Source: Pseudomonadota bacterium
GTDB taxonomy: Bacteria; Pseudomonadota; Gammaproteobacteria; Eutrophobiales; Eutrophobiaceae
NCBI GenBank assembly: GCA_022574295.1
Contig: JACZSJ010000011.1
Coordinates: 1 to 35,515, forward strand
Direction: 5' to 3'
DNA: 35,515 nt
Part shown: piece after piece, positions 1 through 35,515 of the stretch
Layout: every line of letters starts with the position of its first letter
Position numbering within the stretch: the first letter of the stretch is position 1
Notes under the pieces: model-generated
The model's input: the letters and a program-made list of their open reading frames with translations, nothing else
Told to the model about the DNA's origin: nothing
Databases searched by the model: none
Made by a program: the position numbers and the translations under genes

Positions 1-1
1 T

Positions 2-412
2 CTTGAGCAATCACCCCAGGCAATAGCGGCCAATGCGTTAATTAAAAAAGAATTTTCTTCAAGAGACAGGGAGCTGGTCGCGCAGCAGAAAAAAGTCAAG
101 GCAATGGAGGATCGTCTCGCAAAAGATGGTGCCATCATGAGTGAACAGGAGCGCAAAAATCTTGAAAGGGACATCGTCAGTACACGCAGAGATTTGAAAA
201 GGGGGCAAGATGAGTTTCGTGAAGATGTAAATTTCAGGTTTAATGAAGAAAGAGCAAAAATCCAGAAAGAAGTATTTGATGCCATTCAAAAAGTAGCAAA
301 AGACAATAATTATGATCTCGTACTGTTTGATGGTGTTGCCTATGCAAGTCCCAAGGCTGATTTTACTGATCTGGTGATTAACTATCTGAAAGAGAAAGAG
401 CAGGGGAAGTAG
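2..412 (+). CDS. skp: Periplasmic chaperone Skp/OmpH (5' end outside the window)
   Basis: The reading frame is open from base 2 to the stop at 412, so about 136 C-terminal residues are present and the signal peptide and start are missing. The visible part is highly charged and helical, rich in Lys, Glu and Arg with coiled-coil spacing. It ends in a compact segment containing the DLVLFDGVAYAS-like strand typical of the Skp (OmpH) body domain. Skp is a trimeric periplasmic holdase that escorts unfolded outer-membrane proteins to BamA. Its position 23 bp upstream of lpxD matches the conserved bamA-skp-lpxD order. Identification rests on composition, the C-terminal motif and synteny. Confidence 0.9.
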   Translation, partial: LEQSPQAIAANALIKKEFSSRDRELVAQQKKVKAMEDRLAKDGAIMSEQERKNLERDIVSTRRDLKRGQDEFREDVNFRFNEERAKIQKEVFDAIQKVAKDNNYDLVLFDGVAYASPKADFTDLVINYLKEKEQGK

Positions 413-435
413 CCGATTAATTACTACACTTAGTT

Positions 436-1449
436 ATGATTTTTACCCTCGGGAAAGTAGCTGGTCATATAAGCGCAGAGTTGCATGGTGATCCAGAGTG
501 TGAAGTCAGTGATATTTCAGCATTACAGTCTGCCAGGTCAGGTCAGATAAGTTTTTTATCAAATCGTAAATATTATCGTTACCTGAGGCACACAAAAGCG
601 TCAGCGGTCATCATTAAACGTGATGATCTGGAGGCATGTCCAGTATCTGCATTGCTTGTTGACGATCCTTATTTGAGTTTTGCAGGTGTCGTTAAGCTAT
701 TTCATCCTGATCCAGAGATTGTTCCGGGCATACACCCATCAGCAAACATAAGTTCATCTGCAAAAGTCGATAGTTCGGTGACTATCGGCCCCAATGTCGT
801 CATCGAAGATAATTCGGTGATTGGATCAGGAACTTTTATAGAGTCTGGGTGTGTGATTCAATCAGATGTCAGCATCGCTTCGAACACACGTTTGTATCCC
901 AATGTTGTGTTGTGCCATGCGGTCGTAATCGGTAGTAGGGTGATTTTGCATCCTGGTGTGGTCATAGGAGCTGATGGTTTCGGTATTGCTAATAACAAAG
1001 GTGTCTGGACTAAAATCCCCCAAATCGGGACAGTCATCATTGAAGATGATGTTGAAATTGGAGCGAATACATCCATTGATCGTGGTGCACTTGAAAATAC
1101 GGTTATCGAGCAAGGTGTGAAAATAGATAATCAGGTTCAGATTGGTCATAACGTCCATATCGGAGCACATACGGCGATTGCAGGATGCGTTGCTATCGCG
1201 GGGAGTGTGACAATAGGCAAGCATTGTATGATAGGGGGTTTATCAGCAATTAACGGGCATCTCGAGATAGTAGATAATGTCGTTATTACAGGGTGTTCTG
1301 CTGTAGGGAACTCGATTAAATCACCTGGTACGTATTCATCTGGCATACCCGTTACTGAGGCAAGGCTATGGCGAAGGATAGTTGCAAGAATAAAAAAACT
1401 GGATGATTTGGCCAAAAAAGTTGCAAAACTTGAAGAAATGATAAAATAA
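436..1449 (+). CDS. lpxD: UDP-3-O-(3-hydroxyacyl)glucosamine N-acyltransferase LpxD
   Basis: This 337-residue protein, close to the usual 340, adds the N-linked 3-hydroxyacyl chain from acyl-ACP in the third step of lipid A synthesis. The first ~100 residues form the uridine-binding domain. Residues ~100-310 are a left-handed beta-helix of hexapeptide repeats ([IV]G-x-x-[AVT]). The catalytic His lies in the IGHNVHIG repeat. The C-terminus is a short basic helix ([18 protein letters not shown]), as in the family. It starts with ATG 23 bp after skp and ends 19 bp before fabZ, so it is probably co-transcribed with both. Confidence 0.97.
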
Positions 1450-1468
1450 AAGAAATAGTGTTTACATA

Positions 1469-1912
1469 ATGAATACATTAGATATCCAGAAAATCAGAGA
1501 ATTCCTGCCCCATCGCTATCCATTTTTGCTGGTTGATAAGGTGTTGTCATATGAGCCGGGAGAATCTTTAACAGCCATCAAGAATGTGACCTTCAATGAA
1601 CCTTGTTTCCAGGGACACTTCCCTGCAAGACCTATTTTCCCCGGTGTCCTGATAATCGAGGCAATGGCACAGGCCGCGGCATTATTAGGTTGTGTAACGA
1701 TGGAAGAGAGGCCGGATGACGGGTCAATCTACTATCTGGTCGGTGTGGATAAAGCGCGGTTTAAAAAAACAGTGCATCCAGGGGATCAAATCACGCTTAG
1801 TATCAAATTCATTAAGCTGAGAAAGAACATCTGGCGATTTTCAGCTCGCGCAACGGTAGATGAAAAACTCGTTGCTTCCGCAGAGATACTGACGACTGTC
1901 GCGGATGAATAA
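1469..1912 (+). CDS. fabZ: 3-hydroxyacyl-[ACP] dehydratase FabZ
   Basis: At 147 residues this is the standard hotdog-fold dehydratase of type II fatty acid synthesis, converting 3-hydroxyacyl-ACP to trans-2-enoyl-ACP in the cytosol. The catalytic His is in [11 protein letters not shown] near the N-terminus, and the catalytic Glu is in [14 protein letters not shown]. Its place between lpxD and lpxA is the conserved arrangement that balances membrane fatty acid and lipid A synthesis, since both draw on 3-hydroxyacyl-ACP. The TAA stop is 2 bp from the TTG start of lpxA, suggesting translational coupling. Confidence 0.97.
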
Positions 1913-1914
1913 CA

Positions 1915-2688
1915 TTGATTGACAAGCACGCCGTTGTCGATCCGGAAGCGGTGATAGGAAATAATGTTTCTATTGGACCCTATTCGGTCATTGGTTCGGA
2001 TGTTGTTATCGGAGATGACAACTGGATAGGTTCTCACGTTGTTATTAAAGGCCCAACAAAAATTGGTCGATCTAACCGGATTTATCAATTCTCTTCAATT
2101 GGTGATGATCCGCAGGATAAGAAATATAGTGGCAATGAACAATCAACCCTTGAGATTGGTGACGGAAATCTTATTCGGGAATACTGTTCAATAAATAGAG
2201 GCACAGAAGAGGGTGGTGGAAAAACTGTTATAGGTAGTGATAACTGGATTATGGCATATGTTCATATTGCCCATGATTGTATTGTGGGTGATGGTGCTGT
2301 ATTTGCAAATAACACAACCTTAGCAGGGCATGTCTGTATTGATGATTATGTGATACTTGGAGGATTTACCGGGGTACATCAATTCTGCCATATAGGAAAA
2401 CATTGTTTTACTGCCATTTCTTCCGTTGTGGTAAAGGATATCCCACCTTTTCTGATGGTCGCGGGCAATACGGCAAAGCCGAGTGGCCTCAATCGTGAAG
2501 GCTTGAAGCGCCATGGATTCACGGCGGAAACGATAGATCTATTACGCAAGGCATACAAAATAATTTATCGTAGTGGACTTACAAAAAATGTAGCAATTGA
2601 AGCTCTTGAGGAGCTTAAATCGCAATCAGAAGCTGTTAGAGAATTTTCTAATTTTATAGAAAAATCTACGCGTGGAATTACGCGCTGA
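1915..2688 (+). CDS. lpxA: UDP-N-acetylglucosamine 3-O-acyltransferase LpxA
   Basis: The 257-residue protein catalyses the first step of lipid A synthesis, transfer of a 3-hydroxyacyl chain from ACP to the 3-OH of UDP-GlcNAc. Residues 1-185 are a hexapeptide-repeat beta-helix. The catalytic His is in YVHIAHDC, and the family motif GFTGVHQFCHIG follows. The rest is the helical C-terminal domain. The start is TTG (TTG ATT GAC AAG); no in-frame ATG lies near it, and this start gives the expected N-terminus (IDKHAVVDPEA). It sits 2 bp after the fabZ stop, so it probably depends on coupling to fabZ translation. Confidence 0.97.
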   Translation: MIDKHAVVDPEAVIGNNVSIGPYSVIGSDVVIGDDNWIGSHVVIKGPTKIGRSNRIYQFSSIGDDPQDKKYSGNEQSTLEIGDGNLIREYCSINRGTEEGGGKTVIGSDNWIMAYVHIAHDCIVGDGAVFANNTTLAGHVCIDDYVILGGFTGVHQFCHIGKHCFTAISSVVVKDIPPFLMVAGNTAKPSGLNREGLKRHGFTAETIDLLRKAYKIIYRSGLTKNVAIEALEELKSQSEAVREFSNFIEKSTRGITR

Positions 2689-2765
2689 TTTAATTTGTTT
2701 TATTACACAATCGGGTTTGTTTCTATGAAGACCAGCCTGGTTGGTAATAATCTGGGAATTTGATC

Positions 2766-3902
2766 ATGCTTCGAATAGGCATAGTCGCAGGTGAAGCGTC
2801 AGGCGACCTTCTTGGTGCGCAATTGATAAGAGACCTAAAAGAGAAATACTCTGATGTTGAAGTTGTGGGTATCGGAGGCAAACATCTTATTGAAAATGGA
2901 TGCCAAAGCCTTTTCGATATGGAAAGATTATCAGTGATGGGTATTTTTGAAGTTCTTGCAAGATACTGTGAACTGCTCGGTATCCGTAGGAAATTAACAA
3001 AGTATTTTATTGAAAATCCACCCGATATTTTTATTGGAATCGACGCGCCTGATTTTAATCTAACTTTAGAAGAAAATTTGCGAAGTCAGGGTATCAGAAC
3101 GGTACACTATGTCAGTCCATCAGTCTGGGCGTGGCGAGAAAGCAGGTTGAAAAAAATTTCGCGAGCAGTCGACCTAATGTTGGTATTGTTTCCATTTGAA
3201 CTGCCCTATTACGAAAAAAATAATATAACAGTGCGATTTGTCGGTCATCCACTCGCAAACCAACTAAATAAAACAACTGACAAAAATAGCGTAAGGGAAG
3301 TGCTTGGCCTGCCCAGTGACAAAATAATCATTGCATTGATGCCGGGCAGTCGTAAAAGTGAGCTTAATCAGCATAGTCAAATATTTCTGAAAACTGCACT
3401 TTGGTGTCAGGAACGTCATGATAATCTTCATTTTGTCGCAAATATGGTTGATGAACAGACCGAGGTAATGTTCAACAAAGTAATCAATGAAACAAGTCCT
3501 GATTTACCCATTACCATTTTTACGAATGATTCGAGACGCGTCATGGAAGCGAGTGATCTTTTATTATTGGCCTCCGGAACAATAACGCTGGAGGCCATGT
3601 TGTTAAAAAAACCTATGGTTGTTGCTTATCGGGTTTCATGGTTGACTTATCAGATATTTAGCAGACTTATCCATGCCCCTTATGTTGCCCTGCCTAATTT
3701 ACTGGCAGATAAATTGCTTGTGCCGGAATGTTTGCAATATGACTGTACACCTGAAAAATTAGGTTCTGAATTGTCAGCCTGGTTGAACGATGAATCTGCT
3801 GTCGAGAAATTAAAGCATGAATTTGATGTGATACATCAAGGCATGATTCAACAAAAAAGGCACACAGCCATTGACGCAATTATGTCGCTAATTTCAAATT
3901 GA
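2766..3902 (+). CDS. lpxB: Lipid-A-disaccharide synthase LpxB
   Basis: LpxB is a GT-B fold (GT19) inner-membrane-associated enzyme that condenses UDP-2,3-diacylglucosamine with lipid X to form the lipid A disaccharide. The N-terminus carries the family signature GEASGDLLGAQLI. VSPSVWAWRESRLKKI and LMPGSRKSEL mark the acceptor and donor domains, and LLASGTITLEAML the C-terminal donor-binding segment. I chose ATG 2766 over the in-frame TTG at 2760 because GGGAA at 2754-2758 is spaced correctly for it. The 378 residues match the usual length. The ~70-bp gap after lpxA is wider than the other gaps in this run. Confidence 0.96.
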   Translation: MLRIGIVAGEASGDLLGAQLIRDLKEKYSDVEVVGIGGKHLIENGCQSLFDMERLSVMGIFEVLARYCELLGIRRKLTKYFIENPPDIFIGIDAPDFNLTLEENLRSQGIRTVHYVSPSVWAWRESRLKKISRAVDLMLVLFPFELPYYEKNNITVRFVGHPLANQLNKTTDKNSVREVLGLPSDKIIIALMPGSRKSELNQHSQIFLKTALWCQERHDNLHFVANMVDEQTEVMFNKVINETSPDLPITIFTNDSRRVMEASDLLLLASGTITLEAMLLKKPMVVAYRVSWLTYQIFSRLIHAPYVALPNLLADKLLVPECLQYDCTPEKLGSELSAWLNDESAVEKLKHEFDVIHQGMIQQKRHTAIDAIMSLISN

Positions 3903-3918
3903 AAGAATAGCAGGATAA

Positions 3919-4512
3919 ATGGAACTATTTGATTATATTGATAGCAGGATGATGGCTGGGGTCGATGAGGTGGGAAGAGGTCCGCTGGCAGGTCCAGTTA
4001 TTGCTGCTGCTGTTATTCTGGATCCTGAAAACCCTATACCAGGCCTGATGGATTCAAAGAAAATCAGTGAGAAAAAACGTATTCTTTTGGCAGAGGAGAT
4101 ACGAGAAAAGGCATTGTCCTGGGCCATGGGACGTGCAGAGCACGATGAAATTGATTCAATCAATATATTACAGGCAAGCTTATTAGCTATGAAAAGGGCA
4201 ATCGAATCACTGTCAATCAAGCCGGAATTAGTTCTGGTTGATGGAATATATAGACCTGATGTTGACTGTAAAGTAGAACCAATTGTAAAAGGTGACAGCA
4301 AAATAGCTGCGATTTCAGCAGCGTCAATTATTGCTAAAGTTGCAAGAGATAATGAGATGGTCGTACTGGCCGACCAATACCCGGGCTATGGGTTCTCTCA
4401 ACATAAGGGATATCCAACAAAAATGCATATAAACGCATTAAAAGAATTGGGCGTTTCCTTGATACACAGGAAAAGTTTTTCCCCGGTAAAACGGCTGTTG
4501 GAATCATCCTAG
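3919..4512 (+). CDS. rnhB: Ribonuclease HII RnhB, with 3' end remodelled by a MITE-like insertion
   Basis: The 197-residue cytosolic nuclease cleaves RNA in RNA/DNA hybrids and at single embedded ribonucleotides, feeding ribonucleotide excision repair. The DEDD active site is visible: D and E in [14 protein letters not shown] in LVDGIYRPD, and the last Asp region in [21 protein letters not shown]. The end ([15 protein letters not shown]) is complete for the family. The final codon and TAG stop lie inside the left terminal repeat of the element at 4506-4637. Without the insertion the frame would read ...GAA TCA AAA TAA, ending E-S-K instead of E-S-S. Function should be unaffected. Confidence 0.96.
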
Positions 4513-4637
4513 ATTCCGCAGTTGATCACTATGAGCATGAGTTAAGATGATGATAACAATAAAGATATCGCCAATGTTTGAATTCACCCTCAGGGTGAGG
4601 GCTGCTATACATGCAGTCCAACTGCGGATTCTAGGAT
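4506..4637. mobile_element. 132-bp MITE-like element with terminal inverted repeats and AATC target duplication
   Basis: Bases 4506-4524 (ATCCTAGATTCCGCAGTTG) and 4619-4637 are inverted repeats matching at 18 of 19 positions. They are flanked by identical AATC tetranucleotides at 4502-4505 and 4638-4641, as expected of a target-site duplication. The interior has no ORF but has two hairpins: a perfect 7-bp palindrome around 4584-4598 (TCACCCT C AGGGTGA), and CTGC/GCAG just inside the right repeat. Size, structure and lack of coding capacity fit a non-autonomous miniature transposable element. The parent IS family is not identified. Confidence 0.75.
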
Positions 4638-4663
4638 AATCAAAATAAAATTTGAGGAATTTG

Positions 4664-7600
4664 GTGAAAGATAGTTTCGTACATTTACATGTTCATTCCG
4701 AGTACTCACTGGAAGATGGTCTGATAAGAATAGGTGCGCTTGCTGATAAGGTTTCTGAAGGCAAGATGCCTGCTATTGCCTTAACCGAACAAGGCAATCT
4801 TTTTTCAGCTTTAAAATTCTACCGTGCTGCCCAGAAATCTGGTGTTAAACCGATAATCGGTGTTGAGATACGAATTATTGATCATGAAAATTATAAGGAA
4901 TCCAGCAAACTTGTTTTACTATGTCAAAATTACAATGGTTATCAAAACCTCAATTGTTTGATCACACAAAGTTACCATGAGGGACAATTTCAGGGGGTTG
5001 CATTTGTCCAGAAGGAATGGATGAAAGATTATGCCGAAGGATTGATTGCACTATCAGGCGCACAACAAGGTAATGTCGGCAAAGCGTTACTTGCCGGGAA
5101 TTATGATCATGCCAGGACGCTTTTGAGTGAGTGGTTATCACTATTCCCTGATAGATTTTATCTGGAATTACAAAGAACGAACCATGCAGGAGAGAACGAT
5201 TATATCTATTCTGCTGTTGAGCTGGCTGCCGAATTAAACACGCCTGTCGTTGCAACGAATAATGTCATGTTCCTGTCAGAGGAAGAATTTGAAGTACATG
5301 AAGCCCGTGTCTGTATCCACCAGGGGTACACCCTCGAAGATTCCAGACGACCACACCTCTATACCGGCAAGCAATATTTGCGTACCTCTGAAGAGATGAC
5401 TGATTTATTTTCAGACATCCCGGAAGCAATTGAAAATACGATTGCGATTGCAAGACGCTGTAACCTGGAATTAACTCTGGGTGAAAATTATTTACCCGAT
5501 TTCCCGGTGCCGGAGGGCTATGATCAGAACGAATGGCTGATTCATAAATCTAAAGAGGGTCTGGGACAGCGACTGGTCATTGAGGATGATGAAGATCTTA
5601 TTGAACTTCAGGGGGTATATCAGGAAAGGCTGGAGGTAGAGCTTGATGTCATCATAGAGATGGGGTTTTCCGGGTATTTTCTCATCGTGGCAGATTTCAT
5701 TCAATGGGCAAAGGATAATGCCATCCCGGTGGGACCTGGACGTGGTTCTGGTGCAGGGTCATTGGTTGCTTATGCATTAGGGATCACCGAGCTTGATCCT
5801 CTTCAATATGACCTGCTGTTTGAGCGATTTCTGAATCCAGAACGTGTTTCCCTGCCAGATTTTGATATAGATTTCTGTATGGAAAGACGGGATGAAGTCA
5901 TAGACTATGTGGCGCGTAAATATGGTCGTGATCGTGTTTCTCAAATAATCACCTATGGCCGTATGGCAGCCAAGGCTGTTGTCAGAGATGTCGGGCGTGT
6001 ACTGGGATATCCCTATGGTTTTGTTGACCAAATAGCAAAATTAATCCCTTTTGATCTCAATATGACTTTGGACCGTGCCATGGAAGAAGAGGCTGTACTC
6101 AAACAACGCTATAGAGATGAAGATGAAGTTAGTACCCTGATTGATCTGGCCCAACAACTTGAAGGCATATCACGTAATGCAGGACGGCATGCGGGTGGTA
6201 TTGTAATTGCACCAAGACCACTGACAAATTATATGCCGTTGTATTGTGAACAGGGATCGGAGTCACCTGTATCACAATTTGACATGGGTGATGTTGAAGC
6301 TATTGGTCTGGTTAAATTCGATTTGCTTGGCTTGAGAACACTGACAATTATTGATTGGGCAATTCGAGATATTAATCTAATCAGAAACAGGGAAGGCAAG
6401 CCTCCAATTAATATCAATCACATCCCGCTTGATGATCAAAAGACCTATGAACTTATTCGTAGAAATGAAACAACTGCCATCTTTCAGCTCGAGTCTGATG
6501 GCATGAAAAAACTTATCAAGCGTTTGCAGCCAGATGGTTTTGATGACTTAATTGCCCTGGTAGCTTTATTCAGGCCTGGACCACTTCAGTCCGGCATGGT
6601 GGATAATTATATAGATTGTAAACATGGCAAGGCAAGAATCGTATATCCTCATCCAAAACTTGAACATATATTAAAACCAACAAATGGTGTTATTTTGTAC
6701 CAAGAACAGGTGATGCAGATTGCGCAAATTCTGGCTGGTTATACATTGGGTGCGGCAGATTTACTGCGAAGGGCAATGGGTAAGAAAAAATATGAGGAGA
6801 TGGCCGAGCAAAGGACAATATTTACTGAGGGCGCGGTATCAAATGGTGTCGATGAATTGGTTGCAAAAGGTATTTTTGATTTAATGGAAAAATTTGCTGG
6901 CTATGGTTTTAATAAATCACATTCAGCTGCATATGCACTGATTGCATACCAAACTGCCTGGTTGAAATCTCATTACCCTGCATATTTTATGGCCGCAGTG
7001 TTTTCATCTGACATGGATAATACCGATAAGGTTGTCATGCTTCGTGATGAGGTTGAAACAATGAAGCTCAAGCTGGAAGCACCATCCATCAACCAGAGTC
7101 ATTATAAATTTGCTGTAGAAAATGAAAGCACTATCAGATTTGGTCTCGGTGCAATTAAAGGTGTTGGCAAAGCCGCTATAGAAACCATTACCAGTGAGCG
7201 AGACGAAAACGGACTGTTTATCGATTTATTTGATTTGTGTCGCAGACTTGATTTGAGAAAAGTTAACAGGCGTGTCCTGGATTCGATCATTCGCTCAGGT
7301 GCTGTCGATGAACTTGGTCCTGGTCGTAGTCGCATCAGCGCAAGTCTTGATAAGGCGATTCGCTTTGCAGAACAATCAAGCAATAATACTCACAGCGGTC
7401 AGGATGATTTGTTTGGTCTGTTTCCTGTCGTTGAAACTGACAAAAAGACTGGCAAAGAGGTTGGTAGCTCAGTATTTCTGGAAGCCGTTGAATGGTCAGA
7501 TGATGAAAGATTAATCGGGGAAAAAGAGACATTGGGGTTTTATCTGGAGGGTCACCCTATTATCAAATATGAAGATGAACTTAAGGGACTGATTGGCGCA

Positions 7601-8131
7601 AGGTTGAAGGATATTAAGATAGGCAATAATGTACGAGTGGCAGGTTATATTCACAGAATAAGAACACGATCGGGGAGCCGAGGGAAAATGGCTGAAGTTC
7701 TACTTGATGACAGGACAGCTCGAGCTAATGTAACGGTATATTCAAATGTATATCAGAAATGCAGTAATAGTCTGGTTAAGGATCAGTTAGTGATTATTGA
7801 TGGCGAAGTGGTTGAGGATGATTTTTTTATGAGTGGCTATTCAATCATCGCTAATGATATTTATACATTGGCACAAATGAGGAAGCATGCAAACCTTAGA
7901 CTACGATTGTGTAAACAGGGTGATTGTCGTGCCGAGATGAATTACCTGAAAGAAACATTGGCTTCTTACTGTAGAGGTACTAGTTATGTGAGTGTAGAAT
8001 ACAGAAATGATCAGGGGCAATGCACATTGTCCCTGGGGGATGATTGGAAAGTTAATATTGATGATACGTTGCTGGAATCCCTGAGAGATTATCTTGGTAA
8101 GGATAATGTATATCTGGATTATCACTCGTAA
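4664..8131 (+). CDS. dnaE: DNA polymerase III alpha subunit DnaE
   Basis: This is the replicative polymerase catalytic subunit, about 1155 residues. In order: PHP domain (FVHLHVHSEYSLEDG), palm with VGPGRGSGAGSLV and the catalytic aspartates in LPDFDIDFCMERRDEV, fingers (FRPGPLQSGMVD, GYGFNKSHSAAYA), tandem HhH (GLGAIKGVGKAAIE), and a C-terminal OB fold (VRVAGYIHRIRTRSG). A clamp-binding motif, QDDLF, sits near residue 913, as in E. coli DnaE. GTG 4664 is preferred over TTG 4652 or TTG 4661 because AGGA at 4655-4658 is 5 nt upstream and the product matches family N-termini. Before the 132-bp element inserted, the gene would have been only ~15 bp from rnhB. Confidence 0.97.
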   Translation: MKDSFVHLHVHSEYSLEDGLIRIGALADKVSEGKMPAIALTEQGNLFSALKFYRAAQKSGVKPIIGVEIRIIDHENYKESSKLVLLCQNYNGYQNLNCLITQSYHEGQFQGVAFVQKEWMKDYAEGLIALSGAQQGNVGKALLAGNYDHARTLLSEWLSLFPDRFYLELQRTNHAGENDYIYSAVELAAELNTPVVATNNVMFLSEEEFEVHEARVCIHQGYTLEDSRRPHLYTGKQYLRTSEEMTDLFSDIPEAIENTIAIARRCNLELTLGENYLPDFPVPEGYDQNEWLIHKSKEGLGQRLVIEDDEDLIELQGVYQERLEVELDVIIEMGFSGYFLIVADFIQWAKDNAIPVGPGRGSGAGSLVAYALGITELDPLQYDLLFERFLNPERVSLPDFDIDFCMERRDEVIDYVARKYGRDRVSQIITYGRMAAKAVVRDVGRVLGYPYGFVDQIAKLIPFDLNMTLDRAMEEEAVLKQRYRDEDEVSTLIDLAQQLEGISRNAGRHAGGIVIAPRPLTNYMPLYCEQGSESPVSQFDMGDVEAIGLVKFDLLGLRTLTIIDWAIRDINLIRNREGKPPININHIPLDDQKTYELIRRNETTAIFQLESDGMKKLIKRLQPDGFDDLIALVALFRPGPLQSGMVDNYIDCKHGKARIVYPHPKLEHILKPTNGVILYQEQVMQIAQILAGYTLGAADLLRRAMGKKKYEEMAEQRTIFTEGAVSNGVDELVAKGIFDLMEKFAGYGFNKSHSAAYALIAYQTAWLKSHYPAYFMAAVFSSDMDNTDKVVMLRDEVETMKLKLEAPSINQSHYKFAVENESTIRFGLGAIKGVGKAAIETITSERDENGLFIDLFDLCRRLDLRKVNRRVLDSIIRSGAVDELGPGRSRISASLDKAIRFAEQSSNNTHSGQDDLFGLFPVVETDKKTGKEVGSSVFLEAVEWSDDERLIGEKETLGFYLEGHPIIKYEDELKGLIGARLKDIKIGNNVRVAGYIHRIRTRSGSRGKMAEVLLDDRTARANVTVYSNVYQKCSNSLVKDQLVIIDGEVVEDDFFMSGYSIIANDIYTLAQMRKHANLRLRLCKQGDCRAEMNYLKETLASYCRGTSYVSVEYRNDQGQCTLSLGDDWKVNIDDTLLESLRDYLGKDNVYLDYHS

Positions 8132-8207
8132 TAATTAAGCATTATTTTATACAAATAATACACTAGAATCACACATACAAATTATAAACATGAAGCAGGA
8201 CTGAATA

Positions 8208-9158
8208 ATGAATTTTCTGGAATTTGAGCAGCCAATTGCAGAGCTAGATGCAAAGATTGAAGAGTTGAGATATGTCGGTGATGACTCGGAAATAAATATA
8301 AATGAAGAGATTATCCGACTGCAGAAACGCAGTGATGAATTAACTGCATCCATATTTTCTTCATTATCAACCTGGCAATATTCCCAGGTTGCAAGACATC
8401 CGCAGAGGCCCTATACCCTGGATTATATCGAGAGGATATTTTCAGATTTTGAGGAGCTGCATGGTGACCGAAGCTTCGCCGATGATCCTGCATTGGTGTG
8501 TGGGATCGGTCGGCTGGAAGGTGTTCCTGTTGCAATTATTGGACATCAAAAAGGGCGTGATACCAATGACAGGATTTATAGAAACTACGGTATGGCAAGA
8601 CCTGAGGGTTACCGAAAAGCGTTACGGATTATGAAACTTGCAGAACGTTTTAAATTGCCAGTATTAACATTTATTGATACGCCAGGTGCTTATCCTGGTA
8701 TTGATGCTGAAGAACGTGGGCAAAGTGAAGCGATTGCAAGAAATTTGATTACAATGACAGCATTAAAAACACCAATTATTGCGACAGTGATTGGAGAAGG
8801 AGGTTCGGGTGGTGCTCTGGCAATTGGTGTGGCAGATAAATTGTTTATGATGGAATACAGTACCTACTCTGTGATTTCACCGGAAGGCTGTGCCTCTATA
8901 TTATGGAAAAATGCAGATAAGGCAGAAGAAGCTGCAGAGGCGATGAAGATCACGGCCAAAAATTTGCAGGAACTTGGTTTAATTGACGAAATTATTGGGG
9001 AACCTCTTGGTGCCGCACATAGGGATTATGATAAAACAGCTGAAATGCTAAAGAATTCATTAGTCAGGGCAGTCAATGAATTAGTATCAGTTAATATTGA
9101 TGATTTGGTTGATACCAGGCAGGCACGCATCAGACAATACGGTTGCTTTACCAGTTAA
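8208..9158 (+). CDS. accA: Acetyl-CoA carboxylase carboxyltransferase subunit alpha AccA
   Basis: The 316-residue protein is the alpha half of the carboxyltransferase that moves CO2 from carboxybiotin to acetyl-CoA, giving malonyl-CoA for fatty acid synthesis. The N-terminus ([19 protein letters not shown]) is the family's helical start. The crotonase-like core contains [29 protein letters not shown] and [15 protein letters not shown], whose glycines form the oxyanion region. It lies 76 bp after dnaE, the usual gammaproteobacterial neighbour, and 39 bp before tilS. Nothing is missing. Confidence 0.97.
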
Positions 9159-9197
9159 ATGTCATTTTATACTTGATATAAGTTCTAACACCATTCA

Positions 9198-10550
9198 GTG
9201 TCTCAAGAAAATAAGTTCCCTTTCCAAACACATGTAAAAGAAATTTTATCCGGATTTCCAGAAGCTGGGACATGCTGGATAGCATATAGCGGCGGGCTGG
9301 ATTCTCACGTGCTTTTGCATGTATTAGCGAACATCAAAAATGAAATTAAACCCGAATTGATGGCAGTTCATGTCAACCATGGTCTGAGTCGACATGCGGA
9401 ATCATGGCAGAAACATTGTCAGAGCGTATGTGAAAATTATGCAATTAAGATCCTGACTTTCACGATAGATATCGCTCAAAAAAACAATAAAGGGACTGAA
9501 GCATTTGCCAGAAAGAAACGTTATGAAATATTTGCTAACTTGATGATGGATCATGATTTATTACTGACGGCGCACCATCTTAATGATCAAGCGGAGACTA
9601 TGTTGCTACAATTGATCCGAGGATCCGGGCCGGATGGGTTGGCCGGTATGCCGCGATCCAGAGAATTTTCAAATGGATTCCTGGTCAGGCCCTTACTCGA
9701 TTACTCCAGAGAAGAAATTCATGAATATGCATTGAATGAATCTTTGCACTGGGTCGAAGATGAGAGTAACAAATTAAACCAATACGATCGTAATTACCTA
9801 AGAAATGAAATTATTCCTGGACTACTCACACGTTGGCCAGGCGCATTAAAGACAATTTGTCGTGCAACAAGACACCAGGCTGAGGCCAGGAATCTTATCA
9901 ATGAGATCGCAGAAAATGATTTAGAGGCTGCATGTAGGAACGCATGGTCAAAAATTGATTTGACTGAATTTGATAAGTTATCTCTGGTCAGAAAAAGGAA
10001 TGTCCTGAGAGCATGGATTAAAAGGAATCGCATGGAGATTCCTAATGCTCAGATTATTGAAAAGATCCATAATGAAGTTATTCATGCCAATAGTGAGAGA
10101 AATCCATGTATCAATTGGGAAGGAGCAGAGGTCAGGCGTTACCGGGGATTCCTATACATTATGCGGCCACTGCCTAATCACGATGTGAAAACGACAACCA
10201 TTTGGGATTTGAAAGAAAAACTAAACTTAACATCGGGTTGTCTAAAGGCAGACCTTAGCGAAGGTTGTGGTATCAGGAGAGAGATAATATCAAGTGACAG
10301 TGTAGAAATCAGATATAGGCAGGGTGGGGAAAGAATCAGGCCATCAGGCCGTGATCATTCACATGAACTAAAGAAACTGTACCAGGATGAGGGCGTGCTT
10401 CCATGGCTTCGTGATCGAATACCATTAATTTATTTTGAAAATGAATTAATTGCAGTGGGTGATTTATGGGTTGAACACAAATACGCAGCATCTCAGTCAG
10501 AGCCTGGCTGGCAGATAAAATGGGTCTGGAAATGGGAAGGAGGTTGGTGA
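9198..10550 (+). CDS. tilS: tRNA(Ile)-lysidine synthase TilS
   Basis: TilS attaches lysine to C34 of the CAU-anticodon tRNA-Ile, switching decoding from AUG to AUA. The N-terminal PP-loop is IAYSGGLDSHVLL. The adenylation domain continues with VHVNHGL and TAHHLNDQAETMLLQLIRG. A middle helical domain follows, then the TilS C-terminal domain (RYRQGGERIRPSGR, ELKKLYQDEGVLPWLRDRIP). Its 450 residues are in the normal range. The start is GTG, with no better in-frame ATG preserving the N-terminal region. The accA-tilS order is conserved in the class. Confidence 0.96.
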   Translation: MSQENKFPFQTHVKEILSGFPEAGTCWIAYSGGLDSHVLLHVLANIKNEIKPELMAVHVNHGLSRHAESWQKHCQSVCENYAIKILTFTIDIAQKNNKGTEAFARKKRYEIFANLMMDHDLLLTAHHLNDQAETMLLQLIRGSGPDGLAGMPRSREFSNGFLVRPLLDYSREEIHEYALNESLHWVEDESNKLNQYDRNYLRNEIIPGLLTRWPGALKTICRATRHQAEARNLINEIAENDLEAACRNAWSKIDLTEFDKLSLVRKRNVLRAWIKRNRMEIPNAQIIEKIHNEVIHANSERNPCINWEGAEVRRYRGFLYIMRPLPNHDVKTTTIWDLKEKLNLTSGCLKADLSEGCGIRREIISSDSVEIRYRQGGERIRPSGRDHSHELKKLYQDEGVLPWLRDRIPLIYFENELIAVGDLWVEHKYAASQSEPGWQIKWVWKWEGGW

Positions 10551-10562
10551 CCAGAAACCTGC

Positions 10563-11408
10563 ATGGAGGTGTCTATAAGTGTATTAAACAGGCCTTGGTG
10601 CCTTGGAATCAACTATGTTAGAAAACATAACATGACAGCAAAAAACACATTAAATAGATTGATTAGCGCAATCAAAAATATATTTTCCCGATTTGAAACA
10701 TCTCCTTGTGTCCACATTGATAGTAATGATTCTGGCGGTCACTCGATACTAGATATGAGGCAAAAGGAGAAGCATATCTATGGTGAAGATAGAATTAAAC
10801 AACAAAAACTCTATGAGAAGTGGGTTGTAAAAGAAAGTTGGCATCTAAAAAATCAGGCAATTCCATTACTGCTCTCAATGGATCCTGAAAACGTTTCGAT
10901 ATCATTATGTGATGAAGAGATCAAACAAAAATATCAGGATTTATGGGAGCATGCCCAGCATTGCGTTGAACAAGAATTACTTTTTGTTCTGAATCGGGAG
11001 TGTCCAGTAGATGAGTGGGAAGCAAGTCCTATTGATGTTTATAAATGGGCGGCAATAAGTCGAGTGGAACTGCCAAAAGAATTGTCACCCTTAATGGAAT
11101 TTGTAATGAAGTCACTGGTTTCCAGTACGAATTTTAGTAATAATTCGCGTAGTAGTAAAAAACAGGATGATGTTTCAGCCGACAGGGGCAAGGAACGTAT
11201 TTTGGGTGCTGCGTTGTCAATGTTAGCGGCTTATCCAGAACGGTGTCGGAATAAAAAAGGTCGCGTGAGGGCTGAAAATATTCTTAACTTAATCAATGAA
11301 AATGAAAATGCCTTGTTCGGAGAAAAAATACCTGAATTGTCATTTACAGTAGGCTTAGATATTATTAATCAGTGGCTCAAGATAAACGGAACTAAAGCAA
11401 GCACTTGA
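10563..11408 (+). CDS. Unrecognised protein encoded downstream of tilS
   Basis: I do not recognise a family. The product is 281 residues from ATG 10563, or 258 from ATG 10632, which gives a tidier basic N-terminus (MTAKNTLNRLISAIKNIFSRF). Neither start has a clear ribosome binding site; the first is only 12 bp after tilS. The protein looks soluble and mostly helical, with no signal peptide or membrane segment. The middle is rich in Trp, Glu and Gln (EKWVVKESWHLKNQAIPLL). The best-conserved-looking part is the end, ERILGAALSMLAAYPERCR followed by a charged helix. Codon use resembles the neighbours, so it is probably a real gene in the tilS operon. Confidence 0.75.
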   Translation: MEVSISVLNRPWCLGINYVRKHNMTAKNTLNRLISAIKNIFSRFETSPCVHIDSNDSGGHSILDMRQKEKHIYGEDRIKQQKLYEKWVVKESWHLKNQAIPLLLSMDPENVSISLCDEEIKQKYQDLWEHAQHCVEQELLFVLNRECPVDEWEASPIDVYKWAAISRVELPKELSPLMEFVMKSLVSSTNFSNNSRSSKKQDDVSADRGKERILGAALSMLAAYPERCRNKKGRVRAENILNLINENENALFGEKIPELSFTVGLDIINQWLKINGTKAST

Positions 11409-11452
11409 TAATCAACTTGCAACTTGGGGGGGCAAAGATGAACCCTTAAAAG

Positions 11453-12985
11453 CTAATTTACAGACGGTATCCTTGTATCTTGTATGATAGTGTCTTCTTC
11501 CAACTGATAATCTGTGGGCATTAACGTGAATCTAAGCTCTACATCTCCAATTTCTATCACATCACTTTCATTCAGTTTATATCTGCCAATTTTTTCACCA
11601 TTAACAAAGACACCATTGAGTGAATTCAGGTCTATTATGGTGAATTCATCCCCTGTATCCCGATGAATTTCTGCATGACGTCTGGAGACTGAAGCGTCTC
11701 TTAATGTGATCTCGTTATTTTTGCTACGACCAAGTCTACAGGTGCTTCTGATGATCGGGTATCTCACCATTGGGTCATCATGAGTTATCAGGAAGGCATA
11801 CGGTTTTACTTCCGGGGAATTCACTGTAGTCAGCTGATTTTTATTCTGTCGCCTTAACGATATAAAAAAAGTAGCAATTGTCAGAATTATTAATATAAAC
11901 AGTGCGACAGGTATGCCATACCATAGCCAGCTCTCAAGAGGATTGGTCTTTTGTGCCTGTGCCACGATCTGGATCGGTATGTTTGCCTGGGATTCACTTT
12001 TGCCTTGTTTTTCTTTGAGGAGAGGTATTTGCTGAATAATCGTTGTTGGCATCTGTATTACAGGTGGAGAAACAAATACAACGGGTACGGGAATAGCCGT
12101 AGTACCGATATCTGTTTCAAAATTGAGTATGATATTTGTTTCGCCATTCACCCTGTTGTTGATTATTCTGCCCAATGGAATACTGAAGCCTCCGCCATTA
12201 TCAAGACTGGCAAAAGGCTGATGTAAAAAATTGGGTGAAATATCAAATTGATAATTGGCCTCTACAAATATGCCCCCGGTTTCTTCGCTGAGCCTTCTTA
12301 AGGTCTGCAGTGAGACGGATTGCGCGACAGATCTCGGATAACCGATGCTTGTTATAATAATTCCTGCTTTTCTTGCCGCATTAACAACATCATTGTGAAA
12401 ATAGGCTTTATCTTCTGCCAGCCCATCGGAAAAAAGGAAGATCGACTTTCTGGCAGCATCAACATCTCTGAATAGTACGATGGCCTCAAGCATATTTCTG
12501 TACAATTCTGTTGTGCTACCGATTGCCTTCAATCTTTTTGCTGCATTATTTATGGTTGTAATATCTGAACCAATCGGGGCTTCTAATTGCAATTCCTTAT
12601 CAAAGCTGGCAAGACCAAAACGATGATAATCTTTAAATGATGACAAAATTGTCTTTATATGCTCAATATTTTTGTCGATAACATTTTGTCGTGCGGGATC
12701 ACTGGTATCGACCAGAAATAGTATCGCAGTGATTTCATCTGGATGAGGGTAGGAATCCCCTTCCTTGATAAGAAGGTTTGTATTTTCGTATTCAGCTGAT
12801 ATAGACAGAACAGGAGCCGCAGTACTATTTCTATAATGACATGATAAAACCTGTTTGTCCCTTGATTGCTGACAAGTGACAACCATGTCGTTGGAGATAT
12901 GATAGAGCGTATCGGCTTGTGTTATTGCTGTGATTAAAAATAGTTGCAACAACACCACAAAATTGAGATATTTCATGCTCTTCAT
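11453..12985 (-). CDS. Transmembrane protein with periplasmic vWA domain and cytoplasmic FHA domain
   Basis: About 510 residues from ATG 12985, chosen because a signal peptide (residues 1-24, ending ITQA) follows directly and a GAGAG sequence precedes it. Earlier in-frame TTG/ATG starts exist at 13033 and 13009. A vWA-like domain spans ~85-250: the metal site reads DTSDP at 93-97 instead of DxSxS, with GSTTELY near 156 and FSDGLAED near 186. A membrane helix lies at ~354-377. The FHA domain (~412-495) is canonical: LGRSKNNEI, SVSRRHAEI, LNSLNGVFVNGE. The topology puts vWA outside and the phosphothreonine-binding FHA domain inside. It is the last gene of the motor-like operon. Confidence 0.88.
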   Translation of the reverse strand: MKSMKYLNFVVLLQLFLITAITQADTLYHISNDMVVTCQQSRDKQVLSCHYRNSTAAPVLSISAEYENTNLLIKEGDSYPHPDEITAILFLVDTSDPARQNVIDKNIEHIKTILSSFKDYHRFGLASFDKELQLEAPIGSDITTINNAAKRLKAIGSTTELYRNMLEAIVLFRDVDAARKSIFLFSDGLAEDKAYFHNDVVNAARKAGIIITSIGYPRSVAQSVSLQTLRRLSEETGGIFVEANYQFDISPNFLHQPFASLDNGGGFSIPLGRIINNRVNGETNIILNFETDIGTTAIPVPVVFVSPPVIQMPTTIIQQIPLLKEKQGKSESQANIPIQIVAQAQKTNPLESWLWYGIPVALFILIILTIATFFISLRRQNKNQLTTVNSPEVKPYAFLITHDDPMVRYPIIRSTCRLGRSKNNEITLRDASVSRRHAEIHRDTGDEFTIIDLNSLNGVFVNGEKIGRYKLNESDVIEIGDVELRFTLMPTDYQLEEDTIIQDTRIPSVN

Positions 12986-13057
12986 AACAATAGTCTGCTC
13001 TCTCAACATATCGATTTTTGATTTATTTATCAAGTTTTATTTCCCAGGTTTTATTTC

Positions 13058-13567
13058 TCAGGAAACAGGGGGTCCGGCAGATCGTAAATATTGTATGTCC
13101 AGACTCTTTTGCCCAATTTCTGATGAATCAACCACTTCTTGTTGCATCATGCTATCTTCCTCGTATTCTCCAAGTTGAGGGATACCTCGGTCAATCTTTG
13201 ATTGAACATTGATAATTTTTTCGTGTAGTAAGCTAGAGTATGGGAGCACATATGCTCTTGGCAAGACACGAGTGGTGATATCCTCAACTTCTTTCAGCCA
13301 CAGAAAAATAGAGCCTTCTTCTCCTGTTAATTTATCAGGTTGGTGTACTGCTGTAGCAAGTAATCTGAAATGCGCAGGCAATTTTTGACTTGTAGGCCAG
13401 CCTAGTAATGGGGGAAATGAAAAATAAGAAACGATATAAAAAACCGATGTGATGATAATTGTGATGGCCTTAAGCTGCCATGACCATTTTGAGTACAAAT
13501 TAATGCTCAGTAATAATACTGCCAATAGAATATACGCAGCTATTAGACCAGAAATTCCCAGAGTCAT
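13058..13567 (-). CDS. Two-TM inner-membrane protein of the motor-like operon (unknown family)
   Basis: The 169-residue product begins with two hydrophobic segments, ~6-22 (SGLIAAYILLAVLLLSI) and ~33-50 (KAITIIITSVFYIVSYF), joined by a short basic loop. A ~115-residue soluble region follows. It contains PPLLGWPTSQKLPAHFRLLA, then an acidic C-terminus. I cannot name a family. It lies between the ExbD-like gene (79-bp gap) and the vWA-FHA gene on the same strand. The inferred role is an accessory inner-membrane subunit of the same complex. Confidence 0.8.
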   Translation of the reverse strand: MTLGISGLIAAYILLAVLLLSINLYSKWSWQLKAITIIITSVFYIVSYFSFPPLLGWPTSQKLPAHFRLLATAVHQPDKLTGEEGSIFLWLKEVEDITTRVLPRAYVLPYSSLLHEKIINVQSKIDRGIPQLGEYEEDSMMQQEVVDSSEIGQKSLDIQYLRSAGPPVS

Positions 13568-13646
13568 TGTTTAAATACCCCTTATTCTTTGATTTTTGAT
13601 GTTTAAAAAATATATCAATCAAACTAGTTGATAAAGCATCATTGTT

Positions 13647-14240
13647 TTATTCCAGAGAGACTAACTGCTTTGGTATGAAATTCAACTTCGATATTTTACC
13701 ATCTCTGCCAATACTGAATCGAAGAGCAGTTTTTTCATCACCAGTTTTTTCCATTTTAATCGTTCCATAATAGACAACTTCCAGTGATGGATTGACTTTA
13801 ACCAGACGGACATTGACATCAACAGGTTTCCCCGTTTCTGATGCGTAATAATGTAAATTAACGACATACTCACCTTTAACAATGCCACGGATTGTAACAA
13901 TCTCCTGATTCAGCGGATTTTCTACTTCCTCGCCATTGATAATGATTGTGTCATTCAATTTTCCTCTGTCATCACGGTCAAGGTGTATTAAACCTGCTTC
14001 TTTATTTCTAAACCAGATTATTCTGCCATCAGGATCTTCAACCCAGGTATCAATATCATCAGGGTTGTTGTCTTCCCAGGTGATTGTGATGATATATTCT
14101 GCTTTTGGGTCAATGATACCGCTCTTGGCTTCCGGATTCATGAACATGATGGCCACAAGAAACAGGAATGTAAATCCAAGCAATGCGTTGAATAACAAGT
14201 CGGTAAAAGGATCAGATTTAAATCTTTCTCTGGCAGACAT
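13647..14240 (-). CDS. ExbD/TolR-like proton-channel subunit with an unusual periplasmic domain
   Basis: In this 197-residue protein the first 40 residues copy the ExbD/TolR plan: a short cytoplasmic N-terminus, then one helix beginning DPFTDLLFNALLGFTFLFLV. D13 sits where the ion-carrying Asp of ExbD is found. The rest is not the ExbD fold. It reads EYIITITWEDNNPDDIDTW, then VEDPDGR and HLDRDDRGKLND, an Asp/Asn-rich beta domain that looks able to bind calcium, then TIRGIVKGEYVVNLHYYAS and a C-terminal strand region. It lies 4 bp after the MotA/ExbB-like gene, so the two probably pair as channel subunits. The ExbD assignment rests on the TM motif and context. Confidence 0.82.
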   Translation of the reverse strand: MSARERFKSDPFTDLLFNALLGFTFLFLVAIMFMNPEAKSGIIDPKAEYIITITWEDNNPDDIDTWVEDPDGRIIWFRNKEAGLIHLDRDDRGKLNDTIIINGEEVENPLNQEIVTIRGIVKGEYVVNLHYYASETGKPVDVNVRLVKVNPSLEVVYYGTIKMEKTGDEKTALRFSIGRDGKISKLNFIPKQLVSLE

Positions 14241-14244
14241 ATTT

Positions 14245-14983
14245 TTAATTTAACCTCGGTAAAACGTACACACGAGTAAGATGCCTGATTGAAGCAATTA
14301 AATCATCAGCACTGCGATCCAGCATTTGATATTGTGTTGCTGCCAACACACTACACACCAGTCCAGCCAGCGTTGTGTACAGGGCAGTACCCATGCCAGA
14401 ACTCATGTAAGCGAGTATTTTTTGCATGGTTGTGACATCAAAATCTGTAATGTTGGAGACCGAATCCAGCATAAGGATAAATCCTACGATTGTTCCTAAT
14501 AAGCCCATCTTGATCATGACATCTGCTGTGAACCAGCCAATATCATGGGGGGATTTTAATTTTGATTCATAATATTCGATATGATCATAACTTGTATTTC
14601 TAATTTCAGGGTTATTTTTTTCAGCATTTGTTTTGCTGATGAGGTCGTGTATATAGTCAGTTACCAGACAGTCAGGAAGAAATTTCTCGTTGTTAATTTT
14701 GACTTTATTATCTGAAGTAGCCAATTTTAAATCTTTTTCTTTAACAATCATTAATTCAACAATTCTGGAGTTATTAATCTGTGATGAAATATGAAAGACT
14801 CTCCTTGCACAGTGAATTGTTACGCAACCGTATAACAGGGAGATGGCTATAGATATTTTACTGCGATCTGTAGAAAACAGGAGGGAAAGGACGCCTTGAT
14901 GCCATGCCAGTAGTAGCAGGAAAAAAAACGATGCTAGTAAATATTAACCAGACAAGAAACAAATGATGTTCATGTTTTTGCAT
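14245..14983 (-). pseudogene. MotA/TolQ/ExbB-like proton-channel subunit, frame broken in an 8-T run
   Basis: An uninterrupted frame from ATG 14751 gives only 168 residues, with the channel signature (MGLLGTIVGFILML, YMSSGMGTALYTTLAGLVCSVLAA) but no N-terminal helices and no ribosome binding site. Upstream the same frame continues through a second helix (ISIAISLLYGCVTIHCARRV) and a first helix (LLLLAWHQGVLSLLF). This joins, after deleting one T from the run at 14921-14928, to an ATG at 14983 with AGAGG seven bases upstream (MQKHEHHLFLVWLIFTSIVFF in two parts). The corrected gene is exactly 246 codons. It may be a sequencing error, a fresh null mutation, or expression by slippage; I favour an intact gene in life. 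Confidence 0.85.
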
Positions 14984-15015
14984 TTTTATGCCTCTATTGA
15001 TTATTTCTGGGGCGA

Positions 15016-15522
15016 TTATTCTGATCTAACAGGCTTCCGATCATACACTAACAGCCAATCGTCAGCGGCATAGTCAACAATTTCACGGATCAGCTCATTC
15101 ATTTTTTGCATATGTAATTTGAGCTCATTATCCTTCATTTCCTCTGGCCATAATGGTGCAGTAATGTTGACCCTGGCACCATTTTGACGAACTGTTATTC
15201 GTCCTGGACAAGAACTGATCATATTCGGATCCAGTTCGAGCATCTTCTTCGCGTAGTTCAGGTTACAATAGAGAAGTACCTCGTAGTCTGGAAAATCCGG
15301 ATTATTTCTGTCTCTAATTGCCTTGCCAATATGTAGATGACTGGTCAGACGAAAGTTACGTTCGGTAATAGCGAAGATTGCATCATCAAGAACCTCTTCG
15401 AAAGGTTTATTGGTTTCTATCTGATAGTAATCATTGTGGTTGATATTTTCATCAACTTCAATAGAACATCCTGACTGCATGAAGAGAATGAAAAAGGCAA
15501 GGGATAGACCGGAACATTTCAT
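15016..15522 (-). CDS. DUF302-family lipoprotein
   Basis: This 168-residue protein has a short hydrophobic leader ending FMQSGCS, where Cys19 is a probable lipidation site (the lipobox is not ideal). The body shows DUF302 features: EEVLDDAIFAITERNFRLTS, IGKAIRDRNNPDFPDYEVLL, YCNLNYAKKMLELDP, then a buried-core strand and GRITVRQNGARVNI. DUF302 proteins are small alpha/beta proteins with no established reaction. The start ATG (15522-15520) overlaps the transpeptidase stop by one base (TAATG), so the two are translationally coupled. The gene ends 32 bp before the corrected channel-subunit start. Confidence 0.87.
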   Translation of the reverse strand: MKCSGLSLAFFILFMQSGCSIEVDENINHNDYYQIETNKPFEEVLDDAIFAITERNFRLTSHLHIGKAIRDRNNPDFPDYEVLLYCNLNYAKKMLELDPNMISSCPGRITVRQNGARVNITAPLWPEEMKDNELKLHMQKMNELIREIVDYAADDWLLVYDRKPVRSE

Positions 15523-16121
15523 TATTCGTTAATAATGACCCTCGTACCTATTCCGACATATTTTTTTAAATCATTGATTTCTTCATTAGTTAACGCGATA
15601 CAACCTTGCGTCCAGTTAATCTCACTATGAATAGCAAGTTTTTGTTCAGTGGTATCTCCCAGACCGTGTATGCCTATATAACCACCTAGTTTTGTGTCCT
15701 GTGGAGCTACTTTGTCATGCTTGATTGCAGTGGTAATATTTTTAAATTCAATGGCACTGATTACTTTATTTTTATATCCATACCAGGCATCTAACAGGTT
15801 GGGATAGTCAAGCTGCATAAAATAATGGAACCTACTATCACCTTTGAATTTAACAATTTTGTACACGCCCAAAGGTGTTTTTTCATCTCCCAGTTTTCTT
15901 TTGGCACCATTACCACCTTTCCCGTAGGCAATATGAAATAGCTTAACAACCTGTTTGCCGTCCATCACTTTAAGTTCCTGAGATGTTCTGGAGATAACTA
16001 AATTATATTTGCCTTCCACTGCAGAAATATTGCTGCATAGCAACAATAATAAACAGATGAGGTAACACTTGCAAAGATTGTGAGTGCGCATTGTCACTGT
16101 ACGAGCACTTGAATTTTTCAT
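15522..16121 (-). CDS. L,D-transpeptidase (YkuD family), periplasmic
   Basis: The 199-residue product carries an N-terminal export signal (CKCYLICLLLLLCSNISAVEG) and one YkuD domain. Visible are NLVISRTSQELKVMDGK, RKLGDEKTPLGVYKI, and the catalytic block IGIHGL...LAIHSEINWTQGCIAL. In that block TQGC replaces the usual SHGC or SRGC around the nucleophilic Cys. Such enzymes make 3-3 peptidoglycan cross-links, attach proteins to peptidoglycan, or cut such links; the sequence does not say which. The start could also be ATG 16091. It is the first gene of the minus-strand run that continues through DUF302 and the motor genes. Confidence 0.92.
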   Translation of the reverse strand: MKNSSARTVTMRTHNLCKCYLICLLLLLCSNISAVEGKYNLVISRTSQELKVMDGKQVVKLFHIAYGKGGNGAKRKLGDEKTPLGVYKIVKFKGDSRFHYFMQLDYPNLLDAWYGYKNKVISAIEFKNITTAIKHDKVAPQDTKLGGYIGIHGLGDTTEQKLAIHSEINWTQGCIALTNEEINDLKKYVGIGTRVIINE

Positions 16122-16225
16122 TTGCTATGAATTTCTAGCCCAGATTATTTTCTGGCTATTTTATCTGGAAAAGCACAGATACGGTAATCAAAAGATTGAA
16201 AATTCTGCTAATATTACCTCATGTC

Positions 16226-16255
16226 GCTGAGCAGCTGAGGGTGCTCGGCTTTTTT
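16226..16255 (+). terminator. Possible rho-independent terminator upstream of cytochrome b561
   Basis: GCTGAGCA (16226-16233) can pair with TGCTCGGC (16242-16249), with one G-U, over an 8-base loop, and six Ts follow. The orientation is plus, yet the gene upstream on that strand is far away and the next plus gene starts at 16352. It could end read-through antisense to the transpeptidase operon, or act as an attenuator in a b561 leader. No promoter is clear. Confidence 0.4.
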
Positions 16256-16351
16256 ATTGCATAAAACTAATGCGTCTAAAACAGCGTGTTTGGAAAAATC
16301 ACCCTGAAAAAGACTATTTCTGTGGCAGCCTATGAGCGGAGTTGACTTTGA

Positions 16352-16894
16352 ATGATGACTGATCAGGAGAGATATAGCAGAACCGCAATGTTTTTGCACT
16401 GGGTGATGGCAATTCTGTTGATCACCCTATTTGGTCTGGGATGGTATATGGTGGATTTACCAAAAGGAAGTGATGAGAGAAGCTGGTTTTTTGCCTTGCA
16501 TAAGTCCATCGGACTGACAATGGCCTTACTAGCCTTGATAAGGCTTGCCTGGCGTTTCACACATGCGCCTCCCGCATTACCTGAATTTATTACAGGGTTT
16601 AAACGACAACTCGCCGGATTGATTCACTGGCTGCTCTATCTGGCAATGTTTATACAGCCCGTATCCGGTTACATTTCTTCATCGTTCAGTGGATACAAAA
16701 CAAAAATATGGGGCTTGCCACTTCCTCATTGGGGATGGAAATCTCCCGTATTAAACGAGATTTTTACAGATATACACGTGGCTAGCTCTATCACCCTACT
16801 GTGTCTGATAGTGATCCACTTAGGTGGTGTGATCATCCATGTATGTAGAGGTGAAGTGAGTATCTTGAGAAGAATGATTCCGGCCAGGAAATGA
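16352..16894 (+). CDS. Cytochrome b561 family di-haem membrane protein
   Basis: The 180-residue protein has four membrane helices: FLHWVMAILLITLFGLGWYM, FALHKSIGLTMALLALIRLA, IHWLLYLAMFIQPVSGYISS and IHVASSITLLCLIVIHLGGV. Histidines in each helix are placed as in the bacterial b561 family (HW in helix 1, HK in helix 2, HW in helix 3, H..H in helix 4) and should ligate two b haems. Family members pass electrons between quinol and partners, or oxidise superoxide (E. coli CybB). ATG 16355 is an equally good start. No partner periplasmic protein gene is adjacent, and the gene appears monocistronic. Confidence 0.93.
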   Translation: MMTDQERYSRTAMFLHWVMAILLITLFGLGWYMVDLPKGSDERSWFFALHKSIGLTMALLALIRLAWRFTHAPPALPEFITGFKRQLAGLIHWLLYLAMFIQPVSGYISSSFSGYKTKIWGLPLPHWGWKSPVLNEIFTDIHVASSITLLCLIVIHLGGVIIHVCRGEVSILRRMIPARK

Positions 16895-17000
16895 ATTCAT
16901 CAAGAAGGATGCAGGTACTTAAGGATTTGTCAGAAAGCGCGAAGCCTGCCCTTGGGGTACAAGAATCCTGACCACCCCATCCATGGGCATAAACCATGGG

Positions 17001-17102
17001 CATGGTCGCTTCTGCGCATCCGTGCGCCCGCGACATACCGTACGTCCTGTACATGGTCGCTCCTGCGCATCCGTGCGCCCGCGACATACCGTACGTCCTG
17101 TA
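17001..17102. repeat. Two tandem 51-bp GC-rich hairpin repeats
   Basis: Bases 17001-17051 and 17052-17102 are copies of a 51-bp unit that differ at one position (C/T at the 11th base). A third copy begins (CAT) before A-rich sequence takes over. Each unit can form nested stems: GTCGC with GCGAC around GCGCA with TGCGC. It also holds the near-palindrome CCGTACG. Just upstream CCATGGGCAT is itself repeated (16981-16990 and 16994-17003). The GC content is far above the surroundings. The unit resembles a dispersed intergenic repeat, but no other copy lies in this window. Confidence 0.8.
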
Positions 17103-17105
17103 CAT

Positions 17106-17132
17106 AAAAAAAGGGACCTTGCGGTCCCTTTT
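17106..17132 (-). terminator. Rho-independent terminator of pqqA
   Basis: AAAAGGGACC (17109-17118) and GGTCCCTTTT (17123-17132) form a perfect 10-bp stem with a 4-base loop. Read on the minus strand it is followed by a run of seven Ts (complement of 17106-17112). It begins 18 bp after the pqqA stop, so pqqA is transcribed alone. Confidence 0.85.
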
Positions 17133-17150
17133 ATACAACTTGTAATAAAA

Positions 17151-17225
17151 TTACTTGTTGTTGATGTACATTGTAACTTCGAAACCGAAGCGAATGTCGC
17201 TGTATTCAGGTGTTTCCCATTTCAT
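17151..17225 (-). CDS. pqqA: PQQ precursor peptide PqqA (24 residues, orphan)
   Basis: A 24-residue reading frame on the minus strand has AGGAG seven bases before its ATG. It contains FGFEVTMYINNK: Glu16 and Tyr20 are in the E-x3-Y arrangement whose side chains PqqE cross-links to make pyrroloquinoline quinone, and the W-x-x-P-x-[YF]-[ST]-D-[IL]-R start is also typical. Length and motif both match PqqA. A terminator follows immediately and pqqB, C, D and E are absent from the window, so it is a stand-alone precursor gene. Methylotrophs are known to carry extra or separate pqqA copies. The sense of coupling to the divergent kinase gene is unknown. Confidence 0.93.
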   Translation of the reverse strand: MKWETPEYSDIRFGFEVTMYINNK

Positions 17226-17510
17226 TATGTTTCTCCTAATTTAGTTAAAGTAAGAATACTACTCAATTAAAAAGACCTAATTCCGGTAAAAGTTCTAAAT
17301 TTTGATTTTCACCGGGTGCCAACACGTGCCAGGCACATTTGTACAAAAGCAGAAACCATGCCAGTTTTTAGATATTATTTGGTCACAAGAAGATTCCCTA
17401 TAAAATCAATATCTTATACTTAAGATGGTTGTTGTAGAACGGGGTGTTATAGGCAAGTATTTAGACAAATTCTAAATAATGGATAACAACAACCAGAGAA
17501 ATTGGTTAAT
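17226..17510. promoter_or_regulatory. Divergent intergenic region between pqqA and the histidine kinase gene
   Basis: About 285 bp of AT-rich sequence. The notable element is GGTGCC-AACAC-GTGCCAGGCAC at 17315-17336, which includes the 11-bp palindrome GTGCCAGGCAC (17326-17336). It could be an operator for either gene. No convincing sigma70 or sigma54 promoter of correct spacing was found. Confidence 0.3.
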
Positions 17511-19013
17511 ATGAACCAATTACTAGTCACACAGCGGATCTTGATGAAAATAAAATATCTAAATTCCTTACGCAAGCTCCTGTTTGTCCAAGAAGTTGCT
17601 TTTTTATTATTACTGGCCCTTACAGGCTTGTTAGGTGGTTTATCTGCTTACTTTTGGCAACAGAATTCGGAGGAGTCAGTTCGATTAAATGAACTAAGTT
17701 ACGTGACTGAGCAAATTCGCAGCGAATTATTCCGACAAATTCAGGAAGCTATACGTGCCCGCTTGCTCGAAGATGTACGATCTCTGGAATTGTACGGGGA
17801 ATATTCGCGACGGATTGACAAAAATTTCAATAAACTGCGCAGTAACGCAATCTCGCGCGTTGAAAATACTGCCATTCAGGACTTACATGTTTCTTATAGA
17901 GAGATTCAGAAAGATATGAATTCAATTTTCGCCGATCCCTATGCAATTAGCTTACAAACGCGAATGAGAATCCTTGACCCACGTTTTGCTAATAGAATGA
18001 TAGGCCGATTTGAGGGAAAGTACGGTAGATTGAAATATATGTTGGCGGAAGAACGCAATGCATTGAATCACAAGTTAGAGATATGGTCACAATATGCACC
18101 TGTTGTAATCACGATTCCCCTGTTGCTGGCATTTATTTTAGTCATTTATGCGAGAATGACTTTTCGCAAGGAATTTCTAAAACCAATTTCTGAGATCATT
18201 GCTGGTGCCCGACTTATCAGTGTAGGGCATCTCGAAACGAAGATGCCGGAGCAGGGTGTCGAAGAAGTAAAAGATTTGGCTGGTGCCATCAATAAAATGG
18301 CTGGTGATCTTCAAATTAGTCAAGCTGCTCTGGTAGAGAGTGAAAAACAGGCCGCACTGGGTGCCTTGATCCCTGTTGTTGCGCACAACATTCGCAACCC
18401 TTTAGCCAGTATCAGGGCAACCGCACAACTATTGGACGACCCGGAAGACAAGGAAGATTTGGAGGAGAGCAAAAATGCTATCATTGAAACGACGGATAGA
18501 CTCAGCCGTTGGGTAAATGCCTTGGTTTCATACCTGCATCCATTAAAACCAAATTACAGGCTTATTTTAGCGAGTAAAATGCTTGAAGCAGCCATCGTAC
18601 TATTGAAACCCAAAATAGAAGAAAAACAGCTGAAGTTAGAGAAAATTGGTTGGGAGAATGATTTAAGGCTTAATGTAGATCCTGATCTAATGGAACAGGC
18701 CATTTACGCCCTGATGGCCAATGCAATTGATGCGTCTCCGAGTGGTTCTACGTTGACGATCGAGCTTATTAAAAAAGATGCTGAGCTTGAAATGTCCATA
18801 CATGATCAGGGGCCAGGTTTGCCCTTTGATCCTAAACCCAATCAGTTAACGCCCGGCCCAAGTACGAAAAGTTTCGGGACTGGTCTTGGAATACCCATTG
18901 CTTTCAAGATCTGTCAGAAGCATGGCTGGAATTTAAGTTTTGATTCCTCAGAGAAAGAAGGGACAAAAGTAATGATTACTGCACCTATCAGAGTGATTGA
19001 AGATAACGATTAA
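17511..19013 (+). CDS. Membrane sensor histidine kinase of an NtrC-type pair
   Basis: About 500 residues: TM1 at ~27-48 (VAFLLLLALTGLLGGLSAYF), a helical periplasmic sensor to ~190 without a recognisable ligand domain, TM2 at ~195-214, HAMP (~215-265), then HisKA and HATPase_c. The phospho-acceptor is His292 in VVAHNIRNPLASIRA. The residue after it is Asn, where most kinases of this class have Glu or Asp. N box ALMANAIDASPSG, G boxes DQGPGLPFD and GTGLGIPIA are present. ATG 17511 is preferred to TTG 17502; ATG 17544 is possible. The stop is one base before the regulator's ATG, so the two are coupled. Confidence 0.93.
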   Translation: MNQLLVTQRILMKIKYLNSLRKLLFVQEVAFLLLLALTGLLGGLSAYFWQQNSEESVRLNELSYVTEQIRSELFRQIQEAIRARLLEDVRSLELYGEYSRRIDKNFNKLRSNAISRVENTAIQDLHVSYREIQKDMNSIFADPYAISLQTRMRILDPRFANRMIGRFEGKYGRLKYMLAEERNALNHKLEIWSQYAPVVITIPLLLAFILVIYARMTFRKEFLKPISEIIAGARLISVGHLETKMPEQGVEEVKDLAGAINKMAGDLQISQAALVESEKQAALGALIPVVAHNIRNPLASIRATAQLLDDPEDKEDLEESKNAIIETTDRLSRWVNALVSYLHPLKPNYRLILASKMLEAAIVLLKPKIEEKQLKLEKIGWENDLRLNVDPDLMEQAIYALMANAIDASPSGSTLTIELIKKDAELEMSIHDQGPGLPFDPKPNQLTPGPSTKSFGTGLGIPIAFKICQKHGWNLSFDSSEKEGTKVMITAPIRVIEDND

Positions 19014-19014
19014 T

Positions 19015-20442
19015 ATGCATGAAATTGAACCAATGATAACTTCTATGGAAGTGCCCGCTATCGATAAACAGATCCTTATCGTTGAAGATGAGATTGTGTT
19101 TGCAAAAGCAGTCAAAAAACACTTGGCGCGAGCGGGTTACAAAAGTGAAATTGCAGGTGATCTGAATACTGCAAGAGATAAATTTGAGTCACTGACGCCC
19201 GACCTCGTCTTACTTGATATGCGTCTTCCTGATGGATCCGGTCTCGATTTTCTCGAAGCTGTAAAAAACGAAGGAAATTCAAATGTTGCCGTATTGGTGA
19301 TGTCTGCCTATGGTGAACTCGATGATGCTGTGTCTGCTATGAAGCTAGGCGCAACAGACTACCTGAAGAAACCAATAGATTTGGAAGAGCTGCTGATTAA
19401 TATTAAAAAAGTACTGGATAAAAATGAACTTGAAACAAAATTAGTCAATTCAAGCAAACGTGAACGCAATGCCTCCGAATCTATAGAATTTATTGGAGAA
19501 TGTCCGGAGATAATCTCGATAAAACAACAGATCGAACAAATTGGTCGCTTAACCTATGCATCAGATACCGTGCCGCCAACCGTTTTGATACTCGGTGAGA
19601 CAGGGACAGGTAAAGATGTTGTCGCAAGATCATTACATGCGAGCGCATCACTAAGTGATAAACCTTTTGTGCAGGTGGACTGTGCTTCATTACCAAAAGA
19701 TCTTATTGAAGCTGAGTTATTTGGTCATGAAAAAGGTGCATTTACAAGTGCCCATTCAGCACGTACTGGACTGATAGAAGCAGCTGAAGATGGTGCATTG
19801 TTTCTTGATGAAATCGGGGAATTACCTATGGATTTACAGTCCAAATTGCTGGCTGTCTTAGATAGAAGACTGATGCGCCGAGTTGGGACCACGAAGGAAT
19901 TGCCTGTTCGCGCCTGGTTTATTGCCGCAACGAACAGGAAAATTGAAGAATTGGTTGAAAAAAGAGAATTCAGATCAGATCTATACTACCGACTTAATGT
20001 TTTGAGCATTGAAATGCCCCCTTTAAGAGAGCGTGGAAACGACATTATCATGTTAGCGAGGTATTTTGCCAAACAGACAGCGAGACGTTATGGCTTTGAA
20101 AATGTGACGTTTACTGACGAAGCCATGCAAACTATCATAGAATACCCTTGGCCAGGAAATATCCGTGAAATGAAGCATCTGATCGAGAGAGCTGTGTTAT
20201 TAAACAATGGCGGAGAACTTTCCTCAAGTGCTCTCGGTTTGACAAATCAGCCTCTCAAAGGCAACACGGATAAATCACAAGACAGTCATTCAAAGATTGA
20301 AGATATGTCGCTGGAGTCGGCAGAATTCACACTGATTAAACAAGCATTGGAAAAGGCAAATGGTAATGTATCCAAGGCAGCCAGAGAGCTGGACATTACC
20401 CGTATGGCGCTAAGATACAGGATGAAGAAATATAATTTATAG
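19015..20442 (+). CDS. Sigma54-dependent response regulator (NtrC family)
   Basis: About 475 residues in three domains. REC has the acidic pair in LIVEDE and phospho-acceptor Asp68 in LVLLDMRLPDG. The AAA+ sigma54-interaction domain has Walker A GETGTGKDVV and Walker B ALFLDEIGELP. The loop that touches sigma54 reads GAFTSA at 241-246 instead of GAFTGA; arginine-finger region FRSDLYYRLNVL follows. A Fis-type helix-turn-helix ends the protein (NGNVSKAARELDITRMALRY). It starts with ATG 19015 directly after the kinase stop; a TTG at 18997 is also in frame. Targets are unknown; pqqA and the kinase promoter region are the nearest candidates. Confidence 0.95.
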   Translation: MHEIEPMITSMEVPAIDKQILIVEDEIVFAKAVKKHLARAGYKSEIAGDLNTARDKFESLTPDLVLLDMRLPDGSGLDFLEAVKNEGNSNVAVLVMSAYGELDDAVSAMKLGATDYLKKPIDLEELLINIKKVLDKNELETKLVNSSKRERNASESIEFIGECPEIISIKQQIEQIGRLTYASDTVPPTVLILGETGTGKDVVARSLHASASLSDKPFVQVDCASLPKDLIEAELFGHEKGAFTSAHSARTGLIEAAEDGALFLDEIGELPMDLQSKLLAVLDRRLMRRVGTTKELPVRAWFIAATNRKIEELVEKREFRSDLYYRLNVLSIEMPPLRERGNDIIMLARYFAKQTARRYGFENVTFTDEAMQTIIEYPWPGNIREMKHLIERAVLLNNGGELSSSALGLTNQPLKGNTDKSQDSHSKIEDMSLESAEFTLIKQALEKANGNVSKAARELDITRMALRYRMKKYNL

Positions 20443-20512
20443 TAAAGCAATCTATCTATGAAGGGTGATGGCGTTAAATATATGATTATTAATAGCCCAC
20501 AGGAGATTGAAA

Positions 20513-20926
20513 ATGGCCAAGGTTGATATGAAAATAGATTTAAATGTCGCAGCAGATGAAGTCTGGAAACTGATTGGTGGGTTTAATACCTTGCCGGACT
20601 GGCACCCAGCAATTGAAAAGAGCGAACTGGAAGAAGAGGGGAGCATGCGTCGTCTCAGTCTGGCTGGAGGTGGGACGATTGTAGAAAAACTGGAACGACT
20701 TGATGATAGTGAACGAGTTTATACCTACTCAATTGTTGATAGCCCCTTGCCTGTTGCAAATTATACGGCAACCATTTGTGTTAAAGATAATTCCGAGGGA
20801 AAAACGACGGTAGAATGGTCGAGTGAATTCGAAGCAAAAGGTGCTGGGGAAAACGAAGCGATGGATATCATTGCTGATATATATCAAGCAGGGTTTGATA
20901 ACCTGAAGAAAATGTTTGGCGGATAA
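20513..20926 (+). CDS. SRPBCC (START-like/polyketide cyclase-type) family protein
   Basis: A 137-residue protein with the helix-grip fold pattern. The N-terminal strand (KVDMKIDLNVAADEVWKLIGG) leads into LPDWHPAIEKSELEE, then strands RRLSLAGGGTIVEKLERLD and ERVYTYSIVDSPLPV. An amphipathic C-terminal helix (IIADIYQAGFDNLKKMF) closes the cavity. Such proteins bind a hydrophobic ligand or catalyse cyclase-type reactions; the ligand cannot be told here. ATG 20513 has AGGAG seven bases upstream and is preferred to TTG 20507. It lies about 70 bp after the response regulator. Confidence 0.88.
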   Translation: MAKVDMKIDLNVAADEVWKLIGGFNTLPDWHPAIEKSELEEEGSMRRLSLAGGGTIVEKLERLDDSERVYTYSIVDSPLPVANYTATICVKDNSEGKTTVEWSSEFEAKGAGENEAMDIIADIYQAGFDNLKKMFGG

Positions 20927-20939
20927 TTATAGAATGGAT

Positions 20940-20959
20940 GACTTCATTATTTAGAAGTC
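20940..20959. terminator. Weak bidirectional hairpin between convergent genes
   Basis: GACTTC (20940-20945) and GAAGTC (20954-20959) form a perfect 6-bp stem with an 8-base AT loop, between the SRPBCC gene and the convergent ndh gene. There is no proper T run, so termination here is only suggested. Confidence 0.3.
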
Positions 20960-20972
20960 CTCGATCTTCTTA

Positions 20973-22328
20973 TTAATGTAATTTCATTCTGGGTTTGGCC
21001 TTGCGTGTCAAAATATTGGCCAAAGTCGAAAGTCCCATTCTGATGGGGCCATGCAGGATCATCTGATGCATCTTGTACAGAGAGATGTAAACGAAACGCG
21101 CAACGATTCCTTCAATCATCACAGAACCAGATATTTTTGAAAGGTTACCCATTAAAGTACCCACGGTTGTGTAACTACTCATATTTACCAGGGAGCCGTA
21201 ATCGACATACTTGTACTCAGGTAGTGAGCTGTCGCCTTTCAAACGTTGACGCATTGTTTTAACCAGCATCGATGCTTGTTGATTCGCTGCCTGCGCTCTG
21301 GGCGGGACTGTTTCATCTTTATCACCTGCACCCGGCCTGGAATTAGTGATCAGGGGACAGGCAGCACAGTCGCCGAATGCAAAAATATTATCATCCCGTG
21401 TTGTTTGTAATGTTGGCTTTACAACGAGTTGATCAATATGGTTTGTCTCAAGGCCACCAAACTCCTTGAGAAAGTCAGGGGCCTTGATACCAGCCGCCCA
21501 GACCTTGATTTCCGCAGGAATAAATTTACCGCTTTCAGTCTTAAATCCTTTGGGCGTTGCTTCAATGATTCTTTGGTTTGTACATGTTTCAATATTGAGT
21601 TTTTCCAGTGCCTTACGCACTTTATCAGAAAGTCTCGGCGGCAGGGCAGGAAGGATACGATCTGATGCCTCTACAATGGTGATCTTCACATCAGTGTCCG
21701 GCTTAACCTGATCAAGTCCAAATTCAGCCAGTTGACGAGTTGAATCGTGCAATTCTGCTGATAATTCAACACCAGTCGCACCTGCACCTGCTATCGCGAT
21801 ATGTAATTGTCCCTCCCGTAGAGGTTCATTTTGAGTGTGAGCGGTGTAATAACTTCTGAACAAAAACTGGTGGAAGTGATCAGCTTCTTTGCGCGTATCC
21901 AGAAACATACAGTGTTCCTTGACCCCCGGTATCCCAAAATCATTGGTGGTACTGCCAACGGCAATCACCAATGTATCGTAATGAAACGTTCTACGTGGAA
22001 TATATTCGTTGCCCTCACCATCCAGTGTAGGTGCCAGACTGACCTCCTGTTTTTTACGGTCCAGTCGATCCATTTTTCCAAGACGAAACCGGAAGTGGTG
22101 CCAGTGACTCTGTCCGAGATACCCCACTTCATCTTCGCATGAATTGAGTGAACCTGCAGCGACTTCGTGTAATAGTGGTTTCCATAAATGCGTCAAAGTG
22201 CAGTCGATCAGGGTGATTGCAGCTTTTTTCTTTTTACCCAGCTTGTTGCCAAGTGTTGTTGCCAATTCCAGCCCGCCTGCGCCCCCGCCGACGATCACAA
22301 TATGATGAAGGTTTTTATCTGTATTCAT
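20973..22328 (-). CDS. ndh: Type II NADH:quinone dehydrogenase (NDH-2)
   Basis: The 451-residue flavoprotein oxidises NADH and reduces quinone without pumping protons. It has two Rossmann motifs: IVIVGGGAGGLELATTLG near the N-terminus for FAD and HIAIAGAGATGVELSAEL near residue 177 for NADH. Also visible are the NDH-2 segments THLWKPLLHEVAAG, VWAAGIKAPDFL and IFAFGDCAACP. The C-terminal ~40 residues are amphipathic and basic (YISLYKMHQMILHGPIRMGL), the membrane anchor of the family. Start ATG 22328 gives the complete N-terminus. It is convergent with the SRPBCC gene and divergent from the DUF1244 gene, so it is probably monocistronic. Confidence 0.95.
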   Translation of the reverse strand: MNTDKNLHHIVIVGGGAGGLELATTLGNKLGKKKKAAITLIDCTLTHLWKPLLHEVAAGSLNSCEDEVGYLGQSHWHHFRFRLGKMDRLDRKKQEVSLAPTLDGEGNEYIPRRTFHYDTLVIAVGSTTNDFGIPGVKEHCMFLDTRKEADHFHQFLFRSYYTAHTQNEPLREGQLHIAIAGAGATGVELSAELHDSTRQLAEFGLDQVKPDTDVKITIVEASDRILPALPPRLSDKVRKALEKLNIETCTNQRIIEATPKGFKTESGKFIPAEIKVWAAGIKAPDFLKEFGGLETNHIDQLVVKPTLQTTRDDNIFAFGDCAACPLITNSRPGAGDKDETVPPRAQAANQQASMLVKTMRQRLKGDSSLPEYKYVDYGSLVNMSSYTTVGTLMGNLSKISGSVMIEGIVARFVYISLYKMHQMILHGPIRMGLSTLANILTRKAKPRMKLH

Positions 22329-22375
22329 TTGACAATAATTCCAGTGTTTGCTAATTATTTTCTGGGTAATTAATA

Positions 22376-22404
22376 CCTGAATAGATCCAAAGGCGCGGTA
22401 TAAT
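22376..22404 (+). promoter_or_regulatory. Putative sigma70 promoter for the DUF1244-fkbM genes
   Basis: A perfect TATAAT occurs at 22399-22404, with a weak -35 (CTGAAT, 22377-22382) at 16-bp spacing. Transcription would begin near 22411, about 50 bases before the ATG at 22462. A separate consensus TTGACA at 22329-22334 has only TAATTA 17 bp downstream. Confidence 0.45.
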
Positions 22405-22461
22405 AGCGTCTATTGGGCATAGTTATAATGATTAGATCAACTTTAGAGAGTGAAAACGCAA

Positions 22462-22758
22462 ATGGACGAAAACACACAAATAGAACTGGAAGCGGCTGCT
22501 TTCAGACATCTGATAGGATTTCTTCAGGAAAAAACAGATGTACAAAATATCGATCTGATGAATCTGGCTGGTTTTTGTAGAAATTGTCTTTCTAAATGGT
22601 ATATGGCGGCTGCAGAAGAGCGGGGGATAACACTGGATTATGAGGATGCCAGAGAGATTATTTACGGTATGCCATATTCAGAGTGGAAGGAAAAATATCA
22701 GAAAGAAGCCAGTCAGGTACAACTGGATACATTTGCCGAGAACAAAAATAGTCAATAA
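22462..22758 (+). CDS. DUF1244 family protein
   Basis: This 98-residue soluble protein belongs to the DUF1244 family, recognised from AAAFRHLIGFLQEKTDVQNID, then LMNLAGFCRNCLSKWYMAAA and YEDAREIIYGMPYSEWKEKY. The family is widespread in proteobacteria and has no assigned activity. The paired Cys residues in GFCRNCLSKW are characteristic. ATG 22462 is preferred; GTG 22450 is in frame but sits directly on the only Shine-Dalgarno-like sequence (GAGAG). fkbM follows after 6 bp, so they probably share a transcript. Confidence 0.9.
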   Translation: MDENTQIELEAAAFRHLIGFLQEKTDVQNIDLMNLAGFCRNCLSKWYMAAAEERGITLDYEDAREIIYGMPYSEWKEKYQKEASQVQLDTFAENKNSQ

Positions 22759-22764
22759 TCATTA

Positions 22765-23511
22765 ATGATGGAGTCTGTCACATCACAGCTTTCCTTACAT
22801 GGGAAACTGACGTATTTAGCGCATCTGTTTAAAGCACTCACCAGGAAACATCATCTGGAATACTTGCCTATTTTGAAGTCATCGTTAAGTGATAATTCGA
22901 TAATTATCGATGTTGGTGCACATTCCGGGCAGTTTACAAAACTGTTTTCGACAATTGTTCCTGCTGGAAGGGTCTATGCTTTTGAGCCAGGCAGTTATGC
23001 CAGCTCAATCCTTAAGAAAGTCATTGGTATATATCGTTTAAGAAATGTTACTTATGTAAATAAAGGTCTGGGAGAACAATGTAAAAAAGAGCGTTTGAAT
23101 ATCCCGGTTAAAAGATCCGGAAGTCTGGGTTTTGGCTTAAGTCATCTGGGGAGTGATAAACAGGATGTGAGAACTATGCTATCTGAAACAATTGAAATAA
23201 TCACACTGGATAGTTTTGCCGAGAGCGAGAAGCTTGAAAAAATAAATTTTATCAAGGCAGATATTGAAGGTTGGGAAATGCAATTATTGCTTGGGGCAAA
23301 ATCCATCATACAAAAATGGCATCCGGTCCTGACACTTGAAGTAAATCGACAATTTTTGAGTAGAGCTGAAAATACGCCTGAAGAGTTATGGAATTTTTTG
23401 TCTGACAACGGTTATGAAATTTTCCGTCTTTTTTGTGATGAAAATAGAATACTGCAGACAAAGCTGGCACCTGAGCCATTTGACGGGAATATCATTTGTT
23501 ACCCTTACTGA
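22765..23511 (+). CDS. FkbM family SAM-dependent methyltransferase
   Basis: The 248-residue protein has the class I methyltransferase core. The SAM-binding motif I is IIIDVGAHSGQFTKLFS, the acidic loop after the second strand is VYAFEPGSYASSIL, and the FkbM hallmark FIKADIEGWEMQLLLGA is followed by HPVLTLEVN. FkbM enzymes O-methylate sugars or polyketides; in bacteria many act on surface glycans. The substrate is not evident because no glycan cluster is adjacent. ATG 22765 is immediately followed by a second ATG. It is 6 bp downstream of DUF1244 and convergent with the TraB/GumN gene. Confidence 0.92.
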   Translation: MMESVTSQLSLHGKLTYLAHLFKALTRKHHLEYLPILKSSLSDNSIIIDVGAHSGQFTKLFSTIVPAGRVYAFEPGSYASSILKKVIGIYRLRNVTYVNKGLGEQCKKERLNIPVKRSGSLGFGLSHLGSDKQDVRTMLSETIEIITLDSFAESEKLEKINFIKADIEGWEMQLLLGAKSIIQKWHPVLTLEVNRQFLSRAENTPEELWNFLSDNGYEIFRLFCDENRILQTKLAPEPFDGNIICYPY

Positions 23512-23534
23512 AACAGTGTTTGATTATCGAATGA

Positions 23535-24509
23535 TTAATAAACCCGGGTGACATGATAGTTTTTGTTCTTCAGTACTCGCAGTAGTCCATTTTCTCCAGC
23601 CAGGTGTAGCGCGCCCACTGCTATGAATGCAGAACCTTTATTTATATGAAGAATAATTTTTTTCAACATTTTTTTATTACGCTTGTACAGGATCCCCTGT
23701 CTATAGCGATTAAATACATCCTCATCAAAATGCGGTTGATCACTAAACGCCATCATCCCGGCCAGATCACGTGCTAAATAGAGCTGTACCAGTTGCCAGC
23801 TGTTCCGGATGATCTGCTTATGATTACATACTGTGTCATTAAGAATAATGATCTGATCATTGATACTGAGATTCTCCATGGGCTCCAGCAGTTCTTCCAT
23901 GGTCTCGAGACTGATGATTGGTTTATTAAGTGATCTTGCGGTTTGTATCAAGACCATATCCAATGTCGCAGCATTCACAGGCTTTGGTCTGCCCATGAGA
24001 GTAAATGCAGCCCAGGGTTTTAATTTGGGTAATTTTTCCAATGGCACACCGTAGTCTGGCAGTGTTTTCTCAAGATAATGATAGATCGGTGCTTCGATTA
24101 AATCTGATAGCTTTTGTTTTTCTTTTTCTGGGAAAAAGATTGAGTCAAGAAATATCTTGTTTGATTCTTCATTAAGTATACTTTCGATGATTAGAGAATG
24201 GCTTTGTGCCAATGCCAGGCGAACACCTGGTGGAAACTGCGTAACGGCACGATCTTGTGAGTGTATTATGCCAAAGAGATAGTTTGGTTCTCCTGGCTGT
24301 TTATCTTGATCTGTTTCTATCTTCCATAATAAACCAGTCGAAAATTCGTCATGCTGTTCTTGATGGTGGTCGGTCTCCGGCTTAATAATTTCCTCAAGAT
24401 CCTGACGATATTCACTACATATTTCCTCCAGTGAAGCTGGGAAAATGGAAGTTGCTTTCAAGAGTAATGCAAAGGCGATAAGCAATTTCAAATAAAAATG
24501 TGTTTTCAT
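23535..24509 (-). CDS. TraB/GumN family protein, exported
   Basis: A 324-residue protein with a signal peptide (LKLLIAFALLLKATSIFPAS). The family core is clear: LLWKIETD followed by NYLFGIIHSQDRAV, FPPGVRLALAQSHSLIIES, and at the C-terminus GSAFIAVGALHLAGENGLL followed by L-K-N-K-N-Y. The two conserved His-containing motifs (GIIHSQD, GALHLAGENG) form the putative metal site that relates these proteins to the TIKI/erythromycin-esterase-like superfamily of metalloproteases. The bacterial role is not settled. The usual GTMH is GIIH here. The gene stands alone, convergent with fkbM. Confidence 0.9.
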   Translation of the reverse strand: MKTHFYLKLLIAFALLLKATSIFPASLEEICSEYRQDLEEIIKPETDHHQEQHDEFSTGLLWKIETDQDKQPGEPNYLFGIIHSQDRAVTQFPPGVRLALAQSHSLIIESILNEESNKIFLDSIFFPEKEKQKLSDLIEAPIYHYLEKTLPDYGVPLEKLPKLKPWAAFTLMGRPKPVNAATLDMVLIQTARSLNKPIISLETMEELLEPMENLSINDQIIILNDTVCNHKQIIRNSWQLVQLYLARDLAGMMAFSDQPHFDEDVFNRYRQGILYKRNKKMLKKIILHINKGSAFIAVGALHLAGENGLLRVLKNKNYHVTRVY

Positions 24510-24878
24510 GGTGTGATTATAACAACACTAACCAGGTGCCAATCTCGTACAATCACGAACGCAGGGAATGAAAATGTGTTTTGATTCGGGGATGTCTTCA
24601 ATTTGGACAGATTTTGGGAAATTGATATAAAATGGTACTATAAATAAGACTCAAATTATTATGTAATTATATGTTTTTAATAGATAATATTACAGTGAGA
24701 ACCTTAATTATACTGGCCTCCCACTTTCAATATCTTGTGGCGGTCGATAAATTGCCATGGGAGGGCTGGATATAGCAATTAAAGGTGTTTATGTAGAGAC
24801 TTCCTTCAATCTTAATGACGGCTATGGTCATGTTAAAATTCGGAAGATTTAATACAACACAAATACAGAGTTGAATTG
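24510..24878. other. AT-rich intergenic region with no supported gene
   Basis: About 370 bp between the divergent TraB/GumN and DsbA-like genes. It holds one good sigma70-like promoter (24603-24631) and a 31-codon ATG frame at 24757-24852 that lacks a ribosome binding site. No RNA gene, repeat or strong hairpin is visible. Confidence 0.6.
24603..24631 (+). promoter_or_regulatory. Putative sigma70 promoter upstream of the DsbA-like gene
   Basis: TTGGAC (24603-24608) and TATAAA (24626-24631) are separated by exactly 17 bp. A transcript from here would have a leader of about 240 bases before the ATG at 24879, long for a simple gene. Confidence 0.5.
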
Positions 24879-25508
24879 ATGGCTGACAAAGTGCAGATTT
24901 ATTTTAGTTTCCGCAGCCCTTATTCATGGTTGGCGTTGTATCGTATTAATTTATTACGTGAGACATTGCCAGTTAAGTTAGAGTTGACCCCGATTTTTCC
25001 TCCAAGAGGCAAAGAAAAATTCATGCTTTCTGATCAAAAAAAGGTGAAATATATTGTCAAGGATGTAGATAGAATAGCGACTGCCTACGGACTGGATATG
25101 AAATGGCCAGAGCCTTTTGATACAGACTGGCTGGCTGTTCATAGTGCATATATTTATGCTGCTGAGCAAGGTAAGGGCATACCATTTTGTCTTGCTGTTT
25201 ATCAGGCAAGATTTATTGAGGGGAAAGATGTAGGCGATGAATTGGTGATGCGTGAAATATCGCTTGCGTGTGGACTGGATGCTGATACCTTGATTGAAGC
25301 GCAGACCAAGCGCCAATATAAAAGAACATTACTACAAGGCATGGCAAGTGCTGGAGATAAGGGTGTTTTTGGCGTGCCTTATTTTTTATACGGGGATTCA
25401 GCCTATTGGGGAAATGACAGGCTCGAATGGCTATTGCGCGAAATTAATGGCAATTCCGGCTTAGTTGTTCCAGACCTTTCAAGCGATCCGCTTATAAGGC
25501 CTTATTAG
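24879..25508 (+). CDS. DsbA-like/2-hydroxychromene-2-carboxylate isomerase family protein
   Basis: The 209-residue cytosolic protein has the thioredoxin-like DsbA fold. The active-site region reads IYFSFRSPYSWLALYR, with Ser where DsbA has its first Cys and no CxxC. This is the pattern of 2-hydroxychromene-2-carboxylate isomerases and kappa-class glutathione transferases. GVFGVPYFLYGDSAYWGNDRL is the cis-Pro segment and C-terminal signature. The usual substrate is an aromatic-degradation intermediate, but no such pathway lies nearby, so a glutathione-dependent role on another substrate is as likely. ATG 24879 is preferred to TTG 24876. Confidence 0.9.
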   Translation: MADKVQIYFSFRSPYSWLALYRINLLRETLPVKLELTPIFPPRGKEKFMLSDQKKVKYIVKDVDRIATAYGLDMKWPEPFDTDWLAVHSAYIYAAEQGKGIPFCLAVYQARFIEGKDVGDELVMREISLACGLDADTLIEAQTKRQYKRTLLQGMASAGDKGVFGVPYFLYGDSAYWGNDRLEWLLREINGNSGLVVPDLSSDPLIRPY

Positions 25509-25562
25509 TATGTGGGCGACAACATAACTTATTTTTGACTTTAAAACATAGCATTTCAAGAT

Positions 25563-26819
25563 ATGAAAATACTTATCGTCGACGATTCAAAAGATTTCAG
25601 AACATTGGCAAGCTCATTTCTTACCAGAGAACTGGAAGATGTAGAACCAATTGAATATGAAGTGGAAGAGCTCGGGAAACCCGCTGATGATTTCTTATGG
25701 TCAGATTATGATGTATTACTGCTCGATTATAATCTTGGGGGTGGGGAAAATGGTTTTGACTGGTTAAAAGAGTTTGGTCGGAAGACTGGATTTCCACCAA
25801 CAATTATTCTAACCGCAGAAGGGGACGAATATATTGCTGTGAAAGCAATTAAACTCGGAGCCGTTGATTATATCAATAAAGTAGATGTCACTCCCAAACG
25901 GCTGGCTGAAGTTATCAGAGAAGCACTTGAGCAAACACCACAAGTCATTGCACAGCAGGAAAAAGATATTATCAACGCGACACATATTGTCGATGAAATT
26001 CATCGGCAGAAAAAAAAGTCGCTGGCAGATGCAGGACTGGATATCGGTTATAAATTTGTCCGAAAGATAGGACAGGGCGCAATGTCAGAAGTCTATCTGG
26101 CTGAGCGTATAGGAGACAATCAATCACTTGTGCTAAAAGTACTTGATATAAAAAACGCTTCCGAGCATGCGGCAATTGAACGTTTCGTTCTTGAGGCAGA
26201 ACTAATCGAAGGACTGAACAGTCCTTTTGTAGTGAAGGTATTTGAACACGGCCTAACTGATGACTATGCTTTTATCGCCATGGAATTCTTTTCTCGTGGT
26301 GATTTAAAGCAACGAATGGAACTAAATATCCCTCCTGAGTTGGCTGCGACATACGTGGTACATATCGCATATGGACTCAATGAGATTCATAAGGTTGGCG
26401 TAATACACAGAGATTTAAAGCCTGCGAATGTGATGTTTCGTGGTGATGACAGCCTGGCATTGGCTGATTTCGGTATTTCAAAAAAAATAAATTCAGGCAA
26501 TAATTTAACAACACTAGGACAAATAATTGGTACGCCTCACTATATGAGCCCGGAACAGGGGGAGGGTCTGGTTATTGATATACGTACGGATTTATATAGT
26601 GCTGGGGTGATGCTTTATGAGATATTGATGAAAGAGAAACCTTTCAGGGCAACTACTCCAGCTGCATTAATATATCAGCATGTGCATGAAGCTATTCCCA
26701 GATTGCCAGAAGAACTGAGCAGGTTTCAGGACATCATTGATAAATTGATGGCAAAAAATCCTGGCGACAGGTATCAGTCAGCATCCGAACTTATCTCCGT
26801 GTTGACCCCATTAGAATAA
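25563..26819 (+). CDS. Response-regulator receiver fused to a Ser/Thr protein kinase
   Basis: A 418-residue fusion. REC domain (1-125): acidic pair D7-D8, phospho-acceptor Asp55 in DYDVLLLDYNLGGG, Thr84 and Lys106. A helical linker (~125-160) leads to a Hanks-type kinase (~163-415). The kinase has glycine loop IGQGAMSEVYLAE, Lys192 in LVLKVLDI, catalytic HRDLKPANV (Asp284), ADFG (Asp302) and GTPHYMSPEQ. All catalytic residues are present. No membrane segment or sensor domain follows, so the kinase is probably cytosolic and switched by phosphorylation of the receiver. It is a monocistronic plus-strand gene, convergent with the Ton operon. Its phosphothreonine products could be read by the FHA protein at 11453-12985 (inference). 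Confidence 0.94.
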   Translation: MKILIVDDSKDFRTLASSFLTRELEDVEPIEYEVEELGKPADDFLWSDYDVLLLDYNLGGGENGFDWLKEFGRKTGFPPTIILTAEGDEYIAVKAIKLGAVDYINKVDVTPKRLAEVIREALEQTPQVIAQQEKDIINATHIVDEIHRQKKKSLADAGLDIGYKFVRKIGQGAMSEVYLAERIGDNQSLVLKVLDIKNASEHAAIERFVLEAELIEGLNSPFVVKVFEHGLTDDYAFIAMEFFSRGDLKQRMELNIPPELAATYVVHIAYGLNEIHKVGVIHRDLKPANVMFRGDDSLALADFGISKKINSGNNLTTLGQIIGTPHYMSPEQGEGLVIDIRTDLYSAGVMLYEILMKEKPFRATTPAALIYQHVHEAIPRLPEELSRFQDIIDKLMAKNPGDRYQSASELISVLTPLE

Positions 26820-26866
26820 AAGTGGCTTTTTCATTTTAGGTATTGAAAAAAAGTTTTAATATTTGG

Positions 26867-28114
26867 CTAGGTTTTACTGTTTGATGCCTTTGCTGATTCT
26901 TCCTCAATTTGTTCCAACCACCATGCCGCTTGCTCTCTGGTTTCCTTAAATCCTAGTGCCTTGTCCAGGGCTTGCCTTGATCGAAGCGTATCTTTCTGGT
27001 GATACGAAGAGATGCCAAGTAACAACCATGCATTTGATTCAAGATCTTGCAGGTTCTTCAGGGCATGTCCTGAGACAGCAAGTTCTAAAGCATTTTTGGC
27101 GTTGTTCCAGTCTTCGAGTTCAACATAAATGTGGCCAAGTTTGTAATACAGGGAGGCATCATCAAAATCCTTTGCAAAACGATTCAGTAATATCGCCGCC
27201 TGTTCTGGTTCATGTGCAAGTAGCCAACTGTTAGAAAGTAATTCAATATTGATCTTTGAGACTTCCACCTGTCCATTGTTGAGCCCTGTCTCAAGAATGG
27301 TTGCGGATTTAAGTGGCATTTGTAAATAAAGATAGGTCTGCGCAAGTTGAATAATAGCATTACCTTTTAACATTCCTTTTTCATACGCGAGTTCAGAAAC
27401 TGCCAATCCCTTTTTCTCCTGCCTATTTTGTTGATAAACAGCCGCAAGTTGTAACCAGTAGCTATCATTATCAGGATAATTAATTATCATTTTTTCCAGT
27501 AATAAGGCAGCATCTTTATACATGCTTGTTTCATAATATCCAGCGAGGAGTAATTCGTACCATGACTGTTGTGGCGCATCAGATTTTTTTATTGCAGATT
27601 TTGCATGAGGGATCATCTGCTTAAATTGATTTATTTGATAATATGCTGTTGCCGCTAATAGATGTGATTCCGAAGAAGGGCTCGGTTCATTTTCAAACCA
27701 TTTATCAAGATAACTCAGGCCTTGTGTGTATTCCTCTGTGTGTATTAATGATTGGGCAATAATATAATCGAGTTCATGTGTCACATTATCAGGCAATGCA
27801 TTTGCAGTGGTTGCCTTCACAAATGACTCTATAGAGAGAACATAATTATTCAGGCCATTGTAGGCATAGCCCAGCGTTTGATAAACAACTGCTGTGTCAT
27901 AGGGCTTGATAGTATCTTTTCCGAGATAGCCGTTCAGTTTCTGAATTGCAATCTGAAAATATTCTTCTTCCATTACACCGCGAACTTCATTGAGAAGATC
28001 ATAGGTTTCTTTAGTTAACAAATACTGATTATCATTTTCGTTAGCCTGTTCATCAGCTTGGGCAAGATATGAGGCAAATATAAGTATGCTGAGAATAATT
28101 AAACGTGAACACAT
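26867..28114 (-). CDS. TPR-repeat periplasmic protein of the Ton operon
   Basis: The 415-residue protein has a cleavable signal peptide (LIILSILIFASYLAQADE) and TPR-like helical repeats over most of its length: YQTLGYAYNGLNNYVLSIES, YWLQLAAVYQQNRQEKKGLA, YYKLGHIYVELEDWNNAKNA, AWLLLGISSYHQKDTLRSRQ. It lies 5 bp after tonB, the place where Vibrio- and Alteromonas-type TonB2 operons carry a TPR gene. It is probably an accessory factor of that Ton machine in the periplasm; the exact role is not established. Confidence 0.9.
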   Translation of the reverse strand: MCSRLIILSILIFASYLAQADEQANENDNQYLLTKETYDLLNEVRGVMEEEYFQIAIQKLNGYLGKDTIKPYDTAVVYQTLGYAYNGLNNYVLSIESFVKATTANALPDNVTHELDYIIAQSLIHTEEYTQGLSYLDKWFENEPSPSSESHLLAATAYYQINQFKQMIPHAKSAIKKSDAPQQSWYELLLAGYYETSMYKDAALLLEKMIINYPDNDSYWLQLAAVYQQNRQEKKGLAVSELAYEKGMLKGNAIIQLAQTYLYLQMPLKSATILETGLNNGQVEVSKINIELLSNSWLLAHEPEQAAILLNRFAKDFDDASLYYKLGHIYVELEDWNNAKNALELAVSGHALKNLQDLESNAWLLLGISSYHQKDTLRSRQALDKALGFKETREQAAWWLEQIEEESAKASNSKT

Positions 28115-28119
28115 AACAT

Positions 28120-28812
28120 CTATTTTTGCAGCCTGAAATGAATGTCTTGTCGTGCACGTTTTTCAACGGCCTTTCCATTAACAATATCTGGATTGAATTT
28201 CCATTTTTTAATTGCTTTTAAAACGGAGCGATCAAATATCTTTGGTGGGTCCGATTTTATGATGTTTGGGTCCTTGACCGATCCATCAACTGCAATGGTA
28301 AATTCAACTGTCACGATACCTTCAATGCCTGAGCGGAGTGCCCTTGGCGGGTAAGCAGGTTTGGTCTTCAATGTCGGGACAAGATTACTTGCGACAGGTT
28401 TTACTGCGGGGGGCTTTGGTTGCGGTGTTTCTGATCTCAGGAAGTCACCAATATAAGGTAAGCCGCTTATCGACAGTGGAATATGAATATCCAGCCTTGG
28501 CAAATTTGCCTGAGTTTTTACTGGTTTCTGTATCTCTGGTTGTGGTAGATCAGGGGGGGGTAATTCCTCTGCCTCCTCTGGCAGCTCCTGTTCTTTTTCT
28601 TTAACCTTGTGTTCTTCTATCTTTGGTGTTTGCCTATAATTAATAAAATCAAGGAAATTAAGCGGGTCAATTCTATTTAATGGCTCATGTTCGTTGGAAA
28701 CCAGTTGTAAAATGAGATAAAAAATCAGGATATTGACTGCACAGGCAGTGATGAATATCAGGGGTTGTTTGGCAAGGAACAACTTATTTTTTGCTAGCAG
28801 CGATTGCGACAT
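28120..28812 (-). CDS. tonB: TonB energy-transducing protein (TonB2 type)
   Basis: The 230-residue inner-membrane protein has an N-terminal anchor helix (PLIFITACAVNILIFYLILQ). A Pro/Glu/Lys-rich periplasmic spacer (EELPPPDLPQPEIQKP) comes next. The C-terminal TonB domain includes KPAYPPRALRSGIEGIVTVE and KAIKKWKFNPDIVNGK. It contacts the TonB box of outer-membrane receptors and delivers the force made by ExbB-ExbD. The ORF start overlaps the end of exbD by 29 bp, showing tight coupling. The shorter spacer is typical of TonB2 proteins. Confidence 0.94.
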   Translation of the reverse strand: MSQSLLAKNKLFLAKQPLIFITACAVNILIFYLILQLVSNEHEPLNRIDPLNFLDFINYRQTPKIEEHKVKEKEQELPEEAEELPPPDLPQPEIQKPVKTQANLPRLDIHIPLSISGLPYIGDFLRSETPQPKPPAVKPVASNLVPTLKTKPAYPPRALRSGIEGIVTVEFTIAVDGSVKDPNIIKSDPPKIFDRSVLKAIKKWKFNPDIVNGKAVEKRARQDIHFRLQK

Positions 28813-29188
28813 TGTTCACACCTGACAACCTTATCTGATCCAGTACGGCTACTGTTACACCTGTCAGTGCGTTCTTGTCTGCCATAATAATGACAGTGCC
28901 TTCTGGATTCTGTGCATGTAATTGTTCAATATGTGCACGGATTGATCGAATATCCACCTGTTTGTTATCGATCCATATTTCACCTTCCTTGGTGATTCCA
29001 ATTATCAGGCTGGCCTGCTCCTGACGAACAGTTGTTTGTGCCGTGGGCCTATCGACATCAATTCCAGATTCTTTGGTAAACGAGGCAGTGACTAAAAAGA
29101 AGATCAATAAAATAAACACCATATCAATCAACGGCGTCAGATTTACATTCGCTGCAGTAGTTTCCTGTTCAGTATGGCTATGACGCAT
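28784..29188 (-). CDS. exbD: Biopolymer transport protein ExbD
   Basis: The 134-residue protein has one membrane helix with the ExbD/TolR signature VNLTPLIDMVFILLIFFLV. Its Asp is the protonatable residue of the channel. A small periplasmic ExbD domain follows (LIIGITKEGEIWIDNKQVD, VTVAVLDQIRLSGVNNVAIA). It pairs with ExbB 9 bp upstream and overlaps tonB. It is distinct from the ExbD-like gene at 13647-14240, whose periplasmic part is different. Confidence 0.95.
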   Translation of the reverse strand: MRHSHTEQETTAANVNLTPLIDMVFILLIFFLVTASFTKESGIDVDRPTAQTTVRQEQASLIIGITKEGEIWIDNKQVDIRSIRAHIEQLHAQNPEGTVIIMADKNALTGVTVAVLDQIRLSGVNNVAIAASKK

Positions 29189-29197
29189 AATTATTCG

Positions 29198-29710
29198 TTA
29201 GAATTGAAGTAGGTCCTGTGTTTTTTCGGCCTGTAATTTGGCTCGTCTATCCAGATCAGAGCTGAAATACAAACCCGCCAGAGAGGTAACCAACCCAGCT
29301 GTGGTAGGTAGCAGCGCTCGCGAAATCCCTGTGGCCATCCCGCGAGTATTACCAGTTCCAAACACATTGAGCACATCAAAAATTGCGATCATTCCGGTAA
29401 CAGTCCCCAGCAGCCCCAAAAGAGGCAGTATCGAAGTTAAGGTCTGAATTGGAATTAAATATTGTTTGAGGGCATTTGCAACATCAGCGAGTAATCCATC
29501 TCTGATGCGTAGTGCATACCATGATGAATGATCAGTTCTATTGGTCCACTCTTCGATGATGCTATCCAGTTTTTCTGGATAGACCATGAAATAGTAATAA
29601 TAACGTTCGATGATCAATGCCCACAGAAATATCGAAGTCAGTAAAATAATGAACAGAACAGGGCCTCCACTTTCAAAAAATTCAATAAATTGTTCTATTA
29701 AATCGTTCAT
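29198..29710 (-). CDS. exbB: MotA/TolQ/ExbB channel protein, short ExbB2 type
   Basis: The 170-residue protein has three membrane helices: VLFIILLTSIFLWALIIERY, ILPLLGLLGTVTGMIAIF and ALLPTTAGLVTSLAGLYFSS. The LLGLLGTVTGMI motif and the Thr-rich third helix line the proton path. At this length it is the short ExbB of TonB2 systems. Its start overlaps the stop of the preceding TtpC-like gene by one base (TAATG), and exbD follows by 9 bp. Confidence 0.94.
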   Translation of the reverse strand: MNDLIEQFIEFFESGGPVLFIILLTSIFLWALIIERYYYYFMVYPEKLDSIIEEWTNRTDHSSWYALRIRDGLLADVANALKQYLIPIQTLTSILPLLGLLGTVTGMIAIFDVLNVFGTGNTRGMATGISRALLPTTAGLVTSLAGLYFSSDLDRRAKLQAEKTQDLLQF

Positions 29711-31062
29711 TATCTGTGTGATTCAGAAAGTTGTGCGACAAAGGCTGCGCTCTTCTCATCAAGGATATGAATTAGACGATTACTCTTGGTTGAGAGAAAG
29801 CTGTGTAAAAGCAAGAGAGGTATTGCGGCAACCAGCCCCATCACCGTGGTGACCAATGCCTGAGAAATCCCTCCGGACATGACCCTGGGGTCCCCTGTGC
29901 CAAACAGGGTAATTGACTGAAAAGTTTCAATAATGCCTGTCACTGTACCTAATAATCCAAGTAATGGAGCAATTGCTGCCAATAGAGACAGAATTCCCAG
30001 GCCTTTTCTTAGTGGGGGCATTTCCTTTAGAATGGCTTCATCAAGTTTCAGGCCAAGCGTATCCGTATCAATGTCAGGGTTATCCAGATAAACCTTCATG
30101 ATACGACCCAGTGGGTTTTCACCGGGTTGTTTATTATTCATCTGAGCGATGACCTTGTGATCAATACCAGACAAAATATAGAAACGCTCCAATGCGATAA
30201 TTACACCGATCAAAGCAAGAAAAATAATCATCAGCCCCACAATCCCGCCCTGCTTAATTCGTGCTTTCATGTCAGGCACCTGAACCAGTAAGGCAAGCAT
30301 TGCACCCCTGGTTGGATCCAGCGGAAAAGGCATCAACCCTGATTGGGATTGTTCAAGTTCAATGGCCATCGATTGAAATCGATTTGAGGGTTGTCTGGCT
30401 GGTTCAACAAGTTTTTCCGAGCCGGGAAGATATCTTAAAAAGCGACCATTTGAAACAACATTAAAGGTGCCGATACGCGTCACCTGTTGTTCTATTTCTT
30501 CACCATTACTATTAATAAATCGGGTGTTGAAGCGAACAACCTTGCCGGACTCTACCATTTCATCCAGAACTAAAATCCATAGTTGTTCAAGTTCCTTAAT
30601 ATCAGGTAATTTTTTACTGGATGCCAATGCATCGGTGATATCATCGCGGCCAGGCTTTTGTGCCGATACCAAAGAGGTATTTATAATAGAGGCCACATCT
30701 CCTGAAATTTGCCTGACAACCCCATGTAATTCTCCCAGTGTGCCCGCCCTGGTTTCCAGCATGTCTGTCTGTCTGGCAATTTGATTTTGGTAAAGATTAT
30801 AAGTGCGCCTGAGATTTGTGCCGCGTTTTTCTTCTTTCTCAAGAATAGCCAGTGCCTCTTTTAATAATTGCTCCTGGCTTTCCTTGGCCTGTCTGAATTT
30901 TTCTTCTCGCTCGATATTCACCTTCTTTTCGAGTGTGCTTTCCTGCCGCACCTTTTGCAGAAGTTGTTCCAGTGTCTTAGGGGACTCTGCGAATGTGACA
31001 GAGGGAAGGAGCATGCAAACAAAGTAGATGAGTATGCTATTTATTTGATTTCTTCCGGTCAT
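29710..31062 (-). CDS. TtpC-like protein: exported coiled coil plus ExbB-type channel domain
   Basis: The 450-residue protein begins with a signal peptide (SILIYFVCMLLPSVTFAES). A ~90-residue charged coiled coil (EKKVNIEREEKFRQAKESQE) and a periplasmic beta region come next. An ExbB/TolQ domain forms the C-terminal half: VGLMIIFLALIGVIIALERF, IAPLLGLLGTVTGIIETFQS, ALVTTVMGLVAAIPLLLLHS. Vibrio TtpC has this architecture and is required for TonB2 energy transduction. The gene overlaps DUF3450 by 4 bp upstream and exbB by one base downstream, so it belongs to the same operon. Confidence 0.93.
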   Translation of the reverse strand: MTGRNQINSILIYFVCMLLPSVTFAESPKTLEQLLQKVRQESTLEKKVNIEREEKFRQAKESQEQLLKEALAILEKEEKRGTNLRRTYNLYQNQIARQTDMLETRAGTLGELHGVVRQISGDVASIINTSLVSAQKPGRDDITDALASSKKLPDIKELEQLWILVLDEMVESGKVVRFNTRFINSNGEEIEQQVTRIGTFNVVSNGRFLRYLPGSEKLVEPARQPSNRFQSMAIELEQSQSGLMPFPLDPTRGAMLALLVQVPDMKARIKQGGIVGLMIIFLALIGVIIALERFYILSGIDHKVIAQMNNKQPGENPLGRIMKVYLDNPDIDTDTLGLKLDEAILKEMPPLRKGLGILSLLAAIAPLLGLLGTVTGIIETFQSITLFGTGDPRVMSGGISQALVTTVMGLVAAIPLLLLHSFLSTKSNRLIHILDEKSAAFVAQLSESHR

Positions 31063-31820
31063 TTGATTTCTTCCGGCGCTGGTATTGGAAGTTTTATCAA
31101 GTCAGGTGGTGCCTGTTTTTTGGCGATCAGGATCCCCTGGGCAATCGAGCGATTATAGTCTTGGGACAATGTTTTCCATTGTTTATCTTGTTTGTCCCAA
31201 TAGCCACTTTCCTTTCCGTCAAGTGTTTGATAAAAAATTGATATGCGTCCGATCCGCAGGATATTTACTGTGCTCGGTGTGTCATTGGTTTGTATAGTGT
31301 CGGTCATGGTTTCAATCGTGCGACCGTATTCCATTTCTATCTGGTAGGCTTCCATGATGCGACGATATTTATCAGGAAGGGAAACATCTGGTCTGTCCAT
31401 CATATTTTTGATTAGTTCTACTCTGGCGATGCGCTCTTCTTTCAGGAATGGTGCATCTAGCGAAACGAACTCTTCCAACACCTCGATCATACGAAGCAGC
31501 AGCGGCACAATGTTTTGTTGCGTTTCAGCAATACTGCTTATTTGATCGGTAAGTGAGGCGACAGTTTCCAGTTGCTTTTCTGTCAATTTTTCCAATTGGT
31601 TGTTATAAATTCTCAAGCTATCTATCTTGCGCAGTACCGTTCGATATTCATACAACATGTCTTTAGTTTTATCAGCATACGTATCGACGTTCCGTTGCGA
31701 TTGTTTAGCCTGGGCATGACTCTCAATTGTCTCTTCGATAGCAGTTTGGAGTGTGTTTTCAGCGAAAACTGTGGTCGATGAGATCGTCAACAGATAAAAT
31801 GATAGCAGGGCATATTTCAT
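31059..31820 (-). CDS. DUF3450 periplasmic coiled-coil protein
   Basis: A 253-residue exported protein with signal peptide (ALLSFYLLTISSTTVFAEN). A long coiled coil follows (YRTVLRKIDSLRIYNNQLEK), then the DUF3450 body: DAPFLKEERIARVELIKNMM, YRRIMEAYQIEMEYGRTIET, STVNILRIGRISIFYQTLDG. DUF3450 is the standard first gene of TtpC-type Ton operons and probably spans the periplasm with TtpC. The gene overlaps the TtpC-like gene by 4 bp. Divergent with the NarX-like kinase gene across a 130-bp gap, where the operon promoter should lie; no clear Fur-type box was seen. Confidence 0.92.
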   Translation of the reverse strand: MKYALLSFYLLTISSTTVFAENTLQTAIEETIESHAQAKQSQRNVDTYADKTKDMLYEYRTVLRKIDSLRIYNNQLEKLTEKQLETVASLTDQISSIAETQQNIVPLLLRMIEVLEEFVSLDAPFLKEERIARVELIKNMMDRPDVSLPDKYRRIMEAYQIEMEYGRTIETMTDTIQTNDTPSTVNILRIGRISIFYQTLDGKESGYWDKQDKQWKTLSQDYNRSIAQGILIAKKQAPPDLIKLPIPAPEEIK

Positions 31821-31952
31821 GTGTTTTATAAGGAAAATTTCCTAAGCCTTCTTAATCGTTAATATAATCCCGGATCATATCCGTACTGGTGTGTATTATG
31901 CCACGTGATTATGTATAAGTATCATTAGTCCATAAGCACCAGGTTTAAGTTG

Positions 31953-33296
31953 ATGAGTCTACGCTTTCGATTGAATATGTTGATTACGTTGCTATTTGCG
32001 TTAATTCTGCTCGCCGGTAGTTTTTACGTCATAAACAATGCCAGAACAGCCGTGCAAGATGAGATGCAGTCTGTTGCAAGACTGACCTCACAATTAATTG
32101 AAATCGTATTATTGAATAATGCTGGCAGCAGCAATCATGATATTCAGGAAAACGTTTTGGAAAAAATTGCCAATCTGGAAAGTACACGTCATCTTGAAAT
32201 TGAATTATACAAAACTAGAAACGTGGACAACGCAATTCCGGTAAAAATTCTTCCAACAATCACTGCAAAGGCGCCTGAATGGTTTGTGCGTTTGGTAAAA
32301 CCTTCGCCTGTAGAATATAGACGTATTTTCAGGACATCAGAGACGGTATATACGGTGATACTCATCAGGGCAAATCCTTCTGATGAAATTACCGAGGTTT
32401 GGGGAGAAACTAAAGGGGTGTTGGGGCTATTGATTCTGTTTGCTGTGCTGGTAAATATTCTCGTCTATATCAGTCTGGGTCGAGGTCTTGCACCAATAGA
32501 ATCGATACTGAAGGGCCTGGATGGGATTGAGAAAGGGGAGTATCAGCTTCGATTACCAAAATTTAAGTTTCCTGAACTATCCAGAATCTCGGAAAAATTC
32601 AATAATATGGCAGAGGTACTGCAAAAAAGCCGGGATGAGAATAGAGTATTAACGCAAAAATCACTGGTGATCCAGGAAGATGAGAGAAGGAGACTAGCAC
32701 AGGAATTGCATGACGAGTTTGGTCAATCCATCACGGCGATCAAGGCCGTTGCTGCATCAATAGGCCAGGCGAAAAATCAGGACAGGGAATTGCTGGAGAG
32801 TCGTGCCGGGACGATTGCTGCATTTTCTGATCGCATGTATGAAGTGGCACGCAGAATGATGAGACAATTGCGACCGGCAATACTTGATGAATTTGGGTTG
32901 ATCTCAGCACTACAGGACATGATTGATGACTGGAATACAAGGCATGAAGAGGTGTTTTGTCACTTTGAGTTCAAAGGTAAATTGAATGAGCTTGGAGAAG
33001 AAATCAATATCACTATCTATAGAGTTGTCCAGGAAAGTCTCACTAATATAGTCAAACATGCTAAAGCTTCGGACGTGACGGTTAGTTTAAATCGAGTTGG
33101 AGGAGATGAGGATCATAAGGAGTCACAAAGAACAGAGATACTATTGCTTATCAAGGATAATGGAATTGGATTCGATGACTCTACTGCATGGGGTCTGGGT
33201 CTGTTAGGAATGCGGGAGCGAATAGAGGCATTGAATGGGTCTTTTGTGATGAAATCAGGGGACAATGAAGGTGTTGAAATCATTGTGAAACTCTAA
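31953..33296 (+). CDS. NarX/UhpB-type sensor histidine kinase
   Basis: About 447 residues: TM1 at ~9-28 (MLITLLFALILLAGSFYVIN), periplasmic region of ~120 residues, TM2 at ~155-175 (GVLGLLILFAVLVNILVYI), HAMP, then a HisKA_3 dimerisation domain with phospho-acceptor His in RRRLAQELHDEFGQSITAIK. A HATPase_c follows (RVVQESLTNIVKHAKASDV, IKDNGIGFD, GLGLLGMRERIEALNG). The class signals to NarL/LuxR regulators, and one lies 41 bp downstream. The periplasmic signal is not recognisable. ATG 31953 is preferred to TTG 31950. Confidence 0.94.
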   Translation: MSLRFRLNMLITLLFALILLAGSFYVINNARTAVQDEMQSVARLTSQLIEIVLLNNAGSSNHDIQENVLEKIANLESTRHLEIELYKTRNVDNAIPVKILPTITAKAPEWFVRLVKPSPVEYRRIFRTSETVYTVILIRANPSDEITEVWGETKGVLGLLILFAVLVNILVYISLGRGLAPIESILKGLDGIEKGEYQLRLPKFKFPELSRISEKFNNMAEVLQKSRDENRVLTQKSLVIQEDERRRLAQELHDEFGQSITAIKAVAASIGQAKNQDRELLESRAGTIAAFSDRMYEVARRMMRQLRPAILDEFGLISALQDMIDDWNTRHEEVFCHFEFKGKLNELGEEINITIYRVVQESLTNIVKHAKASDVTVSLNRVGGDEDHKESQRTEILLLIKDNGIGFDDSTAWGLGLLGMRERIEALNGSFVMKSGDNEGVEIIVKL

Positions 33297-33337
33297 TAAC
33301 AGTAGATTAATCAATAGCAGGAATCACGGGGAAAACT

Positions 33338-34000
33338 ATGACGGGTACATCTTCAGCAGCATTTAATAAAATCAGGGTTCTACTTGTTGATGATCATGCC
33401 GTTGTTCGCGCAGGCTATCAGATGCTGTTACAAAATACGGATGATATTGAGGTTGTTTCCGAAGCAGATTCTGGAGAGCTGGCCTGTAAACATTATGTAG
33501 ATAGTGAACCTGATGTGGTGGTGATGGATCTTTCCATGCCAGGAATGGGGGGGCTGGAAGCAATACGAAGAATTGTTGCCAGAGATTCGGATGCCAGGAT
33601 TCTGGTGTTTAGTATGCATGAAAGCACTGTGTTTGTTGAACAAGCACTCCAGGCAGGCGCGCGTGGTTATATCACCAAGAGCAGTGCACCGGAAGTATTG
33701 ATTGAGGCAATCAGGGAACTGGCTGCTGGAAGATCTCATATTGACTCTGAAATCGCACAACAGTTGGCCTTCAAAAAAACAAAAGGTGAGGACACCCCAT
33801 TTTCTGACTTGTCCACTCGGGAATTTGAGATATTTTGTTTACTTGCCGAAGGTTTGAATACCAGCGAAATTTCAAAGCGGCTTTCATTAAGTTACAAAAC
33901 GGTTGCAAACTACAGTACACAAATTAAATCAAAGCTTGAAGTTTCTACCGTTGCTGAAATTGCGCGGATAGCAATACGCTATAAGATTATAGAGGCTTAA
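33338..34000 (+). CDS. NarL/FixJ-type response regulator
   Basis: The 220-residue protein has an N-terminal receiver (VLLVDDHAVVRAGYQMLL; phospho-acceptor Asp in VVVMDLSMPGMGG; Lys in ARGYITKSSAP). A LuxR-type helix-turn-helix ends it (LSTREFEIFCLLAEGLNTSE, SKRLSLSYKTVANYSTQIKS). A GGGG sequence precedes the ATG at suitable spacing. It is the partner of the kinase 41 bp upstream. UvrY/GacA-like regulators share this layout, but no csrB-like target can be seen here. Confidence 0.95.
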   Translation: MTGTSSAAFNKIRVLLVDDHAVVRAGYQMLLQNTDDIEVVSEADSGELACKHYVDSEPDVVVMDLSMPGMGGLEAIRRIVARDSDARILVFSMHESTVFVEQALQAGARGYITKSSAPEVLIEAIRELAAGRSHIDSEIAQQLAFKKTKGEDTPFSDLSTREFEIFCLLAEGLNTSEISKRLSLSYKTVANYSTQIKSKLEVSTVAEIARIAIRYKIIEA

Positions 34001-34189
34001 GCATCACTGCGGTGCAGAATAAAAAAACTCAACCTCTGTTCTCGGATTCTTTGACTCTAGTCTTTCTGATTCCCTAGACATTGCCTGCATGGATAATGGT
34101 ATGGACCCACTCCACTTTTTAATCGGCCTCACAATGGGCCAAAATGGAAATTAATAACAACCATTTAAACAAAAGCGGAGTGGATCGAA

Positions 34190-35206
34190 ATGAAGATTAC
34201 AACAATTGGTCTGGATATAGCAAAATCAGTTTTTCATTTTTATGCAGTAAATGAACTGGGGCGGTACGTGAAAAAGAAGCAACTCAGGCGAAAGCAAGTG
34301 TTAGCCACGATGGCAAACATGGCGCCTTGTTTGATAGTGATGGAAGCCTGTGGCGGTGCTAACTATTGGGCGAGAGAATTTATGGCTTTGGGGCATCAAG
34401 TCAAACTCATTGCGCCCCAGTATGTGAAACCTTTTGTGAAGGGCAACAAGAATGATTATAACGATGCCGAAGCGATTGCGGAGGCGGCACAACGTCCCAA
34501 TATGCGTTTTGTCCCTATCAAGTCAGTCGAACAACAGGATGTTCAAAATTTTCACCGCCAACGCGAATTGATAAAAAAAGAACGCACCGCACTGGTGAAT
34601 CAGGTGCGCGGGTTATTAGCGGAATACGGTATTGTTATTAACAAAGGCATCACTGCTGTACGTAAAGACTTGCCGGAGATATTGGAAGATGCGGAGAATG
34701 GTTTAACAGTGCTTTCACGGGAGTTATTCGCAGAGTTGCTTGAGGAATTACGGGCACTCGATCAACGATTTGAGCACCGTGAACGACGGATAAAATCCCT
34801 CAATCAGAACAATGAGGTGTGTCAGCGTTTAGATGAGATATTAGGTATCGGGCCACTCATCGCCAGTGCCACCTATGCCGCTGCAGGTGATGGCAAAGAC
34901 TTTGTCAACGGTCGTCATTTTTCAGCGTGGTTGGGTTTGGTACCAGGTCAGCATTCGAGCGGCGGCAAGACGGTGTTACTGGGGATCAGTAAACGCGGTA
35001 ACAGCTATCTTCGAACGCTGTACATTCACGGAGCCAGAGCCGTATTACGTCATTCTGCAACAAAGACAGACCGATTTAGTTTATGGGCACAGGCCGTATT
35101 AGCACGCCGTGGGCACAACAAGGCCTGCGTGGCTGTCGCTAACAAGATGGCTCGAATAGCCTGGGTCGTCATGGCAAAAGGTGAAACGTATCGCGTGGCC
35201 GTATGA
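34190..35206 (+). CDS. IS110-family transposase (DEDD recombinase)
   Basis: The 338-residue protein carries the RuvC-like DEDD residues: Asp9 (IGLDIAKS), Glu52 (IVMEACGG), Asp89 and Asp92 (KNDYNDAEA). The C-terminal Transposase_20 domain follows (DEILGIGPLIASATYAAAG, FSAWLGLVPGQHSSGGK) with the catalytic serine region at 256-257. A GGAG sequence lies 9 bases before the ATG. Full length, with no stop or frameshift. The family inserts with RNA-guided target choice, as shown for IS621. Confidence 0.96.
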   Translation: MKITTIGLDIAKSVFHFYAVNELGRYVKKKQLRRKQVLATMANMAPCLIVMEACGGANYWAREFMALGHQVKLIAPQYVKPFVKGNKNDYNDAEAIAEAAQRPNMRFVPIKSVEQQDVQNFHRQRELIKKERTALVNQVRGLLAEYGIVINKGITAVRKDLPEILEDAENGLTVLSRELFAELLEELRALDQRFEHRERRIKSLNQNNEVCQRLDEILGIGPLIASATYAAAGDGKDFVNGRHFSAWLGLVPGQHSSGGKTVLLGISKRGNSYLRTLYIHGARAVLRHSATKTDRFSLWAQAVLARRGHNKACVAVANKMARIAWVVMAKGETYRVAV

Positions 35207-35497
35207 GCAGCACAAACGAATATAATGGAAGAGACATAAACTTCCTTACTTAATTATTGAACAAAAGATAAACCCTTTACTTTAGTTGCGAAAGATAAAT
35301 GATCGGATGGAGAGAGTGGTCAAACCGGCTCATTCAGAACCTGACACCTGCATTGGCTCTGTAAGAAGCCGGACGGATGATGAGGAGGATGAGCGCAGAT
35401 AACCATTGGGGCCAGGAAGTCAAAACCTTCCAAAAACAGGCCGGATATATGAGAGCAATGATTTCCTCTCACATCAATGATCAAATGTCTTGCAAAC
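35207..35497 (+). ncRNA. Candidate bridge-RNA region of the IS110/IS1111 element
   Basis: About 290 bp without an ORF between the transposase stop and the right inverted repeat. Several stems are visible: GGAAG/CTTCC (35227-35231 with 35241-35245), CCGGCT/AGCCGG (35325-35330 with 35367-35372) enclosing a 36-base loop, GGAAG/CTTCC (35415-35419 with 35427-35431), TGAGAG/CTCTCA (35450-35455 with 35466-35471). In the IS1111 group the bridge RNA lies downstream of the transposase gene, as here. The RNA itself and its loop pairings are inferred, not shown. Confidence 0.4.
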
Positions 35498-35515
35498 GGA
35501 GTGGGTCCATATATG

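Follow-up and report, generated by a model that had tools for sequence, protein, structure and literature searches.

To our knowledge, the proton-driven periplasmic machines that are understood are few, i.e. the Ton and Tol-Pal systems, the flagellar stators, the gliding and T9SS motors and Zorya. ExbB-ExbD, TolQ-TolR and MotA-MotB are ion-driven 5:2 motors (reviewed in PMC9389320), with which the locus described here shares a MotA_ExbB-family channel carrying GLLGT and TT motifs and a single-transmembrane (TM) partner carrying a P-F-x-D motif. A 2025 publication proposed vWA proteins as force transducers on TolQR motors: TolQ/TolR-like motor genes adjoin, as in the present locus, a membrane-tethered vWA protein, which either carries a TolA/TonB-like helix with an SHLS motif or replaces ExbD itself (PMC12204202). 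In the Agl-Glt gliding machinery of Myxococcus, the TolQR-like AglRQS motor is combined with GltG, a TM protein with a cytosolic FHA domain (PMC3169522), and like ingredients are met in the locus.

The locus is a set of six genes running in one direction on the minus strand (11453-16121), with small gaps or overlaps, within a window of 35,515 nucleotides, as the whole stretch of DNA analysed is called in the following (table 1). The six genes were found at the places given in the initial annotation, and the set indeed contains a second motor of the window, besides the DUF3450/ExbB/ExbD/TonB set. Judged from sequence, it is a conserved yet undescribed gene set, the motor parts of which match none of the standard motors. 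The axle is strongly conserved, yet two of the three motor subunits carry no family model name, and the cell-wall and PQQ-dehydrogenase settings in which the motor occurs raise the question of what a proton motor without TonB or TolA pushes on.

Table 1. Features of the six-gene locus and its surroundings (positions in the window).
Feature	Position	Strand	Remarks
YkuD-domain cell-wall enzyme (putative)	15522..16121	-	Pfam PF03734, E 2.8e-18
DUF302 protein, exported	15016..15522	-	PF03625, E 8.9e-9
exbB, MotA/ExbB-like channel subunit	14245..14983	-	PF01618, E 7.2e-12; frameshift at 14921
ExbD-position axle subunit	13647..14240	-	one TM with PFTD-LLF; beta-rich periplasmic domain
TM2, two TM helices and C-terminal domain	13058..13567	-	frameshift at 13089
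vWA-TM-FHA protein	11453..13033	-	PF00092, E 1.4e-12; PF00498, E 9.1e-21
Divergent intergenic region, presumed promoter region	16122..16351		between YkuD gene and cytochrome b561
Cytochrome b561	16352-16894		flank, divergent from operon
Histidine kinase	17502-19013	+	conserved flank, syntenic neighbour
Sigma-54-type response regulator	18997-20442	+	conserved flank, syntenic neighbour
accA	8208-9158	+	conserved convergent flank, marks chromosomal site
tilS	9198-10550	+	conserved convergent flank, marks chromosomal site
Receiver-domain and Ser/Thr kinase fusion	25563..26819	+	PF00072 and PF00069
DUF3450/ExbB/ExbB/ExbD/TonB/TPR system	26867-31820		same window

Reading frames and promoter region

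Two of the six genes are damaged in the draft genome, which had been missed when exbB and TM2 were first read as intact; relatives carry intact copies. The exbB open reading frame at 14245-14751 is a remnant of a gene whose true start lies at 14983: the break falls in an A8 run with one extra A (A7 in L041, used for comparison), and in relatives the gene is a single reading frame of about 245 aa. In TM2, a +1 shift deprives the window's protein of the conserved tail FYDLPDPLFPEK. Since these are the sole frame breaks in about 15 kb relative to L041 (uncertain start regions excepted), they point to errors in the assembly or, alternatively, to decay of the motor. Programmed frameshifting in exbB was judged unlikely, because the homopolymer is absent from most relatives checked. 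The vWA-FHA gene probably starts at an internal ATG at about 12985 rather than at the TTG at 13033. As a sigma-54-type regulator adjoins, a sigma-54 promoter was sought upstream of the operon, and no conserved site was found there.

Conservation and distribution

The order YkuD – DUF302 – ExbB – ExbD – TM2 – vWA-FHA recurs in dozens of genomes, far above chance. In about ten family groups of Gammaproteobacteria (f1, f9, f12, f133, f137, f156, f161, f183, f196 and f202), the full operon occupies the same chromosomal site, between accA-tilS and the genes for cytochrome b561 and the two-component system, and its order and tight spacing are kept there, with median intergenic gaps of 4-16 bp; co-location in other genomes, for which a gene-neighbourhood check had been proposed, is thus borne out. 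The motor itself was found in 41 of 369 sampled gammaproteobacterial genomes and also in some Alphaproteobacteria, spanning more than twenty families of bacteria, and its copies elsewhere stand alone or within PQQ-dehydrogenase clusters. A plasmid search returned just distant matches, of about 30% identity, in Azospirillum.

The constant gene of the locus is that for the YkuD enzyme: six loci at the same site keep YkuD and vWA-FHA with neither motor nor DUF302, and at least seven keep YkuD and the motor without vWA-FHA. In trees, both kinds of reduced locus nest inside full-operon groups, which, together with the presence of the full operon in other families, points to repeated losses of blocks of genes.

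The ExbB–ExbD–TM2 motor

On sequence evidence, ExbB, ExbD and TM2 form an obligate three-gene motor, which is the real unit of the locus. In the 37-genome family that served as the co-occurrence sample, ExbD and TM2 are present in identical sets of genomes (27/37), so that TM2, earlier listed merely as a two-TM protein, takes the part of an obligate third subunit.

The assignment of ExbB as a MotA/ExbB-like channel subunit is upheld by its PF01618 score (45.6 bits against a curated cut-off of 22.9) and by the channel motifs GLLGT and ALYTTLAGL, the GT and TT of which are kept in 50 homologues; the protein of relatives apparently has four TM helices (three to four by hydropathy). The description of the axle as ExbD-like, on the other hand, holds just for its single N-terminal TM helix (residues 15-33), the P-F-x-D motif of ExbD appearing as PFTD-LLF with Asp14; hhalign of the axle with the window's canonical ExbD gave a probability of 7%. 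The periplasmic part appears, from sequence and model comparison, to be a beta domain weakly resembling DUF2135 rather than an ExbD fold: PF02472 gave no match in the window protein (E up to 1) or in 22 homologues (E up to 0.5), and PF09906 (DUF2135, YfaP-type) matched weakly in 5 of the 22 homologues (best E 0.0012) and not in the window protein. The axle is about 80% conserved within the family, and PFTD, like the channel motifs of ExbB, is present in nearly all cell-wall-linked copies; Asp14 is absent from L035, L037, L093 and Bradyrhizobium-like copies, which makes proton driving questionable in those copies.

TM2 has two TM helices, a C-terminal alpha/beta domain predicted to be periplasmic and the conserved C-terminal tail, and by its sequence it is a new family; no TonB domain was matched in it. 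Neither the axle nor TM2 matched a Pfam or NCBIfam family above cut-off, and the axle profile found no match among PDB sequences. Structure models, of moderate confidence (pLDDT 66 and 75, the latter the mean for TM2), gave nothing significant against solved folds, the best matches being generic beta folds and noise.

The cell-wall enzyme, DUF302 and vWA-FHA

The gene first read as that of an L,D-transpeptidase encodes a protein with a signal peptide and a YkuD domain (67.3 bits, cut-off 23.4) with the catalytic His and Cys in the motif GIHG...H...NWTxGCIALTN, residues kept in 43 homologues; its activity may be that of a transpeptidase, a carboxypeptidase or an amidase. The DUF302 gene lies between the motor genes and the YkuD gene, yet tracks the motor (23/27 motor genomes against 0/10 motor-less genomes, p 3e-6). 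Its designation as a lipoprotein suits part of the family, about 10 of 29 proteins fitting the strict lipobox pattern and some others having a plausible Cys, and does not suit the window protein, whose QSGC misses that pattern.

In the vWA-FHA protein, a signal peptide and a periplasmic vWA domain are followed by a TM helix near residues 373-391 and a cytosolic FHA domain, according to a TM scan. The FHA core GR...S.SR.H...NG is the canonical core predicted to bind phosphothreonine (pThr), and the domain aligns with the pThr-binding GarA and OdhI structures; the proposed link of a periplasmic vWA domain to a predicted cytosolic phosphothreonine reader is supported. The MIDAS of the vWA domain is degenerate, DTSDP replacing DxSxS in 26/29 proteins, and departs from the metal-binding pattern. 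All 26 genomes that encode the protein also have the YkuD gene (p 0.005). With regard to the motor, 19 of the 37 genomes have both, 8 the motor only, 7 vWA-FHA only and 3 neither (p 0.64). The initial view of motor, cell-wall enzyme and FHA protein as one joined machine is not supported, motor and vWA-FHA being independent and each being kept beside YkuD without the other.

As a speculation, the receiver-kinase fusion of the window is a candidate for the kinase that writes the pThr read by the FHA domain. It is sometimes near the locus (adjacent in L098, L103, L107 and L109), and its co-occurrence with vWA-FHA is weak (p 0.007, with no correction for kinship). Genome-wide kinase co-occurrence was discarded as evidence for a writer, kinases being too many and the signal confounded by kinship.

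Possible function and alternatives

The reading preferred here, to which we give slightly less than an even chance, is that a proton-driven envelope device serves an enzyme that edits peptidoglycan, vWA-FHA being a separable regulator, a function that we infer from the genes themselves. An ExbB pentamer would surround an ExbD dimer (5:2 type), and proton flow via Asp14 and the ExbB Thr ring would move the DUF2135-like periplasmic domain of ExbD; the TM hairpin of TM2 may bind the motor, and its C-terminal domain and tail may hand the movement to a periplasmic partner. The target of the device would be the cell wall or the outer membrane, at places where crosslinks are formed or cut, or proteins attached or detached, by the YkuD enzyme; DUF302 would be a periplasmic accessory, and the regulator would tie the enzyme to cytosolic Ser/Thr phosphorylation through FHA. 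The conserved order and spacing, the shared genome sets of ExbD and TM2, the DUF302-motor and vWA-FHA-YkuD links, the block losses and the conserved residues were counted in favour. Counted against were the copies lacking Asp14, the two frameshifts in the window genome, the moderate confidence of models that match no solved fold, the independence of motor and vWA-FHA, and the motors found alone or in PQQ-dehydrogenase clusters, which imply that the motor can do without the cell-wall link. Somewhat more hesitantly, it may be proposed that ExbB–ExbD(beta domain)–TM2 constitutes a class of proton motor in its own right, which has an axle of its own and an obligate third subunit as transducer and is re-used for different tasks in the envelope: here peptidoglycan editing, controlled by Ser/Thr phosphorylation, and elsewhere a task linked to PQQ-dependent oxidation.

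A serious alternative, also counted against the preferred reading, is that the genes lie together by descent, since the accA, tilS, b561 and two-component flanks are as conserved as the six genes. YkuD with vWA-FHA and ExbB-ExbD-TM2 (with DUF302) would then have two functions and stay together because the whole region is conserved, which the mutual independence of motor and vWA-FHA, each found without the other, would also fit; nevertheless, the six genes run in one direction and are closely spaced, unlike the convergent or divergent flanks, and DUF302 follows the motor but sits between it and the YkuD gene. This explanation seems less likely than the preferred one. It is improbable that the motor powers outer-membrane uptake TonB-style, with TM2 as the transducer and the cell-wall locus as one of several settings: some of the paralogous motors in PQQ-dehydrogenase clusters are accompanied by TonB-dependent receptors (L036, L062, L064 and L084), but the cell-wall locus has neither a receptor nor a TonB C-terminal domain, TM2 included, and an ordinary TonB system is encoded separately in the same window. 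A motor for surface motility or adhesion like Agl-Glt, suggested by the ingredients shared with that system and by the proposed vWA force transducers, is quite improbable, as vWA-FHA does not obligatorily accompany the motor, Glt homologues were not noted at the locus, and the likeness to GltG is limited to the FHA domain, the periplasmic part being vWA and not TonB-like. Finally, ZorA is a MotA/ExbB-type channel, and ExbB gives weak ZorA profile matches; these are partial and far below cut-off, there is no ZorB, nuclease or helicase gene and no other PADLOC match, and the locus has a fixed site beside accA-tilS rather than lying in variable islands. A Zorya-related anti-phage defence system is hardly credible and was rejected on account of the sub-threshold matches and missing effector genes.

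Comparison with known systems

That no named system of this composition is known agrees with a literature search, which yielded no published match and nothing describing the system under this gene set, ExbBD with PQQ or lanthanides, or DUF2135, most subscription journals being outside its coverage. DpaA/LdtF (YafK) and other YkuD enzymes share the YkuD fold and the His/Cys active-site motif with the locus enzyme; its likeness to DpaA/LdtF/YafK is weak, the DpaA model giving a partial match below cut-off (41 of 365 bits), as is that to PDB 8ikr. Replacement of Tol-Pal was rejected, TolB being found elsewhere in the genome and in 36/40 sampled genomes.

The DUF3450/ExbB/ExbB/ExbD/TonB/TPR system of the window has a MotA_ExbB channel motor too but differs from the locus in its standard ExbD and in the presence of a TonB C-terminal domain, and the channel subunits of the two are of low similarity (39% over 67 aa). 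With respect to the 5:2 motors, the axle of the locus has its beta domain in place of an ExbD/TolR fold or an OmpA-like domain, and TM2 is an obligate subunit without a family; there is no TonB, TolA, Pal or TolB gene among the six, the lack of TonB and Pal having been pointed out in the initial annotation. In Agl-Glt, GltG has a TonB-like periplasmic end, whereas the locus is devoid of TPR and outer-membrane Glt parts; conversely, Agl-Glt is not known to include YkuD or DUF302 genes. Compared with the vWA force transducers, the locus has a separate, ExbD-like axle of its own, and its vWA protein, in which the TM helix follows the vWA domain and precedes a cytosolic FHA domain, is dispensable to the motor.

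Gene content and reading frames

The six-gene minus-strand run that the initial annotation had placed at 11453-16121 was borne out, all six genes being located there in the same direction. For neither the ExbD-position protein (hereafter the axle) nor TM2, the two-TM third motor subunit, was a known family found above cut-off. In the window, a single additional A, giving an A8 run at 14921, breaks the frame of exbB; L041, a related locus with intact copies, has A7 there and one 245-residue frame. The TM2 gene carries a +1 shift at 13089, with loss of the conserved C-terminal tail FYDLPDPLFPEK. Uncertain start regions aside, comparison with L041 over ~15 kb shows no reading-frame breaks other than these two, both in the motor, which may be assembly errors of the draft genome or genuine decay. 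Programmed frameshifting in exbB is unlikely because most of the relatives checked do not share the homopolymer.

Features of the cell-wall locus and of other parts of the window
Feature	Position	Strand	Basis or remark
YkuD-domain cell-wall enzyme	within 11453-16121	-	domain match
DUF302 protein	within 11453-16121	-	domain match
MotA/ExbB-type channel subunit	start 14983	-	domain match
ExbD-position protein	within 11453-16121	-	no family above cut-off
TM2 two-TM protein	within 11453-16121	-	no family above cut-off
vWA-TM-FHA protein	within 11453-16121	-	domain match
Tandem 14-bp repeat	13022-13062		TM2/vWA-FHA junction; 2.9 copies; L041 without one 14-bp unit
281-aa protein	10563-11408		no Pfam family; conserved in most members of the window's family, lying between tilS and vWA-FHA
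51-bp tandem repeat	17001-17105		between cytochrome b561 and histidine kinase; 2.1 copies, 98% alike
Receiver-Ser/Thr-kinase fusion	25563-26819		
Separate ordinary motor set	26867-31820		DUF3450, two MotA_ExbB, ExbD, TonB C-terminal protein, TPR protein

Recurrence, modularity and proposed function

Co-location elsewhere, on which the initial annotation had made its operon depend, was found: the same genes occupy the same place both in the family to which the window belongs and in about nine further family groups, with tilS-accA converging on them on one side and, on the other, cytochrome b561 and a two-component pair pointing away. The YkuD gene was not seen in family groups f12 and f137 and in one f161 locus (contigs end in some of them), and f202 has neither DUF302 nor vWA-FHA at the locus.

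Among 37 family genomes, in tests that ignore kinship between genomes, the distributions of ExbD and TM2 are identical (27 both, 10 neither, p 3e-9), DUF302 is present in 23 of the 27 motor genomes and never without the motor (p 3e-6), and vWA-FHA is restricted to genomes with the YkuD gene (26/26, p 0.005). The motor had also been thought joined to FHA signalling, which was not supported, as motor and vWA-FHA are independent in the same sample and tests (19 both, 8 and 7 alone, 3 neither, p 0.64) and each is found without the other at the site: YkuD–vWA-FHA only in L098-L102 and L107, YkuD–motor without vWA-FHA in L029, L031, L032, L046, L053, L054 and L055. L103 and L104 keep YkuD–DUF302–TM2–vWA-FHA at the site, with ExbB-ExbD located elsewhere (motors L037 and L093). 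The cell-wall operon is modular and, since trees set the reduced forms among full ones, repeated losses would be the simplest account of them.

Tentatively, we favour a proton-driven motor and a YkuD enzyme engaged in a shared cell-wall task: ExbB-ExbD-TM2 would use protons to displace the periplasmic beta domain, TM2 would pass the movement to a partner at the cell wall, the task would be common to the YkuD enzyme, and vWA-FHA would be a regulator separable from the motor. The main rival, namely two neighbouring functions held together by a conserved region, is judged rather unlikely; positional conservation alone is no proof of shared function, because the flanks are conserved too, and a better hint of it is how closely the genes are packed within the block, all in one direction (median gaps of 4 to 16 bp).

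Properties of the proteins

The YkuD enzyme has a complete active-site motif; its closest named relative, DpaA/LdtF, matches below cut-off, so that transpeptidase, carboxypeptidase and amidase activities are all possible. The vWA-FHA protein has a degenerate MIDAS; its FHA core is canonical and can be aligned with pThr-binding GarA/OdhI. The receiver-Ser/Thr-kinase fusion, whose co-occurrence with vWA-FHA is weak and confounded, is a possible candidate pThr writer.

In relatives of ExbB the channel motifs GLLGT and TTLAGL are conserved, and these proteins seem to span the membrane four times. The description of the axle as ExbD-like stood for its proton-binding TM motif, PFTD-LLF, present in nearly all cell-wall-linked copies (absent in L035 and some paralogues), and failed for its periplasmic part, which does not match ExbD; nor did the axle pass the test for the ExbD family. 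The model of this part is all-beta, of modest confidence (pLDDT 66), and no solved structure matched it; 5 of 22 axle homologues gave weak DUF2135 matches. Axles of L035, L037, L093, L083 and L085-L088 have DPxxAVLF or DPxxVMLF instead of the ExbD-type Asp, the sole Asp kept lying one helix turn earlier, and their proton driving may be different. The TM2 model, a TM hairpin with a small alpha/beta domain (pLDDT 75), matched no solved structure; the positive-inside rule points to a probable periplasmic location of its C-terminal domain.

Motor copies outside the cell-wall locus

The axle occurs in 41/369 genomes of a class-wide and 14/299 of a phylum-wide sample. Other motor copies, found in Gammaproteobacteria and Alphaproteobacteria, lie inside PQQ-dehydrogenase clusters (L036, L038, L065, L084, L108, L156, L157, L162), adjoin a LuxR-type two-component pair (L083, L086-L088) or stand alone next to housekeeping genes. 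Those in PQQ-dehydrogenase clusters are paralogous ExbB-ExbD-TM2 sets, and no publication was found that describes a proton motor in this setting. The clusters contain PQQ dehydrogenase, SoxYZ-like, MxaJ-like and YVTN propeller proteins and a sensor kinase/LuxR pair, and some that hold a motor include TonB-dependent receptors. A lipoprotein-like family of ~240 aa (e.g. L036:10806-11528, L145:7936-8649) adjoins TM2 in most PQQ-cluster and some standalone loci. In L148, L151, L153 and L155 the TM2 gene is present as a tandem pair, one member of which lacks the conserved DPLFPEK tail. A 623-aa protein of PP2C-like phosphatase type adjoins a standalone motor (L159:6569-8440) and is possibly another phospho-Ser/Thr link.

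Comparison with known systems

No paper describing the six-gene set was found in the literature searched, in agreement with the earlier statement that no named system has this composition. ExbB-ExbD-TM2 is likened to 5:2 motors in its way of working; unlike Ton and Tol-Pal, the set is without TonB, TolA and Pal, and a replacement of Tol-Pal was rejected. vWA proteins driven by TolQR-like motors were surveyed in 2025 (PMC12204202), but their architecture differs from that of the locus. The Myxococcus gliding motor, in which a TolQR-like motor is paired with an FHA-TM protein (PMC3169522), is not a match but a useful analogy.
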